Below the pieces are notes generated by a model. The model had not been told where the DNA came from. It saw nothing but the letters and a program-made list of their open reading frames with translations, and ran no database searches. 64,000 nucleotides of DNA from Methanomassiliicoccales archaeon (GTDB lineage Archaea > Thermoplasmatota > Thermoplasmata > Methanomassiliicoccales > UBA472), in contig JAPKYK010000005.1 in the NCBI GenBank assembly GCA_026394395.1, positions 1 to 64,000 on the forward strand, given 5' to 3'. Shown here piece after piece: positions 1 to 64,000 of the stretch. Position 1 is the first letter of the stretch. Each line of letters opens with the position of its first letter. The position numbers and the translations under genes are program-made.

Positions 1-236
1 AGCGGGTCGTAGCTGTCCCCCGGACTGTGAAGTTCGGAGAGGCCTTGAACGATCATCAGGTCCATCTTTGTCTAAAGTTGGCCGAGAAGGGCCTCGTTAC
101 CACGGTTCTGAACATGTCCGACCTTCAGAAGGCCATCGAACAAGAGCTGAACATTGACCGCCCTCAGGTGACCGTCGGTCCTCTTCCCGGTCAGTTCCTC
201 TTATTGCTGCAATCCATCGAGGCGGGGTCCAAATGA
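1..236 (+). CDS. Glycosyltransferase family 28 C-terminal (ALG13-like) domain, 5' truncated by window edge
   Basis: The reading frame is open from the left edge to a TGA at 234-236, so only the C-terminal ~77 residues are present. They include VPRTVKFGEALNDHQ followed by LAEKGLV and a short helix. This is the typical end of the UDP-sugar-binding domain of GT28/ALG13-like transferases, whose consensus has P-R-x3-x-G-E-x3-D-H-Q. Such proteins work with an ALG14-like membrane partner to add a sugar to a lipid-linked acceptor; the partner would lie upstream of the window. The stop overlaps the ATG of the next glycosyltransferase gene by four bases (ATGA), so the two are translationally coupled. 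An internal GTG at 27 is not the real start, because family homology continues upstream of it. Confidence 0.72.
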   Translation, partial: RVVAVPRTVKFGEALNDHQVHLCLKLAEKGLVTTVLNMSDLQKAIEQELNIDRPQVTVGPLPGQFLLLLQSIEAGSK

Positions 237-1423
237 CCATTCCCTCTGCAGGACCGCAAGGATGCGATACCCGTCGTCCTAGATGCGTCTTCATCAATTT
301 CACTGGGCGCCAGTATGGTTTTTCCATCAATGACAAGATCGTGGACCAGTGGATGAACCTGTCCCGACAAGGGACTGACGCCGTCCTGGTCCTGGCGGAA
401 CCGAACGATATCCGGGTCATACACGATGAGAAATCACTTGCAGATGCGCAGGCATCAGCCGACAGGTCATCGCACTTCACCATCTTATCGATGATCAGGC
501 AGATGATAAGGATCAGATCGACGATCAGAGAGCTGAATAATGGGAACACGATGTTCTACCTGCGACATCCATCGCTGTCAGAGATACCGATGCTCCTGCA
601 TTCCAGAAAAAGAAATCTGGTGCTGGAGATCAATGGATTGTATAAATACGAGATTGATGAGGATTCCCTGCTCGATCGATTGCGTCTGCTATTCGAAAAA
701 GGTGTGGCTGCCATCGCGTCCAAAAGGACCATCGGGATTGTCTCCGTCACTAACGAAATCGGCGGGTTGTTCTATCCCGGAGGGTTCACCCGAACGAAAA
801 GAGCGGTCATCGCCAATGGAGTGAATATCGGCAGGTTCAAAATGAGAAATCCTTCTCCGGACCGGGTCGGACCTTTACGAATTCTGGCCGTGGCGAATTT
901 CAACTGCTGGCATGGTTACGACAAGCTATTGGATGCACTGACCGAGCCTGATATTGAGGGGCGTATGCAGGTCTATCTCATTGGTGAAGGACCGGAGAAG
1001 CAAAACCTGGTCCACAAGGTCAATAAGATGGCCTTAAGGAACGTTCACTTCCTCCCGCCGATGAAAGGTGCGGACCTGGATGAGCTGTTCGATAGCTGCG
1101 ATATCGCTCTCGGGGTGCTAGCGATAGAACGGAAGGGTTTGGTCGAGATGTGCCCTTTGAAGCATCGTGAATACTGCGCCAGAGGGGTTCCCTTCGTTAT
1201 GTCCGGAACGGACGTCGATTTTCCCGCTGATTCCGAGTTCGTGCTGAACGCTCCCATAGGGCAGAACATCGACATCGAACAGGTACTCGATTTTGCGAAA
1301 AGGATGCGGGAATGGCGCGACCATCCTAAGGTCATGCGAAGATACGCTGAAGAACATCTCGATTGGGCCATCAAGATGGGGGATACGGCCTCATTTCTGG
1401 TCGGGTTGGAACATGGGAAATGA
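233..1423 (+). CDS. Glycosyltransferase, GT4-like (GT-B fold)
   Basis: This is a 396-residue GT-B transferase. The N-terminal half is acceptor-domain-like. The C-terminal half has the Rossmann donor domain: a strand LRILAVANFNCWHGYDKLLDAL, then VYLIGEGPEKQ, then NVHFLPPMKGADLDELFDSCDIALGVL, and an acidic E-x7-E-like segment around GLVEMCPLKHREYCARGVP. These are the landmarks of GT4-type retaining transferases using a nucleotide-sugar donor. No membrane segment is evident, so it should act at the cytoplasmic membrane face. It overlaps the preceding GT28 gene by 4 nt. Donor and acceptor cannot be told from sequence; location in a glycan locus suggests assembly of a lipid-linked oligosaccharide. 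Confidence 0.78.
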   Translation: MTIPSAGPQGCDTRRPRCVFINFTGRQYGFSINDKIVDQWMNLSRQGTDAVLVLAEPNDIRVIHDEKSLADAQASADRSSHFTILSMIRQMIRIRSTIRELNNGNTMFYLRHPSLSEIPMLLHSRKRNLVLEINGLYKYEIDEDSLLDRLRLLFEKGVAAIASKRTIGIVSVTNEIGGLFYPGGFTRTKRAVIANGVNIGRFKMRNPSPDRVGPLRILAVANFNCWHGYDKLLDALTEPDIEGRMQVYLIGEGPEKQNLVHKVNKMALRNVHFLPPMKGADLDELFDSCDIALGVLAIERKGLVEMCPLKHREYCARGVPFVMSGTDVDFPADSEFVLNAPIGQNIDIEQVLDFAKRMREWRDHPKVMRRYAEEHLDWAIKMGDTASFLVGLEHGK

Positions 1424-1563
1424 TCAGGTCACATACATCATTTGAGCGCATTATCGATGCATTGGTCTCTCGGGTCAATTGATATAAAAACCGAGCATAG
1501 GTCCGTAGTTATATACAGATCAATCATATATTATTAAGAACATCCAATTATAGGTCTTGACAG

Positions 1564-2604
1564 GTGGTCTTCACGGAAAGAAAATCGGGTTCGGGCGTTG
1601 AAAGTAATAAGAGGGGCATTCTCTTCATAGGGTTGAAAGGGTCCTCCTTTTGTATCAACGACGAAGCCTTACTAAGGAAGAAATTCGATGTGAAATCGAT
1701 CTATCTATCCACCTCCTACATGAAGGAACTGCCATTGCTTGCCCTTTCCATCTTCAAGGAAATGCGGAAGAGGGACGTCGTTTACATTTGGTTCGGTGAC
1801 CTATGGGCATTGATCGGCGTGTTCATTGCGAAGCTGCTCAATAAAAAATCAATCGTAGTTGCCGGAGGATATGACACGGCCAACGAGCCATCCTTGAATT
1901 ATGGCTTGATGAGCAGGAAGTTCATGCGATATGTTCCGATATTATCGTTCAGAGCGTGCGATAAGATCATGGCCGTCTCTGAGTTCACTAAAGAAGAAGC
2001 TCTACGCATCATTGACGACGAAGGCAAAATAGAGGTCGTGCCCAACGGGATCGATACCTCCAAATTTAGGGTGACCGAGGGGATAAAGAGGACCACCGTC
2101 ACCACCGTGGGGAACGTGAACAAGCGCACCTGGGTTGTCAAAGGTGTCAATAATTTCATGGAAGTGGTCAAACGCACACCCCAGCAGAAGTTCGTTCTGG
2201 TCGGGAGGGTGGACCCCGGTGTGGGCTTGGAGCCGCTGGAGAACCTTGAACTGATAGGCTACCAGACCGGGGAGGACCTGATCAGGATATTGAACGCTTC
2301 CAAGTACTATCTTCAACTGTCGTACCGGGAGAGCTTCGGGGTGGCGGTCATCGAATCCATGGCCTGCGGCTGCATACCCGTGGTGACCAACCGGGGCGGG
2401 CTGCCGGAGGCCGTGGGAGATGCCGGCACTATAGTGGAATTCGGCTCTTGGGGCCAAGTTGTGGATGCCATAAGCACGGATTACGACCCGGAGAAAGGCG
2501 CTCAGGCCAGGGAAAGGGTCGTAAAGCTCTATGACAACGCCGCAAGGGAAAAGGCGATATTGGGCATAATCGGCAAGATGTTGGCCGAGGCTCCGTCGAA
2601 ATGA
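1564..2604 (+). CDS. Glycosyltransferase family 4
   Basis: The protein is 346 residues of GT4/GT-B type. The N-terminal domain ends in a segment reading IMAVSEFTKEEALRI, and the donor domain begins VPNGIDTSKF, which is the classic GT4 linker. It continues with KFVLVGRVDPG, YYLQLSYRESFGVAVIESMACGCIPV and TNRGGLPEAVGDAG. The E-S-F-G-x3-I-E motif supplies the two glutamates that bind the nucleotide-sugar. I use the GTG at 1564 as start; no ATG lies closer to the conserved N-terminus. The 140-bp upstream gap is AT-rich and has a TATA-like gatataaaaa at 1481-1490. Its own promoter suggests a transcript separate from the first two genes. The sugar specificity is unknown. Confidence 0.82.
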   Translation: MVFTERKSGSGVESNKRGILFIGLKGSSFCINDEALLRKKFDVKSIYLSTSYMKELPLLALSIFKEMRKRDVVYIWFGDLWALIGVFIAKLLNKKSIVVAGGYDTANEPSLNYGLMSRKFMRYVPILSFRACDKIMAVSEFTKEEALRIIDDEGKIEVVPNGIDTSKFRVTEGIKRTTVTTVGNVNKRTWVVKGVNNFMEVVKRTPQQKFVLVGRVDPGVGLEPLENLELIGYQTGEDLIRILNASKYYLQLSYRESFGVAVIESMACGCIPVVTNRGGLPEAVGDAGTIVEFGSWGQVVDAISTDYDPEKGAQARERVVKLYDNAAREKAILGIIGKMLAEAPSK

Positions 2605-2620
2605 CCGATTCCGTCCAAGA

Positions 2621-3715
2621 TCACTTGTAGAATCCTTTGACGGTCTCGCACACCCGGTCCACCTGCTCGTCGGTCATGGACGGGAATATAGGCAGGGAAA
2701 GTATCTTCTGGGACAGCATCTCGCTTACCGGCAGGTCCCCTTCGCGCTGGGCTATTTTCCCCACGTAGGCCGGCTGCATATGTATCGGTATGGGGTAATG
2801 CACGGCGGTGGCGATTTTCTTCTCCGCTAAGTATTTAGCCAAATTGTCCCGGCGCTCCGCACGGACAGCGTAGCAATGGTAGACCGGCTCCTTGACCTCG
2901 TCAGCTTTCGGAGGAAGCTCCACACCGGCGACGCCTTTCAACTTGACCTGATACCTTTTGGCGATGGCCCGACGGCGCTCGTTCCAGCGGTCCAGGTGCT
3001 TCAACTGTACCAACCCGATGGCGGCGTTGGACGTGTTCAACCGGGAGGTATAACCAAGCACGTCGTGCGAGTAGCGAGTGGTACGGCCGCAGTCCCGCAG
3101 CTTGGCCACCATGTTCGCGATGTCTTCGTCGTCCGTGGTGACCATGCCTCCGTCCCCCCCGACGGTCATGTTCTTGGTGGGGTAGAAGGAGAAGCAACCC
3201 ACGTCGCCCAGGGCCCCGGCCTTCTTGCCTTTGTAGACGGCGCCATGGGCCTGGCAGGCGTCCTCGATGACCTTCAGCCCCTTCTCCTCCGCCAATTCGT
3301 TTATCTCCTTCATGTCGCAGGGGTGACCGAACAGGTGTACCGGCATTATGGCCTTGGTCTTCTTGCGCACAGCCGCGACGATCTTCAAAGCGTCCAGGTT
3401 GTAGTCGTCGGCCCGCACGTCGCAGAACCTCGGCTGGCCATGAGCGTGGTAGATGGTATTGGCGGTGGCGATGAAGGAGAAGGGCGTGGTGATGACCTCT
3501 TTGTCCTCGACATCAAGGGCCAGCAGCGCTAGGATGAGTGCGTCGGTACCCGATGATATGGTGACCGCGCGCTTGACGCCGATGTAATTGGCGAACGCCT
3601 CCTCAAACTTGAAGACGCTCTCTCCCAGGACCAAGCGCTCGTTTTGCAAGGCCGAAGTGGCGGCCTCGATCATTTCCTTATCCATTACTGGTCTGGCCTG
3701 CGGGATGTCATCCAT
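2621..3715 (-). CDS. wbpE: UDP-3-keto-sugar aminotransferase, WbpE-like (DegT/DnrJ/EryC1/StrS family)
   Basis: This PLP-dependent sugar aminotransferase has 364 residues from the chosen ATG at 3715. An upstream in-frame ATG at 3802 would add 29 residues that do not resemble the family. The protein begins with the usual QARPVMDKEMIEAA and shows SSGTDAL, the HLFGHPCDM loop, EDACQAHGA, and the PLP lysine K181 in FSFYPTKNM. The family transfers an amino group from glutamate to a keto-sugar nucleotide. The neighbours are a Gfo/Idh/MocA 3-oxidase (divergent), a hexapeptide N-acetyltransferase, a UDP-HexNAc 6-dehydrogenase and a 2-epimerase. That set matches the Wbp pathway, where WbpE makes UDP-2-acetamido-3-amino-2,3-dideoxy-glucuronate. 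Assignment of the exact substrate rests on this context. Confidence 0.8.
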   Translation of the reverse strand: MDDIPQARPVMDKEMIEAATSALQNERLVLGESVFKFEEAFANYIGVKRAVTISSGTDALILALLALDVEDKEVITTPFSFIATANTIYHAHGQPRFCDVRADDYNLDALKIVAAVRKKTKAIMPVHLFGHPCDMKEINELAEEKGLKVIEDACQAHGAVYKGKKAGALGDVGCFSFYPTKNMTVGGDGGMVTTDDEDIANMVAKLRDCGRTTRYSHDVLGYTSRLNTSNAAIGLVQLKHLDRWNERRRAIAKRYQVKLKGVAGVELPPKADEVKEPVYHCYAVRAERRDNLAKYLAEKKIATAVHYPIPIHMQPAYVGKIAQREGDLPVSEMLSQKILSLPIFPSMTDEQVDRVCETVKGFYK

Positions 3716-3836
3716 GATATCAGTTCCCTTTCTACGCGAAGAATGACGATGTTCTGGCATTCCCAGGGGATTATTAGATTGTTTTGCCGTTGTGCTATGC
3801 AAATTAATAATTCACCGGTGACCCTTCCCTCCTACC

Positions 3837-4814
3837 ATGCGTGTAGGAGTGATCGGTGTCGGGTCCATGGGCAAGAACCACGTCCGCGTATATTCCGAGA
3901 TAGCAGAACTGGTGGGCGTCACGGACGTCATGCAGGACTCCTCGAAAGCGGTTGCCGATAAGTTCGGCGTGAGGTCATTCGCTTCCCCCCAGGAGATGTT
4001 CAAAGAGGTCGACGCGGTCAGCATCTGCACTCCGACCAGCGAGCATTTCAAAGTGGCTAAATTGGCGATCGAACATGGCGTGTCCATCCTGGTGGAGAAG
4101 CCCTTCACCGGCCAGAGCTCCACGGCCGCCGAGCTTGTGGAATTGGCGAACAAGGCCAAGGTCACCCTGGCCTCCGGGTTCATCGAGAGGTGCAACCCTA
4201 TCGTGGGAAGCCTAAAGAACCTCGTGGATGCCAAGCGCTTTGGCGATGTGATATCCATCGCCTCCCGTCGCGTATCTTCATTCCCGTCACGCATTAGGGA
4301 CGTGGGCGTGATAATGGACCTGGGTATCCATGACGTGGATGTCCTCCGTCATGTGAAGGGTTCCGAGGTGCGCTCGGTCTGTGCTCTTGGCGGTTCATAC
4401 AACGGTAAGGCCTGCGAGGACTTCGCCAACCTCCTCCTGGAGTTCCAAGATGGGGGGATTGGTTTCATCGAGGTCAACTGGCTCACGCCCATGAAGGTGC
4501 GCAAGTTGTCGCTGACCTGCAGCGAAGCGTTCGTACAAGCGGACTACATCGACCAATCCATGGAGATTTCCTCCAGCTCCATAAAGGACCTCGACCCGGG
4601 CAACCTATTCAATTTATCGCTGGACCTGGACGTTCATCGCATCGCCATAAAGAAGGAGGAACCGCTCAAGGTGGAGCTGGAGAACTTCCTGAAGGCCGCG
4701 GAAGCGAAGCAGGACGCGCCCATAAGCGGCCGGGACGCGGTGTCCAACCTGAAGGTGTGCGAGGCCGCGCTCAGGTCGCTGAAGAGCAAGGGGAAGGAGA
4801 AGGTCGAAGGTTGA
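3837..4814 (+). CDS. wbpB: NAD-dependent sugar 3-oxidase, WbpB-like (Gfo/Idh/MocA family)
   Basis: The 325-residue protein starts directly with a Rossmann fold, MRVGVIGVGSMG, and has the family EKP motif (E87-K88-P89, in ILVEKPF). The C-terminal half has DLGIHDVDVLRH, carrying the likely catalytic histidine. In the Wbp pathway this enzyme oxidises C3 of UDP-GlcNAc-uronate to the 3-keto sugar that the aminotransferase uses. Methanococcus N-glycan loci contain a comparable oxidoreductase. It is transcribed divergently from the wbpE-like gene across ~120 bp that must hold both promoters. Its 3' end meets the wbpA-like gene tail to tail with 4 bp between stops. The family is certain; the substrate is inferred from neighbours. 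Confidence 0.8.
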   Translation: MRVGVIGVGSMGKNHVRVYSEIAELVGVTDVMQDSSKAVADKFGVRSFASPQEMFKEVDAVSICTPTSEHFKVAKLAIEHGVSILVEKPFTGQSSTAAELVELANKAKVTLASGFIERCNPIVGSLKNLVDAKRFGDVISIASRRVSSFPSRIRDVGVIMDLGIHDVDVLRHVKGSEVRSVCALGGSYNGKACEDFANLLLEFQDGGIGFIEVNWLTPMKVRKLSLTCSEAFVQADYIDQSMEISSSSIKDLDPGNLFNLSLDLDVHRIAIKKEEPLKVELENFLKAAEAKQDAPISGRDAVSNLKVCEAALRSLKSKGKEKVEG

Positions 4815-4818
4815 ACGT

Positions 4819-6111
4819 CTAACCTTTTCCTACGCCTTTGTAGCTGAAACCCAGCTTGCGGCATTTGTCGGCGTTGAATATGTTGCGCCCGTCGACAATG
4901 ATTGGAGTGCGCATCAGTTTCTTCACCTTTTCCAGGTCCAGGTCCTTGTAGCACGAGTGATCGGTGACGAAAACAGCGCAGTCCGCGCCCTTCAAGGCCG
5001 CGTCCGTGTCCCGGACCATCTCCACCTTGTACGGCTTCTGCACGAAGGGGTCGTGTACGATCAGGTCGTTCTTCTCCATGAGACCGTTTATAATGACCAG
5101 GCTGGGCGAGTTGCGGGTGTCGTCCGAGTCCCGCAGGAAGCTCAATCCCATGATGGCAATCCGGGCCCGGTCCTTCACCCCCTTTTCCTCCAGGGCCTTC
5201 CAGACCAGCCCTATCATGTGCAAAGGCATATACTCGTTCATCTTCCGGGCAGCGGGCATCACTTCTTTCTTAGAATGCTTGGCCGCGCTCAGTAAAAGCC
5301 AGGGGTCCTTCGGCAAACAGTAACCGCCCACCCCGGAACCGGGGATGTGCATGTCCCGGAACGGGCAGGTGTTGACCAACTTCCGCACTTCGAAGACGTC
5401 CGCGCCCAGCTCCTCGCATATTAACGCCACCTCGTTGGCGAAGGCTATCTGAACGTCGCGATAGGCGTTCTCTGTGGTCTTGGAGATCTCGGCGTTGATG
5501 AGGGACGTGGCGTGAATGTTACCCTTCACTATCATCCTATAATATTCCGCACCGGTGGCCGCGGAGCGCTCGTCGTATGCTCCCAGTATCCGGTCGTATT
5601 CCTTGATGTTGCGAAGCAGACGCCCGGGCATGACCCTTTCCGGGCAATGCACCAACAAGTAATCCGTTCCCGGTTCGAACCCCCGTTGCTCCCTTATCAG
5701 CGGGACGACCACCTTCTCCATGGTCCCCGGGGGTATGGTGGACTCGATGGAAAGCAGGGCTCCCTTCTTCATGTGCTTGGCGATACTGGTCACCGCGCTG
5801 CGCAGGGCCTTGAGATTAGGGTTCTTGTTCTCGTCCACCGGCGAATCGACGGAGACGAAGATGGCGTCCGCCTTGCTCAGGACGGACGGGTCAAGGTCGG
5901 CGTACAACAATCCCTTGTCGTGCACTTCGCTCAGCAGCTCGCTCAAACCTGGCTCGGCCCCTTCGATGGGGTTTACGCCGCGGTTTATCTTGTCCACCTT
6001 CACAGCGTCGATGTCGTTCCCGTAGGTCTTGAATCCCACAGATGCGAACGAACAGGCCAAGGGCAGTCCGACGTATCCAAGACCGACCACGGCCACGATT
6101 CTCCCGAGCAT
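4819..6111 (-). CDS. wbpA: UDP-N-acetyl-D-glucosamine/mannosamine 6-dehydrogenase, WbpA/WecC family
   Basis: This NAD-dependent UDP-sugar dehydrogenase has 430 residues from the ATG at 6111. It opens with AVVGLGYVGLPLA (GxGYVGLP), and has the linker-helix residues EISKTTENAYRDVQ with K211. The thiohemiacetal-forming C265 sits in GVGGYCLPKDPW. It oxidises the C6 hydroxyl of a UDP-HexNAc to a carboxylate in two NAD-dependent steps. An open frame extends 117 codons further upstream, but that stretch is the opposite-phase shadow of the acetyltransferase gene, so I reject it. The gene is last in a minus-strand run: GT4, 2-epimerase, acetyltransferase, dehydrogenase. Choice between GlcNAc and ManNAc substrate cannot be made by eye. 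Confidence 0.85.
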   Translation of the reverse strand: MLGRIVAVVGLGYVGLPLACSFASVGFKTYGNDIDAVKVDKINRGVNPIEGAEPGLSELLSEVHDKGLLYADLDPSVLSKADAIFVSVDSPVDENKNPNLKALRSAVTSIAKHMKKGALLSIESTIPPGTMEKVVVPLIREQRGFEPGTDYLLVHCPERVMPGRLLRNIKEYDRILGAYDERSAATGAEYYRMIVKGNIHATSLINAEISKTTENAYRDVQIAFANEVALICEELGADVFEVRKLVNTCPFRDMHIPGSGVGGYCLPKDPWLLLSAAKHSKKEVMPAARKMNEYMPLHMIGLVWKALEEKGVKDRARIAIMGLSFLRDSDDTRNSPSLVIINGLMEKNDLIVHDPFVQKPYKVEMVRDTDAALKGADCAVFVTDHSCYKDLDLEKVKKLMRTPIIVDGRNIFNADKCRKLGFSYKGVGKG

Positions 6112-6167
6112 GAAGGGGGAATCAATGGACTTGGTTAAAAGACCTTTGACAGTCGAAAAATGAACGA

Positions 6168-6620
6168 TCAGCTTTTCTTGGTCGGCCTGGCCGGGTTGCC
6201 TACGACGGTCGTTCCGGGTGCGACGTCCTTGGTCACCACTGCGCCAGCTCCAATCGTAGACCCTTCTCCGATGGTCACGCCGCAGACTATAATCGCCCCG
6301 GCCCCGATGGAAGCGCCCTTCCTGACCACCGTGGGCGTGATGCTCCAGTCGCCCACGGCGTGCGGGTGCAGGTCGTTGGTGAATGTCGCCCTTGGACCAA
6401 CGAAGACCTCGTCCTCGATGGTGACCCCTGAGGGAATGAAGGCGAAGGCCTCGATCTTGCAACGGTCACCGATGGTAACACCACGCTGGATCTCCACGAA
6501 GGCGGCGATGCGGCATCCGTTGCCGATCTTGCAGCCGTAGAGGTTGACGTAATCGCGCACTATGGTGTCATCGCCTATCTGGCAATCGACGATGGAGTAG
6601 TACTTGGCCATCAGCTTCAT
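6168..6620 (-). CDS. wbpD: UDP-3-amino-sugar N-acetyltransferase, WbpD-like (left-handed beta-helix)
   Basis: The 150-residue protein is built almost entirely of hexapeptide repeats ([LIV]-G-x4), for example CKIGNGCRIAAFVEI, GVTIGDRCKIEAFAFI and GVTIGEGSTIGAGAVVTKDV. It ends with the usual TTVVGNPARPT. These fold into a trimeric left-handed beta-helix that uses acetyl-CoA. The catalytic histidine is probably the one in NDLHPHAVGD. In the Wbp pathway it acetylates the 3-amino group to give UDP-2,3-diacetamido-2,3-dideoxy-glucuronate. A second in-frame ATG at 6611 is possible; I keep the first because GGGATG lies about 10 bp upstream of it. It lies between the 2-epimerase and 6-dehydrogenase genes on the same strand. 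Confidence 0.82.
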   Translation of the reverse strand: MKLMAKYYSIVDCQIGDDTIVRDYVNLYGCKIGNGCRIAAFVEIQRGVTIGDRCKIEAFAFIPSGVTIEDEVFVGPRATFTNDLHPHAVGDWSITPTVVRKGASIGAGAIIVCGVTIGEGSTIGAGAVVTKDVAPGTTVVGNPARPTKKS

Positions 6621-6709
6621 GTTACGTCATCCCACAGCGGTCTCAATGAATAAATAATAATCATCCTTCAGACGACGCGATCAAATATTCCGCTATCCAA
6701 ACCGTTGAT

Positions 6710-7777
6710 TTATAGGTCGGACCGTTCGAGGATTTTCACTATCCGCTCGGAGACCTTCTTGTCCCCGTAACTTACATGGCGCTCCTTCCGCGGCCTTTCT
6801 CTGGCCAGGGCCTCGGTTATTTTTTCATTATGGGCGCCCACCAGCACGTTCCAGCCGTCCTCCAGCGTCTCCACCCATTCCGTCTCGTCCCGCACGGTGA
6901 CGCAGGGCACGCCGAAGAAGTAGGCCTCCTTCTGCACGCCGCCGGAATCGGTCATGATCTTGTGGGCGTTCTTCTCCAGCGAGGTGAAGGACATGAAGTT
7001 CTGAGGCTCGGTCAGGACCACGTTCTTCGCCTCCTCCAGTCCCCTCAGCATGCCCCAACCGGTCAGGTTCTTGCGGGTACGGGGATGCAGTGGCAAGACG
7101 AACGTTTCCCCGGAATCCAGCATGGCGCCGATTATCTCCTCCATGTTCTTCCGGTCGTCCGCGTTCTCCTGACGGTGGATGGTGCACAGGACGTACTTAC
7201 CTTTCTTCACTCCCATCTTGTCCAGGACGTCGTCCTTGAGGCGGTCATCTATGTCCAGGAGCACCTCGGTCATGGTGTCGCCTACCACGTGCACGCCCTT
7301 GGTCACTCCCTCTCGAGCAAGATGATCGACGGAAACCTGGCTGGGGCAGAAGAGCAACGTCGATATGTGATCGGTGAGCACGCGGTTGATCTCCTCGGGC
7401 ATACCACGCCGGAAGGAACGCAGGCCGGCCTCGATGTGACCTATGGGAATGTTGAGCTTGATGGCCGCCAAGGCCCCGGCCAAGGTGGAGTTGGTGTCGC
7501 CATACACCAACACGATGTCCGGCCTATCCTTCAATAAGATCTCCTCGATGGCCACCAGCATCTTGCCCGTTTGCGCGCCATGACTACCGGAGCCCACGCC
7601 CAGATAGTAGTCCGGAGCCGGAATATCCAGCTCCTCGAAGAACACCTGGGACATCTGGTAGTCGTAGTGCTGACCTGTGTGCATGATCTTGTGGTCGTGC
7701 TTCTTCGACACGGCCTTATGCACCGGAGAGACCTTGATGAACTGAGGCCGGGCACCGACGATGGACAGGACTTTCAT
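6710..7777 (-). CDS. wbpI: UDP-N-acetylglucosamine 2-epimerase (non-hydrolysing), WecB/WbpI family
   Basis: The protein has 355 residues and the full signature of non-hydrolysing UDP-GlcNAc 2-epimerases: VGARPQFIKVSPV, HTGQHYDYQMS, VYGDTNST with D94, HIEAGLRSF with E116, MPEEINR with E128/E129, and CTIHRQEN with the catalytic histidine. The enzyme interconverts gluco and manno configurations by an elimination/addition through 2-acetamidoglucal. In E. coli WecB it makes UDP-ManNAc; WbpI works on the diacetamido-uronate. The neighbouring 3-oxidase, aminotransferase and acetyltransferase favour the WbpI role, giving UDP-ManNAc(3NAc)A. The coding start is 28 bp from the stop of the upstream GT4 gene, so the two are probably co-transcribed. 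Confidence 0.85.
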   Translation of the reverse strand: MKVLSIVGARPQFIKVSPVHKAVSKKHDHKIMHTGQHYDYQMSQVFFEELDIPAPDYYLGVGSGSHGAQTGKMLVAIEEILLKDRPDIVLVYGDTNSTLAGALAAIKLNIPIGHIEAGLRSFRRGMPEEINRVLTDHISTLLFCPSQVSVDHLAREGVTKGVHVVGDTMTEVLLDIDDRLKDDVLDKMGVKKGKYVLCTIHRQENADDRKNMEEIIGAMLDSGETFVLPLHPRTRKNLTGWGMLRGLEEAKNVVLTEPQNFMSFTSLEKNAHKIMTDSGGVQKEAYFFGVPCVTVRDETEWVETLEDGWNVLVGAHNEKITEALARERPRKERHVSYGDKKVSERIVKILERSDL

Positions 7778-7805
7778 TTCACCCGGAAATGCAGTTCCAC
7801 ATTAA

Positions 7806-9008
7806 TCATTGGTTGCCTTGGTCCATGGAACCAAAGACCCTTTCGTAGCACTCCAGATAACGAGGGGCCACCTTCTCCCAGGAGAACTCCTGGCCCGCAT
7901 CGTAGCACTCCAGTATCATCCTCTTCATCCTTTCCCGGTCGCCGATCAACTTCAGAATACCGTCCCGGACCTGCTTAAAGGTGGAATCCTTGCCGAAAGC
8001 CAGCGAGCATTTTTCGATAATCTCACGGTCGTCAAGGGTCGCTCTGATCACTGGAATGGTGCCAGAGAGCAGGTATTCGTAGATCTTGTTGGGGGAGACC
8101 GGTCTTTCTTCGGACCACATATGGCTGTCCGGCCTAAGCAAGAAAAAGCCCAGGTGAGAACGTTGAGTGCGCTCTATGACCTCTTTATAGGGGATCTCGC
8201 CGAGGTAGCTCATGCGCTCCCCGAACGATGCGACCATCGCATCGATGATCGAACGGACCTCTTCATCGTACACCCTGCCGGCCACCACGAACCGCAGGTT
8301 CGGGTTCGTTTGCATGATCGAGCGCATGACCTCGAACATCAGGCGAACGTCCCGGTCGAAGTTCAGGTTGAGCACCCCGAAGTAGACCACGCAAATGTCG
8401 CCACCGTCATCCATACCTCTGACCTTTTTTTCCACCACCTCGCGGTTGAATTGTCCGGACCAGGGATAGTTCGGGATAACGGACACCTTTTTTCCGCTCA
8501 GGGACTTGGGGAAGTGGCCATGGTCCCTGCTGACGAAGACCACTTCTGAGACGGACCTACCGTAGAACCGTTCGAAAAGACCAGGGGCGGAGAATCCCAG
8601 GCGGTTCTTCCACGATTCGTAATATTCGTGACGGTCATAGACGATGCGGGAATCTGGGAACCTCTTGGCCAATTTGACCGCCAGACCCAACAGGTAGGGG
8701 TCGTGCACGTGAAAGATCACCTGATCGTTCTTGGCGAGGAATTTGGCCTTCAACAAGGATCCCAGACCTGAAACGTACCTTCCGATCAGGATGTTCAAGG
8801 TGAAAAGCGAGCCGTTCAAGTAAGAGTTCTTCGTCGGTATAAGGTCGATCACCACGGCATCATCCGTATTACTGGGCGTAGGCCGGCCAGGGAAGAAATT
8901 GAAGTTCAGGCGGAAGACCTCGTACTTCCCATCAAGACTGGAGATGTGCTTGGATATCCGATTGTCATCGAATTGGTGTGAATCCAGGACCACGACCTTT
9001 CTGCTCAC
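7806..9008 (-). CDS. Glycosyltransferase, GT4-like
   Basis: This is a 400-residue GT-B fold protein. The N-terminal domain has QVIFHVHDPYLLGLAVKLAKR and YDRHEYYESW, both common in GT4 enzymes. The C-terminal domain has VVYFGVLNLNFDRDVRLMFEVM, RFVVAGRVYDEEV, SYLGEIPYKEVIERTQRSHLGFFLL and a donor-binding stretch SPNKIYEYLLSGTIPVI. There is no membrane helix. It is first in the minus-strand run leading into the WbpI/WbpD/WbpA-like genes, so it may be the transferase that uses the diacetamido-uronate made by them; that link is inferred from position only. Codon use is more AT-rich than in the following epimerase gene. Confidence 0.75.
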   Translation of the reverse strand: MSRKVVVLDSHQFDDNRISKHISSLDGKYEVFRLNFNFFPGRPTPSNTDDAVVIDLIPTKNSYLNGSLFTLNILIGRYVSGLGSLLKAKFLAKNDQVIFHVHDPYLLGLAVKLAKRFPDSRIVYDRHEYYESWKNRLGFSAPGLFERFYGRSVSEVVFVSRDHGHFPKSLSGKKVSVIPNYPWSGQFNREVVEKKVRGMDDGGDICVVYFGVLNLNFDRDVRLMFEVMRSIMQTNPNLRFVVAGRVYDEEVRSIIDAMVASFGERMSYLGEIPYKEVIERTQRSHLGFFLLRPDSHMWSEERPVSPNKIYEYLLSGTIPVIRATLDDREIIEKCSLAFGKDSTFKQVRDGILKLIGDRERMKRMILECYDAGQEFSWEKVAPRYLECYERVFGSMDQGNQ

Positions 9009-9493
9009 GGGGAGGTAGATTCAGATGTGATGCTTATTGCTTTTCGGTGAGGGGATTGATGTTTGATGACCAAATGCGTTAAGGTCATTCATCGGGGAAG
9101 ATATATTGAAAATTATTAAGAACACTATATGGGCGATTTTAATGAAAATACTAGCAATATCCGAGATGTCGACTTCCGAATGCTAGCACCTGTAAAATTC
9201 TAGACCCAGGATGGCGTTCGATCAAGAAAAGCGATATATAGTGGCTAAGCCCGCAAGGAACTTTTGACAACAAGATATCCCGATATTAAGAGGGCTTTCT
9301 GCATCAACGATCATTCCTGGAGTGAGTCGACCAATTAATAACTAAACACTAATAAACTTTGAAAATGGTAAAAACGATCTCACGCAGCAAATATCACTAT
9401 AACCAAATATTAATATTAGTTAGCGCTGTTTGAAAGAAAAATTGAAATGGTCACAAATAATTGAACATATTACACGATCGGGATTGATTCTAA
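9009..9493. other. 485-bp AT-rich intergenic region between divergent genes
   Basis: No convincing gene is seen. The stretch separates the minus-strand GT4 gene from the plus-strand gmd gene and must carry both promoters. TATA-like strings occur at about 9101-9120 and 9405-9420 (aatattaatatta). A 14-codon frame at 9142-9186 (MKILAISEMSTSEC) resembles the first residues of some glycosyltransferases but ends at once. It could be debris of a decayed gene; I do not call it. Confidence 0.5.
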
Positions 9494-10543
9494 ATGTCAC
9501 AAAAAATTGCTCTAATAACAGGGGTCACGGGTCAAGACGGTTCGTATCTGGTGGAATTGCTTCTTTCAAAAGGTTACCAGGTCCACGGCATCATCAGGAG
9601 GGCAAGCACTTTTAACACCGGTCGTTTGGACCATATATACACCGACCCCCACGAACCCGATAAGAACCTGTTCCTGCATTATGGGGACCTATCGGATTCA
9701 GAACAGATAAACAACCTTATTTTTAACATCCATCCGGACGAGGTCTACAATCTCGCCGCCCAAAGCCACGTTCGGGTATCCTTCGATATGCCGGAATATA
9801 CCAGCGAGATCACCGGGTTGGGCGTCACACGCTTACTTGAGGCGATACGTCGCTCACATCATCCCCTCCGCTTTTATCAGGCTTCCAGTAGCGAGATGTT
9901 CGGCTCAGCGGTTCCACCCCAGAACGAAAATACCGGTTTCCAACCCCGCAGCCCATACGCCTGTGCCAAGCTTTACGCTTACCACATGGTAAAGAACTAT
10001 CGTGATGGATACAATATTTTCACATCGAACGGCATTCTATTCAATCACGAATCTCCCAGAAGAGGAGAGACCTTCGTGACAAGAAAGGTCACAAGGGCAG
10101 TGGCCGCGATACTCGCTGGAAAGCAGAAGAAGCTATACATGGGCAATCTCAAAGCTCGGAGGGACTGGGGTTTCGCTCCCGAGTATGTGGAGGCCATGTG
10201 GCGCATACTGCAACACGATCGACCATTAGATATAGTGGTTGGTTCCGGTGGTACCAACAGCGTTCAGGAATTCGTAGATGCCGCGTTCGATTATGTCGGG
10301 TTGAAGGCCCAGGACTACTTGGAGATCGATCAACGATATTTCAGACCGAATGAAGTGGAAGATCTTATCGCCGACGCATCGAAAGCCAAGAAAGAGCTCG
10401 GATGGTCCGCACAAATAGGTTTCTCAGACCTCGTCAAGATAATGGTGGATGCTGACCTGAGAGCTAGTGGACAAGAACCAATAGGTGAAGGGGATGTAAT
10501 AATACGTCGCAAGTTCCCGAACAAATGGTGGAAAGGGGACTGA
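9494..10543 (+). CDS. gmd: GDP-mannose 4,6-dehydratase
   Basis: The 349-residue SDR enzyme has [18 protein letters not shown], the NAD(P)-binding motif with the GQDGSYL signature specific to Gmd. It also has [33 protein letters not shown], the catalytic ASSSEMFG, and Y155/K159 in [26 protein letters not shown] is the characteristic GDP-mannose-binding loop. It converts GDP-D-mannose to GDP-4-keto-6-deoxy-D-mannose, the branch point for GDP-fucose, rhamnose, perosamine and colitose. It is followed after 6 bp by a PLP 3-dehydratase and then an Fcl-like gene, which points to colitose. Base composition is lower in GC than the wbp genes to the left. Confidence 0.93.
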
Positions 10544-10549
10544 AACCAT

Positions 10550-11746
10550 ATGCAAAAAAGATGGGTTGGAGTAGGCGACTTCAAGATCACCGATATAGAG
10601 AGAAAGGCCATAAATGATGTTCTAGACTCGGGAAAGATCACTGAAGGGAAGAAGACCCATCAGTTCGAACGTAAATGGGCGGATTTCGTGGGCACATCGA
10701 AATGCGTGGCCGTCAATTCTGGCACCAGCGCGCTCATCGTAGGGATGATGGCTCTGACCGAGTTACGGAAATGGCCGAAACGAAAAACGGCGATCACCAC
10801 TCCTTTGACCTATGTTGCCACCTCGAACTCCCTTGTTCTCACTGGTTTTAATCCAATATATGTGGACGTGGACGAAAAGACCTTTGGCATCACCCCGGAT
10901 GGTATTAAGGAAGCGATCGAGGGGGTAAAGGTAGATATGCCAGAGCTCATCCTTCCTGTACATTTGATGGGATATCCATGTGATATGGGGGGAATATCCC
11001 GCATATGCCACGACAATGGCATAGCACTTATGGAGGACTCGTCCCAGGCGCACGGTACTGTAGTGGAAGGGAAGAGGACCGGAAGTATGTCGGACCTATC
11101 CACGTTCTCATTCTACATCGCACACAATATTCAGGCTGGGGAGCTGGGTGCCGTCTGCACCGACGATCCTGGGATCGAGAAACTGATGCGAAGTCTAAAG
11201 GCCAACGGTCGACGGTGCGATTGCGTCTCATGCACTCGTCGAGATAAGGGATGCGTCAGACGCAATGATGTGGACACGAGGGACCCCAGATTTACGCACG
11301 AACGCATCGGGTATAATTTCAAAACCATGGAGTTCCAGACCTCCTTGGCATCGGTCCAGATCGATAAGGTGTCAGAGATCATAAAAACCAGGTCTGATAA
11401 CGTGCGATATCTGAACGATCAGCTCTCCATGTTCGCAGATAAGATCAAATTGCCCGATTTTGATCCCAACGTGAGCTATCTGGCATATCCGATGATCGTT
11501 GATGAAAGCATCGACCGCGATTCCCTGGTCAAGAAATTGGAAAATAGAGGGGTCGAGGCCAGACCTCTGTTTGGTTGTATACCAACGCAGCAACCCTCTT
11601 ATCTGCGATATAAAAAGAGGTATCAGGGAAAATTGAAGGTCGCGGAGAGGCTGGGGGCTCATGGCATGTACGTAGGTTGCCACCAATATCTTACACACGA
11701 CGATCTGGATTACATAGCTCAAGTATTCAAGGAGGTATTGACTTGA
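10550..11746 (+). CDS. PLP-dependent keto-sugar 3-dehydratase, ColD/E1-like, with a local four-cysteine cluster
   Basis: This 398-residue DegT/StrS-fold protein has the PLP lysine replaced by histidine: H192 in STFSFYIAHNI aligns with K181 of the WbpE-like protein. That replacement marks 3-dehydratases such as ColD and the E1 enzyme of ascarylose synthesis, not aminotransferases. Directly after the PLP region is C223-D-C225-V-S-C228-x6-C235. E1/RfbH enzymes bind a [2Fe-2S] cluster with C-X57-C-X1-C-X7-C; here the distant cysteine is serine (EDSSQAHG) and all four cysteines are close together. Flanked by gmd and an Fcl/ColC-like gene, it most likely makes the 3-deoxy intermediate of GDP-colitose. 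The nature of the metal centre is inference. Confidence 0.75.
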   Translation: MQKRWVGVGDFKITDIERKAINDVLDSGKITEGKKTHQFERKWADFVGTSKCVAVNSGTSALIVGMMALTELRKWPKRKTAITTPLTYVATSNSLVLTGFNPIYVDVDEKTFGITPDGIKEAIEGVKVDMPELILPVHLMGYPCDMGGISRICHDNGIALMEDSSQAHGTVVEGKRTGSMSDLSTFSFYIAHNIQAGELGAVCTDDPGIEKLMRSLKANGRRCDCVSCTRRDKGCVRRNDVDTRDPRFTHERIGYNFKTMEFQTSLASVQIDKVSEIIKTRSDNVRYLNDQLSMFADKIKLPDFDPNVSYLAYPMIVDESIDRDSLVKKLENRGVEARPLFGCIPTQQPSYLRYKKRYQGKLKVAERLGAHGMYVGCHQYLTHDDLDYIAQVFKEVLT

Positions 11747-12681
11747 ACGACCTAACGAAAAAGCTGATATTGGTCACTGGGGCACACGGGTTCCTTGGAA
11801 GTTTTGTAGTTGATAATTTGGTTGATAAGGGCGTACCAAGGGCGAACATTCGAACGCCCAGCAGTAAAGAACTGGACCTCCGTCAATGGGACAACTGCAA
11901 GAGGGCGATCAAGGACATCGATATGGTGCTCCATGTCGCTGGAAGGGGCGGTGGGATAAGCTATAACCGTCGTTTTCCCGGGTCGCTATTCTATGACAAC
12001 ATCATCATGAACTCACAATTAATGGAGGCGGCTCGGATGGAGGGGGTGGGTAAGTTCGTTGGTATAGGGACGGTCTGTTCATATCCCAAGTTCGCTCAGA
12101 TCCCATTCAAGGAAGAGGATGTATGGAACGGCTATCCCGAGGAGACCAATGCTTCCTATGGCCTTTCTAAGAAGATGATGATAGTCCAGTCCGAAGCTTA
12201 TCGCCAACAATATTCATTTAACGCGGTCAACCTGTTAATGGTCAACCTTTACGGGCCCCGGGACGATTTCGATTTGGAAAACTCCCATGTGATCCCGGCG
12301 CTGGTCCGGAAATTCGTGGAAGCGGTTGAGTCGGGCGCGAAGGAGGTCACGGTCTGGGGAACGGGCAAGGCCTCTCGTGAATTTCTGTATGTAGAGGACG
12401 CCGCTGAAGCTATCGTTTTGGCCGGGATGAAATATGATAGCTCAGATCCGGTCAATATAGGGAACGGGCAGGAGCTATTGATAAAGGACCTGGTGAACAA
12501 GATCGCCGAGCTGACCGGCTTCGATGGTACGATCGTATGGAACTCGAACCAGCCAGATGGACAACCGAAGCGGTGTCTGGATGTGACCAAGGCCAAGGAA
12601 AGGTTCGGGTTCGAGGCCAAGATCGGATTGGACGAGGGATTGAAGAGAACGATAAAATGGTTCGAGTCATCCCGTTCGTAG
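11743..12681 (+). CDS. GDP-fucose synthase-like epimerase/reductase (Fcl/ColC family)
   Basis: The 312-residue SDR starts at TTG 11743, chosen because GGAGG at 11731-11735 sits 7 nt upstream. The TTG overlaps the stop of the dehydratase gene. The longer frame from ATG 11677 would lie inside that gene. The protein has LVTGAHGFLGS, GTVCSYPKFAQIPFKEED, the Y139/K143 pair in YGLSKK, and VNLYGPRDDFDLENSHVIPALVRKF. The last motif is diagnostic for GDP-4-keto-6-deoxymannose 3,5-epimerase/4-reductases. Fcl makes GDP-L-fucose; the homologue ColC does 5-epimerisation and 4-reduction to GDP-L-colitose. The upstream 3-dehydratase favours the ColC role, though fucose cannot be excluded. Confidence 0.82.
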   Translation: MNDLTKKLILVTGAHGFLGSFVVDNLVDKGVPRANIRTPSSKELDLRQWDNCKRAIKDIDMVLHVAGRGGGISYNRRFPGSLFYDNIIMNSQLMEAARMEGVGKFVGIGTVCSYPKFAQIPFKEEDVWNGYPEETNASYGLSKKMMIVQSEAYRQQYSFNAVNLLMVNLYGPRDDFDLENSHVIPALVRKFVEAVESGAKEVTVWGTGKASREFLYVEDAAEAIVLAGMKYDSSDPVNIGNGQELLIKDLVNKIAELTGFDGTIVWNSNQPDGQPKRCLDVTKAKERFGFEAKIGLDEGLKRTIKWFESSRS

Positions 12682-12780
12682 GAACATTGCCTGTACTATA
12701 ATGATGTTCGACCTTTGAAATCGTCTATCCATATGGACATTCGAATGCGCCCATCGATGTAGTCACAGGACCATACTTTC

Positions 12781-13680
12781 TCACAGGGCGATCCATTCTT
12801 TTGGGCAAAGGTCTTTGACCTCATGATCGACCAAAAACCATTGTCGTGGGGTGATGACCATCTTCTCCTCGTTCCGAGAAAGCCAGGCCCCCCACCAACT
12901 GAACGTGCTGTTCGCATTAATGAAATTCTCACATTCCTTCATTAACATAAGGTCCTGTTCAGGCTCGTTTGGCTTGTTGATGTCAACAACTGTACTGCTG
13001 CCATTAAGATGGAAATTCGACCGAACCCATTCCGGTTCATCGGAGAAGATGAAGAAGTGAGGATCGTTCACCTTTTCCTTGATCAATTCGATGGCTTTGC
13101 TATAGTAATCAGAGAGGTCAACGGCGTGCACCTTTTTTGCTGAAGGATTGGAGTAATAGTCTCCCCTCCTCACATGGAGACAGACCGAGTTGGTTTTATG
13201 AATTTGCTCGACCATGCTGACGCACTCGCTCTTCAAAGGTCGGTTGATCTCCAGATCGTGCAGGAGCGTTTGCCGGATGTCCTTGAAATAACGGTCGCAA
13301 GGAAAATAACCGATCAAACAGCTATCATCTGGTAGGTCCAGAACCGCAGGGTCAAAACCTATACCTCTTTCTCTATAAACACAGGGATTTCTGAAAGGCC
13401 GTTTCTTTATTACCTTAAAGCTCATTTCATTGACCATTCTCTTAACTTTTGGTATTCTTTCATTTAGAAATGTAGTGAGCTCTTCAGAATCGATCGTCTT
13501 GACATCAATATTGAACTTATCAAGACCATATGGCCAGGGTGTGACATTGGGATTTCTATTGAAAAAATAGAACGAAGTATTCAATCTCAATTCCGTTCCG
13601 TACTTCAATGACAATCGTCTCCCCGTACAATACTGGAACAATTGATTTCCTAATCCACCCATCATCGAGACAACTATCAT
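12781..13680 (-). CDS. Glycosyltransferase family 11 (alpha-1,2-fucosyl/colitosyltransferase-like)
   Basis: The 299-residue protein opens with MIVVSMMGGLGNQLFQYCTGR, the N-terminal signature of GT11. It also has the donor-binding VCLHVRRGDYY motif and a C-terminal NANSTFSWWGAWLSRN, all standard for alpha-1,2-fucosyltransferases. These enzymes invert GDP-L-fucose. At least one family member, E. coli O55 WbgN, is known to use GDP-L-colitose. Since the adjacent cassette reads as a GDP-colitose pathway, this is the best local candidate for the transferase that uses it. The gene points against gmd-colC and is AT-rich (roughly 42% GC by eye), suggesting acquisition together with the GT10 gene beyond it. 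Confidence 0.83.
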   Translation of the reverse strand: MIVVSMMGGLGNQLFQYCTGRRLSLKYGTELRLNTSFYFFNRNPNVTPWPYGLDKFNIDVKTIDSEELTTFLNERIPKVKRMVNEMSFKVIKKRPFRNPCVYRERGIGFDPAVLDLPDDSCLIGYFPCDRYFKDIRQTLLHDLEINRPLKSECVSMVEQIHKTNSVCLHVRRGDYYSNPSAKKVHAVDLSDYYSKAIELIKEKVNDPHFFIFSDEPEWVRSNFHLNGSSTVVDINKPNEPEQDLMLMKECENFINANSTFSWWGAWLSRNEEKMVITPRQWFLVDHEVKDLCPKEWIAL

Positions 13681-13866
13681 TCAATCGGTCCTTCCTGATC
13701 GGGACTGTATTGATGGTTTTCTTAATAATATTGTGGTAAAATGATCAACATATTTTCAACATCTCAAATAATGGTTATCTCGTTAATCAACGGATCCATT
13801 ATTATGACGATGCCCACCAGTCTAATTTAATATCACTCTTCTACATACCGAGAAAAGAGTGGTGCG

Positions 13867-14868
13867 TTGTACACAGTCAAGTTCGATAACCAGGACATTA
13901 AATTTCCATGGGGGAGACAGACACCAAGCGGTTCCTACCAATGGGGAGATTATAAGTTCGTTTTCAATCAGGACCTGGGCGAATGTGATTACTGGGTCGT
14001 TGAAGAATCAGTTCCCGAAACGACCACGTGCCACTGCCCTCCTGAACATACGGTGTTCATGACTGGAGAACCGCCATGCATACGAACCTATAATCCATTT
14101 TTTTTGTATCAGTTTCACACAGTGGTCAGCTGCCATAGGAACCTTATCCATCGCAGGGTCATAAACACACAACCAGCTTTACCATGGTTCATCGGTATGC
14201 GATGGGACAGCCAGACTAAAAATTGGAAAAAAGAGCATAATAAAGACTATGATGAACTGCAATCGATGCCAGATCCGAAAAAGGATAGATTGGTCTCGGT
14301 CATAACATCGGATAAGACCGCAATCAAAGGTCACCGTATCCGTTTGGATTTTGTCAGAAAATTGGAAAAGGAGATAGGAGGGGACCTGGACGTGTTCATC
14401 ACCAACAAAATGAGCCTGGAGGACAAGTGGGATGCAATTGGCCGATATCGTTACCACATCGCCCTGGAAAATTGCATTCACACCGATTTCTGGTCCGAGA
14501 AGCTCGCCGATTCGATATTAGGTCTGAGTTATCCGATCTATTACGGGTGCCCCAATATCTCCGATTATCTGCCCAACCATTCATACACGCCAATAAACAT
14601 AAACGACTATGCTGGTTCGCTTCGCACCATCAAAGAAATTATTTATTCAGATGAGAGGGAAAAGCATCTCGATGCGCTCCGAGAGGCCAAACGCCGGGTA
14701 TTGGACCAGTACAATATATTTCCCTTATTGGCCAGTATTCTCGATACGCTTCCTCCGGGGGGCAAGCACAAACAAATCACAATAAAGCCTGAGAGAAAAA
14801 TCTATACCCGCAGTGTAAAAAATGTTGTAATGGGGGTGGGGGGTTTGTGCAAGAGAATGGTAAACTGA
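13867..14868 (+). CDS. Glycosyltransferase family 10-like (alpha-1,3-fucosyltransferase C-terminal domain)
   Basis: The 333-residue protein carries the GT10 C-terminal signature: RYRYHIALENCIHTDFWSEK, then LGLSYPIYYGCPNISDYLP, matching the family's K-F-x-L-x-F-E-N-S and E-K-x9-P-V-x-x-G pattern. Upstream it has LVSVITSDKTAIKGHRIRLDFVRKL, equivalent to the helix after the first Rossmann domain. GT10 enzymes transfer L-fucose from GDP-fucose in alpha-1,3/1,4 linkage. The start is uncertain: TTG at 13867 is the most upstream codon in this frame that fits, with a weak GGTG before it. It is AT-rich and lies in a low-GC patch with the GT11 gene. The GDP-sugar donor is presumably a product of the gmd cassette. 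Confidence 0.72.
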   Translation: MYTVKFDNQDIKFPWGRQTPSGSYQWGDYKFVFNQDLGECDYWVVEESVPETTTCHCPPEHTVFMTGEPPCIRTYNPFFLYQFHTVVSCHRNLIHRRVINTQPALPWFIGMRWDSQTKNWKKEHNKDYDELQSMPDPKKDRLVSVITSDKTAIKGHRIRLDFVRKLEKEIGGDLDVFITNKMSLEDKWDAIGRYRYHIALENCIHTDFWSEKLADSILGLSYPIYYGCPNISDYLPNHSYTPININDYAGSLRTIKEIIYSDEREKHLDALREAKRRVLDQYNIFPLLASILDTLPPGGKHKQITIKPERKIYTRSVKNVVMGVGGLCKRMVN

Positions 14869-15001
14869 CCCATTCTAGATCTAATCGAATTCATTTTTTA
14901 GTTTATTATAAAATATATTTATTATTTAAATAATTTAGTCAACGAAAGAGGGGCACAACAAAAGTGATATCATCGCACTGCCTGATACCGTCGGGACTTC
15001 C

Positions 15002-15772
15002 ATGAAGGTAGTGATACTCGCTGGGGGATTGGGCACTAGGATTGGTGAGGAATCGGCCATCAGACCGAAGCCAATGGTGGAGATCGGGGGAAAGCCGATC
15101 CTCTGGCACATAATGAAGATATATTCCAAGTTCGGGTACAACGATTTCGTCATCTGCTTGGGATACAAGGGTTACATAATCAAGGAGTATTTCGCCAATT
15201 ATTTCCGTTATAACTCCAACCTGACCATCGATCTCCAGAACAACAAGGTGAAGGTGCACGACAGCGAATGCGAGCCCTGGAAGATCACCCTGGTAGACAC
15301 CGGCGACAATACCATGACCGGTGGGAGGATCAAAAGGGTGGAGCGGTTCATCGACGGCGACGAGTTCATGCTCACCTACGGAGACGGTGTGGCCGATATC
15401 GACATCAATCGTCTGATGGAGTTCCACCATCGGCACGGGCGCAAGGCCACTTTGACCTCCGTCATGCCCCCAGAGCGCTTCGGGATCATCGATTTCGGTG
15501 CCGATGATTCGGTCATGAATTTCGTGGAAAAGCCCCATGGGGACGGTTCCTGGGTGAACGCCGGCTTCTTCGTGCTTAAAAATGACGTCCTGGATTACAT
15601 CGATGGGGACAGCTGCATCTGGGAACGTGCTCCTCTAGAACAGTTGGCCAAAGAAAAACAGCTCATGAGCTACAAGCACTATGGGTTCTGGCAGGCCATG
15701 GACACCATGAGAGAAAAAAACCTGCTGAACGACACGTGGAACAAGGGCAACGCCCCCTGGAAGATATGGTGA
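15002..15772 (+). CDS. rfbF: Glucose-1-phosphate cytidylyltransferase
   Basis: The 256-residue nucleotidyltransferase begins MKVVILAGGLGTRIGEES and has RPKPMVEIGGKPILWHIMK, YTAAVITCGYG-type features replaced by the RfbF-specific FVICLGYKGYIIKEYF, and the acidic LTYGDGVADID that binds metal. It makes CDP-glucose from CTP and glucose 1-phosphate, the first step to CDP-3,6-dideoxyhexoses. It leads a plus-strand operon rfbF-rfbG-rfbH-SDR with overlaps or very short gaps. Upstream, 133 bp of strongly AT-rich DNA (TATA-like runs at 14890-14935) probably holds the promoter. Composition rises to high GC here, in contrast to the previous two genes, so this operon has a different history. Confidence 0.92.
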   Translation: MKVVILAGGLGTRIGEESAIRPKPMVEIGGKPILWHIMKIYSKFGYNDFVICLGYKGYIIKEYFANYFRYNSNLTIDLQNNKVKVHDSECEPWKITLVDTGDNTMTGGRIKRVERFIDGDEFMLTYGDGVADIDINRLMEFHHRHGRKATLTSVMPPERFGIIDFGADDSVMNFVEKPHGDGSWVNAGFFVLKNDVLDYIDGDSCIWERAPLEQLAKEKQLMSYKHYGFWQAMDTMREKNLLNDTWNKGNAPWKIW

Positions 15773-15783
15773 GATTGATCCTC

Positions 15784-16839
15784 ATGAACTCCCTTTCCAA
15801 TCTGCGCTCCAAAAAAGTGCTGGTGACCGGTCACACTGGCTTCAAGGGCGGTTGGCTGACGTCCATGCTGCTCCAGCTGGGAGCGGAACCGCTCGGATAC
15901 TCCCTGGAACCCCCCTCCGCCCCCTCCTTCTTCGTGGAGACAGGGTTGGAAGAAAGGTGTAAAAACGTCATCGGAGACGTGTGCGAACTCGACCATCTGA
16001 AAAAGGTGATGAAGGTGGAGGAACCGGAAGTGGTGTTCCACTTGGCCGCCCAGCCCCTGGTGATACGTTCGTACCTGGAACCCATCGAAACGTTCGATGT
16101 GAACGTGATGGGAACGGCCAACGTGCTGGAGGCCGTGCGCACCTGCGGATCGGTGCGGGCATGCATATGCATCACCTCCGACAAGTGCTACGAGAACCTG
16201 GAAACGGATTACGGTTACAAGGAGAGCGACCGCCTGGGGGGTAGAGACCCCTACAGCGCCAGCAAGGGGGCGGCGGAGTTCGTCATATCCAGCTACCGGC
16301 ACTCCTTCTTCAAGGACGGCCCTAAAGTGGCCTCGGTCCGCGCCGGCAACGTCATCGGCGGCGGGGACTGGGCCGAAAAGCGCATAGTCCCGGACATCGT
16401 GGGTTGTCTGACGAGAGGAGAACCGCTGGTCCTCAGGAACCCTGATTCCGTACGGCCGTGGCAGCATGTTCTGGACCCGCTCCAAGGCTACCTCACCCTG
16501 GCGAACAGGATGCTAGAAGGGGACGACAGCACGCCGGACGCCTGGAACTTCGGTCCCGACGGGGACCGGATGCCTACGGTACGGCAGGTGGCAGAGATGA
16601 TGATGGCCGCCTGGGGGAAGACCGTTCCCATCGAAGTGGTCCCGAACGAGAACTACCACGAGAGCAAGATGCTCCGCCTGGACTGTTCCAAGGCCAAATC
16701 CTCTTTGGGCTGGCATCCCCGATTGGGCCTAGACAAGGCGATCGGGTTCACCGTGGATTGGTACAAGGCCTGGTCTGAAGGGAAGAATGTGTTCGACATT
16801 ACGAACAGGCAGATCGAGGCCTTTTGGGAGCTCTCTTGA
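15784..16839 (+). CDS. rfbG: CDP-glucose 4,6-dehydratase
   Basis: This is an SDR of 351 residues from ATG 15784. Two further ATGs upstream in frame (15766, 15736) overlap rfbF and are less likely. The sequence has KVLVTGHTGFKGGWLTSML, the RfbG form of the Rossmann glycine motif, then FHLAAQPLVIRSY, ITSDKCYEN, YSASKGAAE with the Y-x3-K pair, and RAGNVIGGGDWA, all typical of CDP-glucose 4,6-dehydratases. The product is CDP-4-keto-6-deoxyglucose. The stop overlaps the start of rfbH (TGATG). The placement between rfbF and rfbH fixes the pathway assignment. Confidence 0.92.
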   Translation: MNSLSNLRSKKVLVTGHTGFKGGWLTSMLLQLGAEPLGYSLEPPSAPSFFVETGLEERCKNVIGDVCELDHLKKVMKVEEPEVVFHLAAQPLVIRSYLEPIETFDVNVMGTANVLEAVRTCGSVRACICITSDKCYENLETDYGYKESDRLGGRDPYSASKGAAEFVISSYRHSFFKDGPKVASVRAGNVIGGGDWAEKRIVPDIVGCLTRGEPLVLRNPDSVRPWQHVLDPLQGYLTLANRMLEGDDSTPDAWNFGPDGDRMPTVRQVAEMMMAAWGKTVPIEVVPNENYHESKMLRLDCSKAKSSLGWHPRLGLDKAIGFTVDWYKAWSEGKNVFDITNRQIEAFWELS

Positions 16840-18185
16840 TGAACAAGGAAATAAAAAAGTTGGAGAGGAACCAGAAGCTCGACCGCACCGAGAAGGCGGA
16901 GAAGATTCGCCAAGATATCCTATCTTTAGGCAGGGAATACTGTGAGGAAGTGCACCGCAAGGGAGCGTTCCGTCCCGGCCTGGACCCCGTACCCGTTTCC
17001 GGAAAGCTCTTCGACGAGACGGACATGAGCATGCTTTTATCATCCTCTCTGGACTTCTGGCTGACCGCCGACCGTTTCAATTCCGCGTTCGAAAAAGGGT
17101 TAAAGTCATTCGTGGGCGTGAAGCACCTGGCCACCGTCAACTCCGGCTCTTCCGCTAACCTCATTGCCGTTTCGGCATTGGCATCGCCCTCGCTCGGAGA
17201 CGAGGCGCTGAGACCAGGGGACGAGGTCATCACCCTGGCCGCCGGCTTCCCCACCACCGTCGCACCGATCTTGCAGAACGGGCTGGTGCCGGTCTTCGTG
17301 GACGTGTCGCTACCGTCGTACAATGTGGACGTCGACGCTCTGGAGAAGGCTTTATCGCCCAAGACCAGGGGCATCATTTTGGCGCATACTCTGGGGAACC
17401 CTTTCGACATCGAGGTGGTGACCAGGTTCGCCCAGGAGAACGATCTGTGGCTGATCGAGGATTGCTGCGACGCCCTCGGTTCGAAGTTCGACGGAAAAAG
17501 GGTGGGGACGTTCGGGGACATATCCACCTTCAGCTTCTACCCGGCGCACCACATCACCACCGGGGAGGGAGGCGCAGTGGCCACTAATTCCGATGAATTG
17601 GCCAAAATTATGATATCCCTGCGAGACTGGGGCCGGGACTGCACCTGCGAGCCAGGGAAGGACAACCGCTGCGGAAAGCGGTTCAACCAGCAGTTCGGCG
17701 AGCTGCCGTTCGGTTACGATCACAAATACGTCTACAGCCGCATGGGATACAATCTGAAGATGACCGATATGCAGGCAGCGATAGGCGTGGCGCAGCTCGA
17801 CCACCTGGACGGATTCATATCAACCCGGGAGAAGAACTTCCGTCTGATGTACGACCTCCTTCAGGACGTGCGCCAGATAACCCTCCCGGAATGGGATTCC
17901 CGTTCGGAACCGTCCTGGTTCGGTATGCCCTTATTGGTAAGGGACGGTAAGCGCCGTGACATACAAGTGCACCTGGACGAGAATAAGGTCGGTACCAGGC
18001 TATTGTTCGGAGGCAACTTGCTCAAGCAGCCTTGCATGAAGGGCGTACATCGCCGGGTGGTCGGGAAGATGACCAACACCGACCGGATCATGAACGATTG
18101 CTTCTGGATCGGGGTGCACCAAGGATTGAACGAAGAGATGGTCCGCTATTCCGCGGAACAAGTCAAGGCGTTCTTCAGGATGTGA
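16839..18185 (+). CDS. rfbH: CDP-4-keto-6-deoxyglucose 3-dehydratase (E1)
   Basis: The 448-residue PMP/[2Fe-2S] enzyme starts at ATG 16839, preceded by GGGAG. The PLP lysine is histidine (H237 in FSFYPAHHITTGEGG), as in Yersinia E1. The iron-sulfur motif C-X57-C-X1-C-X7-C is exact: C210, C268, C270 and C278, the last three in DCTCEPGKDNRC. With an NADH-dependent reductase (E3) it removes the C3 hydroxyl to give CDP-4-keto-3,6-dideoxyglucose. No E3 gene is visible in this window, so the electron donor must be encoded elsewhere. It ends 4 bp before the SDR gene. It is a clear paralogue of the 10550 dehydratase, whose cysteine arrangement differs. Confidence 0.93.
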   Translation: MNKEIKKLERNQKLDRTEKAEKIRQDILSLGREYCEEVHRKGAFRPGLDPVPVSGKLFDETDMSMLLSSSLDFWLTADRFNSAFEKGLKSFVGVKHLATVNSGSSANLIAVSALASPSLGDEALRPGDEVITLAAGFPTTVAPILQNGLVPVFVDVSLPSYNVDVDALEKALSPKTRGIILAHTLGNPFDIEVVTRFAQENDLWLIEDCCDALGSKFDGKRVGTFGDISTFSFYPAHHITTGEGGAVATNSDELAKIMISLRDWGRDCTCEPGKDNRCGKRFNQQFGELPFGYDHKYVYSRMGYNLKMTDMQAAIGVAQLDHLDGFISTREKNFRLMYDLLQDVRQITLPEWDSRSEPSWFGMPLLVRDGKRRDIQVHLDENKVGTRLLFGGNLLKQPCMKGVHRRVVGKMTNTDRIMNDCFWIGVHQGLNEEMVRYSAEQVKAFFRM

Positions 18186-18189
18186 TAAG

Positions 18190-19236
18190 GTGCCCGAAGT
18201 TCCGAATTCTCAATTGAGCTCGGTGGTGAAAGAGGACATCGGCAACATCGTGGCCAAATGCCAAAAGGAGATAGGATCGCTGAACGGATCGACCGTCCTG
18301 ATCACCGGGTCCACCGGTTTTCTGGCTCGGGAGCTCACCGAATCGCTCCTTCTGTCAATTAAAAATGGTCAGAACATCAAGCTGGTGCTCATCAGCCGTG
18401 AGCCAGTAAAAGTAAAAGAGGTGTTCGGCGGCCGGCTCGCACCCGACGTCGACATCGTTCCGATGGATGAGATGGAGCACTACCCCCATCGTGTCGACTA
18501 CATCATCCACGCCGCCTCCCCCTGCGACCCGCGGGTGAACAATGCCTCACCGCTCAGAACAATGACAGACATCTGCACTCTCATGCAGAAGGCCGTATCG
18601 TTAGGTCAGAAGAACCAGCTGAAAAAGTTCATTTTCATAAGCAGCGGGGCCGTCTACGGCGTGCAACCGCCCGAGCTAAAACGGATTCCAGAGGACTATC
18701 CCGGGGCGCCGGACATCAACCGCATGGATTCCTGCTATGGGGAGGCCAAGCGCTGTGCGGAGCTCATGCTGCTGTCGTCCGGCATTCCCTACACGATATT
18801 GCGGGGGTTCAGCTTCATCGGTCCGAACCAGGACCTCACTTCCAGCTTCGCCGTTCCGGACTTCCTGACCTGCGGGTTTCGGGATAAAAGGATCACCATC
18901 TCCGGTGACGGCAGACCTGTAAGAGCGTTCTGTTACGAGTCCGATTTCGCCATCATGCTCCTGAAATGTCTGGTCCGCGCCAAAAATCAAACGCTGAACG
19001 CCGGTAACGATGGCCCGGAGGTGTCGATCAAGAAACTGGCCGACATGGTGGCCAAGGCCATAGGTGGAGTAGATGTCATTATCAAAGGGAGGGACGATGC
19101 CACGAAGCTGCCCCCCCGTTACGTGCCGGACGTAGACAGGATGCGGAATGTGTTTGTACCAGAGGTAGGAGTGGAACAGGCGATCGGCAAGGTGGTCAGG
19201 CACATTCGGGAGACGACCTCACAGCACTCCGTGTGA
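18190..19236 (+). CDS. NAD-dependent epimerase/dehydratase (extended SDR) of the CDP-dideoxysugar operon
   Basis: The 348-residue SDR starts at GTG 18190, just after rfbH. A ~35-residue leader precedes STVLITGSTGFLARELTESL, where the third glycine of the dinucleotide motif is alanine. It has YIIHAASPCDPR, FISSGAVYG and CYGEAKRCAE with the Y-x3-K catalytic pair, then LRGFSFIGPNQDLTSSFAVPDF. The arrangement resembles the long SDRs found beside rfbFGH in bacterial O-antigen loci. By position it should reduce or epimerise CDP-4-keto-3,6-dideoxyglucose, giving for example abequose or paratose. It could also act after a branched-chain transfer by the following transketolase pair. Specificity cannot be read from sequence. 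Confidence 0.72.
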   Translation: MPEVPNSQLSSVVKEDIGNIVAKCQKEIGSLNGSTVLITGSTGFLARELTESLLLSIKNGQNIKLVLISREPVKVKEVFGGRLAPDVDIVPMDEMEHYPHRVDYIIHAASPCDPRVNNASPLRTMTDICTLMQKAVSLGQKNQLKKFIFISSGAVYGVQPPELKRIPEDYPGAPDINRMDSCYGEAKRCAELMLLSSGIPYTILRGFSFIGPNQDLTSSFAVPDFLTCGFRDKRITISGDGRPVRAFCYESDFAIMLLKCLVRAKNQTLNAGNDGPEVSIKKLADMVAKAIGGVDVIIKGRDDATKLPPRYVPDVDRMRNVFVPEVGVEQAIGKVVRHIRETTSQHSV

Positions 19237-19427
19237 AACGGTTTGAGCGTCATTTTTTAATACGATCAAGCAATGGTTATTTGAAAGCTGGCTTAGGTCA
19301 GTATCTCGATAAAAGATATAGAAATCCTTTAATAAGGTCACACTAATGAAAGCGGCCACAATCATTGTCACCTCCGACCTGATCTGACGGATTTAAGGAT
19401 AAATAGAACGAGTCGAAGGTACGATAA

Positions 19428-20243
19428 ATGCGATCTGGGGAGAGTGCGAGAATCCACCTTACGAACATCAAACGGAACATCATTCGGATGGTCAACCGTT
19501 CGGGCACGTCGCACGTCGGCTCGTGCCTGTCGGCCGCCGACATCCTCTACACGCTCTATTTCCGGTCGATGAAGATCGACCCGGCCAATCCCAAGGATCC
19601 AAATCGAGACTTCTTCATCCTTTCCAAAGCCCACAGCAGCGTGGCCCTGTATTCCACCTTGGCGGAGAGGGGGTTCTTCCCCCCCGCCTGGCTGGAAACC
19701 TACTCCCAGAACGAAGGTCGGTTGACCGGCCATCTGGAAAGGGACCAGGTGCCCGGGGTGGAGACCTCCGGCGGAAGCCTGGGGATGGGGCTGTCCCTCG
19801 GCCTGGGCGTGTCCATAGGCAAGAAGTTGCACGGGAACGGCGGGCGCGTGTTCGTGCTCCTCAGCGACGGGGAATGCGAGGAAGGCTCCATCTGGGAGGC
19901 GGTCATGCTAGCCTCCACCCTGAAGACCGACAATCTCGTGGCCATCGTGGACATGAACGGCTGGCAGGCCTGCGGCAGGACCAACGTCATAGTAGAGCAG
20001 AAGAACTTCGCCGAGCGTTGGAAGGCCTTCAACTGGCACGTGACCCAGGTGGACGGCCACGACTGCGATGCCTTGGAATCCGCTTTCAAGGAAAGGACGG
20101 ACGGTCCCCACGTGGTTCTGGCGCGCACGGTCAAGGGTAAAGGCGTCTCCTTTATGGAAGACCGGCTGGAGTGGCACTACAAGGTCCCCAACGATAAGGA
20201 GATGGAGATCGCACTTAAGGAGCTGGGGGGGGACCAGGAATGA
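19428..20243 (+). CDS. Transketolase, N-terminal (ThDP-pyrophosphate) subunit
   Basis: The 271-residue protein matches the N-terminal third of transketolase: NRSGTSHVGSCLSAADILYTLYF, the LSKAHSS histidine, the TSGGSLGMGLSLGLG loop, and the ThDP/Mg motif LLSDGECEEGSIWEA...IVDMNGWQ (GDG-x-N type). In many archaea and some bacterial glycan loci transketolase is split into two subunits. The gene overlaps the C-terminal subunit gene by 4 nt. A 190-bp AT-rich gap separates it from the CDP-sugar operon. It may supply central pentose metabolism, but its position beside rfbFGH suggests a ketol transfer to a sugar nucleotide; both readings remain open. Confidence 0.88.
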   Translation: MRSGESARIHLTNIKRNIIRMVNRSGTSHVGSCLSAADILYTLYFRSMKIDPANPKDPNRDFFILSKAHSSVALYSTLAERGFFPPAWLETYSQNEGRLTGHLERDQVPGVETSGGSLGMGLSLGLGVSIGKKLHGNGGRVFVLLSDGECEEGSIWEAVMLASTLKTDNLVAIVDMNGWQACGRTNVIVEQKNFAERWKAFNWHVTQVDGHDCDALESAFKERTDGPHVVLARTVKGKGVSFMEDRLEWHYKVPNDKEMEIALKELGGDQE

Positions 20244-21157
20244 GGAAGGCCTTCATCTCCAGCCTCACCGAGAGGGCGGCCACGGACGACCGCATCTTCC
20301 TGATCACCCCGGACATGGGGTACTCAGTCCTGGACGAGTTCGCGGCGAGATATCCGCGCCGTTACCTCAACTGCGGGGTGGCCGAGCAAAACTCCATCAG
20401 CTTGGCCGGAGGGCTTGCCCTAACCGGTATAATGCCCTACGTCTACAGCATAATCCCCTTCGTCACCATGCGGTGCTTCGAGCAGGTGCGGGTCAACGCG
20501 GCCTGGATGAACCTGCCCATCAGGATCGTGGGAGTTGGGGCCGGCTTCACCTACGGGGCGCAGGGGGCATCCCACTTCGCCCTGGAGGACATGGCCATCA
20601 TGAGAGCTTTGCCCAATATGACGGTTTGCGCTCCCGGAGACCCCATCGAGGCCCAAGGGATAATCGAGGGCAGCTACGACTGGCCCGGTCCCATGTATAT
20701 CCGCCTGGGGAAGTCCGGGGAGCCGAACGTCCACTCCCCCGACACCAATGTGCGCATTGGAAAGGCCATCACGGTGCTGGACGGGAGCGATCTGGTGATA
20801 ATCTCCACCAGCAACACCCTCAAGCTGGCCTACGACATGGTGACGGGTCTGAGGGGGCAGGGCGTCGACGCGGGGCTGGTCTCCATGCACACCATCAAGC
20901 CCCTCGACGCGGACCTGATCGGATCACTGGTCAAGAAGCGGACGTCCATCGTCACCTTAGAGGAGCACAACATCATCGGCGGGCTGGGGAGCGCGGTGGC
21001 CGAGGTCCTGGCTGAGAAAGGTTCGCCGGTCCGGTTCAAGCGGATGGGCGTGCCCGATGAATATCCATCCGTGGTGGGCGACCAGAAATATCTGCGGAAG
21101 AAGCTGGGCATGGACCGGATCGATGAGGGAACATTGAAGTGGCTACTTAATAAATGA
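20240..21157 (+). CDS. Transketolase, C-terminal (pyrimidine-binding) subunit
   Basis: The 305-residue protein has the pyrimidine-binding domain, FLITPDMGYSVLDEFAARYPRR and NCGVAEQNSISLAGGLALTG, where the glutamate of GVAEQN activates ThDP. It continues with GAGFTYGAQGASHFALEDMAIMRALPN, then a transketolase C-terminal domain with HTIKPLD and EEHNIIGGLGSAVAE. It forms the catalytic heterodimer with the upstream subunit (ATGA overlap). The pair would move a two-carbon ketol unit between sugar phosphates or, if dedicated to the glycan locus, to a keto-sugar nucleotide. GC content is high and like the rfb operon. Confidence 0.88.
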   Translation: MRKAFISSLTERAATDDRIFLITPDMGYSVLDEFAARYPRRYLNCGVAEQNSISLAGGLALTGIMPYVYSIIPFVTMRCFEQVRVNAAWMNLPIRIVGVGAGFTYGAQGASHFALEDMAIMRALPNMTVCAPGDPIEAQGIIEGSYDWPGPMYIRLGKSGEPNVHSPDTNVRIGKAITVLDGSDLVIISTSNTLKLAYDMVTGLRGQGVDAGLVSMHTIKPLDADLIGSLVKKRTSIVTLEEHNIIGGLGSAVAEVLAEKGSPVRFKRMGVPDEYPSVVGDQKYLRKKLGMDRIDEGTLKWLLNK

Positions 21158-21276
21158 GCCATGAGATCCAATCAAGTTATTATTATCAGGCATTAGAACC
21201 AACTCCATTCATCGGATTGAATGCCCCCCAGTCATAAATTGGCTCTATCCGTACCCATTTTCCCATAGTCTAATAT

Positions 21277-22227
21277 TCACCTGGGGATTATTTTCTGTCG
21301 CATATAATCGAGCTGTTCGAATATTAAATAAAATATAACGAATCGAGCCGTCAGATATTTGTTCTCCAATCTTGAATTCTCATTGAAAAATGCTCTGGGG
21401 TCTCGTTTTTTAATGAATGCGATCATCATGCGTCCGATAAAACGCTGGGATTGTCTCCGCTGGATTTTTTTCAACGTAGTTCGATAATCTTCATTCGATA
21501 CCATCTTCGATAAAATGTAGTCATCCTTCTTCTGATAGCAATCCTCCGGGAAAGAGACTGAATCCTGATTCTGATGGATCCGATATTCGAAAATAAGCTC
21601 GTTAAGTAAGGTTATCTTTCCCTGGTCCGCCAAGTCAATTAGGAATATACCGTCCCATATTTTTCCATATTCCTCTTTCCTGGCCACCTTCTGAGGAAAA
21701 CCATTCCGGTAGACCACGTTCGGGAATGGAATAAAACTGTTCGAATATTGCACGGCCGCTTCCTTGCTGTTGTGGAAGGTGGTCGATTTCAAGGATTCGT
21801 TCGGAACGTATTTTAAGCTCATTCGTGCGCCTTGGTCGTCAATCCGGTACCCGTTGGTGGTAATGGCGATCAGTCCGTCATCGGCCTCCAAGGCCCCGAC
21901 GGTAGTCTTTAGGAACTCAGGAAGAAGCCGATCATCGTCGTGGAGTATGGTGAAGTATTTTCTCTCGCTCATGCTAAAGGCCCTTTGAAAGTTCCAGAAA
22001 GACTGATGATTACGATCGGCCCCCATCCATCTCACCCTCCCGCCGATAAGGTCCTCCACCGCCTTCCTGGTATCATTGTCACTCCCATTGTCCAGAATGA
22101 CGATCTCCTCGGGCAGGGCAGTCTGGGACAACACGCTCGAAAGCATCTCCCTAAGATACTGCGGGCGATTGTACGAGAGAATGAACACGGTGATGTCCAG
22201 TACTGGCTTCTGTTCGTTCGGTTCCAT
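21277..22227 (-). CDS. Glycosyltransferase family 2
   Basis: The 316-residue GT-A fold protein begins DITVFILSYNRPQYLREMLSS and has LPEEIVILDNGSDNDT, followed by the metal-binding YFTILHDDDRLLPEFL (DxD-like). These are the standard GT2 landmarks. The C-terminal ~90 residues are charged and helical; no membrane span is evident. It is isolated: the preceding transketolase gene converges on it, and the MBL-fold gene lies 140 bp upstream on the same strand. The low GC of this gene contrasts with the transketolase pair. Donor and acceptor are unknown. Confidence 0.85.
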   Translation of the reverse strand: MEPNEQKPVLDITVFILSYNRPQYLREMLSSVLSQTALPEEIVILDNGSDNDTRKAVEDLIGGRVRWMGADRNHQSFWNFQRAFSMSERKYFTILHDDDRLLPEFLKTTVGALEADDGLIAITTNGYRIDDQGARMSLKYVPNESLKSTTFHNSKEAAVQYSNSFIPFPNVVYRNGFPQKVARKEEYGKIWDGIFLIDLADQGKITLLNELIFEYRIHQNQDSVSFPEDCYQKKDDYILSKMVSNEDYRTTLKKIQRRQSQRFIGRMMIAFIKKRDPRAFFNENSRLENKYLTARFVIFYLIFEQLDYMRQKIIPR

Positions 22228-22367
22228 TGCGATGGGGAAACATTATCTGGGATATATCATTACTATGGCCCGAAACGATTTTTCCTTTGAACAAGGAACC
22301 GATTGAAACGAGATAGGACTCAATGAATCTGCTTTTCCCGAAATCAGCAGTTCTTCGGAACGCCCCA

Positions 22368-23249
22368 TCATTCATAGAATATTGAATAATCCTCGCCTAC
22401 CTCGACCACTACCATACTGTTGAACATGGTGGTGTAGATCGGTATCCCGCTCAACCGGGCGACCACCCCCGGCTGCGGCACCTCCGGGATCCCGTAGCCC
22501 TGGCCGCAGGATATTATGGCCACCTCGGGGGTGGAAGCGTTCAGGAACTCCTCGGACGTACCGGAATCGACCCCGTGGTGCGCCACTTGGAGAATGTCGA
22601 TGTCCAGGTCCAGACCAAGGTCCATCATGGCCGACTCCGCCGCCGTTTCGATGTCGGCGGTGAAGAGGAAGCTGGTCCCCTTGTAGTCCATCCTCAGCAC
22701 GATGCAGCTGTCGTTGATGAGGGTGGCATTGGCGTCGATCCACATGACCTGGAACGTGACGTCGTCGGAAAGGTCCAGGTAGTCGCCCGGATCGATGGTC
22801 GTGTCGTTGTACACCGGGCAGCCCTCCGCGGCCGTGGCGTTCATCACCGCCGACCAGCCTTCCGGGTCCAGGTCGTCAGCGTTCCCCGGCATGTAGATCG
22901 CCAGGACATCGTACTGCTGCAGAACGTCTACGGCGAACGACACGTGGTCGGGGTGCGGGTGGGTGATGATGAAGGCGTCGATCCGGGGCACCTCCAGCTG
23001 CTGCAGGAAGTCGACAGTGGAGGTGAAGTTATCGAAGCTGCCGGCGTCGATCAGGATGTTCTTGTCGTCCGGCGTGGTGATCAGGATGGAGAGGCCGTGG
23101 CCGATGTTGAGGAAGCGCACAGTGAGCTCGGCGTCCTCTTCCCGCTCATCGTTCTGACCCAGCCAATAGCCGAACGTGGTCGAGGCGATAAGGAGCGCTG
23201 CGATTACAATGACGAAGAATATTCGGGACCTACGGGAGCTCAGCATCAA
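22368..23249 (-). CDS. Membrane-anchored MBL-fold hydrolase, ComEC/Rec2 C-terminal-like
   Basis: The 293-residue protein has an N-terminal membrane anchor or signal (residues ~10-30, FFVIVIAALLIASTTFGYWL), then a metallo-beta-lactamase domain. The fold is shown by VRFLNIGHGLSILI, NILIDAGSF and the metal ligands in ITHPHPDHV (HxHxDH), with later VAHHGVDSGTSEEFL. This is the pattern of ComEC-type extracellular MBL domains, where the domain may degrade or process nucleic acid or another phosphoester; here it stands alone without the competence channel. It probably faces the outside. Repeat copy A lies about 75 bp upstream of its start, in the same relation as copy B to rmlA, so both may share leader control. 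Confidence 0.78.
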   Translation of the reverse strand: MMLSSRRSRIFFVIVIAALLIASTTFGYWLGQNDEREEDAELTVRFLNIGHGLSILITTPDDKNILIDAGSFDNFTSTVDFLQQLEVPRIDAFIITHPHPDHVSFAVDVLQQYDVLAIYMPGNADDLDPEGWSAVMNATAAEGCPVYNDTTIDPGDYLDLSDDVTFQVMWIDANATLINDSCIVLRMDYKGTSFLFTADIETAAESAMMDLGLDLDIDILQVAHHGVDSGTSEEFLNASTPEVAIISCGQGYGIPEVPQPGVVARLSGIPIYTTMFNSMVVVEVGEDYSIFYE

Positions 23250-23322
23250 CGTTCATAAACACCAGCGCCTTAATAATCAATTTGGATGGGCTGAGGGTAT
23301 TGTTAAAAACGCAATATAATTC

Positions 23323-23405
23323 GTAACGCCCCGGAACGTTGACATTCCGCGCAGAGCGCGAATAAGCTTGCCAACGTCCCGATGACGTCACTGCGGGCTC
23401 TCCCG
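23323..23405 (-). repeat. Structured repeat, copy A (upstream of the MBL-fold gene, downstream of rmlB)
   Basis: This segment aligns with copy B at 25972-26056. It is an imperfect palindrome. The outer arms are GTAACG (23323) and CGTCAC (23386). A second helix pairs CGGAACGTTGAC with GCCAACGTCCCG. An inner hairpin is CGCGC-AGA-GCGCG. A tail hairpin CGGG-CTCT-CCCG follows at 23394-23405. The strand is given as minus because both copies precede minus-strand genes; the sequence itself does not fix the transcribed strand. Confidence 0.75.
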
Positions 23406-23471
23406 ATCCCGGTAGACCAGGTAAGAGATGCTGTTATTAAACCTGACGGTGAGCGAACCTTTCCGTACCAA

Positions 23472-24467
23472 TCACGAGCTCGGCAGGTACTCCCCGCTCT
23501 CTATCCTTTCCAGCCATCCCTCGTTCTTCACGTACCATTCGATGGTGTCCTTGATGCCCTTCTCGAACTTGACGGCCGGCCTCCATCCCAGTTCCTTCTT
23601 GATCTTCCCATTGTCTATAGCGTAACGTAAATCGTGGCCCTTGCGGTCCTGAACGAAGGTGATCAGGTCCTCGCCCTTCCCCAGCTGCTTCAGGATGATT
23701 TTCACGATGTCGAGGTTGCGCTTCTCGCAGTTGCCGCCGACGTTATAGACCTCGCCCTCCTTGCCCTTGCTCAATATGACGTCGATGGCGCTACAGTGGT
23801 CGGAGACATGCAACCAGTCCCGCACGTTCTCCCCTTTTCCGTAGACGGGGAGCTTCTGGTCCTTCAACGCCAGCACGATCATCCGGGGGATGAGCTTTTC
23901 CGGGAACTGATAGGGTCCGTAGTTGTTGGAGCAGCGGGAGATAGTGATGGGCATTCCATACGTCCGGTGGTACGCCTGGCACAGCAGGTCGGCCGAGGCC
24001 TTGCTGGCGGAATAGGGGCTGGACGGTCGAATGGGGCTGTCCTCGCTGAACTTCATTTCCTTTTTATCCAGGGGCAGGTCCCCGTACACCTCGTCGGTGG
24101 AGACCTGGTGGAACCTTTTTACGCCGTACTTGCGGCAGGCGTCCAACAGGTTCTGCGTCCCCAGTACGTTGGTCCTGAGGAACGCGGTGGGGTCATCGAT
24201 GGAGCGGTCCACGTGCGATTCCGCGGCGAAATGAATCACTTGGTCGAACCGCTCCCTGCGGAACAGGTCGAAGACCGCGTCCCTATCATTGATATCCCCG
24301 ATGACGAAGGTGAAGTTGTCCTTGATCGAGATGTCCCGCAGGTTGTCCAGATTACCGGCGTAGGTCAGCAGGTCCAGGCAGAAGACCTCGTCCTTGGTGT
24401 TCTCCACCCGGTTGCGCACATAGTTGGCGCCGATGAAACCGGCCCCACCGGTGACCAGGCATCTCAT
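23472..24467 (-). CDS. rmlB: dTDP-glucose 4,6-dehydratase
   Basis: The 331-residue SDR has LVTGGAGFIGANYVRN, VIHFAAESHVDRSIDDPTAFL (the RmlB substrate loop), the STDEVYGDL active-site motif with the D-E pair that is specific to sugar 4,6-dehydratases, YSASKASADLL with Y-x3-K, and RCSNNYGPYQFPEKLIPRMI. It converts dTDP-glucose to dTDP-4-keto-6-deoxyglucose. It is last in the minus-strand operon rmlA-rmlC-rmlB, overlapping rmlC by 4 nt. No reductase (rmlD) follows; an RmlD-like gene is at 58816. The product may be dTDP-L-rhamnose. Confidence 0.95.
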   Translation of the reverse strand: MRCLVTGGAGFIGANYVRNRVENTKDEVFCLDLLTYAGNLDNLRDISIKDNFTFVIGDINDRDAVFDLFRRERFDQVIHFAAESHVDRSIDDPTAFLRTNVLGTQNLLDACRKYGVKRFHQVSTDEVYGDLPLDKKEMKFSEDSPIRPSSPYSASKASADLLCQAYHRTYGMPITISRCSNNYGPYQFPEKLIPRMIVLALKDQKLPVYGKGENVRDWLHVSDHCSAIDVILSKGKEGEVYNVGGNCEKRNLDIVKIILKQLGKGEDLITFVQDRKGHDLRYAIDNGKIKKELGWRPAVKFEKGIKDTIEWYVKNEGWLERIESGEYLPSS

Positions 24468-25024
24468 TGCTTACCACTCCAGGTAAAATCGTGCTTGCAG
24501 TCCTTCAGGAAAGGAGCGTTGGCGTCCTTGTCGGACAGCAACGGATCGCTGACGCCCCATTCCACGCCGATGTCCTTGTCGTCGTAACGGACGCCCCGGT
24601 CGTGCTCGGCGCTGTAGAAGTTGTCCACCTTGTATTGAACTTCGCAATCGTCCTGCAGGGTGAGGAAGCCGTGGGCAAAGCCCCGCGGGATGTACAATTG
24701 CTTCTTGTTCTCCGCGCTCAGAACGATGCCGAACCACTTGGCGTAGTTCTTGGAGCCGTATCGGATGTCCACGGCCACGTCCAGGACGCTTCCGGAAGTG
24801 CAGCGAACCAGCTTGGTTTGGGCGAACGGCGGCCGCTGATAGTGCAGCCCGCGTATGACGCCCTTCTTGACCGAGTAGGAATGGTTGTCCTGCACGAAGA
24901 CGTCGCCGATGCCATAGGGCACCGCGTTCCTAACGGAGTAACTTTCGTAGAAGTAGCCTCGACCGTCTTTGAAGACCTTCGGTTCGACGACGATTATCTC
25001 CGGGAGAACGGTCGGCCGGCTCAT
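24464..25024 (-). CDS. rmlC: dTDP-4-dehydrorhamnose 3,5-epimerase
   Basis: The 186-residue cupin has the RmlC landmarks: [27 protein letters not shown] with the catalytic histidine, [39 protein letters not shown] with the catalytic tyrosine, and [10 protein letters not shown] near the end. It epimerises C3 and C5 of dTDP-4-keto-6-deoxyglucose. It overlaps both neighbours by four bases, giving tight translational coupling with rmlA and rmlB. Its presence argues that the final sugar is an L-sugar, most simply L-rhamnose. Confidence 0.95.
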
Positions 25025-25920
25025 CTGGTCAGCCCTTGCTTCTTGACCGGGTCCTTCAATACCGTGGCCAAATACTTACCGTAATCGTTCTTGCTGTTCT
25101 TTTCTGCGAAGGCCTCCACCTGCTCCCGGCTGATCCAGCCGTTGTTGTAGGCTATTTCTTCCAAACAGGCGATCTTCAGGTCCTGGAACTGCTCCACGGA
25201 ACGAATGAAGATGGTGGCTTCGGCCAACGATTGCGGCGTTCCAGCGTCCATCCAGACGAATCCTCGTCCTAACGTTATGGCATCCAGGGCTCCCTCCTCC
25301 AGGTACATGTTGTTCAGGTCGGTGATCTCCAGCTCGTTGCGCGAGGACGGCTTGACCTTTTTAGCGAACTCTATCACCCGTTTGTCGTAGAAGTAGAGCC
25401 CGGTGGCGGCAAAGTTCGATCGTGGATTCTTGGGCTTCTCCTCGATCGACAGGACCTTTCCCTCGGGGGAGAGTTCCATCACGCCGAAGCGCTCGGGGTC
25501 CTTGACGTAGTAGCCGAATATCGTCGCCCGGCCCTTCTCGGCGTTCCTTACGGCCGTCCGCAGCCGTTCGATCAGCCCGGCCCCGTGGAACAGGTTGTCG
25601 CCCAGGATCATGGCGACGGTGTCCTTTCCAATGAACTCCTCGCCGATGATGAACGCCTGCGCCAGGCCGTCGGGCGAGAACTGCTCCGCGTAGCTGAGCC
25701 TGATGCCAAGCTGACCACCGTTCCCGAACAGCGTCTTGAAGTTGGGCAGGTCCTCGGGAGTGGAGATTATCAGGATGTCCTGGATGCCGGCCATCATCAG
25801 GATCGACAACGGGTAGTAGACCATCGGTTTGTCGTATATCGGCAGCAGATGCTTGTTGATGGCTGAGGTCATGGGGTACAGCCTCGTACCGCTGCCGCCG
25901 GCCAACACGATCCCTTTCAT
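25021..25920 (-). CDS. rmlA: Glucose-1-phosphate thymidylyltransferase
   Basis: The 299-residue protein opens [18 protein letters not shown], with [32 protein letters not shown] (metal-binding aspartate), and [20 protein letters not shown]. These are the signatures of the short RmlA type. It couples dTTP and glucose 1-phosphate to dTDP-glucose and is normally feedback-inhibited by dTDP-rhamnose. It is first in the rmlA-rmlC-rmlB operon. Structured repeat copy B lies ~52 bp upstream of the start; an AT-rich TATA-like stretch at about 26085-26100 (minus strand) would place the repeat inside the mRNA leader. Confidence 0.95.
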
Positions 25921-26279
25921 GGTTGGGTATCCCCTCCCGAATAAATATTATGTTCTGGGGTTGGCTCGTTCGTAATGCCCCCGGAACATTGGCTTCCCTG
26001 CGTTAAACGCAGAATGCTTGCCAACGTCCCGATAGACATTACAAGGAGTTCTCCTTATTCAGGCAGGCTTCGAATGAAATGATATTATTTAATTAAAAAA
26101 ATCATTTATTACCAACTAGCATTCTCATTAAAAATAATTATCGATAATGAACACAATTCCTATATATCGTTGGGAATCAATTAACATCTTTAAATTATCA
26201 TTCAATTATATGGAGTAATTATATTGATATGTATATTAAATATAGATAATTTGTGAAAATTTATCCGGTGGTTTATTGA
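25921..26279. other. 359-bp intergenic region between rmlA and the AT-rich membrane gene
   Basis: The rmlA-proximal half holds structured repeat copy B (25972-26056). From about 26060 the composition drops abruptly to very AT-rich DNA that continues through the next gene. This half must contain the divergent promoters: a TATA-like string on the minus strand near 26085-26100 and several on the plus strand between 26160 and 26250. No gene is seen. Confidence 0.6.
25972..26056 (-). repeat. Structured repeat, copy B (upstream of rmlA)
   Basis: This is the homologue of copy A, in the same orientation 2.65 kb away. The outer arms GTAATG and CATTAC pair perfectly. The second helix CGGAACATTGGC pairs with GCCAACGTCCCG, apart from two mismatches. 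The inner hairpin is CTGCGT-TAA-ACGCAG and the tail hairpin AAGGAG-TT-CTCCTT. Compared with copy A, three of the four helices differ in sequence while keeping base pairing, which is evidence of selection for structure. Confidence 0.78.
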
Positions 26280-27896
26280 ATGGAGAAAAAGAACGAGTCA
26301 AAAATTGTCTATTCAATCGGTTTTTTCTTACTAACATTTTGGATTTTATTTATGCTTTTAAATTGGGAGGCATTTAAAAATTTAAGGCACACTGATCCAT
26401 TATGGATTATAAATATATCTTATCCATTTTTATATATATTAATAATTTTTATAGCTGCTACTATCGGGATATGTTTTTGGTTTGATATTGGGGGAAAAGT
26501 GCCAAATATTTTTTTATTAACAATTTTTTGTCTGGTACTAACAGGAACTCCTTATTTTGTAGGTAGTTTGGTCAGATTTCCCGATACTTTAGGTGTCACG
26601 GTCTCGATCAATATATTACCTAATATATTAAATTCCTTTTCAATATCTTACACTAATAGTTATCCTACAGTATATGTTCTTGTAAATATTATTTATAATA
26701 TAACCCATTTAGATTTATTAATATATTCAAATATTATATTATCTCCTGAAATAATTATTTTATTTATTATTTTATGGTATATATTTCTCAACCGAAAAAT
26801 ACATACAAAATCAGCAATTTATTCAGCTGCATTAGCAGTACCACTTCTGATTATTGAAATCTCAATTACGCCTTTTTCAATAAGCCTGATTTTAATTCTC
26901 ACAGCACTTTTTCTATTTTTAATTCCTTCTATTTCTGCAAAAATTGCATTGCTGATTGTTTTAGTAGCTCTTACGATTACTCACCCTTTTGGAATAATAT
27001 TATTGTCGGTAATCATGATATGTAGTATTTTATTAAATTATTCATTTAACACGATATTAGAAAATAAATCACAACGTGTAATTTCGATATCTATGGTTTT
27101 AATTACTATTATTTTCTGGTTCAGTTGGACTATTTTCCAATCAACAATGGGTCCTGGAATAATTAGTAGTCTTGCGAACGTTTTTTCAATAGAATCAATT
27201 TATACTCAACAATTTACATCTTACACTATTGGGAGTGGTGGATTAATTTATCCGTGGGTTCAACAATTAAATATGTTAAGATATATTATATATGCATTAT
27301 TAATTATAATTGCTATCTGTTTAGAATTATATATTTCATTAATTAAAAACAAAATAAATATAATAAAAAATATTATTTATGGATTTGGGTATGAAAGATT
27401 ATTTTTATTAACCATGGCCCTGGCGTTTCTAATAATTACACTTATCTTTATGTTATTAGTAAATGGAGGTGAACAGCTAACCAGTCGAAGTATAAATCTA
27501 ATGGCGTTGGCAGCGTCCGCATATTTGGGAGGTTCCATTTATTTATTCCGTTCATGGATAATTAATAAACAAAAAATATTAAGGATTATTTTTCCAATAA
27601 TTATCACATTTTTATTAGTTTTCACCAGTATTATTGTTCCATTGCATTCTTATTCAAGAGAATCATATATATCTTTCTCAGAATCGTTTTGTGCAGGTAA
27701 GAATTATTATGGTAGGGTGATCCAATCCTCGTCACATGACTCTGTAATAGTATTTACAGAGTCGAATTATTATTATAATTATATGAGGGGCCAAAGCAAC
27801 TTAGAAAATTATGAGGTGAATATGGAGACGACAATTGTATCAAATAATTATGATTCTGTATATTCAAATATATATTATATTATTAGTATAAAATGA
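26280..27896 (+). CDS. AT-rich multi-pass membrane protein, GT-C or polymerase-like, unrecognised
   Basis: The 538-residue protein has about a dozen hydrophobic helices in its first ~460 residues (for example IVYSIGFFLLTFWILFMLL) and a short C-terminal soluble part of ~80 residues. The order is an N-terminal helix pair, an extracytoplasmic loop with RFPDTLGVTV and SYTNSYPTVYVLVNII, then many helices. That loop followed by a polytopic bundle resembles archaeal GT-C type transferases or repeat-unit polymerases, but I recognise no diagnostic motif. GC is far below every neighbour (roughly 25-28% by eye), with AT-rich codons, so it was probably acquired. It abuts the 3' end of tRNA-Pro, a common integration site. 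Confidence is high for a real gene and low for function. Confidence 0.7.
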   Translation: MEKKNESKIVYSIGFFLLTFWILFMLLNWEAFKNLRHTDPLWIINISYPFLYILIIFIAATIGICFWFDIGGKVPNIFLLTIFCLVLTGTPYFVGSLVRFPDTLGVTVSINILPNILNSFSISYTNSYPTVYVLVNIIYNITHLDLLIYSNIILSPEIIILFIILWYIFLNRKIHTKSAIYSAALAVPLLIIEISITPFSISLILILTALFLFLIPSISAKIALLIVLVALTITHPFGIILLSVIMICSILLNYSFNTILENKSQRVISISMVLITIIFWFSWTIFQSTMGPGIISSLANVFSIESIYTQQFTSYTIGSGGLIYPWVQQLNMLRYIIYALLIIIAICLELYISLIKNKINIIKNIIYGFGYERLFLLTMALAFLIITLIFMLLVNGGEQLTSRSINLMALAASAYLGGSIYLFRSWIINKQKILRIIFPIIITFLLVFTSIIVPLHSYSRESYISFSESFCAGKNYYGRVIQSSSHDSVIVFTESNYYYNYMRGQSNLENYEVNMETTIVSNNYDSVYSNIYYIISIK

Positions 27897-27930
27897 AAAT
27901 ATTATTTAAATTAGTATTATAATATAAATA

Positions 27931-28003
27931 TGGGTCTGTCCGGATTTGAACCGGAGGCTATAGGTCCCGAACCTACAAGTTTACCAAGCTAACCCACAGA
28001 CCC
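27931..28003 (-). tRNA. tRNA-Pro (anticodon CGG)
   Basis: On the minus strand 73 nt fold into a complete cloverleaf. The acceptor stem pairs GGGTCTG with CAGACCC, with discriminator A. The D arm is GGTT/AACT. The anticodon arm is GTAGG-TTCGGGA-CCTAT, with CGG at positions 34-36. The T arm is TCCGG-TTCAAAT-CCGGA. The 3' CCA is not encoded and no intron is seen. The 3' end lies 34 bp from the stop of the AT-rich membrane gene. Confidence 0.95.
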
Positions 28004-28028
28004 GTGTAAGGCCGGTTAAACCATCCCG

Positions 28029-28039
28029 ATATTAAATAT
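28029..28039 (-). promoter_or_regulatory. Putative TATA box of tRNA-Pro
   Basis: The AT-only string atattaaatat is centred about 31 bp upstream of the mature 5' end of the tRNA, in otherwise GC-rich DNA, which is the expected archaeal TATA position. Confidence 0.5.
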
Positions 28040-28081
28040 CTTATGGGCGACGGCGACGATCGTCATCAGCACCTCCATAAA

Positions 28082-28108
28082 AACTGTCGTACACGGCATA
28101 CGACAGTT
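28082..28108 (+). promoter_or_regulatory. Palindromic operator candidate upstream of the mevalonate operon
   Basis: A perfect 10-bp inverted repeat, AACTGTCGTA and TACGACAGTT, separated by 7 bp, runs into the TATA-like TTATAAATAAT that follows. The arms are spaced ~17 bp centre to centre, suited to a dimeric HTH protein. The first gene downstream is an HTH regulator, so autoregulation, or activation through the BRE region, is likely. That regulatory role is inference. Confidence 0.6.
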
Positions 28109-28117
28109 ATAAATAAT
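28107..28117 (+). promoter_or_regulatory. TATA box of the HTH-mvaS operon
   Basis: TTATAAATAAT overlaps the right arm of the palindrome. A start point ~25 bp downstream falls only a few bases before the ATG at 28138, so the mRNA is probably leaderless or nearly so; no ribosome-binding site is visible. Confidence 0.6.
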
Positions 28118-28137
28118 GTGAAAAATCTCATCTGGAC

Positions 28138-28824
28138 ATGCGCGAGCAGCTCATGGAGAAGATCGCCGGGGAGATCGTCCTCTCCGCCGATCCCGGCAAG
28201 ACGCTCAGGAAGTGGCGCGAAGAGTTCGGCATATCCCAACAGGACCTGGCCCGCCACCTCACCATATCCCCCTCGGTCATCAGCGATTACGAGTCCGGAC
28301 GACGAAAATCACCGGGCATCGTCATCATCCGCAAGATCGTCACCGGCTTCCTCAACCTGGACCAGGAGAACGGCTCCAAGATCCTCAAGAAGTACGACAT
28401 CGGACAGAAATCAGACTGCATCATCGCCATCCACGAGTTCCACAGCAGCATGAAAGCGGAAGAATTCCTCAAGGTCATCGAGGGTGACATACTCAACAAG
28501 GGCATCTCCCTGGACAAGGACATCCACGGCTACACCATCATAGACTCCATGAAGGCCATCACCGCCCTGGGCTCCATGGACTACCTGAAGATCTACGGCT
28601 GGAGCTCCGAACGCGCTTTGATTTTCACGGGCGTGAAGTTCGGAAGATCGCCCATGATCGCCATCCGCGCTCACCCCTTAAAACCGGCGCTGGTCGTCTA
28701 CCAGAAGCCGGAGCATGTGGACGAGCTAGCGATTCGTCTCGCAACCTTGGAGAACATCCCCCTGCTGCGCACCAACGTCAGCGTGCCGCAGCTGGTCGAA
28801 CGCTTGGAAAAAATGGACAAGTGA
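28138..28824 (+). CDS. XRE-type HTH transcriptional regulator of the mevalonate-entry operon
   Basis: The 228-residue protein has an N-terminal Cro/C1 helix-turn-helix (residues ~18-65): [20 protein letters not shown] then [17 protein letters not shown]. The C-terminal ~150 residues form an effector or dimerisation domain of unknown ligand, with [29 protein letters not shown]. Archaeal genomes often carry such a regulator directly upstream of HMG-CoA synthase. The gene ends 5 bp before the mvaS start, and a perfect inverted repeat overlaps its promoter, so it probably controls isoprenoid precursor entry, perhaps by sensing an acyl-CoA or isoprenoid. The sensing idea is inference. Confidence 0.82.
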
Positions 28825-28829
28825 TACCG

Positions 28830-29888
28830 ATGGACGTTGGGATCGTAAGCTACGGCGCCTACATACCACGCTACCGCATCGCCCCGAAAGAGATCGGACG
28901 GGTCTGGGGCAGCGACGGCGAGGCCATGGGCAAGAACCTCATGATACAAAGCAAGAGCGTGCCCTCCCCGGACGAGGACGTCATAACTATGAGCGTCATC
29001 GCGGCCCGGCACATGATGAAGCGCTGCAATGTCAATCCGATGGAGATAGGCGCGCTCTACGTCGGCTCCGAATCTCATCCGTACGCGGTGAAGCCGAGCG
29101 GAAGCATCGTGGCCGAGGCCATCGAAGCGTCCCACGAGATCACCGTGGCCGATTACGAGTTCGCCTGCAAGGCCGGCACGGCGGCGATACAGACCTGCAT
29201 GGGGCTGGTCGGCTCGGGCATGATCAAGTACGGCGTAGCTATCGGCGCGGACACCTCGCAAGGCGCCCCCAGCGACGCCTTAGAGTACTCTGCCTCGGCG
29301 GGAGGCGCCGCCTTCCTCATCGGTTCGGAAAAGATCATAGCCAAGATCAACTGCACTTACTCTTTCACCACGGACACCCCGGACTTCTGGAGGCGGGAAG
29401 GGCAGCCCTACCCCTCTCATGGCGGACGTTTCACCGGAGAACCGGCCTACTTCAAGCACGTCTCGGCCTGCGCTCTGGGAACGATGAAGAAGGCGGGAAC
29501 GAAACCGACCGATTATCAGTATGCCATCTTCCACCAGCCCAACGGCAAGTTCCCCTCGCGCATGGCCAAGCAATTGGGCTTTACGGAAGAGCAGATCAAG
29601 GTCGGTCTGCTGACGCCCTACATAGGCAACACCTATTCTGGAGCGGTTCCGCTAGGCCTCTCGGCCGTACTGGACGTGGCGAAACCAGGCGACCGTATTT
29701 TCGCCATAGCTTACGGTTCCGGAGCCGGTGCCGACGGTTTCGACATAACCGTGACGAACGAGATAAGCAATTTCAAGCGGGAGGCCGCTCCCAGCGTCAA
29801 GTCCATGATGGACAATAACAAGTTCATCGACTACGCCACGTACGCCAAGTATCGCGGCAAGATCAGGATGAAGGAGGGAAGCGGATGA
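28830..29888 (+). CDS. mvaS: Hydroxymethylglutaryl-CoA synthase (archaeal type)
   Basis: The 352-residue protein has the archaeal N-terminus [18 protein letters not shown] chose ATG 28830 over the GTG at 28821, which overlaps the regulator's stop. Active-site residues are visible: [12 protein letters not shown] with the glutamate (E81), [11 protein letters not shown] with the nucleophile C113, and [10 protein letters not shown] with the catalytic histidine. It condenses acetoacetyl-CoA with acetyl-CoA to HMG-CoA, the second step to archaeal isoprenoid lipids. It overlaps the thiolase gene by 4 nt and is followed by a DUF35 gene. In methanogens these three proteins form one complex that channels acetoacetyl-CoA. 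Confidence 0.95.
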
Positions 29889-31051
29889 GGGAAGTGGCCG
29901 TCATCGGCATCGGACAGACCAAGTTCGGCGAGCTGTGGGACCTCTCCTTCCGCGAAATAGGTATTCAAGCGGGACTCGCCGCCGTCTACGACGCCAACGT
30001 GGCCTCGGAGGACATCGAGGCGTTGTACGTCGGCAACATGTCCGCCGGGCGTTTCATCGATCAGGAGCATGTCGCGGCGCTCATCGCCGATTATTCCGGG
30101 CTCGCTCGTGACCATATACCGGCCACGCGCGTGGAGGCAGCCGGAGCCTCCGGTGCGCTCGCCGTCCGCCAGGGCTTCTTCGACGTAGCTTCCGGACTAC
30201 ACGATATCGTCGTGGTCGGCGGCGCTGAAAAAATGACCGACATACCGGACGCCCAAGGCAATGCCATCCAAGATTCCGCCGCGGACCAGCAATGGGAGTG
30301 CACCTTCGGGGCCACGTTCCCCTCGTTGCACGCCATGATAGCCCGCCGGCACATGCACGATTTCGGAACGACCCGGGAACAAATAGCCTCCGTAGCCGTG
30401 AAAAATCACAAGCATGGCTCGCTTAATCCGAAAGCCCAGTTCCAGAAGGAGATATCCTTGGACGCGGTGCTGCGCTCGCCCATGGTGGCCAGCCCGCTGA
30501 GCATGTTCGACTGCGCGCCGACCTCGGACGGGGGCGCGGCCGTCGTTCTCTGCGCCATGGAGACGGCTCGGAAATACACCGATTCTCCGGTGAAGATACT
30601 GGCCTCCTCGCAATCCTCCGATACGCTGGCGTTGCATCACCGGGAGACCATCACGTCGTTCCTGGCCACCAAGCTGTCCATGGCCAAGATCGTCAAGCGC
30701 ACGCACGTGGACGTCTCGCAGATAAAGCTGGCCGAGGTGCACGACAACTTCACCATCTCTGAAATTCTCGCTTTAGAGGACCTTGGCTTCTTCCCGAAAG
30801 GCGAAGCCGGAAAAGCGACCGTCGACGGGCAGACGCAGATCGGAGGACGCGTCGCGGTCAACACCTCCGGCGGACTGAAGGCCAGGGGCGACCCCATCGG
30901 CGCGACGGGCGTGGCGCAGATCGTGGAGCTCGTGACGCAATTGCGCGGAGAGGCCGGCAAGCGCCAGGTATCCGACGCGAAGTACGGCCTGGCTCAGAGT
31001 GTAGGTGGCACCGGTTCCACGGTCATCCTTCATCTCCTGGGGGTAGCCTGA
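29885..31051 (+). CDS. Archaeal thiolase (acetyl-CoA C-acetyltransferase-like) with unusual active-site residues
   Basis: The 388-residue thiolase-fold protein has [49 protein letters not shown] and [17 protein letters not shown]. It is the middle gene of the HMG-CoA synthase/thiolase/DUF35 module and should form acetoacetyl-CoA in that complex. Two positions look wrong for a classic thiolase: the nucleophile region reads [10 protein letters not shown], with glycine (G87) where Cys is expected, and the GHP motif near the C-terminus reads GDP. Codons are unambiguous (gcc gga gcc tcc; ggc gac ccc). Either this clade uses other residues or the protein is a non-catalytic scaffold. I am sure of the fold but not of the activity. 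Confidence 0.85.
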
Positions 31052-31452
31052 TGACCATCGCCAGGTACTGGAGGGAGAACTCCCCCCGTTACAACCTCAA
31101 GGCCACCAAGTGCGGCAACTGCGGGAAGATATCCTTCCCTCCGAGAAGCGTGTGCCCGGTCTGCCACCGCAAATCGATAGGCAAGATGCAGGAGATCCAG
31201 CTGTGCGGCAAGGGCGAGATATACACCTTCAGCGTGGTGCAGGACGCCCCGCCGCAGTTCGAGATGCAGAAGCCCTACGCCATAGCGATGATCAAGCTGG
31301 ACGAGGGCATCATGCTCACGGCGCAGATAATCGACTGCGAGGTGGAGGACGTAAAGATCGGCATGCGCGTTTGCTCCACCTTCCGGAAATTGGGGGAGGA
31401 AGGGCCGGGCGGGGTCATCCACTACGGCTACAAGTTCCACCCGGAACTGTAA
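31051..31452 (+). CDS. DUF35 (ChsH2-like) OB-fold protein, scaffold of the HMG-CoA synthase/thiolase complex
   Basis: The 133-residue protein has an N-terminal helix and rubredoxin-like zinc ribbon, CGNCGKISFPPRSVCPVCH, then an OB fold of the DUF35/acyl-CoA-associated type. In the methanogen acetoacetyl-CoA thiolase/HMGCS structure, this protein bridges the two enzymes and lines a shared CoA site. Its ATG overlaps the thiolase TGA, so the three genes are strictly coupled. A pyrimidine-poor, AT-rich 220-bp gap follows, and the operon probably ends here. Confidence 0.9.
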   Translation: MTIARYWRENSPRYNLKATKCGNCGKISFPPRSVCPVCHRKSIGKMQEIQLCGKGEIYTFSVVQDAPPQFEMQKPYAIAMIKLDEGIMLTAQIIDCEVEDVKIGMRVCSTFRKLGEEGPGGVIHYGYKFHPEL

Positions 31453-31678
31453 CAACAAACTAGGTAGCAAACCATTTCCATTTATCTAATTTAATATAGT
31501 ATTATTATAATATAAATTCAAATAATTAATTATTTCCCAAGCCGCACTTTTTATGGTTCGAGAATGGGCGTATCTAAGGAACGCTTCGGCCTATTCTGAT
31601 CATTATCGTGGTTGCATCGTTACGATTAATAGCATTATTTAATAGCGAACATCGCAAATCAGAGGTCAGGGATGAATT

Positions 31679-31873
31679 ATGACGAGCAATTACGACTACT
31701 TCATGGGCATGGACATCAGTCCATATGCCGGCCAATGGGTCGCAATATGCGATGAGAAGGTCGTAGCGCACTCCAGCTCGTTCAAGGACGCATACTCCCA
31801 GGCCAAGGAGATGTGCGGCAAATCAAAACCGTTCATAGCAATGGTGCCATCGGTCGATACCATGATACTGTGA
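31679..31873 (+). CDS. Small DUF5678-like protein
   Basis: The 64-residue protein contains ISPYAGQWVAICDEKVVAHSSSFKDAYSQAKE, the core of DUF5678-type archaeal proteins (Y-x-G-x-W-V-A-x5-V-V-A-H). Function is unknown. Such genes often sit directly before a retropepsin-like protease gene, as here. The stop TGA (31871-31873) is in the same frame as the following protease. The 226-bp upstream gap is AT-rich and holds likely promoter elements. Confidence 0.72.
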   Translation: MTSNYDYFMGMDISPYAGQWVAICDEKVVAHSSSFKDAYSQAKEMCGKSKPFIAMVPSVDTMIL

Positions 31874-31939
31874 TCCCATGGTCTAGACTTCAAATATAAG
31901 GAAGTTGCCAATCCTGAAGGGGTCAAGAAAAAAAGGCCG

Positions 31940-32329
31940 ATGATTCCTATTACCCTATCAAACGGAGACGTGTCCTTCGAAATCCTGGCCTTATTGGATT
32001 CCGGAGCAGATTCTACGGCCATCCCTAAGGAGATGGCCGAGGTCCTGGGATTGGACCTTACAGGCAAAAAGGAAAAATCCTACGGTATCGGCGGGACCGT
32101 CGACTCCATCAATTCCAGGGTCAACCTGACAGTTCAAAAAGGCCATGAACATTATACGATGACCGTCGATGTGAAGGTCATCCTCAAGGGAGATCTTCAA
32201 CTGCCTCCTCTGCTAAGTAGGGCTGGGTCTTTCGATGAGTTCGAGATAACATTCAACGACCACAAAAAGAAGATCATCTTGAAAAAGCTGGACATTGTCA
32301 ACAGGCGTTTCAACAAGAACGATGATTGA
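31940..32329 (+). CDS. Retropepsin-like aspartic protease, possibly with a damaged 5' end
   Basis: From ATG 31940 the protein has 129 residues with the aspartic-protease motif LALLDSGADSTAIP (D-S-G-A) and a second hydrophobic half, LPPLLSRAGSFDEFEITF. The fold is that of single-domain, dimer-forming retropepsins. Sequence upstream of this ATG, in frame, reads DFKYKEVANPEGVKKKRP, which looks like the usual N-terminus of archaeal members, but no start codon precedes it before the TGA of the DUF5678 gene. An ATG at 31878 is one base out of phase. So the gene either lost one base, is read through, or starts at 31940 in truncated form. The partner is the DUF5678 gene. Confidence 0.68.
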   Translation: MIPITLSNGDVSFEILALLDSGADSTAIPKEMAEVLGLDLTGKKEKSYGIGGTVDSINSRVNLTVQKGHEHYTMTVDVKVILKGDLQLPPLLSRAGSFDEFEITFNDHKKKIILKKLDIVNRRFNKNDD

Positions 32330-32346
32330 ATATCGAACCGGACCGT

Positions 32347-35300
32347 TCACTTCACGTCCAGGTCGAACTTGCTATCGTAAAGGACGTCCTCGTCGGTCAG
32401 CAGCGGCTTGCACTTGACCGATATGCCCAGCGTCAGCAGCCCCGGCTTCATTGGCGTGACGGTTATCCTTCCGCTCGTCGCCTCCCCGGCCTTCAGCGTC
32501 TCGATCTCCACCATGCCCTTCACGTCCACGTCCCCGAAGATGAACGCCTTAACTTTCCGCGCCTCGTGCTGCCCGTCGTTGCGCAGGTGCACCACGATGT
32601 CCATCGGCCTTCCGTCCACCGCCGCACCGACGAACTGCAGTTCCGCGGTGATGTCCGGGTACGTCGCCCGAATCTCCTTGCGCGAGATCTCGCACGCTTT
32701 CTTAAGCTGCTCCACGGCGTTCTTGCCCTCCTTCATGAGCGACAGGGCGTCCGCGTACGCTTTCTCCGTACCCTGCAGCTGGATGCGGTTGCGGTTCGCT
32801 CTCTCGAGTACGTCGAAAAGCTGCTTGCTCAGCTGCTCCGACGATTCGCCGGGCTTACGGCCGACGGCGTTCACCGCCGCCTCCAGTGAATTGAAGGCTT
32901 CCCACAGGTCGCCCTTCTGGGCTTGTGAAGCTGAATCGGACCACAGCTCCCAGGAACGTCCGGTCTGCTTGCCCGAGCGGGACGCCTTCTCGATGTTCTT
33001 CCGCACGGTCTCCCGCTGCTCCTGGTAGATGTCCTTCATGCCCGCCTTGACCAGTTCCAGGTTGCGCGACAGACGATTGAGGTCGCGCGGCGTCACGGTG
33101 TCGGTGGAGGTCTTTTCTATCTCCGCGATCTCCGTGGCGAACTTCTTCTGCAGCTTGAGACGCTTTATGAGATCGTGCAGGGGATTGAACTCCCAGACCA
33201 GCTCGTTCGTCCTCATCGTCAGGAACTCGCTCAGGGCGTTGCGCGCCCGGCGCAGGTACAGGTAGGAGGACTCGAACTTCAGCTCCTTCAGCGAGGACCA
33301 CGTTTGATCGAGAAGCTCCTCAATGTTGTCCTTGCGCGGGTCCAGAACCTCCAAAGAGTTCAGCGACTCGCGCAGCGAATTGTATTCGGCCAGGCGCACC
33401 TCGTACATCTCCGCCAAGGCCTTCAGCTCCGCCTGGGAGGCGTTGACCGCCGATAACGCTTGTACGAAACAACCCTGGGCCATGAGCGCCTTGATCTTCT
33501 CCAGCCCATTCTTCAAGGACTCCGGGCGTAGGCCGGCCTTGGCCTCCTCCCGCAGCCGTCCCTCGAACTTGCGCAGCTCGTCCTCGGCTTGCGCCTTGTC
33601 CTGCAGTACCCGCTCCAGCTCCTCGTGGAACGATCTCGCCAACAGGAAGGCGTGCCGGTAGCGCCTATTCTTTAGTGCGTCCTGGATGTCCTCGTGCAGC
33701 TTGCGCGCCGGACGTAAATCTTCCCAAGAAGCCCGCTCGGCCGTCATCCCGCCGGCGAAGCTGGTGAGCGCCGTCACCTTCTCTGTAGCCATCGCAACCG
33801 CCCGCTCAGAGGCCTTCCGTCCTTGCTCCGCGGCCGCGGCGGCGTTCCCGGTGCGCTTCAGCGCCCGGGCCTGCTCCAAAAGGACCGTCACGTCCTTGAC
33901 GGCCGTCTTCATCTCCCGCAATTGCTCCACGGCGTCGTCCACCGCCGCCAACAGATCGTTGAGATCGCGATCGGCCTGGGCCGTCTGGCCTAGCTCCGTC
34001 CGTACCAGCTCGATGGCCCGCATGCAGTCCGCCAGTTTCCTCTCGTTCAGGGCGTTGCGCCCGCTGACCATCAGCTCCTGCACCTGACCCACAAAAGAAC
34101 CGGCCGCGGTGGCCTTGTCCAGGTCCTTCTGGCAGGAGGCCATCTCCTTCTCCAGGCCGGAAAGCGCGTCCCTCTCCCATTCCTCCTTAAGGACGCTTAA
34201 GGCGTTCAGTGAGTCGTCCAGCTTCCCGGCGTCCATTGGACCCAACGACTTCAAGCGCTTCTCCGAGCCCTCGTAGCCCACCCGGTCCCGTAGCTTGGCC
34301 AGATCGGCCATCTTCCTCAGCTTCAGGTCCAGTATCAGCGGCGATGCGAACTGGCGCAGTTCGGCGCCGGCCTTGTCCAGTTCCTTCTGGCCTTCGGCGT
34401 AGTTGCCGGAGCGAATGTGCATCCCGGCGCGAGCCACCGCCTCCGTGGCGCCGCCCACGTCGATGCCCGAGCGTTTGGTCTCCTCGATCAGGGTCTCCTT
34501 CTCCTGCAGGCCGTCCTTCAAGGCCTGATGCTGGGCGACGATCTCGTTGAGGATATGTCTGGCGTTGGTGGTCAGCTCGAAGGCGGAGGCCAGCTCCTCC
34601 TTCCGCAGGGCGCTGCCGGCCTGTTCCGTCAAATGCTCCGGCTGGCCCACCTCCACCCCTTCCTTCCTGGTGACGGATATCTGACGAACCAGTTCGGTGA
34701 GCTGGTTGTCCAGCTCCGCGGAAACGATGTTGCGCCCGTAGGACACCACCTCCTCGGCCAGCGCGGACGAGTCGTCCAGGCGGCCCAGGGTCCGCAGCTC
34801 TTCGGCCCGCTGCATCTTATCTTTTAGCGTCACGCTCTCCGCCTTCAGGCACGCGGCCATCTCCATCAGGTTGCGGCCGTCCTGTAATGTAAGGTCCAGG
34901 TTCTTGCGCCGCTCGGCATGCAGGTCCTCCAGCAGCGAGTTGACCAGGTCGTGCGCCGACTGGTACTCCTTCCTCTGCAGGCGCTCCTTGGCCTCTTTTA
35001 AAGAGATAAGGGCCTTCTCCGCCTCTGGGGATACGGCGTAATGCGAGAGCACTTCCTCCGCCCGCCGCACGTCCTCGCGAACCACGGCCACCACCTTCTC
35101 CTCCACCGACGAATTGATGGTGACCAGGGAGCCGTGCACCAGCTCGAAGTTCCCCTGCCGCACCTGGGACGTTAGTCCGTCCAGAAGCTCGTTCTCCTCG
35201 GAGACCTCCGCGCCTATGCGTATGGCCGTGGCCAGCCGCATCTCCAGGCGCATGATCCCGGTGGCGAAGTGGTTCTCCAATGTCAATCTGAAAGCACGCT

Positions 35301-36657
35301 GCGCCTGCTGCAGCGAGTCCACCGCCTGGCCGAACTCGCCCTTCAGGGTCAGGCGTCTGGCCGCCCCCATTCCCTTCAACCCTTCGGGGCAGGTCAGCTG
35401 CTGGTCCTCGCATCGCGAGCGCAGGTCCTGGGCCGACTGCAGCTCCCTCTCCACCTCATCGTAGCCCTGCAGCCGCTCCTCCACGATCCCCTGGGCCTCG
35501 ACGACGGAACGCAGCGCCTCGGCGAAACGGTCGGCCTTCAGGGAGGCGCGGGACGACTCGATCTTCTGCAGGGCGGCGGACACGTCCTTCTGGGTCACGT
35601 GCGCCAAACGCAAACGGGGCTGCACCTCGGAGAGCTTCTCCAGCAGCACTTCCCTCTCGTCCGCCCGGACCTTCTCCTGGACGGCGTCCAGCAGGTCGAT
35701 GGCCTGGCCGTACTTCTCCTCCTGTATCAGTTTAAGGGTCCGGGCCCCCAGGTCCTCCACCTCAACCTTCTTGTGGTGGGACTTGAGCACCTCGGCCTGC
35801 TGCTCCAGGTCGGTCACCCAGGCCTTGCTGGATCTGGTGAAAGCGCGGGAGAAGGCCTCCTCCGACCCGTCCAGGGAATCGAAGGCCTTCTCCACGTGGG
35901 ACCGGTTGATGAACTCCCTTCCCTCTTTCAGGTGGGATTGCGCCTCGGCGACGTCCACAGGGAACCTCTTCTGTAAAAGGAAGAGCGTCTCCACCTTGGC
36001 CGCCCGATCAACGAAGCGGTCCAGGGTCAGGCTGCGAAGGACGTCCAGCAACGATTTGATGGCTTCCACGCTCTTGACCGTGTTCCCCGTTTCCAGGGCC
36101 GAGCGGCAGCCGCTCAGGGCGCTCTTCTGCTTGTCCACTTTTAGACCTAGCTTCTCCGCCAGGAGAAGGGAGGACTGGGCCTGCCCAAAGGAATCGGAAA
36201 GGACGCGATTGGCGTTGCGCTCCGCCAGGTCCCAGGTCTCCTTGGTCATCTCGTACGCCTTGTCGAGATCGCTATTGTCCACGGCCTTGGCGGCCCGCTC
36301 CAGCGAGGCGGCCGTTTCCGGGTTCGCCTTCCCCAGGTCGGAGACCTTGTCCAGCAGCGAGGAGGCGTCCCGCAGCATGTCCCGCAGGCGCTGCTTGCGG
36401 GCACGTCCCGAAGCGTCCGTGCTCTTCATCGCGTAGGCCATCGCTTCCTTGTAATCCTTGTCGGAATAGCTCTGCGAGGCCAGGGTGAGCATCTTCTCCG
36501 TCTCCGCGGACTCGCCGCTCATCTCCTTGACCTTGGCCAGCAGAGCTGTCGCTTCCTGTATCTTGGCCTCCGCCGTCTCGCGCCCGCGAGCAGCCTCCTT
36601 GGCCTTCTGCTCTAGCTGTTTGGCCAACTGCAGCTGCTTGACGAAATCCTGGGACAA
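32347..36657 (-). CDS. Giant coiled-coil/helical-repeat protein (1436 aa) with C-terminal beta domain
   Basis: From its ATG at 36657 the protein is helical and charged for ~1325 residues, rich in Ala, Leu, Lys, Glu and Arg. It shows a loose ~90-110-residue periodicity: helix with K/E-rich heptads, then a phrase like G-x-Y/F-x-x-A-x-x-x-L (for example DKDYKEAMAYAMKS, EEKYGQAIDLLDAV, SGNYAEGQKELDKAG). This suggests tandem TPR-like or spectrin-like bundles. The last ~107 residues change to a beta-rich domain with DIVVHLRNDGQHEARKVKAF and SGRITVTPMKPGLLTLGISVKC, resembling CARDB/Ig-like modules. No membrane segment or signal is seen. Function is unknown; a cytoplasmic scaffold is plausible. It ends just past the retropepsin gene, tail to tail. 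Confidence 0.85.
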   Translation of the reverse strand: MSQDFVKQLQLAKQLEQKAKEAARGRETAEAKIQEATALLAKVKEMSGESAETEKMLTLASQSYSDKDYKEAMAYAMKSTDASGRARKQRLRDMLRDASSLLDKVSDLGKANPETAASLERAAKAVDNSDLDKAYEMTKETWDLAERNANRVLSDSFGQAQSSLLLAEKLGLKVDKQKSALSGCRSALETGNTVKSVEAIKSLLDVLRSLTLDRFVDRAAKVETLFLLQKRFPVDVAEAQSHLKEGREFINRSHVEKAFDSLDGSEEAFSRAFTRSSKAWVTDLEQQAEVLKSHHKKVEVEDLGARTLKLIQEEKYGQAIDLLDAVQEKVRADEREVLLEKLSEVQPRLRLAHVTQKDVSAALQKIESSRASLKADRFAEALRSVVEAQGIVEERLQGYDEVERELQSAQDLRSRCEDQQLTCPEGLKGMGAARRLTLKGEFGQAVDSLQQAQRAFRLTLENHFATGIMRLEMRLATAIRIGAEVSEENELLDGLTSQVRQGNFELVHGSLVTINSSVEEKVVAVVREDVRRAEEVLSHYAVSPEAEKALISLKEAKERLQRKEYQSAHDLVNSLLEDLHAERRKNLDLTLQDGRNLMEMAACLKAESVTLKDKMQRAEELRTLGRLDDSSALAEEVVSYGRNIVSAELDNQLTELVRQISVTRKEGVEVGQPEHLTEQAGSALRKEELASAFELTTNARHILNEIVAQHQALKDGLQEKETLIEETKRSGIDVGGATEAVARAGMHIRSGNYAEGQKELDKAGAELRQFASPLILDLKLRKMADLAKLRDRVGYEGSEKRLKSLGPMDAGKLDDSLNALSVLKEEWERDALSGLEKEMASCQKDLDKATAAGSFVGQVQELMVSGRNALNERKLADCMRAIELVRTELGQTAQADRDLNDLLAAVDDAVEQLREMKTAVKDVTVLLEQARALKRTGNAAAAAEQGRKASERAVAMATEKVTALTSFAGGMTAERASWEDLRPARKLHEDIQDALKNRRYRHAFLLARSFHEELERVLQDKAQAEDELRKFEGRLREEAKAGLRPESLKNGLEKIKALMAQGCFVQALSAVNASQAELKALAEMYEVRLAEYNSLRESLNSLEVLDPRKDNIEELLDQTWSSLKELKFESSYLYLRRARNALSEFLTMRTNELVWEFNPLHDLIKRLKLQKKFATEIAEIEKTSTDTVTPRDLNRLSRNLELVKAGMKDIYQEQRETVRKNIEKASRSGKQTGRSWELWSDSASQAQKGDLWEAFNSLEAAVNAVGRKPGESSEQLSKQLFDVLERANRNRIQLQGTEKAYADALSLMKEGKNAVEQLKKACEISRKEIRATYPDITAELQFVGAAVDGRPMDIVVHLRNDGQHEARKVKAFIFGDVDVKGMVEIETLKAGEATSGRITVTPMKPGLLTLGISVKCKPLLTDEDVLYDSKFDLDVK

Positions 36658-36719
36658 CTAGAACCGTCCTTAATTCAACAGTTGAAATAATTTACTGAAC
36701 ATTAAATGATTTCCTCCAT

Positions 36720-37250
36720 TTAACGCTTGATCAGGTCCACGAAGGCCACCTTCTCCAGGACCAGCTCCGGCAGGAGCGTCTCTCCTAAGGTCCTCAGCTC
36801 CGCCGGGTCTATGCCGTAGGCGGCCCCCTTCTCCAGCGTGCAGTCCAGCAGGGAATCGTCGCGTCTGAGGCCCAGGTCCGAAAGCACCTGGTCCAGGTCT
36901 CCGAGCGACAATAACACGACAGCCACCCGCTCCGTGCCCTGGCGCAGCCCCATCTTATTCTTAGCCTTGGATATCTGGCGCTCGCCCGAGGCGTAGAGGA
37001 TCACTTCCATGCTCAAGGTGTTGGAGGCGTTCTCCCCTCTCTCGAAAGCGCGCCGGGCGTGCAGCACCGCCGATGACAGATGGTCGGCGCCGCACACCTT
37101 GTCGGCGTCCAGCAGGGCCACCTCGACCTTCATGGTGGAAGCGCGCTTGAGCAGGGCGTTGCTGCCCCCCTCCCCCATGTAGGCTCCAGCGACGGTGCAG
37201 GACATGGCCTCGGCATCCGTATCCGGGAGATTAAACCATCGCCCCGTCAT
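36720..37250 (-). CDS. KEOPS complex subunit Cgi121
   Basis: The 176-residue protein has the family core HLSSAVLHARRAFERGENASNTLSMEVILYASGERQISKAKNKMG in segments LHARRAFERG and LYASGERQIS, together with VAVVLLSL. Cgi121 binds the kinase Bud32 in the KEOPS complex, which makes N6-threonylcarbamoyladenosine at position 37 of ANN-decoding tRNAs, and helps recruit the tRNA. It is divergent from thrB across 88 bp and lies just upstream of the giant coiled-coil gene on the same strand (62 bp gap), so they may share a transcript. That arrangement is not one I recognise from other KEOPS loci. Confidence 0.85.
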   Translation of the reverse strand: MTGRWFNLPDTDAEAMSCTVAGAYMGEGGSNALLKRASTMKVEVALLDADKVCGADHLSSAVLHARRAFERGENASNTLSMEVILYASGERQISKAKNKMGLRQGTERVAVVLLSLGDLDQVLSDLGLRRDDSLLDCTLEKGAAYGIDPAELRTLGETLLPELVLEKVAFVDLIKR

Positions 37251-37283
37251 GCATCGAGCGGAAAGGGCGTGGGGCTGAAAATG

Positions 37284-37290
37284 TTTAAAA
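37284..37290 (+). promoter_or_regulatory. Putative TATA box of thrB-thrC
   Basis: TTTAAAA preceded by a purine-rich GAAAA stretch lies ~52 bp upstream of the thrB ATG, leaving a leader of roughly 25 nt. Confidence 0.45.
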
Positions 37291-37338
37291 CACTACAGGG
37301 TATGAGGTGTCAACCAGTGATTGGAGAGCGAGATTACC

Positions 37339-38277
37339 ATGTCATTAGACCGCGTTACAGTAAGAGCTCCTGCCAGCATAGCCAACGTCGGACCGGGCTT
37401 CGACGTCTTCGGCATCGCCCTCAAGGAACCCTTTGACCGCATCGAAGTGCGCAGGACCAGCGAGCCGGGCGTGCACGTCGAGTCCATAGTCGGCATAGGC
37501 GCCTACGCCGTCAGCGTGGACAACACCAAGAACACTGCGGCCGTAGCGGCCAACAAGGTGCTCAAGGTGTCCAAGGCCGACTTCGGCATCGTCATGAAGA
37601 TTAACAAGGGCATACGGCCGGCCTCAGGCATGGGATCGTCCGGGGCCTCCGCCGCCGGCGGGGCCTACGCCGCCAACCTACTGCTCGAAAAACCGCTCAA
37701 CACCAACCAGCTCATCTGCTGCGCCTCCTTCGGTGAAGAAGCATCGTCCGGAAGCAGGCACGCCGACAACGCCGCCCCGGCCCTGATGGGCGGTTTCACC
37801 ATCATCCGTTCCTACGAGCCGATGGACGTCATTCATTTGGAGCCGCCGAAGAACCTGGGCATCGTCGCATCGTTACCGGAGTTCGCCGTGCCCACCCGCG
37901 AGGCGCGCAAGAAGGTGCCGCTGAAGGTCCCCATGGTCGACGTCATACACCAGGTGGGGCACGCCTCGTCCCTGGTGGCCGGCATGGTCCTGGGGGACCT
38001 GGACATGATCGCCCGCTCCATAGAGGACGTCATCGTGGAACCGGCCCGGGCGCCCCTGGTGCCCTTCCTGAAGGAAGCGGAGAAGGCCGCCGTGGACGCC
38101 GGGGCCATGGCCGCGTTCCTAGGCGGTTCCGGTCCCTGCGTGGCCGCCTTCTACAACATGGACAAGGTGGACGGGCTGGACATCGCCCACGCCGTGCAGA
38201 ACTTCTACGAGAAGCGCGGGGTGGAGACCTTCTGCTGGGTCACCTCCGTCGGAGAGGGCTGCAAGCTGGTGGATTGA
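37339..38277 (+). CDS. thrB: Homoserine kinase
   Basis: The 312-residue GHMP kinase begins MSLDRVTVRAPASIANVGPGFD and has the ATP-binding GIRPASGMGSSGASAAGGA loop and a C-terminal GGSGPCVAAF. I use ATG 37339; the ATG-like start six codons earlier adds non-conserved residues. It phosphorylates homoserine for threonine synthesis. It overlaps threonine synthase by one base of TGATG, an operon matching the pathway order. Confidence 0.93.
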   Translation: MSLDRVTVRAPASIANVGPGFDVFGIALKEPFDRIEVRRTSEPGVHVESIVGIGAYAVSVDNTKNTAAVAANKVLKVSKADFGIVMKINKGIRPASGMGSSGASAAGGAYAANLLLEKPLNTNQLICCASFGEEASSGSRHADNAAPALMGGFTIIRSYEPMDVIHLEPPKNLGIVASLPEFAVPTREARKKVPLKVPMVDVIHQVGHASSLVAGMVLGDLDMIARSIEDVIVEPARAPLVPFLKEAEKAAVDAGAMAAFLGGSGPCVAAFYNMDKVDGLDIAHAVQNFYEKRGVETFCWVTSVGEGCKLVD

Positions 38278-39488
38278 TGAAATATCAGGTCAAATGCTGG
38301 GAATGCGGGAAGGAGATAGACAACCACTTCCTGGACGCCTGCCCCAGCTGCCACGGTTCGCTGACCGTGGAGATGGATTTATCTCATCTGGAGGGAACGG
38401 CCCCCCAGGACCTGCGGACCAGGCCCATAGGCGTCTGGCGCTACGCGCACTTCCTACCGATCAGATCGGAACCTATAACATTACAGGAGGGCGGCACGCC
38501 ACTATACAACTGCGAGAAGATGGCCGAGGAGTACGGCGTACACAACCTATACGTCAAGTTCGAGGGAGCGAACCCTACCGGCTCCTTCAAGGACCGGGGC
38601 ATGACCGTGGGCGTCAGCAAGGCGGTCGAGCTGGGATGCAAGGTGGTGGGCTGCGCCTCCACCGGCAACACCTCCGCTTCGCTGGCGGCGTACGCGGCCA
38701 AGGCCGGGCTGAAATGTGTAGTTATCCTTCCCTCAGGGAAGGTGGCCTTGGGAAAACTGGCCCAGGCCATGTTCTTCGGCGCCAAGGTGGTCACCGTGGA
38801 CGGCAACTTCGATGACGCCCTGAGAGTGGTAAAGGAGCTGGCCCGCGCCGGCGACCTGTACATGCTGAACTCGGTGAACCCCTTCCGGCCGGAAGGGCAG
38901 AAAACGCTCGCGTTCGAGATACTGGATCAGCTGGACTTCCAGATGCCCGACCGCATCGTGTACCCGGTGGGCAACGCCGCCAACATCTGGGCGGCGTACA
39001 AGGCGCTCAAGGAGTGGCAGTCATTGGGATGGATTGATGAATTACCGATTCTTACAGGCGTCCAGGCCGGCGGAAGCGCTCCGTTGGTCAACTCCTTCGC
39101 CCACGGGCAGGAGGACTTCAAGCCGATCAAGGACCCGGAGACGGTGGCCACGGCCATACGCATCGGGAACCCCGCTTCCGGCCGTAAGGCGCTGAAGGCG
39201 GTATACGACACCGGCGGCGTGATGACCGCTGTATCGGACCGGGAGATAATCGAAGCGCAGTTCCTCCTGGGAAGGAAGGAGGGCGTGGGCGTGGAGCCGG
39301 CCTCCGCCGCTGCGCTGGCCGGGGTCAAGAAACTGCTGGAAGAAGGCAAGATCAGCCGCCGAGAGAAGGTCGTATGCGTGTGTACCGGACACGTGCTGAA
39401 GGACCCGGACACGGTCATGGCCAATTGCGGCAAGCTGATAAAGACGCAAGCGACGGCCGAAGCGGTGCGCCAGGCCATAGCCGAATGA
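38277..39488 (+). CDS. thrC: Threonine synthase
   Basis: The 403-residue protein (ATG 38277, directly after a TTG) has an N-terminal zinc ribbon, CWECGKEIDNHFLDACPSC, then the fold-type II PLP enzyme. The PLP lysine is in NPTGSFKDRGM. The phosphate-binding STGNTSASLAAYAAKAG and VEPASAAALAG motifs are present. It converts O-phosphohomoserine to threonine, taking the product of the upstream ThrB. The zinc ribbon is common in archaeal versions. Confidence 0.93.
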   Translation: MKYQVKCWECGKEIDNHFLDACPSCHGSLTVEMDLSHLEGTAPQDLRTRPIGVWRYAHFLPIRSEPITLQEGGTPLYNCEKMAEEYGVHNLYVKFEGANPTGSFKDRGMTVGVSKAVELGCKVVGCASTGNTSASLAAYAAKAGLKCVVILPSGKVALGKLAQAMFFGAKVVTVDGNFDDALRVVKELARAGDLYMLNSVNPFRPEGQKTLAFEILDQLDFQMPDRIVYPVGNAANIWAAYKALKEWQSLGWIDELPILTGVQAGGSAPLVNSFAHGQEDFKPIKDPETVATAIRIGNPASGRKALKAVYDTGGVMTAVSDREIIEAQFLLGRKEGVGVEPASAAALAGVKKLLEEGKISRREKVVCVCTGHVLKDPDTVMANCGKLIKTQATAEAVRQAIAE

Positions 39489-39502
39489 GCGCTCGCAGTA
39501 TC

Positions 39503-39512
39503 AATATATAAA
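39503..39512 (+). promoter_or_regulatory. TATA box of the KaiC-like gene at 39545
   Basis: AATATATAAA lies ~38 bp upstream of the ATG in an otherwise GC-rich gap. It leaves a short leader that contains the ribosome-binding GAGGGGAG just before the start. Confidence 0.6.
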
Positions 39513-39544
39513 TTCTCGAATAATCATACAGAAGAGGGGAGAGC

Positions 39545-40246
39545 ATGGAGAGGTCCAGGATCAGGACGTTCGTCAACGGTTTGGACGAGAACTTGTCCGG
39601 GGGCATTCCGAAGGGGAACATCGTCATGGTCTCCGGGGCCGCCGGGACCATGAAGTCCTCGCTGGCCTACTACATCCTGCACATGAACGCGGTGCGCGAA
39701 GGCGTCCGCGGTCTATATATCTCCCTGGAACAGAACAAGCCGTCGCTGATGCGCCAGATGGACTACCTGAGGATGCCGGGCGACTCCCAAGGATTGGTCG
39801 AGGTCCTGGACCTCGGAGAGATCCGTTTGCAGGCCCAGAGCGGGGGCTGGTTCGACACCTTTCGCTTCGCAGTGGAGGAGAGCAAGAAGCGCCTCAATTA
39901 CAATGTCCTGGTGATAGATTCTCTGGGCGCCCTGGAGCTGGTCGCCAAGTTCGAACAGCCCCGGGAGGAGATCTTCCGTCTCTTTGAGTGGCTGCGCTCT
40001 ACCGAAGTGACGACATTCGTGATCGCCGAGATGCCCGTGGGGCAATACCAGTACTACGGCTCCGGGGACACCGACTTCCTGGCCGACGGCATCATCCACC
40101 TGAAGATGGTGGAGGTCGGCGAGATCGAGGTCCAGAGACGCCTGCGCGTGGTCAAGATGAGGGAGACGGACCACTCCAGCAGCTACTTCTCCTTCTACTT
40201 CAAGGAAGGCACGTTCTACGTGACCAGGGCCATCACCGACTTCTGA
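39545..40246 (+). CDS. KaiC-like RecA-family ATPase
   Basis: This single-domain protein of 233 residues begins with FVNGLDENLSGGIPKGNIVMVSG, the KaiC/RadA entry motif. Walker A is GAAGTMKSS (31-39) and Walker B is YNVLVIDSLGAL. The C-terminal part has IHLKMVEVGEIEVQRRLRVVKM, typical of archaeal KaiC-like proteins. A strong ribosome-binding site (GAGGGGAG) precedes the ATG. These ATPases are linked to signalling and to archaellum or chromosome functions, but no specific role can be assigned. Two further KaiC-like genes lie at 46519 and 47361. Confidence 0.85.
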   Translation: MERSRIRTFVNGLDENLSGGIPKGNIVMVSGAAGTMKSSLAYYILHMNAVREGVRGLYISLEQNKPSLMRQMDYLRMPGDSQGLVEVLDLGEIRLQAQSGGWFDTFRFAVEESKKRLNYNVLVIDSLGALELVAKFEQPREEIFRLFEWLRSTEVTTFVIAEMPVGQYQYYGSGDTDFLADGIIHLKMVEVGEIEVQRRLRVVKMRETDHSSSYFSFYFKEGTFYVTRAITDF

Positions 40247-40256
40247 TGGTACGCTC

Positions 40257-42485
40257 TTAAAAATCGAACAGCTTGGTCTGCCCCGGCCTGGCCGGCGGCT
40301 CCTTCGGCTCCGGTTCCATGGCTTTCGCGTTGTTCTTCTTCTCCGGGACGAACAGGGGATCCACCTGCGACTTTATACGCTGCGCCAGCAGCTCGCCGAT
40401 GCCGATGACCTTGGCGATGTCCTGAACCTGAGCTTCCTTTAGCACGGTTAGCGAGACGAATCCTTTCTTGAACAGCGATCTGGCCCTGACCCGACCCACG
40501 CCCTTCAGCGTCACCAGCTCCAGGAGCTCGTCCTTCACCCCATATTTCATGCGGGTCATGAGCTTGGTCAGCACCGGGTAGCAGTCCTTGTTGTAGATGT
40601 TGCTGAGCTCCCGCATGGAGTACAGCAGCCACTCGCCCACCTCCACCTTGCTGTGCAGGTCGCCCGGACCGATGCCGAACGCTTTCAGCATAGTGTCCTC
40701 GTCCTGCTCCTCGATCCAGGAATCGAGCACCAGGGCGGTCTTCAGCTCGGAGAGGAAGTAGTCATGGTCCGGGGAGTCCAGGTCCGGGACGGGGAACAGC
40801 AGCTCGGCGGTCCTCTGCAGCAGTATGTCGTCCAGTATCTCCGGGTCGTCCCTCTTGAGATACAGGCTCAGCATGTCCGGGGTGGCGCACACGGCGTGCA
40901 GGAAGCCCAGGTCCCTCTTCCCCGGGGTGTAGGACAGCAGGGCGTCCCGCAGCTTGACGGCCGAAACGGGGTCGATGTACAGGTCGGAGACGCGACGGCC
41001 GAAGAAGGTGGCCTTGAGGTCCGCTTCCTCCTCAGCGGCCAGGAAGTCGATCCCCGGGCAGCGGACCATGTCCTCCTTGAACAGGTACCGCACGATGTTC
41101 TCCACCGCCTCCTGCACCCCGGCGTCGCCGCGCTGATGGCAGAAGAAAGTCCTGCGCAGGAAGTCCATCAGCCCCTTGCGGGTGTTGGCGGTCTCAGTAG
41201 CGATAAGAGCCAGGATGTGCCCGCGCAGCACGTGCTCGTTGCCTACCTTGGAGGTCACGTCCTCCGGCTCCCCCAACAGGTAGTTCTCGAAGAGGGCGTG
41301 GCTCTGTTCGACGGTGGACGCCAGGAGCACCGCCTCGCCATAGGGGTCGTAACGGGGGCGGCCGGCCCGGCCGCACATCTGCTTGACCTCCATTACCGAT
41401 ATTGGAACATTTCCGCCACCCTCGAAGCGGGTGACGTCGCGGACGATGACCCTCCTGGCTGGTAGGTTGATGCCCGCGGCCAGGGTCGGGGTGGCTACGA
41501 TGCACTTGATCTTCCCGGCCTTGAAGAACCGCTCCACCGTCCGGCGTTGCTCGTTGCTCAGGGCCGCGTTATGAAAGGCCATGCCGTGCTTCATGCACTC
41601 TTTCAGCGAGGAGCCGATGGAGGTCTGCTCTTCGCGGAACGCTTCCTCCAGCTCCTCCTTGACCTGGGACTCCCCCTTCTCCTTGTTCAGACGGGAGAAG
41701 CGCACCGCCAGCGTCTCCGTGGACTTGCGAGTGTTGACGAAGACGAGGGCTTGCCCGCCCTCGTCCATAGTGTCCTTGACCAACGACCAAACGGTATCGC
41801 CCAGCGGACGCACCGGCCGGTGGCTGTTGTCCGTAAAGTTGATGGTATTCTCGAAGAACACGCCCTCCTTCAGCTTGACCGGGCGCCACTCGCTGGCCAC
41901 GTGCTCGGCGTCCAGCCACTCGGCCATCTCCCGGGAGTTGGCCACGGTAGCCGACAATGCCAGCACCTGCATGCGGGGGTTCAGCATCCTCATCTTGGTA
42001 AGGGTAATCTCCAGGGTCGGGCCACGGTCCGGGTCGTTCATCAAGTGGACCTCGTCCGCCACCACCAGGGAGATCGCTCTTATCCAGTCGGAACGATGGC
42101 GCATGATGGCGTCCGCCTTCTCCGACGTAGCGACCAAAATATCCAGCTGATCGATGCCCTTGTCCACCTCGTCGTAGTCGCCGATGGACATGCCGACCTT
42201 GAGCCCCAGGCGCTCGAAGCGCTTCAGCTCCTCGTACTTCTCTGCGGCGAGGGCGCGCAGCGGAACGATGTAGAGGACCTTCCCAGCGTCGTGCAGCACG
42301 CGCTTCACCGCCGCCAGGTACGCTACCAGTGATTTGCCCGAGGCCGTGGGAACGGCCAGCACCAGGTTCTTTCCGGCCAAGGCGAACGGTACGGACTTCT
42401 CCTGCGGCGGGTAGAGAGCGGTAATGCCCTCCTCCTGCAGAATTTCGATGACGCCGTGCGGCAGCTCGCTCTTCCAGTCGGACAT
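40257..42485 (-). CDS. hel308: Hel308/Ski2-like DNA helicase with C-terminal PIP box
   Basis: The 742-residue SF2 helicase has ALYPPQEKSVPFALAGKNLVL (Q-motif region), motif I PTASGKSLV, motif II VVADEVHL (DEVH), motif III ALSATVANSREMAEWL, motif IV/V TPTLAAGINLPARRVI, and motif VI QMCGRAGRPRYD. A winged-helix, ratchet and helix-hairpin-helix tail follows (LLELVTLKGVGRVRARSLFKKG). Hel308 unwinds branched DNA and removes lagging-strand segments at stalled forks. The last seven residues, QTKLFDF (736-742), fit a PCNA-interacting peptide. Its 3' end meets the KaiC-like gene tail to tail. Confidence 0.92.
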   Translation of the reverse strand: MSDWKSELPHGVIEILQEEGITALYPPQEKSVPFALAGKNLVLAVPTASGKSLVAYLAAVKRVLHDAGKVLYIVPLRALAAEKYEELKRFERLGLKVGMSIGDYDEVDKGIDQLDILVATSEKADAIMRHRSDWIRAISLVVADEVHLMNDPDRGPTLEITLTKMRMLNPRMQVLALSATVANSREMAEWLDAEHVASEWRPVKLKEGVFFENTINFTDNSHRPVRPLGDTVWSLVKDTMDEGGQALVFVNTRKSTETLAVRFSRLNKEKGESQVKEELEEAFREEQTSIGSSLKECMKHGMAFHNAALSNEQRRTVERFFKAGKIKCIVATPTLAAGINLPARRVIVRDVTRFEGGGNVPISVMEVKQMCGRAGRPRYDPYGEAVLLASTVEQSHALFENYLLGEPEDVTSKVGNEHVLRGHILALIATETANTRKGLMDFLRRTFFCHQRGDAGVQEAVENIVRYLFKEDMVRCPGIDFLAAEEEADLKATFFGRRVSDLYIDPVSAVKLRDALLSYTPGKRDLGFLHAVCATPDMLSLYLKRDDPEILDDILLQRTAELLFPVPDLDSPDHDYFLSELKTALVLDSWIEEQDEDTMLKAFGIGPGDLHSKVEVGEWLLYSMRELSNIYNKDCYPVLTKLMTRMKYGVKDELLELVTLKGVGRVRARSLFKKGFVSLTVLKEAQVQDIAKVIGIGELLAQRIKSQVDPLFVPEKKNNAKAMEPEPKEPPARPGQTKLFDF

Positions 42486-42681
42486 GGGTGGTGATAGGGC
42501 ATAGCCCGAAGGGTTATTACAATTATCATAGCCCGGACGTGCAACGTGATCAGGCTGGTCCCGTCATCCTACATCGTTACATCTCGGATGGAACATTTTA
42601 AGCCCTAGTGGACGAGTAGCTTATCATCGGAGGCGAACCAAGGCTGGCACAGCAACAATTCCGCTGATTGCGAGGAATTGA

Positions 42682-42689
42682 TTTATATA
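42682..42689 (+). promoter_or_regulatory. TATA box of lon
   Basis: TTTATATA lies 42 bp upstream of the lon ATG; transcription would start about 20 bp before the gene. The surroundings are GC-rich, so the match stands out. Confidence 0.65.
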
Positions 42690-42730
42690 GCAGCGCTTGC
42701 ATGGGTTCGTTTTGACGTGTAGGGTTAAAC

Positions 42731-44704
42731 ATGGCTGAAGAAGAAAAAGATACGGTGGTGACGCAACCCGACGTGGAAACCTGGATAGAGACCCAGGAAT
42801 TCACTACCACGGCCGATATCAAGATACCTGAGAAGCTTTCGGAACAGGTCATCGGTCAGGAATCGGCGGTGGAGGTGGTGCGCAAGGCGGCGGAGCAGAA
42901 GCGCCACGTCATGCTGATCGGCGAGCCGGGCACTGGCAAGTCTATGCTGGCCCGGGCCATGACCGAGTACCTGCCCAAGAACGAGCTGCAGGACGTCATA
43001 GCCTATCACAACGCCGAGGACACCAACGAGCCCCGCATCCGCACCGTTCCCGCGGGCAAGGGCAAGGAGATCGTCACCGCCCAGAAGCGCGAGGCGTTGG
43101 CGAAAAAGTCCCAGAAGACCTCCATGGTCACCGCCATCGTGCTGATGGTGGTCGTCCTCAGCATCTTATTGTACTTACAGTCTTCAAACCATGACCCCAT
43201 GATCCTGCTGTTCGGCATCATGGCCGCGGCCATGATATTCTTCGCCACCAGGTACATCGGCGTGAGCAAGGAGGACTTCATGGTGCCCAAGCTGCTGATC
43301 ACCCACACCGAAGGCGAGTCCATACCGTTCATTGACGCCACCGGAGCGCACGCCGGCGCCCTGCTAGGCGACGTCAAGCACGACCCGTTCCAGAGCGGAG
43401 GCCTGGAGACCCCGGCCCACGAGCGTCTGGAGGTCGGCGCCATACACAAGGCGTCCAAGGGCGTGCTGTTCATCGACGAGATCAACATGCTGAGGATGGA
43501 GTCCCAGCAGTCGCTCCTGACCGCCCTGCAGGAGGGCAAGTTCAGCATCACCGGGCAGAGCGAGAGGAGCAGCGGGGCCATGGTGAAGTCTGAAGCTGTC
43601 CCATGCGACTTCATATTGGTGTGCGCGGGCAACATGGACGCCGTTCAGGGCATGCACCCCGCGCTGCGCTCCCGCATCCGTGGCTACGGTTACGAGGTGT
43701 ACATGCGCTCCACTATGGACGACACCCTGGAGAACCGCACCAAGCTCATACGCTTTGTCGCTCAAGAGGTCGCCAAGGACAAGAAGATACCGCACTTCGA
43801 CAAGAAGGCGGTGCTCGAGATCGTCAAGGAAGCGCAGCGGCGCGCCGGTAGGCGCGGTCAGCTGACCCTCCGCCTCAGGGAACTGGGCGGTCTGGTCCGG
43901 GTGGCCGGGGACATTGCCCGGGAAGAGGGCAGCCCCATCGTCACCCAAGAGCAGGTCATAAGGGCCAAGAAGACGGCTCGCTCCCTGGAGCAGCAGATCG
44001 TGGACCGCTACATCCAGGCCCACAAGCTCTACAAGTCCTTCTCCATAGAGGGCGGTGCCGTGGGCGTGGTCAACGGCCTGGCGGCTATGAACTCCTCGTC
44101 TAGCATGTCCGAGCTGTCCGGGATAGTCCTCCCCATCGTCGCCGAGGTCACTCCGGCCCAGACCAAGAACGGCGGGCAGATCATCGCCACCGGGAAGCTG
44201 GGAGAGATCGCCAAGGAGGCGGTGCAGAACGTCTCCGCCATCATCAAGAAGTATACCGGCGAGGACATAAGCAACCATGACGTGCATATTCAGTTCATCG
44301 GGACCTACGACGGCGTGGAGGGCGATTCCGCCTCCGTTTCCATAGCCACGGCGGTCATCTCCGCCTTGGAGGACGTGCCCGTCGACCAGACGGTGGCCAT
44401 GACCGGCTCCCTGAGCGTCAGGGGACAGGTTCTTCCGGTCGGAGGCGTCACCGCCAAGATCGAGGCTGCGGCCGAGTCCGGGATAAAGCGCGTGATAATA
44501 CCCAAGGCCAACCAGTTCGACGTGATTCTCGAGGAGCGCTACATCGGCAAAATCGAGATCATACCGGTGACCAACATGGGCGAGGTCCTCTCCTACGCTC
44601 TGGTGAGCGGAACCAAGAAGGACGGACTACTGAAGAAGTTGGCCGCCCTGGTGGAGATGGGCAGCGTCCTGAAGCCCCCGATGGCCAAGCCGGTCACGCA
44701 GTAA
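42731..44704 (+). CDS. lonB: Archaeal membrane-anchored Lon protease (LonB)
   Basis: The 657-residue AAA+ protease has Walker A GEPGTGKS (64-71), two transmembrane helices inserted in the AAA domain (~128-175: [15 protein letters not shown] and [16 protein letters not shown]), Walker [10 protein letters not shown], and a C-terminal serine-lysine protease domain. The catalytic dyad is S533 ([10 protein letters not shown]) and K576 ([10 protein letters not shown]), with the 43-residue spacing of archaeal Lon. It degrades misfolded and regulatory proteins at the inner face of the membrane. A pyrimidine-rich tract just after the stop may serve as terminator. Confidence 0.95.
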
Positions 44705-44744
44705 ACCCCTTCCATCTTCTTCTTTTCCAAATCACAATGGCAAG

Positions 44745-44754
44745 GGTTTTTATC
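44745..44754 (+). promoter_or_regulatory. Putative TATA box of nadM (leaderless)
   Basis: GGTTTTTATC is centred ~29 bp before the nadM ATG, so transcription would begin at or next to the start codon. No ribosome-binding site is seen, consistent with a leaderless mRNA. Confidence 0.45.
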
Positions 44755-44778
44755 GCTCCAACCGGATAGCGCCACGAC

Positions 44779-45321
44779 ATGAGCGACGTCAAATGCATGG
44801 ACTGCCTGCTTATCGGCCGCTTCCAGCCCTTCCACAACGGGCACCTGGAGGTCGTGCGCAAGATCTCCCGGGAATGCGACGAGCTCATCATCGGCATAGG
44901 CAGCGCGCAGATCTCCCACACCCTGGACAATCCCTTCACCGCCGGTGAGAGACACCTCATGATCTCCCGCGCCCTGCGCGAGGAGGGCATAAGGGACTAT
45001 TTCCTGGTGCCCATCGTGGACATCAACCAGTACGGCGTCTGGGTGTCCCACGTACGCTCCATGGTGCCCCCGTTCGAGAGGGTCTACACCAACAATCCCC
45101 TCACCAAGCGGCTGTTCTCCGAGGCCGGCTACGATGTCGTGGCCTCTCCCATGTTCAACCGGGAGCACTATTCGGGCACGGAGATAAGGAAGAGGATGAT
45201 GTCCGGGGACGACTGGCGCCAGTTCGTTCCCGCGGCCGTGGCCGACGTGATCGATTCCATCGACGGCGTAAGGCGCATGAGAGACCTGGTCGGGCAGGGG
45301 GAAGGGGATGCTGGGGACTGA
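44779..45321 (+). CDS. nadM: Nicotinamide-nucleotide adenylyltransferase
   Basis: The 180-residue protein has the nucleotidyltransferase motif LLIGRFQPFHNGHLEVVRKI (HxGH type) and the ISGTEIRKRM-like signature (YSGTEIRKRM). Length and architecture match archaeal NadM. It adenylates NMN to NAD. It overlaps the CinA-like gene by 14 nt; the two NAD-related enzymes are probably co-expressed. Confidence 0.93.
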   Translation: MSDVKCMDCLLIGRFQPFHNGHLEVVRKISRECDELIIGIGSAQISHTLDNPFTAGERHLMISRALREEGIRDYFLVPIVDINQYGVWVSHVRSMVPPFERVYTNNPLTKRLFSEAGYDVVASPMFNREHYSGTEIRKRMMSGDDWRQFVPAAVADVIDSIDGVRRMRDLVGQGEGDAGD

Positions 45322-45772
45322 GGTGCTGGACAAGCTGAGGAAGGGGGGACTCACCATCGCCGTGGCCGAGTCCTGCACCGGCGGGCGCATCTGTGATCTG
45401 CTGACTAACGTTCCAGGCTGCTCCGATGTCTTCCGCGGCGGGGTGGTGGTCTACAGCGATGACTCCAAGAAGAACCTTCTCGGCGTCTCGCAGGTGACCA
45501 TTAGGGAGCACGGAGCGGTCAGCCCGGAATGCGTCAAGGAGATGGTCGAAGGCGTGGTCAGGATATTCAACGCGGACATCGGCGTGGCCGTATCCGGCAT
45601 CGCCGGACCGAGCGGGGGGACGGAGGACAAGCCGGTCGGTCTGGTCTACGTCGCCCTCTCCTACCAGGAGGAGCGCATCTTCTTCAAGATGGAGTTCGAA
45701 GGGAGCCGGGAGAGCATCAAGGAACAGGCCGCCAACGAATCCCTTCAGTTGGCCTTCGATTTCATCCCTTGA
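45308..45772 (+). CDS. pncC: CinA C-terminal domain protein, nicotinamide-nucleotide amidase
   Basis: The 154-residue protein contains TIAVAESCTGGRICDLLTNVPG, VVYSDDSKKNLLGVS, and VAVSGIAGPSGGTEDKPVGLVY, the hallmark motifs of the PncC/CinA-C family. The family deamidates NMN to nicotinate mononucleotide, an NAD-salvage reaction, which fits the overlap with nadM. It lacks the N-terminal CinA domain, as in stand-alone PncC. Confidence 0.9.
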   Translation: MLGTEVLDKLRKGGLTIAVAESCTGGRICDLLTNVPGCSDVFRGGVVVYSDDSKKNLLGVSQVTIREHGAVSPECVKEMVEGVVRIFNADIGVAVSGIAGPSGGTEDKPVGLVYVALSYQEERIFFKMEFEGSRESIKEQAANESLQLAFDFIP

Positions 45773-45889
45773 CCTTGATATGGTACAGAAAGGCAAGATT
45801 ATAAATCAGCAGGTAAATCATTTCTACCGTCCGCTCCTCCTGAACACCGAGGCCCGAAAGCCCTGCTTCAGGCTGGCAATGGGGTCCTC

Positions 45890-46405
45890 ATGAAATTCCC
45901 GAACGCCCTGAAACCGATCATCCTGGCCGTGGCCATGTCCGCCATACTCATCTCCACGGCCTACTTCGCCGCCGGGGCCTTGCACGACCAGCTGGTCCCC
46001 CCGACCGAGGATGCCGTGGTCAGCGTGACCCTCGAGGAGATCGATACGAACGGTTTGGGCGGGACCATCGAGCACCCCCACCTCCCCCCGGAGGTCGTCA
46101 AAGGAGTGGAATATGACCTGGGGATCAAGGTGGTCGGCCTGGCCGAGGGGAACGGCGTCCGCGTCTTCTTCTCCATAACCCGCACCGGCATCTCCGTGGA
46201 CGACGTGGAATGCTATTACTACGACACCATCAGCTCCTCCTGGAGGTCGCTGTACTTCGTGGACCAGGGCGATTCTCTCCGGGCCACGCTGGGACCGACG
46301 GCGGGAACGGACGTCTACGACGGGTACGAGAAGATGAACCGGCTGATCATCACTTTCGAGTTCGACGGGACCTGCGCGGTGGATTGCTGGGCGGACAGCG
46401 ATTGA
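45890..46405 (+). CDS. Hypothetical membrane-anchored or secreted protein
   Basis: The 171-residue protein has an N-terminal hydrophobic helix (residues ~9-30: PIILAVAMSAILISTAYFAA) and an outside domain rich in beta-prone and acidic residues, with a cysteine pair near the end (CAVDCW). I do not recognise the family. The anchor resembles an uncleaved signal. It stands alone between pncC and the KaiC-like pair and has no obvious operon partner. The domain could be a small Ig-like or jelly-roll module. Confidence 0.6.
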   Translation: MKFPNALKPIILAVAMSAILISTAYFAAGALHDQLVPPTEDAVVSVTLEEIDTNGLGGTIEHPHLPPEVVKGVEYDLGIKVVGLAEGNGVRVFFSITRTGISVDDVECYYYDTISSSWRSLYFVDQGDSLRATLGPTAGTDVYDGYEKMNRLIITFEFDGTCAVDCWADSD

Positions 46406-46518
46406 ACGAGGGGTCGGCCGCCATTCCTTTTTAACCACAGTCCGGCGTGAACATTTACGATCCGTCCACAATAAAACTATATGGTCATATCTTAATGCAC
46501 GCCAGGTAGGGTGCACGA

Positions 46519-47361
46519 ATGGACGGCTCGGTCAAAAGGATCCCCAGTGGCGTCTCCGATTTTGATAGCATAATTAAAGGCGGAATTCCGGTCGGTTCGG
46601 TCATCCTCCTCATGGGGGACCTCGGCGCGGGGCAGCAGGAGTACGTTCTGACCTCGGCCGCCAAGCTGTCCCTGGTCAAGGAGAACCCCAGCTCGGGCGA
46701 CTATTACCTTGGTCATCGGGTAGGGCAGAGGATGCTGCCCAAGAAGATCTGTTATGTGACCTTCGCCCGCTCCCAGGAGGATATATTGCAGGAGATCAAG
46801 ACCTCTTTCAACCCCGATTTCTACGGGGCCTTCGAGAGGAACGTTGAGTTCAAGGATTTCTCCAAGCAGTACTTCCGCAACACCATGGTCCCGCGCAGCT
46901 GGACCGGGGAGACCTCCGAAGGGCTGTTCATCGATGACGGAGAGCAGAACACCCTCGAGGCGTTGGTCGATTACCTGGACAACAACGCCCACGACAGTAT
47001 GGTCATCATCGATTCGCTGACCGACCTGGTGGTCAACACCGGCATCAACGAGATGGACATGGTGGCGGTCCTGCGGGGCATGCAGCGCATGGCCAAGCGC
47101 TGGAAGGGCGTCATCTACCTGTTGCTGACCAAGGACATCGTGGACACCAGGAAGGAGAAGTTGATCATGGACTCGGTGGACGGGGCGCTGGTCTTCGAGT
47201 GGTCCAAGTTCGTGCAGTCCTCCCGCCGCCAGAGGTACATGTACGTGGAGAAGTTCATGAGCATATTGCCGCACCTGGACAAGGAGCGCATCGCCAGATT
47301 CGCCACGGTGGTCACGGCGCAGGCCGGCCTGGTGATCATCGATACGGAAAGGGTAGGGTGA
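46519..47361 (+). CDS. KaiC-like protein with degenerate Walker A
   Basis: The 280-residue KaiC-family protein has RIPSGVSDFDSIIKGGIPVGS, but the P-loop reads GDLGAGQQEY: the Walker A lysine is Q39 and the following S/T is Q40. Walker B is intact in SMVIIDSLTDLVV. ATP hydrolysis is therefore doubtful. A ~40-residue insertion (PSSGDYYLGHRVGQRMLPKK and onward) follows the first helix. The stop overlaps the start of a second KaiC-like gene with an intact P-loop, so they may form an active/inactive heterocomplex. A ribosome-binding AGGTAGGGTG precedes the ATG. Confidence 0.8.
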   Translation: MDGSVKRIPSGVSDFDSIIKGGIPVGSVILLMGDLGAGQQEYVLTSAAKLSLVKENPSSGDYYLGHRVGQRMLPKKICYVTFARSQEDILQEIKTSFNPDFYGAFERNVEFKDFSKQYFRNTMVPRSWTGETSEGLFIDDGEQNTLEALVDYLDNNAHDSMVIIDSLTDLVVNTGINEMDMVAVLRGMQRMAKRWKGVIYLLLTKDIVDTRKEKLIMDSVDGALVFEWSKFVQSSRRQRYMYVEKFMSILPHLDKERIARFATVVTAQAGLVIIDTERVG

Positions 47362-48059
47362 TGGGAATGGACAAGGTCAAGACGGGAGTAAGCGGGCTGG
47401 ACGAGATGCTGTACGGGGGGATACCCAAAGGTTCCACGGTGGTGGTCATGGGCTCCTTCGGTACCGGCAAGACCACCCTCGGCCTGCAGTTCCTGAACCA
47501 GGGGCTGCTGGAGGGAGAGAAGTGTATCTACATCACATTGGAGGAGGACAGGGAGTCCATCTTGGCCGACGCGGCCGCCCACGGTTGGGACCTGCAGGGG
47601 AAGATGGCGGCCAAGCAGATGGAGTTAGTGAAACTGGAGCCCACCGACGCCAAGGTCACCATCCAGAGAATAAAGAGCGAGCTGCCTGATTTCATCAAGA
47701 AGTTCGGAGCGTCGCGCATCGTCATCGATTCGGTCTCCCTGCTCAACTTGCTCTTCGACACCGATCATGAGAGGCGCAGCAATCTCTTCAATTTGGCCCA
47801 GATGGTCAAGAGGACCGGGGCCACGCTCATCATGACGGCGGAGGTCAAGGACGACAATCCCTTCGCCTCCAGGGACGGTCTCATCGAGTACGTGGCCGAC
47901 GGCGTCATCTCGCTCCGCTACCTGGAGCTGCAGGACCGCCACGAGCTGCTGCTCTCCCTGCGCATAATCAAGATGCGCCGCACGGATCACTCGCGCAAGA
48001 TCACCCCCTACTCCATCGGGGCCAAAGGGCTAGAAGTGCACGTTGGCTCGGAGTTCTAG
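47361..48059 (+). CDS. KaiC-like RecA-family ATPase (partner of the upstream paralogue)
   Basis: The 232-residue protein starts at ATG 47361, overlapping the previous stop (GTGATG). An earlier in-frame ATG inside the upstream gene gives residues unlike the family. It has VSGLDEMLYGGIPKGS, Walker A GSFGTGKTT (31-39), Walker B IVIDSVSLLNLL, and the C-terminal YVADGVISLRYLELQDRHELLLSLRIIKMR. Single-domain KaiC proteins usually form hexamers. Coupled translation with the degenerate paralogue suggests the two proteins interact; the target pathway is unknown. Confidence 0.85.
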   Translation: MGMDKVKTGVSGLDEMLYGGIPKGSTVVVMGSFGTGKTTLGLQFLNQGLLEGEKCIYITLEEDRESILADAAAHGWDLQGKMAAKQMELVKLEPTDAKVTIQRIKSELPDFIKKFGASRIVIDSVSLLNLLFDTDHERRSNLFNLAQMVKRTGATLIMTAEVKDDNPFASRDGLIEYVADGVISLRYLELQDRHELLLSLRIIKMRRTDHSRKITPYSIGAKGLEVHVGSEF

Positions 48060-48095
48060 GTAAGATTTATTCGCCGGTTCGCGTTAGCTGAAGCG

Positions 48096-48998
48096 ATGAA
48101 GCTATTCCGCGTGGGCAAGGTCAAGAAGGTCTTCGAGGTCGACGACCGCACCCTGGAGTTCCAGTTCACCAACAACATCTCCGTCTTCGATAAGATCATT
48201 CCCACGGAGATACCGTACAAGGGGGAGGTGCTGTGCCGCACCTCTGCCTACTGGTTCAAACTGCTGGCCGATAATGGAGTACGTTCGGACTTCATCAAAC
48301 TGACCGGGAAGGACAGGATGCTGGTCAAGCGCGTGGACGTCATCTCCGACTATTCCAAGCTGAACCACAGAACCACCAACTACCTGATCCCCCTGGAGCT
48401 CATCTGCCGCCACTACAACGCTGGCTCGCTCAACGACCGGGTGAAGGAAGGGAAGATTTCGATGGAGCAGCTGGGCTTCCCGAAAGGGCACCCGCTGAAG
48501 TACGGGGAGAAGCTGCCCCAAGCGTTCTTCGAAGCGACGACGAAACTGGAGGAGACCGACCGGAACCTGGACCGCGAGGAAGCGCTGCGCATCTCCGGGT
48601 TGACGGAAAAGGAGTACCAGGAGCTGTTCGCCGCCATCGCCAAGATCGACGATCTCATTGCCATACGGGCAAAAAAGGCCGGGCTCATCCACGTGGACGG
48701 CAAGAAGGAGTTCGCCTACGACGAGAAACGTCAGCTGATGATCGTGGACACCTTCGGCACCCTGGACGAGGACAGGTGGTGGGACGCCGCGGAGTACGAG
48801 AAGGGCAATTGCGTGGAGCTGAGCAAGGAGATGGTCCGCCAGCACTATCGCGAGACCGGCTATCACGAAGCTCTCTACAAGGCCAGGAAGGAGCACCGGC
48901 CGGAGCCGGACATTCCGGCTTTGCCGAAGGACGTCGCCGATAAGGTCAGCAAGCTCTACATAGACATGTACGAAAGGATGACCGGGGAAAGGTTCTAG
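48096..48998 (+). CDS. purC: Phosphoribosylaminoimidazole-succinocarboxamide synthase (SAICAR synthase)
   Basis: The 300-residue ATP-grasp-like enzyme opens KLFRVGKVKKVFEVDDRTLEF and has the NNISVFDKIIPTEIPYKGEVL motif, RHYNAGSLNDRV, IHVDGKKEFAYDEKRQLMIVDTFGTLDEDRWWD (kept in segments here), and SKEMVRQHYRETGYH. It condenses CAIR with aspartate in purine synthesis. It is preceded by the KaiC-like pair with only 36 bp between and may be co-transcribed. A T-rich stretch follows its stop. Confidence 0.9.
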   Translation: MKLFRVGKVKKVFEVDDRTLEFQFTNNISVFDKIIPTEIPYKGEVLCRTSAYWFKLLADNGVRSDFIKLTGKDRMLVKRVDVISDYSKLNHRTTNYLIPLELICRHYNAGSLNDRVKEGKISMEQLGFPKGHPLKYGEKLPQAFFEATTKLEETDRNLDREEALRISGLTEKEYQELFAAIAKIDDLIAIRAKKAGLIHVDGKKEFAYDEKRQLMIVDTFGTLDEDRWWDAAEYEKGNCVELSKEMVRQHYRETGYHEALYKARKEHRPEPDIPALPKDVADKVSKLYIDMYERMTGERF

Positions 48999-49112
48999 CC
49001 CCTCCCTCCGTTCTTTCTTTTCAATTTCCGCCCTTGCCTTTTATTCACATCATGGAATGCCCCAATGTTTTTCTTCACATGAGGGCATAATGCCCGATGG
49101 TGGGGGTATCGC

Positions 49113-49418
49113 ATGGTCTTGGAACAATACCAGAATGCCGAGAAAATCAAGATGTCCGAAAAGGATATACGGAAGTTCAAATTGTATCTCGTATGCTTCC
49201 TGGCCGCCCTGCTGGCCGGACTGACCATATGGTCTCTGGACGGGACGATAACATGGACCACCCGCGAAGGGAACTGGTACAGCAGCTGGGACGAGATTCA
49301 CGTTTTTAAACCAGGCCCGGTGCTGCAAGGCTTATTTGCCTTCTCGACCGTGGGGTCCCTGTTCCTCTCCGTCCATATGTTGATCTCATACACATTGGAC
49401 ATGAGGAAAGGTGATTGA
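49113..49418 (+). CDS. Small two-helix membrane protein, unknown
   Basis: The 101-residue protein has a charged ~25-residue N-terminal helix, a transmembrane helix (LYLVCFLAALLAGLTIWSL), a ~30-residue loop with several tryptophans, and a second helix (LQGLFAFSTVGSLFLSVHMLI). Family and function are unknown. It converges on the UPF0179 gene with 9 bp between stops. Confidence 0.6.
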   Translation: MVLEQYQNAEKIKMSEKDIRKFKLYLVCFLAALLAGLTIWSLDGTITWTTREGNWYSSWDEIHVFKPGPVLQGLFAFSTVGSLFLSVHMLISYTLDMRKGD

Positions 49419-49427
49419 GCCTCGTAA

Positions 49428-49847
49428 CTACTCGAAGACCACCTTGACAAGCCTTTTCCCCTCGGCGCACTCCAGGTCGCCCTCGATCTTGGCGATCCGG
49501 GCCTTGTGCCCCTTATCGATCCCCAACGGATGGCACAGACGGTAGTGGTCGCAGCCGATGTGGTCGCATTTGATCACCTCGTAGGTGATGGTGGTGCCTT
49601 CGAGAGCTCCTTTCTTGGCGATGGCGCCCTCCATGCTCTCCTTCTCCACCTTGACCACGCGGACCCCGTCCTCGTGCACCTTGCAATCGTGCTTCACGTC
49701 CCGCACCTCCACGATGCGGTACAACGCCCCGGCGTCCAAGTTGAAGCATACCCCCTTGAGCTTGCACTCCTTGCAATCCGTCAACGGTCCCAGGTAGATG
49801 AACTGCCCATCGACCTTGGCCTGTCTCTCCCCAATCACAGTGATCAT
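49428..49847 (-). CDS. UPF0179 family cysteine-rich protein
   Basis: The 139-residue protein starts at ATG 49847, after a good ribosome-binding GGAGG. It has MITVIGERQAKVDGQFIYLGP, then conserved cysteines in DCKECKLKGVC and KCDHIGCDHYRLCHPLG, and C127 near the end, probably ligands of a metal or iron-sulfur site. The family is restricted to archaea and uncharacterised. The longer open frame upstream is a shadow of egsA. It follows egsA on the same strand by 17 bp, an operon-like spacing. Confidence 0.85.
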   Translation of the reverse strand: MITVIGERQAKVDGQFIYLGPLTDCKECKLKGVCFNLDAGALYRIVEVRDVKHDCKVHEDGVRVVKVEKESMEGAIAKKGALEGTTITYEVIKCDHIGCDHYRLCHPLGIDKGHKARIAKIEGDLECAEGKRLVKVVFE

Positions 49848-49864
49848 GTCTCCGAGCCTCCAGC

Positions 49865-50938
49865 TTAGATGACCTTGGTGATGGTGGCGATGCGCTCGGC
49901 CGCTTCCCGGGTGAGCCCCATGCCCAATATGGTGAAGCGGTCCTTGCGTATCTGGTGAGCGGTCACCAGAGCCTCGATCACCTGCTCCGTGGTAACCCCC
50001 AGCTCCTTGGCCGAAGTGGGGGCCCCTATCTTCATCAGCGCCTCGCGGATGCGCATCCAATCGCCTCCGTGAAGGTACATCATCATTAAGCAGCCTACCC
50101 CGCACTGATCCCCGTGCAGCGCATTTCCCGGCGCTATGATGTCCAGAGCGTGCGAGAACATGTGTTCGCTGCCCGAGGTGGGTCGCGACGATCCGGCCAC
50201 GCTCATGCTTATCCCGGAGATGATTATGGGGCGTATGGCCAGCCAAACGCTCTCCTCCAGGTTGGGCCGCATCAGATCGGCGTTCTCGATTATGGTCTGC
50301 GCAGTATAGCTGGCCAGCGCGTAGGCTGAACGGGAGAACTCCTCGTTGCGCAGTCGGCGGGCGAATTCCCAGTCCATCAGGGCGGTGGCGTTGCTTATGA
50401 CGTCGGCGCACCCTGCGGCCAATAAGCGATATGGTGATTTTACGATGATGCCAGTATCGGCGATGACGGCCAACGGTACCTTGGCGTCGTGCGAGATCGG
50501 TCCGCTTCCGCTGCGTATGCTGGCGCGTCCGGACGCAATCCCGTCGTGAGAGGCGGACGTGGGTATAGATAGGAACTCCTTGGAAAGCCTGGCGGCGGTC
50601 ATCTTGGCCAGGTCGATCTTGGAACCGCCGCCGACGCCCAGCAGGAAGTTGGCGTGGCAGGCCTTGGCGGCTTCCTCCACCTTCTGCAGGTTGTCGTTGT
50701 TGGCCTCGCCGACGCTGATCACCTGCACCTCATAACCATTGTCCTGAAGGCCATCGCGGACCAGGTTGCCGGCGACCTTCATGGTGCGTTCCCCGGTGAC
50801 GATGAGAGCGGTGCCACTAAGCCCGAAGTCCCGACACGAAACGGGTACAGTGCCTATGACGTCATGGCCCACAAGAACTTGCCTTGGAAAAAGCATCGAG
50901 CGAGCCTTGGTGAAATCTCCATCGTCCAATCCAAGCAC
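49865..50938 (-). CDS. egsA: sn-Glycerol-1-phosphate dehydrogenase
   Basis: The 357-residue iron/zinc-dependent dehydrogenase has KARSMLFPRQVLVGHDVIG, the NAD-binding LLGVGGGSKIDLAKM, SIPTSASHDGIASGRASI, and metal-ligand histidines in SGSEHMFSHALD and GNALHGDQCGVG. It makes the archaeal-specific sn-glycerol 1-phosphate backbone of ether lipids, which sets the domain of this organism. The start is uncertain: GTG 50938 is used, with TTG 50929 an alternative closer to a better ribosome-binding site. It precedes the UPF0179 gene. Confidence 0.93.
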   Translation of the reverse strand: MLGLDDGDFTKARSMLFPRQVLVGHDVIGTVPVSCRDFGLSGTALIVTGERTMKVAGNLVRDGLQDNGYEVQVISVGEANNDNLQKVEEAAKACHANFLLGVGGGSKIDLAKMTAARLSKEFLSIPTSASHDGIASGRASIRSGSGPISHDAKVPLAVIADTGIIVKSPYRLLAAGCADVISNATALMDWEFARRLRNEEFSRSAYALASYTAQTIIENADLMRPNLEESVWLAIRPIIISGISMSVAGSSRPTSGSEHMFSHALDIIAPGNALHGDQCGVGCLMMMYLHGGDWMRIREALMKIGAPTSAKELGVTTEQVIEALVTAHQIRKDRFTILGMGLTREAAERIATITKVI

Positions 50939-51016
50939 CCTGATATCGTCTATTATCTCGATACCTCTTTTTCAAGTTATCGGTTTGTCGGAGAACCAGT
51001 GGTCTGCTGGACCCGT

Positions 51017-51787
51017 TCACTGGCCACGTACGCGGCGCAAGGCCTCGCGGAAACCGGCCCCGCCGTCCAGATGCCCGTCCCATATCTCCAGCAGGACCGG
51101 TAGGCCATGCAGGTACGGGAGGAAGGCCATGTCGACCTCGCCTTCGCCTATCATGACCCCTTCCACGTCCGGCCTTCGGGCGTCGGAAAGGTGCACGTGG
51201 CGCACCGCCTCCCCCAGCTCCTTGAACATCGCCAATACGTTAGCGTTCCCGTCCCTCTCCACCCCCAGATAGGCGTGGGACACGTCCACGGTGAAACCGG
51301 CCACCAGGTCCTCCACCTCCTTCATCTCCGCTGGGGTGCGCATCAGGCTGGAGCGCAGCTTCCGCCCGCGGTAATGGTAATGCAGGGGCATGTTCTCCAG
51401 CCAGATGTAGTCCGGAAGGAGCTCCAGGGAGGAGCGGAGCAAAGGCAGCAGGGTCGAGGCGTCCATGGCCGCCTCGCTCACCCCGCCGGGGTGCACCACC
51501 ACCGGTCGGGCGGTATCCTGGCCGGCCTTGGTCACTTCCCTGATGCGCCTGACGCTGTCCTCCCGGGTCTTGGGATCGGTAGATGACAGGTCCAGGAAGC
51601 GGCCGTCGGGTAGGTCCTCGGGGGCGTGCAATATAAGCTCGCCGTCGAAGCCGTCACAGAAGCTGACCACCTGGGAGAAGTCGTCCTGGGGAAGGACCAA
51701 AAGCTCCAGGAAGTCCACCTTCAGGGCGGAAATGACCCGGTGATCACGCAGAGTGGCCATGGCGCCCAGCCGCATGGGGGAGCTCAT
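51017..51787 (-). CDS. Xylose-isomerase-like TIM-barrel protein
   Basis: From ATG 51787 the protein has 256 residues; the frame continues upstream without typical sequence. It has strands ending in metal-ligand candidates: DGELILHAPED, VVVHPGGVSE, DYIWLENMPLHYHY, GFTVDVSHAYLG, EAVRHVHLSDAR and LPVLLEIWDG. These are features of the AP-endonuclease/sugar isomerase TIM-barrel superfamily (E, D, H, H and E ligands). The substrate is unknown. It lies 78 bp upstream of egsA on the same strand and may be in the same operon. Confidence 0.78.
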   Translation of the reverse strand: MSSPMRLGAMATLRDHRVISALKVDFLELLVLPQDDFSQVVSFCDGFDGELILHAPEDLPDGRFLDLSSTDPKTREDSVRRIREVTKAGQDTARPVVVHPGGVSEAAMDASTLLPLLRSSLELLPDYIWLENMPLHYHYRGRKLRSSLMRTPAEMKEVEDLVAGFTVDVSHAYLGVERDGNANVLAMFKELGEAVRHVHLSDARRPDVEGVMIGEGEVDMAFLPYLHGLPVLLEIWDGHLDGGAGFREALRRVRGQ

Positions 51788-52210
51788 GACCGTGAATGGC
51801 TGGATACGTAGATAAAAGGAAGGTGGGAGAAAAAAGAGGCCCGCCAAGGACGCAAGGTGGAAATTTACTATCCTTTAGGAGGAGAATAGTAGGGGGTGTC
51901 CTTGTTCGGGCGCTCTTTAGGCTGGGAATCAAGATATAGTATTTAAGGATATCGATTCATATGAGCACATTCGTGAAATATTTGTATTCATTTCAAAAAA
52001 TTATGTATAACCTTAACTGGAATGAAAAATATATAACGAAATCGTAAAGCTGCCCACGACTCTAACGAGTTTCGAATATTCCTATCATACCCATTTCTTG
52101 GCGGCGGCCTTCGCCGCGCTCCCGGTTCCGCCTAAACGACCTTAATAGGCAAGGATTAATTAATCGACTACGGATAATCTCATGGGATGCATAGGGGTGC
52201 ATGAATTAAA
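51788..52210. other. 423-bp intergenic region before the histidine kinase gene
   Basis: No gene is seen. The left part contains TACTATCCT...AGGAGAATAGTA (51868-51893), an imperfect hairpin with matching 6-bp ends. A TATA-like AAAATATATAAC lies at 52026-52037 but is ~175 bp from the next start, so a long leader or another promoter is needed. The tract 51940-52050 is AT-rich. Confidence 0.5.
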
Positions 52211-54613
52211 ATGAGTCCGGGTGAAGGGAAGGCTGCCATGGCAGGGAACGTCGGACAGACGCTGATATGCACCCTGGACCGCTTTGGGCGGCTCAAGTAT
52301 TACAATCGCACCGTAGAATCATTGCTGGCCACCGACGAGTCCCGCCTGGTAGGCAACCCCTTGGTCTCCCTACTGGAGAATGGATGTTCCGGAGAAGTGG
52401 AGGCGGCGCTGCAGGAGTGCCTGAGCGGGCGCAGCACCCGGGAGCGGCTGACCATGACGCTCGGCCAGTCCCAGTTCTCCATATCCATGACCCCGGTCAA
52501 GGAGAGGGAGGAGATCGTGGGCGTGAGCCTGGTGGGCTTCCTCATGGGCGACGATCGGCGCGAACTCACCCTGGACATGGTGATGGAAGTGCTCCAGGAC
52601 CACGACCTTTTAGTGATGATGTACTCCCGCGAGGGGGACATCCGTCAGAGCAACACCCCGTTCCAGCGCTTCCTGGAGGTCGACCGCGACATCCTGGAAG
52701 GTCAGGACCTCTCCTTCATCCTGCACGGCGAGGAGGAGGACCGCAGGAAGCTGGTCAAGGCCCTGGTCCAACCGGAGCTGCCCTCCTTCATCACCCTGCC
52801 CATGCGGGTGCAGGGCCGGCCGGCCAAGCTCACTTGGTCCCTGCATCCCTTCCAGTCCGAGGGAAAGGACCTGGTCCTGGCCGTGGCCAGCATGCCCTTG
52901 CTGCGCCGCGGAGCGGATGGTTCCGGGGCGGAGTCCCTGATGTTCCTGGCCGAGACCTCCACCCAGCTCATCTCCAAGGAGAACCCCAACGAGGTGCTGC
53001 AGGGCGAGCTGGACAACCTGCTGCAGCGCGAGGGGCTGGACTTCGCCGTGCTGCGACTTCTGGGCTGGGACGGCCGACCGCAGCTGTTCTGCTCGGGCAT
53101 CGATTTCAAGAAGGCTCGGGAGCTGTTCGAGACCCAGGTGGGCGATTCCACGCTGGCGGTCCACATGGCCAAGGGCGAGAACTGCACCGTCTCCGCCCTG
53201 AACCAGGATGCCAACTTCAACGCCAATTCCATCGGGTTCCAATCGCTGGTCTGCCTGCCCCTGAGGTTCCGCGGGGACTTCGTGGGCGCCGGACTGTTCG
53301 GCAAGAAGGAACCGGTGGAGAACCTGGAGACCAGGAAGCTCACGCTGCAGGTCTTCTCCAACCAGATCACCATGATCTACTTCTATTCACTGCTCAACCA
53401 GCACTATATCCGGATAGGGGCGGAGTTCCAGACCATGTTCGAGATCTCCCGCCTGGTCTCCAGCACCCTGGACTACAAGGAGGTGCTGGACATCATTCTG
53501 ACGAAGGCCAAAGAGCTGGTGCAGTACGACAACTGCATAATCTTCGGATTCGATCACGGTGGAACCCAGCTTACCCCCCTTAGGTACATGGTACGGTACG
53601 AGGTGGACCCCAAGGCCCTGATCGTGAAGGTCGGCGAGGGCATCACCGGCATGGTGGCCAGCACCGGCAAGGGCACCCTGGTGGAGAGAGCCGACCTGGA
53701 CGAGAGGGCCAAGCAGGTGGACGGGACCCCGGAGGAGCCGTCCTCGCTCATCAGCGTCCCTCTGAAGATAGGCGATGAGATGCTGGGCGTGATGACGTTG
53801 GAAAAGGTGCCGGGAAAGCCGTTCACCCAGGAGGAGTACAACCTCATCGAGCTCTTCTCCGTGCACGCGGCCATGGCCCTGAAGAACTCCGGGAGCTTCA
53901 TGGACATAAAGTCCAAGGTGTCCATGCAGAAGATGTACAACATACTGCTGACCCACGACGTGGCCAATTACAACGTCCCCATACACGGCTTCCTGGAGAT
54001 GCTGATAAAGGACCCCAAGCTGGACGAGAGGCAGCGGCGCTACGTGAAGAGCTCGCTGGTCCAATCGCAGAACATCTCCAACCTGATCACCGACGTTCGC
54101 AAGCTGTGGAACATCATGGAATCGGAGAGCGCCGTGGAGCTGGGCCCGGTGGACATCCTGCCGCTGCTGCACGACATCGTCAAGGAGATTAAGTCGTCCT
54201 CCCTCTACTCGGACATACCCCTCGAGCTGATCTATCCCGAGGGTCAGGCCATGGTCTGGGCCGACAGCCTGGTCAAGGACGTCTTCTTCAACGTCATAAA
54301 CAATTCCCAGAAGTTCGGAGAGCAGAAGAAGGTGGACGTGTGCGTCCGTCCGGACAAGATCGGCGAGGTCAACTACTGGCGGGTGGAGGTGCGCGACCAG
54401 GGGAAGGGCATCCCCGACGAGCGCAAGCCGCTCCTGTTCCAGCGCTTCGAGAACCTGGACACCAGTATGGCCGCGGAGGGGCACGGCCTTGGGCTGTCGG
54501 TGGTGAAGGCGCTGATCGACCGATATCAGGGCCGGGTTTGGGTGGAGGACCGTATAAACGGAGATCCAACCAAGGGCTCGGTCTTCGTTATCATGTTGCT
54601 AAAAGCTGAATAA
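52211..54613 (+). CDS. Sensor histidine kinase, PAS-PAS-GAF-GAF-HATPase (soluble)
   Basis: The 800-residue protein has no membrane helix. A PAS domain (~15-120) begins LICTLDRFGRLKYYNRTVESLL; a second PAS (~125-230) begins HDLLVMMYSREGDIRQSNT. Two GAF-like domains follow (~245-395 and ~400-570). The HisKA-like segment has LLTHDVANYNVPIHGFLEML, with the presumptive phospho-acceptor histidine. The ATPase domain has the N-box VFFNVINNSQKFG, G1 VRDQGKGIPDE and G2 EGHGLGLSVVKALI. It probably senses a cytoplasmic small-molecule or redox signal. A response regulator follows in the same operon. Confidence 0.9.
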   Translation: MSPGEGKAAMAGNVGQTLICTLDRFGRLKYYNRTVESLLATDESRLVGNPLVSLLENGCSGEVEAALQECLSGRSTRERLTMTLGQSQFSISMTPVKEREEIVGVSLVGFLMGDDRRELTLDMVMEVLQDHDLLVMMYSREGDIRQSNTPFQRFLEVDRDILEGQDLSFILHGEEEDRRKLVKALVQPELPSFITLPMRVQGRPAKLTWSLHPFQSEGKDLVLAVASMPLLRRGADGSGAESLMFLAETSTQLISKENPNEVLQGELDNLLQREGLDFAVLRLLGWDGRPQLFCSGIDFKKARELFETQVGDSTLAVHMAKGENCTVSALNQDANFNANSIGFQSLVCLPLRFRGDFVGAGLFGKKEPVENLETRKLTLQVFSNQITMIYFYSLLNQHYIRIGAEFQTMFEISRLVSSTLDYKEVLDIILTKAKELVQYDNCIIFGFDHGGTQLTPLRYMVRYEVDPKALIVKVGEGITGMVASTGKGTLVERADLDERAKQVDGTPEEPSSLISVPLKIGDEMLGVMTLEKVPGKPFTQEEYNLIELFSVHAAMALKNSGSFMDIKSKVSMQKMYNILLTHDVANYNVPIHGFLEMLIKDPKLDERQRRYVKSSLVQSQNISNLITDVRKLWNIMESESAVELGPVDILPLLHDIVKEIKSSSLYSDIPLELIYPEGQAMVWADSLVKDVFFNVINNSQKFGEQKKVDVCVRPDKIGEVNYWRVEVRDQGKGIPDERKPLLFQRFENLDTSMAAEGHGLGLSVVKALIDRYQGRVWVEDRINGDPTKGSVFVIMLLKAE

Positions 54614-54653
54614 CCTATTTATTGTAGGGAATAATAAGCGTACGAGGATTCCG

Positions 54654-55031
54654 ATGGGTGGTAAGGTAAAGCTGTCTGTGCTCATGATCGAGGACAATTC
54701 CGACCACGTCGACCTATGCCGGGAGCACTTGCCATCGGACGAGTTCGAGGTGTCGGTGGCCCGCAACGGCGCCGAGGCCTTGGCATACATCAAGAAGATG
54801 CCTTACGACGTGATCCTTCTGGATTACCTTCTTCCGGACACCAACGGCATGGACCTGCTGCCCCGCATACGCGAGTTCCAGCCCAACGCCAGCATCCTTT
54901 TCGTGAGCGCGTTGGACGATCCGGACCTCAGCTATCAGGCCATTAGGTCCGAGGCCTCCGACTACGTGATCAAGGGCTTCGGCTACTTCCGCAGCCTGCC
55001 GGATCGCATCAGGGAGTCGCTGGAGAAATGA
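54654..55031 (+). CDS. CheY-like response regulator receiver
   Basis: The 125-residue single receiver domain has the acidic pocket VLMIEDNSDH, the phospho-acceptor aspartate in VILLDYLLPDTNG, FVSALDD (T/S position) and the lysine in SDYVIKG. It has no output domain. Following the histidine kinase by 40 bp, it is the likely partner; its output may be protein-protein contact. Its stop overlaps the next flavoprotein gene by 4 nt. Confidence 0.92.
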   Translation: MGGKVKLSVLMIEDNSDHVDLCREHLPSDEFEVSVARNGAEALAYIKKMPYDVILLDYLLPDTNGMDLLPRIREFQPNASILFVSALDDPDLSYQAIRSEASDYVIKGFGYFRSLPDRIRESLEK

Positions 55032-55606
55032 GCCTGTTGGTGCTGGGCCTGAACGGCTCGCCGCGCCGCCACGGCAACTCCGAGACGCTTTTAAGCGAGG
55101 CGCTCAAGGGAGCGGAGGAGGCCGGCGCCAACACCCTCCAGTTCAATTTGGCCTTCATGGAGATATCGTCCTGCGAGGCCTGCGAGGAATGCTTCACCGA
55201 CGGGGAGTGCATCGTCCTAGACGAGATGTGCCGCCTGTACGACACCTTAGAGGCGGCGGACGCGGTCATCGTCGCCAGCCCCATCTACTTCTCCGGCATG
55301 AGCGCCCAGACCAAGACGGCAGTGGACCGCTGCCAGGCCCTCTGGGCCCGCCGGACGGTGCTGAAGGTCCCCCGAAAGCCCGGAGTCGGGGCCATCATAC
55401 TGTCGGCCGCCCAGCCTCAGGCCAAGTTCGAGAACGCCGTGTCGGAGCTGAGGGCGTTCATGATCGGCATCGGCGTCCGGCCGGTGAGCATACTCACCGT
55501 CCCTGGACTAAGTAAGAAAGGCTCGGCGGCGGAACGTCCCGAGGCGCTCTCCTCCGCCCGCTCCCTCGGGCAAGAGCTGGTGCGGGCGCTCACTGCTGAT
55601 CCATAG
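55028..55606 (+). CDS. NAD(P)H-dependent FMN reductase-like flavoprotein (Isf family)
   Basis: The 192-residue flavodoxin-fold protein has GLNGSPRRHGNSETLL (FMN-phosphate loop), a compact cysteine cluster CEACEECFTDGEC, and VIVASPIYFSGMSAQTKTAVDR. The C-x2-C-x2-C-x5-C motif resembles iron-sulfur flavoproteins of methanogens. ATGA overlap with the response regulator makes it part of the signalling operon, suggesting that the pathway may control or report redox state. Confidence 0.85.
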   Translation: MSLLVLGLNGSPRRHGNSETLLSEALKGAEEAGANTLQFNLAFMEISSCEACEECFTDGECIVLDEMCRLYDTLEAADAVIVASPIYFSGMSAQTKTAVDRCQALWARRTVLKVPRKPGVGAIILSAAQPQAKFENAVSELRAFMIGIGVRPVSILTVPGLSKKGSAAERPEALSSARSLGQELVRALTADP

Positions 55607-56342
55607 AGCGCACGCTGCGCCGCAGCCACAGGAACATGCCGATGACCAGCACCGAGGCCGCCGCCAGCCCGATAAAGGGCACCGCCTCGTGGTCCCAGAC
55701 CTCTCCGGCCACGGCGAAGCCGTTGAACAGGGCGTGCAGCAGCACCGCGGCCAAGTAGTACGGGAGCCAGCTGGCATCGATGTGCCTTGCGCCCAACAGA
55801 TACTTGCGGGCGATGCCGTAGCCCAGCACGGCCGAGGCCGAGGCGTGCAGCAAGGTGGACGCCACCGCCCTGGTCAACGCGGTCGCCAGAAATACATCGA
55901 AGCCGCTCAGCAAGGCGCTGCTGTTGTAGAACACGTTCTCCATGGCCGCGAAGCCCAGTCCCACCGCCGCCCCGTAGATGAATCCGTCCTCCGGTTCGCG
56001 GATGCGGTGCCGGATGGCGATGACGCCCCATCCCTTGGTCCATTCTTCCACCAGGGGGGCGATGACCACCGACAGCAGGACGATCTCCAGGGTGGGGTCG
56101 TACGCTTCGAAGGACCAGAACCCCTCGGAGAAGATGGAGCCGGGGGAGTAGATGAGCTCGATGGCCACGCTCTCCAGCACCACGGCGGCGATGATGGAGA
56201 CGATCATCCCGAAGAGGTAGACGGAGAGCACCTGCCCCCATCTCTCCCGGTTGTACCGCTCCGAGTTGCGGATCCATATCAGATAGATCAGCGATGGCAC
56301 GATGGCGGCCAGCAGGACGACGGCCAGTTCCCAGAGCTCCAT
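55590..56342 (-). CDS. PrsW-family intramembrane glutamic protease
   Basis: The 250-residue polytopic protein starts at ATG 56342, which follows an AGGTG ribosome site; a further upstream frame is less family-like. It has several transmembrane helices and the signatures APLVEEWTKGWG and GAAVGLGFAAMENVFY, where the E-E-x2-K and E-N motifs form the active site of PrsW/CPBP-like proteases. It cleaves a membrane substrate, which cannot be identified from sequence. The 3' end overlaps the flavoprotein gene by 17 bp in convergent orientation. Confidence 0.85.
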   Translation of the reverse strand: MELWELAVVLLAAIVPSLIYLIWIRNSERYNRERWGQVLSVYLFGMIVSIIAAVVLESVAIELIYSPGSIFSEGFWSFEAYDPTLEIVLLSVVIAPLVEEWTKGWGVIAIRHRIREPEDGFIYGAAVGLGFAAMENVFYNSSALLSGFDVFLATALTRAVASTLLHASASAVLGYGIARKYLLGARHIDASWLPYYLAAVLLHALFNGFAVAGEVWDHEAVPFIGLAAASVLVIGMFLWLRRSVRSMDQQ

Positions 56343-56448
56343 TCGGCACCTGGTCAGATAAGTCATCTGACGGCATATCAATCTGCTGTTCAGGATATAG
56401 GTGGAACCATGCCCCATAAAAGGGCTTGGATATGATCCGATCCACAGA

Positions 56449-57468
56449 TCAGGCGTCCGTGCCCAGGCCGCGGGGGCTCTCCCGTTTTACGGTCGTGGGC
56501 AGCGGCCGTTCCTCCTCGGTCGGCCGTTCGGAGATGATCAGGTCCTTCAGCACCGGGGTGAAGGGGTCGATAAGCCCTCCGACCGCCCCCAGAAGCTTGA
56601 GCGCTGGCAGGTCGGTCTCCCGCACGCCTCCTCCGAAGACGATCTCCACCTCGCTCTTTATCGCCTCCGCCGCCAGCTCCGCGTCGAAGCCCTGACCGGC
56701 GCCTAGGCGCCTCAGGTCCAGCACGGCTACCTTTTCGAATCCCAGGTCATCGAGCAGCTTCAACGAATCCTTCAACGAAGTGAAGCGGAAGCGCTGAGAG
56801 CCCCAGCGCACCTCCCCGTCGAAATACAGCAGGGGAACGCTATGGTCGGACAGCTCGATGACCTCTTCCAGCATCTTCAGGGAACTGCAGGTCAGGCTCC
56901 CGATCATCGCGTTCTGTGCGCCGAGGGTGAAGGCGTCGAAGATGTCCTGCACGTCACGCACCCCCATCTCCAGCCAGACGGAGTACTTGCGCTTCATCAG
57001 CTGCTTCAGGGCCTCGAAGTTGGGGCGGGCGCGCTCCATCCCGGAGAGGTCCATCAGCAGGACGTCCTCGGCGCCGTAGCGCTTGGACCCCACCGCCTTC
57101 CAATAGGCGTTGAAGGAGACCCCCGGCGACATCTCCCATTCACCCTTCCAACGCAGCTCCACCACCTGGGCCACCTGCACCAGCGGCAGGTCCAGCAGCG
57201 GGATGTTGAACAGGCTCCAGGTGTCCACCGGGACGATGGGGATGTGCAGGAAGTCCTTCCCGGCCGTCTCGGTGCCAGCGATGAAGTCCTTGCGCTCCTG
57301 TTCGCCCTCGAACCCCAGCGGCACCAGCTCCCGCCCGCAATCCAGGCAGACATAGCTGCCGTCCTGGTTGTCCAGGGCGGCCATAGGTCCGCCCACCAGT
57401 ATCTTGGGGGTCACGCGGCGCGATCCGCAGTACTGGCAGGCAACGATATTCTCGGTCATCTCAATCAT
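56449..57468 (-). CDS. HisA-related TIM-barrel protein with N-terminal zinc ribbon
   Basis: The 339-residue protein begins with a zinc ribbon, ACQYCGSRRVTPK then YVCLDCGREL, and has a TIM-barrel part resembling the archaeal HisA-related proteins (COG1411): LLMDLSGMER, VWLEMGVRDVQDIFDAFTLGAQNAMIG and EIVFGGGVRETDLPALKLLG, where glycine-rich loops would hold a phosphate. The usual HisA catalytic aspartates are not obvious. A role in an unknown ribose-phosphate or cofactor pathway is possible. Start is uncertain between 57468 and 57459. It overlaps the upstream flavoprotein gene by 8 bp. Confidence 0.75.
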   Translation of the reverse strand: MIEMTENIVACQYCGSRRVTPKILVGGPMAALDNQDGSYVCLDCGRELVPLGFEGEQERKDFIAGTETAGKDFLHIPIVPVDTWSLFNIPLLDLPLVQVAQVVELRWKGEWEMSPGVSFNAYWKAVGSKRYGAEDVLLMDLSGMERARPNFEALKQLMKRKYSVWLEMGVRDVQDIFDAFTLGAQNAMIGSLTCSSLKMLEEVIELSDHSVPLLYFDGEVRWGSQRFRFTSLKDSLKLLDDLGFEKVAVLDLRRLGAGQGFDAELAAEAIKSEVEIVFGGGVRETDLPALKLLGAVGGLIDPFTPVLKDLIISERPTEEERPLPTTVKRESPRGLGTDA

Positions 57469-58018
57469 CGGGGAAGATGAACTGTTCCAGCTCCTTGAGC
57501 GTCTCCTGCGCGTAGAAGTTGTCCTTGAGGTTCACCAGGGTCTTCATGCCTGGCACCACGAAGGTCTTGACCTCCTCGAACCCGAGGTCTATGTTCAAGA
57601 GCTTGTGGTAACGGTTGTGCATGTAGCCGTAGATCACATGCCCGTCGATTAGCCCGCAGGTGAACAGGGCGGCGGCCCTCCGACCTGGCTTTTCGCTCTT
57701 CTTCGACATAAGATAATAAAGGCGGTCCACGAAGCATTTGGTTAGGCCCGTCTCCACGCCCATGTAAATGGGCGAGCCAATAATCAGCACGTCGGCGTTC
57801 TGGATCAGGGCGTACGCCTCCTTCATGTCGTCGTCCTTGACGCACTCCCCGCCCGCGTCGCAGCGGTAGCATCCATCGCAATCCTGGATCTCCTTGTCCA
57901 GAAGCTCGTAGTAGGTGACCTCTGCCCCCCGGTCCCTGGCCTTCTTGGCCAGTTCCTTGAGCATGGTTCCGGTGTTCCCCTCCGGCCGGGGACTTCCATT
58001 GACCAATACTATCCTCAT
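57461..58018 (-). CDS. NAD(P)H-dependent FMN reductase-like flavoprotein (Isf family)
   Basis: The 185-residue flavodoxin-fold protein has VLVNGSPRPEGNTGTML and CDGCYRCDAGGEC (compact cysteine cluster) and VLIIGSPIYMGVETGLTKCFVDRL. It resembles the iron-sulfur flavoprotein/oxidoreductase family and is a second, distinct paralogue of the gene at 55028. The physiological electron partner is unknown. It is coupled to the HisA-like gene by an 8-bp overlap. Confidence 0.85.
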   Translation of the reverse strand: MRIVLVNGSPRPEGNTGTMLKELAKKARDRGAEVTYYELLDKEIQDCDGCYRCDAGGECVKDDDMKEAYALIQNADVLIIGSPIYMGVETGLTKCFVDRLYYLMSKKSEKPGRRAAALFTCGLIDGHVIYGYMHNRYHKLLNIDLGFEEVKTFVVPGMKTLVNLKDNFYAQETLKELEQFIFPDD

Positions 58019-58063
58019 GCTACCCTCCGGTGGGGATAGCGGATGTTGAACATAATCCTTACC

Positions 58064-58530
58064 TCAGTCCTCGTAGCTGATGCCCTTGCCCGGGCGGATG
58101 ATCAAGGATAGCATCAATCCAACGAAGCAGAACGCCGCACTTACGATCCAGCTCATGATGTAGCCTTCCTCGTTTGTGTTCTCCGCGATGTAGAACGGAT
58201 TGATTACGACCAGCACCGTGTACCCGGACATGACCGCCGCGGCCATCACCGGGCCGATGGACCCGACAATGATGCGGAACAGGGAGTTCATGCCCGAGAC
58301 CACGCCGAAGTCCTTCTGAGGGGCGACCATGCCCACAACGTTGATGAAGGAGACCATGGCCAAGCCCATGCCCTGGACGCCCATGGAGATCCAGATCATC
58401 CAATCCTTGCTGTGCCAGAGTATGAGCATAGCTATGCCGATGGTGAAAAGAGCCATGCCCAAGGCCAGCACCCGGTCCGCGCCGTAGCGCTTGGACCAGA
58501 CAACGGCCGCCGGAGCGAAGAACCATCTGG
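58064..58530 (-). pseudogene. MFS transporter C-terminal fragment
   Basis: The readable frame gives the last third of a major facilitator transporter: WFFAPAAVVWSKRYGADRV (a typical MFS loop with a basic K-R-Y-G-A-D-R), followed by four hydrophobic helices and the C-terminal end. The first two thirds (about 8 helices) are missing. Upstream of ~58530 the frame runs into AT-rich unrelated sequence. The ATG at 58471 gives only 135 residues, unlikely to be functional. I infer a deletion or insertion remnant. Confidence 0.7.
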
Positions 58531-58815
58531 CATGAAATAGAATATATAAATATAGACCGTTGGTCAGAGTCCAACAGGAATCATTATCTCACAACAATAA
58601 TTCCTATTAGAATCCATGGACCAACTGGCCTGTGCATTTAAAAAATATTAAATAAATTAAATTATGAAAAATAATTATATATGAAGCTCAGCTTGCGCAC
58701 ATTGACCTCTTCTCTCAATCTTTTCATGGTATCTATGGAGTTTTTTTGTAGCTAACGGACCGATATCCGATCTGTCATCGCTAACTCTTTTTTAGCGCAT
58801 CGGAATATAGGTGGC
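58531..58815. other. AT-rich intergenic region after the truncated MFS gene
   Basis: No gene is recognised. It starts at the break of the MFS fragment and is much lower in GC than either side. It holds TATA-like strings (~58670) and a T-run at ~58740-58746. A 24-codon frame at 58681 has no recognisable content. Confidence 0.5.
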
Positions 58816-59706
58816 ATGCGCAAGGTGTTGGTCGTGGGCGCCGCCGGTCTCCTGGGGCAATATCTCATGTCCTCAGGGAGAGAGGCAGGCCTGCAGATGT
58901 CAGGCACTTACAACGAGACGGTCCCCCAAGACACTAGAAACCTTATCCACATGGACATGACCGACCGCGGTTCGGTGGTCCAGGGACTTCGAGCGACCGC
59001 TCCGGACGCGGTGGTAATCTCCGCGGCCATGACCAACGTGGACCAGTGCGAGAGGGAGCCGTCCAAGGCCTACGCGGTGAACATGGAGGGGACGTTCAAC
59101 GTCGCCGCCGAATGTCAGGCCGCTGGTGTTAGGATGATCTACATATCCACCGACTATGTCTTCAACGGCCTGAAGAAAGGACGGTACCACGAGCACGAAG
59201 CCCCGGACCCATCGAGCGTTTACGCCCGCAGCAAGCTGGAAGGGGAAAGGGTGACCCTTGACGCCAACCCGGAAAATCTGATTTGCCGGGTCTCGGTGGT
59301 CTACGGCTGGAACCGTCTGGGGTCCAAGGGCAATTTCGTCACCTGGATCATCAGCTCCATCCGGGAGGGGAAGCCCATACGCCTCTATCACGACCAGTTC
59401 GTCTCCCCCACCTACGCCCCGGCGGCGGCCCGGGACATTATAGAACTGGCTGGTAAGAACGCCGTAGGCGTCTATCACACCAGCGGTCCGGACTGCCTGA
59501 GCCGCTACGACATCGGCCTGAAGGTGGCCGAGGCCTTCGACCTCGATCAAGGTCTCATTTTCCCGGTCAGCACCGCGGAGATGCCACTACTGGCCGTCCG
59601 ACCGCCCCGTTCGTGCCTGTCCGTGGACAAGGCCGAGGCCCTGCTCGACCGGCCCATGGTTGGGATCAACGAAGGGCTCATCGATATGAGAAAGAACGCC
59701 CCCTGA
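58816..59706 (+). CDS. RmlD-like SDR (dTDP-4-dehydrorhamnose reductase family)
   Basis: The 296-residue protein has VLVVGAAGLLGQYLM, VVISAAMTNVDQCEREPSKAYAVN, YISTDYVFNG, YARSKLEGE with Y-x3-K, and CRVSVVYGWNR. These are the core of the RmlD/MAT-beta group of reductases that reduce the C4 keto group of dTDP-6-deoxy-L-lyxo-4-hexulose. It is the only RmlD candidate and lies 33 kb from rmlA-C-B, so it could complete dTDP-L-rhamnose synthesis; the alternative is a relative with another substrate. It converges with the gene at 59715. Confidence 0.8.
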   Translation: MRKVLVVGAAGLLGQYLMSSGREAGLQMSGTYNETVPQDTRNLIHMDMTDRGSVVQGLRATAPDAVVISAAMTNVDQCEREPSKAYAVNMEGTFNVAAECQAAGVRMIYISTDYVFNGLKKGRYHEHEAPDPSSVYARSKLEGERVTLDANPENLICRVSVVYGWNRLGSKGNFVTWIISSIREGKPIRLYHDQFVSPTYAPAAARDIIELAGKNAVGVYHTSGPDCLSRYDIGLKVAEAFDLDQGLIFPVSTAEMPLLAVRPPRSCLSVDKAEALLDRPMVGINEGLIDMRKNAP

Positions 59707-59714
59707 AGGGTCTT

Positions 59715-60152
59715 CTACTCACTGCCAATGCGCTCCAGGCATTGCTGGACCTTGTCCGACATGGGGCCTTCGCCGGACTCGTCCTCCAATAATTGATAGT
59801 AGACCAGCGCCAGGCGGTAATTGCCCATCTCGAAGTGCTGTTCGGCCTTGAGGGCGGCAACGCTCTCGGCCTCCTCCCGGGACATGGGGCGCAGGAAGTT
59901 GAAGATGCCCTGCTCCACCTCCACGTCATGCCGGAAGGTCTCCTGGAGGAAGTTCATTATCTTCACCAGCTCGGCGAACTTCCACTGGCGCATAAGGCGC
60001 TTGCGCGCCTCATACATGGTGTTCAGGATGCGCCGCCGGTTCAATCCCAGTCCCAGGTTATCCAGGAAGATGTCGGCATAGTCGTCGATGATGAAGAGCG
60101 CCTGCTCTTCCACCTCCATGCCGTCGAAGTCCTCCTTCTTGATCAACCACAT
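59715..60152 (-). CDS. Unknown helical protein (TPR-like tail)
   Basis: From ATG 60152 the protein has 145 residues; a longer frame from 60230 lacks recognisable sequence in the extra part and a GGGGGG ribosome site precedes the shorter start. It is nearly all alpha-helical: FIIDDYADIFLDNLGLGLNRRRILNTMYEAR, then KIMNFLQETF, and a C-terminal stretch with the TPR-like pattern ALKAEQHFEMGNYRLALVYY. No family is recognised. Confidence 0.6.
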   Translation of the reverse strand: MWLIKKEDFDGMEVEEQALFIIDDYADIFLDNLGLGLNRRRILNTMYEARKRLMRQWKFAELVKIMNFLQETFRHDVEVEQGIFNFLRPMSREEAESVAALKAEQHFEMGNYRLALVYYQLLEDESGEGPMSDKVQQCLERIGSE

Positions 60153-60274
60153 TCCCCCCGTTATCAAAGCTGAATTGCCCGACCACCATATCTCTTTCGG
60201 CAATTGAACGTTTCCCCGGGTGCAACCCAAATATCAGTGATTATTACCGTTCAAGGCCGAGCGCAACCACGAAC

Positions 60275-60446
60275 ATGACATTCGAGAACCTGGCCAAGGC
60301 CTTTGTAGACGAGAGCCAAGCCTGTAACCGATATTCCTTCTATAACATGGCCGAAGGCTACGAGCACGTGGGTACTGAACCGCCGGAGAAGTGCCCCCTG
60401 CGACCACTCCCGCTCCTGCTTCAAGAGGCGCTGCGAAACCTATTGA
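60275..60446 (+). pseudogene. Rubrerythrin remnant with internal deletion and frameshift
   Basis: The first ~25 codons read MTFENLAKAFVDESQACNRYS, the N-terminus of rubrerythrin, directly joined to EHVGTEPPEKCP, which belongs to the C-terminal rubredoxin domain. After this proline the phase changes by one base; the other frame then gives CDHSRSCFKRRCETY and stops at 60444-60446, the usual rubrerythrin ending. So ~120 residues of the ferritin-like core are lost and there is a frameshift. It is not functional. The open phase runs on into the HdrA-like gene but is not part of it. Confidence 0.75.
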
Positions 60447-60559
60447 GGCGGGGCGACCCGCAAATCCCTTCATTATTATGGTGCCTTCGGGGAAATCTTA
60501 ATAATAATGGACCTTGGCTTTTGTACCTCCAAGAGCGCACCGCAGAGGAGGATTCACCG

Positions 60560-61717
60560 ATGGCCAAGGGTTCACAAAAGATGGGCGTGTACATTTGTAA
60601 TTGTGGTGGGAACATCGAGAACAGCCTGGACACCCAGAGGCTCCAGGCAGTGGCGAGCCATCTGGAGAAGGTTGTGTACGTCTCCAGCGTCAACTTCGCC
60701 TGCTCCCCCGAGACCAGGAAGAAGATGGCCGAGGACGTCCAAGCCCACAATCTGGACCGGGTCCTGATCGCCGCCTGTTCCCCCAAGCTCTACCTCAAGG
60801 AGTTCCAGGAGGTCCTGGAGGCCGCGGACCGCAAGGGCTGCATGCTGGAGATGTGCAATCTGCGCGAGCAGTGCGCCTGGATACATTTCAACGACCGGGA
60901 GGCGGCCACGGCCAAGGCCGAGGACATGCTGAAGATGTCCCACGCCCGTCTCATGCTGCAGGCGGACACCGAGAAAGCGAACGTCTCCCAGGTCAACAAG
61001 ATGCGCTGCACCGGTTGCGGCATCTGTGAATCGGTATGTAACTTCAACGCCGTGCACGTGTCCCCGGACAAGGAGTACGGGGGATCGCGCAAGGCCTTCG
61101 TGAACGTCAACGCCTGCGAGGGTTGCGGGGCCTGCGTGGCCGCCTGCCCCACCGCCGCCCTGGACCAGACCTGCTTCTCCAACGCCCAGGTGGTGTCCCA
61201 GATCGAGACCTTCCTCAAGGACACCAAGATGGGCTTCCCCAAGGTAGTGGTCTTCTCCTGCCATTGGTGCTCCTACACCGCGGCGGACACCGCCGGACTG
61301 AAGCGCCTGGCCATGGACCCCCACTTCTGCGTGGTGCGCACGATGTGCTCGGCCCGGGTGGACCCGGAATGGATACTGAAGGCCCTATCCAAGGGCGCGG
61401 ACGGAGTCCTGGTGCTGGCCGGGCACCCCGGCCGCTGTCACTACGAGATTGGTAACCTGCGCACCAGGAAGAGGATGACCCTGCTGCACAACTATCTCGA
61501 CCAGATGGGCTTTGACCCCGACCGCTTCCGCATCGATTACGTGGATTCGGAAGAGATAGAGGGGTACGTGAAGGCGATCAACGACTACGTGGGCAAGGTC
61601 AGGTCGCTGGGGCCCAACCCCATCGACCCCCACACCCGCATATCGCCCAAGCGCCTCGAGATGCCCTGGCTGGACATAAAGCCGGAGAAGAGATGGGATG
61701 AGGGGCTGAAGCTCTAA
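60560..61717 (+). CDS. Mini-HdrA/ferredoxin/MvhD fusion protein, FAD domain absent
   Basis: The 385-residue protein (ATG 60560 after GAGGAGG) has an HdrA-like N-terminal domain (VYICNCGGNI at ~10-19; SVNFACSP), a two-cluster ferredoxin domain (CTGCGICESVC at 150-160; CEGCGACVAACPTAAL at 186-201), and an MvhD-type domain (FSCHWCSYTAADTAG, then CSARVDPEWILKALSKGADGVLVLAG in segments and GRCHYEIGN). HdrA's FAD/thioredoxin-reductase-like domain with GxGxxG is missing. HdrA and MvhD normally link hydrogenase to flavin-based electron bifurcation at heterodisulfide reductase; this shorter form could relay electrons only. Context gives no partner. Confidence 0.82.
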   Translation: MAKGSQKMGVYICNCGGNIENSLDTQRLQAVASHLEKVVYVSSVNFACSPETRKKMAEDVQAHNLDRVLIAACSPKLYLKEFQEVLEAADRKGCMLEMCNLREQCAWIHFNDREAATAKAEDMLKMSHARLMLQADTEKANVSQVNKMRCTGCGICESVCNFNAVHVSPDKEYGGSRKAFVNVNACEGCGACVAACPTAALDQTCFSNAQVVSQIETFLKDTKMGFPKVVVFSCHWCSYTAADTAGLKRLAMDPHFCVVRTMCSARVDPEWILKALSKGADGVLVLAGHPGRCHYEIGNLRTRKRMTLLHNYLDQMGFDPDRFRIDYVDSEEIEGYVKAINDYVGKVRSLGPNPIDPHTRISPKRLEMPWLDIKPEKRWDEGLKL

Positions 61718-61736
61718 ACCCTTTAATTCTAATCAT

Positions 61737-61760
61737 AAAAAAAACCGAAGGAAAAGGTTT
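61737..61760 (-). terminator. Intrinsic-type terminator for the symporter gene
   Basis: On the minus strand AAACC and GGTTT form a short stem around a pyrimidine-rich loop and are followed by a run of eight T. It lies 14 bp past the symporter stop, between two convergent genes. Confidence 0.6.
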
Positions 61761-61774
61761 CACGGGGCGCCAGC

Positions 61775-63295
61775 TCACACCGGGTTCGGTGCCTTCACCT
61801 CCTGCTTCTTCTTGTCCAGCAGCGACACCCCTATGGTGGTGGCGAAGCCCACCGGGATGCTCACAATGCCCGGGTTGTTCAGGGTGAATATGGGGTCGCT
61901 CATCACCGTGGGGCTGAGCAAGATCAGCAGTATTGACAGCCCCAGGCCGACGAATATGCCGGCCACGATGCCCCGTTCCGTCGCTCCTTTCCAAAACAGG
62001 GTGCAGATCAGCGCCGGGATGTTGGCCGAAGCGGCAATGGCAAACGCCAGTCCCACCAGGAAGGCCACGTTCCATCCCTCGGACAGTATGCCCAGGACGA
62101 TGGCTATGATTCCCACGCCCACCGCGGTGAGCTTGGAGACGCGCAGCGCCGACTTCTCTGTGCTCTTCTTGCCCAGTATCTCGGTGTACAGGTCGTGGGC
62201 TATGGCGCCGGCGGCGGCCATGATCAGCCCGGACACCGTCCCCAGGATTGTGGCGAACGCTATCGAGGCGATGATGGCGAAGAATATCTCCCCTCCGGCG
62301 AAGTTGGCCAGGGTCGGCGCGGACAGGTTGCTGTCATTTATCAGGAACTTCCCCTGCCCGGCGAAGTAGTTCGCTCCGAGGCCCAGGAACAGGGTCAGGA
62401 TGTAGAACACCCCGATGGCGATGATGGCCACCACGGTCGACTTGCGGGCGTCGGACGGCTTGGGCACGGTGTAGTAACGGATGAGGATGTGCGGCAGCGC
62501 GGCCGTCCCTAATATTAACGCTAACGCTAACGAGGCGTAGTCCAGGGGATTCTTGAACTTCAGCCCGGGGGACATGAACACGTCCCCGGAGTAGGCCGGA
62601 TAGACGCCCGTCGAGGGATTGGCCGCTCCATTGTTCAGGAAGTTCTGGATCAGTTCCAGGGGACCCATTCCCGCTATTATGAGCACCGCTATCACGAGGC
62701 CCAGCGCGGCGACCAGCAGCAGCGTGCCTTTGATGAACTGCACCCAGGTGGTCGAGACCATGCCGGCGGTAGCGGTGATGAGTATCACTATACCGCCTAC
62801 AATGACCACGCCCCAGGCGTACGGAAGTCCGATCAGCGGCTGGACGATCGTGCCAGCCCCTACCATCTGCGGTATGAGGTAGAACACGCTCACGACCAGG
62901 GTGGAGATGGCCGCGGCAAGCCGAACGCGCTTGCTCTTGAACTTGTGCACCAGGGCGTCGGCGAAGGTGTACTTGCCCATCACCCGTAACGGTTCAGCGA
63001 TCAGGAACAGGGCGACGATCCAGCCGGCCAGGAACCCTATGCCGTACATGAAGCCGTCGAATCCGCTGAAGGCGATCATGCCGGCCACCCCCAGGAAGGA
63101 GGCGGCGCTGAGATAGTCGCCGGCGAACGCGATACCGTTCACGAACCACTTCACCCCTCCCCCGGCCACGTAGTAATGGCCGGCGGTCCTGACTCGGCGA
63201 GAGAAGTATATGGATATGGTCAGGGTGGCGGCGGTTATGAGCAGGAACAGGGCGAAAGCGATGGGCTTGAAGCTGTTGTCCAGTACGGCGGCCAT
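61775..63295 (-). CDS. Sodium:solute symporter, ActP-like (SSS family)
   Basis: The 506-residue protein has ~13 transmembrane helices and the SSS signatures: YYVAGGGVKWFVNGIAFAGDYLSAASFLG (kept in segments here: YVAGGGVKWF, GDYLSAASFLG), LIPQMVGAGTIVQPL, GGIVILITATAGMVSTTWVQ, and HILIRYYTVP. These match monocarboxylate transporters such as acetate permease ActP. The long loop with SAPTLANFAGGEIFF is typical. The gene follows the UspA-YjcH-like fusion with adjacent stop/start, as yjcH precedes actP in bacteria. Acetate or another small carboxylate is likely. Confidence 0.9.
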   Translation of the reverse strand: MAAVLDNSFKPIAFALFLLITAATLTISIYFSRRVRTAGHYYVAGGGVKWFVNGIAFAGDYLSAASFLGVAGMIAFSGFDGFMYGIGFLAGWIVALFLIAEPLRVMGKYTFADALVHKFKSKRVRLAAAISTLVVSVFYLIPQMVGAGTIVQPLIGLPYAWGVVIVGGIVILITATAGMVSTTWVQFIKGTLLLVAALGLVIAVLIIAGMGPLELIQNFLNNGAANPSTGVYPAYSGDVFMSPGLKFKNPLDYASLALALILGTAALPHILIRYYTVPKPSDARKSTVVAIIAIGVFYILTLFLGLGANYFAGQGKFLINDSNLSAPTLANFAGGEIFFAIIASIAFATILGTVSGLIMAAAGAIAHDLYTEILGKKSTEKSALRVSKLTAVGVGIIAIVLGILSEGWNVAFLVGLAFAIAASANIPALICTLFWKGATERGIVAGIFVGLGLSILLILLSPTVMSDPIFTLNNPGIVSIPVGFATTIGVSLLDKKKQEVKAPNPV

Positions 63296-64000
63296 CTACT
63301 GCCCCTCCTTCTCTACCTTCACCGCGTAGTAGTTGAAGGTCACGGCCATGACGATGGCCATGACGATCACGACCAATCCCATGATGATGCCGAGGTTGAG
63401 GCCCAGCATGCGCTCCTTGAGGATGTCCCGACCGAACGTGCCTAGGATGGTGAACGCGGCGTAGAATATGGTGTAGATGCTGAACAGCACCAGCCCCACC
63501 ATGAACTTGCGGGAGTGGATGATCAATGACAGGGCATCCTTCTCCTCCACCACTAGGGCAGGCTTGGTAAGCGCCAGGGCCTCCTCCATCTCCTCTTCGG
63601 TGGGTTTTACGATGTACACCGAGACCTTGGCCTTCCTGGTCACGGCCTCGGCCACGTTCCCCAGGTACAGACCGGATAGTCCATGGGGGTTGGAGCTGCC
63701 CATGACGATCATGCTGACCTCGGCCTCCTCGGAGGCCTTTAGGATCTCGCCGGTGACCGCTCCCTCCTTTTCCAGGACCTCGGTCTTCAGACCGGCCTCC
63801 TCGGCCAGCCTCAGGGCGAAGGCCACGCCGTCGACCCCGGTGCCGCCGCGCGTGCCGACGTCCTCGCTGACATGCTCGATATACAAGGATGCGTCCTGCT
63901 CGATGACCCGGAGGATTATGAGCGTGGCTCCCCGGTCCTTGGCGATGCGCACCGCCGTTCGCGTGGCCACCAGTGCCGGCAAGGAGCCGTTGGTGGGCAA
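63296..64000 (-). CDS. UspA domain fused to a YjcH/DUF485-like membrane domain, 5' end beyond window
   Basis: The frame is open to the right edge, so the N-terminus is cut. The visible ~234 residues begin with a universal-stress-protein domain: NGSLPALVATRTAVRIAKDRG, TLIILRVIEQD and the ATP-binding-loop-like VMGSSNPHGLSGLYLGNVAEAVTRKA. The last ~75 residues contain two transmembrane helices (FMVGLVLFSIYTIFYAAFTIL and IIMGLVVIVMAIVMAVTFNYYA), the size and layout of DUF485/YjcH proteins that accompany ActP. So a cytosolic nucleotide-sensing domain is joined to the symporter's accessory subunit. It adjoins the ActP-like gene directly. Confidence 0.8.
   Translation of the reverse strand: MPTNGSLPALVATRTAVRIAKDRGATLIILRVIEQDASLYIEHVSEDVGTRGGTGVDGVAFALRLAEEAGLKTEVLEKEGAVTGEILKASEEAEVSMIVMGSSNPHGLSGLYLGNVAEAVTRKAKVSVYIVKPTEEEMEEALALTKPALVVEEKDALSLIIHSRKFMVGLVLFSIYTIFYAAFTILGTFGRDILKERMLGLNLGIIMGLVVIVMAIVMAVTFNYYAVKVEKEGQ

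Follow-up and report, generated by a model that had tools for sequence, protein, structure and literature searches.

Which sugar would an archaeon attach with a GT11 and a GT10 glycosyltransferase, given that most characterised enzymes of these two families use GDP-fucose as donor? The question is raised by a contig of a Methanomassiliicoccales archaeon (GenBank assembly GCA_026394395.1, contig JAPKYK010000005.1, positions 1 to 64,000; this whole stretch of 64,000 nucleotides is called the window). The host genome comprises 1.64 Mb in 6 contigs and is 99.85% complete, and the window additionally encodes an archaeal LonB LID domain and an HMG-CoA synthase/thiolase pair, both in keeping with an archaeal source. 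The features on which the argument depends are the following.

9494–10543 (+): gmd, GDP-mannose 4,6-dehydratase (TIGR01472, 486 bits, cut-off 415)
10550–11746 (+): degT, predicted His-type nucleotide-sugar C3-dehydrase with a C-x-C-x2-C-x6-C loop that is a probable Fe-S site (PF01041, alignments, tree)
11743–12681 (+): fcl-like GDP-4-keto-6-deoxy-hexose epimerase/reductase (NF047922, matches to solved structures)
12781–13680 (−): GT11 glycosyltransferase of the alpha-1,2-fucosyl/colitosyltransferase family (PF01531, motif blocks, fold match)
13681–13866 (no strand): AT-rich divergent intergenic region between the GT11 and GT10 genes (186 bp, from reading the sequence)
13867–14868 (+): GT10 glycosyltransferase of a subfamily with an RQTP...ECDyWVV N-terminal part (PF00852, subfamily alignment, archaeal clade)
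15002–21157 (+): CDP-sugar operon rfbF-rfbG-rfbH-SDR-tktN-tktC (TIGR02623, TIGR02622 and NF011936 over their cut-offs; transketolase halves)
21277–22227 (−): GT2 glycosyltransferase, a type found at all four archaeal loci of this GT10 subfamily (PF00535)

An earlier note on this DNA had assigned the two neighbouring genes to GT11 and GT10 at these coordinates, where both open reading frames proved to be intact, and both family assignments held. The GT11 protein (299 amino acids) matches Glyco_transf_11 (PF01531) over its full length (E 3.5e-29, 102.4 bits, cut-off 23.9). It contains all four of the blocks that we take to be the GT11 motifs (GGLGNQ.FQY, H.RRGD, FSD...W and NSTFSWWGAW), which are kept with small substitutions in eight of nine aligned rows, the exception being a phage-like row (genome G088) without the RRGD block. 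A fold search with the structure model (pLDDT 69.9, pTM 0.76) returned NodZ, AtFUT1 and POFUT1 fucosyltransferases as the best 14 PDB matches (best E 6e-6, TM ~0.5), and the predicted fold is that of a fucosyltransferase. The window protein stands at an open fork, with no placement, in a GT11 tree from which a G297 row and the phage-like G088 sequence were omitted. The G088 gene itself (L014, 9263–10066) is a short, divergent GT11 relative in surroundings that appear phage-like by eye, with a terminase-like open reading frame at 3226–5259.

The GT10 protein (333 amino acids, TTG start) scores 35.4 bits (E 1.1e-8, cut-off 23.9) against the C-terminal domain Glyco_transf_10 (PF00852), the match being limited to residues 137–250. 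A Pfam search gave no match in this protein at E ≤ 0.001 to FucT_N (PF18025), an H. pylori-type N-terminal domain that marks a subgroup of GT10 and not the whole family. Its sequence matches in the PDB are fucosyltransferases (7yro, 2nzw, 5zoi and 9s6a), and the best ten PDB matches in a fold search were all alpha-1,3-fucosyltransferase entries, with a model that is poor (pLDDT 53.4). The GT10 call thus rests on the C-terminal domain, a conserved subfamily and a low-confidence fold match. H. pylori-type alpha-1,3-fucosyltransferases, which are among the best fold matches, share the C-terminal donor domain and its EN...EK motif with the window protein but possess the FucT_N domain, as do the GT10 proteins of genomes G165 (E 3.6e-38) and G786. 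The G165 gene (L009, 8907–10568), from an archaeon of the same family, lies in a patch of 31% GC and encodes an FkbM-type tail after its FucT_N and GT10 parts; a bacterial-type gmd-fcl pair is found ~15 kb away.

Four archaeal GT10 proteins (the window's, that of G300 and two of G262) formed one clade (support 96/93) that excluded the bacterial sequences in the tree, which came from Flavobacteriaceae, a Bacilli MAG and Neorhizobium. Omitted from this tree were the FucT_N-type proteins of G165 and G786, a weak third G262 protein and a partial Sulfitobacter match. The topology would fit a single import into the family and subsequent spread inside it. Among mobile elements, phages gave only partial C-terminal matches to this GT10 and viral contigs no relative at all, while plasmids supplied one full relative (Neorhizobium galegae) and one partial (Sulfitobacter).

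The suspicion that such genes are uncommon agrees with what homology searches found at the level of the phylum (a sample of 292 genomes) and the order (147 genomes), and inside the order it is supported for both families. PF00852 was detected in 3 of the 292 and 4 of the 147 genomes, PF01531 in 3 and 5, respectively, and neither in 14 control genomes; within the order the two occur together only in the window's genome and in G262. No description of an archaeal GT10 or GT11 was found in titles and abstract openings of the literature on archaeal fucosyltransferases and colitose, and none was found there that pairs Methanomassiliicoccales with a fucosyltransferase. According to an excerpt of a genome survey (PMC7725333), the TACK group lacks L-fucose and L-colitose, which implies that they were found in other archaea, so that predicted archaeal colitose is not new as such.

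The two genes are divergent, with 186 bp between them; the GT11 gene ends 99 bp from the end of fcl at 12681, and rfbF follows the GT10 gene in the same orientation after 133 bp. They do lie in a low-GC patch, as had been described: the GC content of consecutive 1-kb segments across 13001–15000 is 0.416 and 0.436, against 0.565 for the whole window. Third-position GC (GC3) is 0.55 in gmd, 0.58 in degT, 0.53 in fcl, 0.52 in the GT11 gene and 0.53 in the GT10 gene, compared with 0.72–0.84 from rfbF (0.75) to tktC and 0.84 (sd 0.03) in a reference of 12 window genes that we picked. The common GC3 thus indicates a compositional history that the five genes share with one another and not with the CDP-sugar operon. 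By this measure gmd, degT, fcl, GT11 and GT10 are one unit, distinct from the operon downstream.

Within this unit, the gmd-degT-fcl genes are tightly arranged. The degT gene starts 6 bp past gmd and overlaps at its stop with fcl, whose likely start is a TTG behind AAGGAGGT at about 11743 (the listed open reading frame begins at 11677). The degT frame is intact, and in alignments its product has a histidine (His192) where aminotransferases have the PLP lysine. According to part of a review, this replacement is a mark of nucleotide-sugar 3-dehydratases, and E1 and SpnQ have a four-Cys [2Fe-2S] site, ColD being without one (PMC8987622). With His192 at the PLP-lysine position, DegT should therefore be a C3-dehydrase. 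Its C-x-C-x2-C-x6-C loop falls in the same region as the RfbH cysteines and is probably an Fe-S site. The protein resembles the CDP-4-keto-6-deoxyglucose 3-dehydrases E1/RfbH in the histidine and in having cysteines in the corresponding loop, but it has Ser-Ser (EDSS) at the site of the RfbH EDCC pair and an extra loop cysteine, scores 233.3 bits against the RfbH profile (cut-off 423) and is encoded in a GDP-sugar operon. In a tree it falls outside both the ColD clade (98/97, including Haladaptatus) and the RfbH clade, and we would class it as neither. A Solidesulfovibrio DegT (33% identity) with the histidine and a like Cys loop, encoded beside a gene annotated as GDP-L-fucose synthase, also falls outside both clades. 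The Haladaptatus protein belongs to a plasmid-borne gmd-SDR-DegT set (L063, 3995–7125); it has the histidine, no Fe-S cysteines, and groups with ColD, making the set a candidate colitose operon in a haloarchaeon.

The Fcl-like protein matches solved GDP-L-fucose synthases and scores 267.8 bits against NF047922, under the equivalog cut-off of 500, as does the Fcl of G262 (282.6). It belongs to a five-row archaeal clade (100/100) with the order's GDP-fucose synthases, apart from six ColC proteins, in a tree that elsewhere has long branches (Haladaptatus and Solidesulfovibrio); the trees used 6 of the 10 ColC and 4 of the 10 ColD sequences at hand. No second close Fcl (next match, 26% identity) and no fucose salvage enzyme (FKP, PF07959) were found in the host genome. 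A gene 65% identical in its product to the window Fcl, directly followed by a GT11 gene, is found at the edge of a contig from a different family of the order (L084, 3–1647, genome G315). With a dehydrase that is neither ColD nor RfbH and an Fcl in the archaeal clade, colitose is a product that we infer, and the operon seems equipped to produce a 3,6-dideoxy GDP-sugar by way of something other than a ColD orthologue. The earlier note had spoken of a GDP-sugar colitose cassette beside the two transferase genes. The position, the Gmd equivalog and the His-type dehydrase all stand. The cassette is not the classical gmd-colC-colD, however, as its dehydrase is not ColD and its synthase lies outside the ColC clade. 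The GT10 gene also adjoins a CDP-sugar operon.

Gmd exceeds the TIGR01472 cut-off in 6 of the 22 genomes of the family, being found in all four that bear a GT10 gene and in 2 of the 18 others (Fisher p 0.002, with relatedness ignored). Three of the family's genomes have gmd and fcl adjacent (G262, L051; G300, L082; G292, L091) with, unlike the window, no DegT between or beside them. The Fcl proteins are orthologous, those of G300 and G292 being 56–59% identical to the window's and that of G262 forming one clade with it. The simplest account is that a dehydrase gene was inserted into a gmd-fcl operon. Because G262 and G300 carry this GT10 together with gmd-fcl and no DegT, their GT10 would use GDP-fucose. 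The same could apply to the window, with GDP-L-fucose the main donor, GT11 and GT10 ordinary fucosyltransferases, and DegT inactive, directed at another substrate or responsible for a minor product. Such an outcome would fit the dehydrase-free operons, the place of the window Fcl inside their clade and the donor used by most characterised members of the two families, and is set against a DegT that is intact, sits inside the operon in overlapping frames and has kept its histidine and Cys loop; we regard it as possible but doubtful. The characterised GT11 enzyme WbgN uses GDP-colitose, and tolerates GDP-fucose too, according to an excerpt of its description (PMC12723683), which bears out the contention that at least one GT11 enzyme transfers colitose and is also in keeping with a fucose donor here. 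Part of a further source states that the sugar transferred is partly decided by substrate availability (PMC11987014).

The neighbourhood of rfbF raises a different prospect, namely that the GT10 belongs to the CDP-sugar operon and transfers or decorates a CDP-linked 3,6-dideoxy (perhaps two-carbon-branched) sugar, the GDP cassette being incidental. The order GT10-rfbF-rfbG-rfbH-SDR-tktN-tktC-GT2 is repeated in G262 (L010), a member of another genus, with operon proteins 43–61% identical, and the short same-strand spacing to rfbF points the same way. Against this, the GT10 genes of G300 and of the second G262 locus are at a distance from any rfb genes and have nevertheless kept the GT2 companion, and the GC3 of the GT10 gene departs from that of rfbF. 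To our knowledge, moreover, no GT10 enzyme uses a CDP donor. Weakened by these copies and by GC3, the assignment of the GT10 to CDP-sugar transfer seems improbable to us.

The GT2 gene is the steadier neighbour. Homologues 37–43% identical to its product occur in the other three of the four archaeal loci of this GT10 subfamily. The companion is thus present in 4/4 such loci (window included), compared with 0/12 other archaeal loci read, 0/7 other stretches of the same contig (one of which overlaps the window end) and 0/17 bacterial loci above 29% identity. The GT10 and GT2 genes of G300, and likewise those of the second locus in G262, are close neighbours with no rfb operon between them, so GT10-GT2 appears to be the constant unit, to which the CDP-sugar operon was added in two loci. 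That operon probably makes a different sugar of the same glycan. Its transketolase is split, the N and C halves being two genes in the window, and its make-up points to the addition of a two-carbon unit to a CDP-3,6-dideoxyhexose.

Bacterial relatives of the GT10 provide parallels to the pairing with GT11 and with colitose genes. The first four loci came from Flavobacterium sp. AS60, Hyunsoonleella ulvae, a Bacilli MAG and a Neorhizobium galegae plasmid, and in all four a GT11 gene lies within 2 kb of the GT10 gene; the Bacilli contig, at 3.4 kb, shows no more than the nearest neighbours. The Flavobacterium and Hyunsoonleella genomes also carry a true gmd-colC-colD set, with DegT proteins matching solved ColD at E 1e-179 and E 3e-169 (the latter Hyunsoonleella, PDB 2gms). 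The idea that this GT10 always travels with GT11 failed when seven more genomes with the subfamily brought the count to 5/11 bacterial genomes, versus 0/6 ColD loci without this GT10 (Fisher p 0.07). A survey of 397 Flavobacteriaceae genomes, which include the seed G308, found ColD in 8 and the GT10 subfamily in 8, with both in G308 and G596. When the scan-found seed G306 is added, ColD occurs in 3/9 genomes with the GT10 and 6/389 without (p 0.0006), and when both seeds are left out in 1/7 versus 6/389 (p 0.12); a firm GT10-ColD link was set aside on the latter figure and the link is treated as weak. Two of the seven other ColD genomes have a GT10 gene near the colitose genes: G596, where GT11, GT10 and gmd-colC-colD lie within 10 kb, and G786, where a GT10 gene of the FucT_N type is beside gmd-colC-colD. 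The bacterial association of GT10, GT11 and colitose genes is thus suggestive, not firm.

The Flavobacteriaceae colitose clusters (Hyunsoonleella ulvae, L060/L087; G596, L109) have the same GT10 subfamily or a sister branch, together with GT11, beside gmd-colC-colD, but unlike the window they encode a bona fide ColD and no GT2 of the archaeal companion type. The bacterial E. coli O55 O-antigen cluster (L122; WbgN, colC, colD) is likewise a polysaccharide cluster in which GT11 is encoded alongside a His-type DegT dehydrase and a synthase of the Fcl type, but there the dehydrase is ColD and the synthase ColC, of other clades than the window's, and no GT10 is annotated in the 19-kb stretch. The epitope of V. 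cholerae O139 resembles Lewis b with two colitose residues. Colitose is carried by polysaccharides of V. cholerae O139 and A. trota, as mentioned in an excerpt of PMC3210612.

GT11 genes of the order can also be found next to quite other genes. In G299 (L083, 5816–10075) the GT11 gene adjoins genes for an Fcl/GME-like SDR, a GHMP kinase and a SIS-domain protein, and the genome has no Gmd over the cut-off; a different GDP-sugar may serve this GT11, perhaps a heptose. The context implies that GT11 in the order is not tied to fucose, and by extension the window's GT11 and GT10 might be recent imports, as their low GC3 suggests, that are tuned to some other GDP-beta-L-sugar (such as GDP-L-galactose or an L-heptose) or are unexpressed. 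This we consider very unlikely, as neither window gene is disrupted and no GDP-L-sugar genes other than gmd-degT-fcl were found next to them.

With gmd-degT-fcl the only GDP-L-sugar source found, colitose, fucose or both together are the likeliest sugars to be transferred. We give about even weight to the proposition that a GDP-fucose operon has been rebuilt for GDP-colitose and that GT11 and GT10 add colitose (or fucose) as glycan caps. In the pathway that we infer, from substrates, Fe-S cluster, product and donor to linkages, acceptor and surface location, the block 9494–14868 would make and then attach a GDP-linked 6-deoxy-L-sugar. Gmd would convert GDP-mannose to GDP-4-keto-6-deoxymannose, from which DegT would remove the C3 hydroxyl by PMP chemistry with histidine instead of lysine, drawing its electrons probably from an Fe-S cluster as in E1/RfbH and not by way of glutamate as ColD does. 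The Fcl-like enzyme would then yield GDP-L-colitose by C5 epimerisation and C4 reduction, and GT11 and GT10 would transfer colitose, or fucose from GDP-L-fucose where DegT has not acted, to surface-glycan acceptors that resemble galactose or GlcNAc, and the GT2 at 21277–22227 would build part of the acceptor.

Several observations favour colitose: the Gmd equivalog, the tight gmd-degT-fcl order, His192, a single close Fcl, the failure to find PF07959, the common GC3, the co-occurrence of Gmd with GT10, the bacterial parallels and WbgN. Others count against it, namely a DegT that is not a ColD orthologue, an Fcl that groups with archaeal Fcl and not ColC, the DegT-free gmd-fcl pairs of G262 and G300, the weak GT10-ColD link, the presence of GT11 in just 5/11 bacterial genomes and the synteny of GT10 with the CDP-sugar operon. 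The earlier interpretation is partly supported, being right in outline and wrong in the detail of the cassette. The fuller version, in which an iron-sulfur C3-dehydrase that is not ColD was inserted into a GDP-fucose operon and colitose surface caps are laid down by GT11 and by a GT10 colitosyltransferase, is one we advance tentatively and with less conviction. The gene families are known; their archaeal combination with a non-ColD dehydrase is new. If the proposal is true, there are two enzymatic ways by which colitose has come to archaea, the second relying on an Fe-S dehydrase that works on a GDP-sugar, and an archaeal surface bears the kind of terminal glycan chemistry familiar from Lewis-type antigens. 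Sister-genus operons that have or lack the dehydrase offer a natural test of the effect of a single gene insertion on a nucleotide-sugar pathway.

Other nucleotide-sugar genes are present at 2621–7777, 23472–25920 and 58816–59706 of the window, encoding WecB (UDP-GlcNAc 2-epimerase), a UDP-ManNAc-type dehydrogenase, a MocA/DegT pair, RmlA, RmlB and RmlC, with a separate RmlD-like gene. A 538-amino-acid open reading frame at 26280–27896, which has no Pfam match, stands out by its GC content of 27% against ~57% around it.
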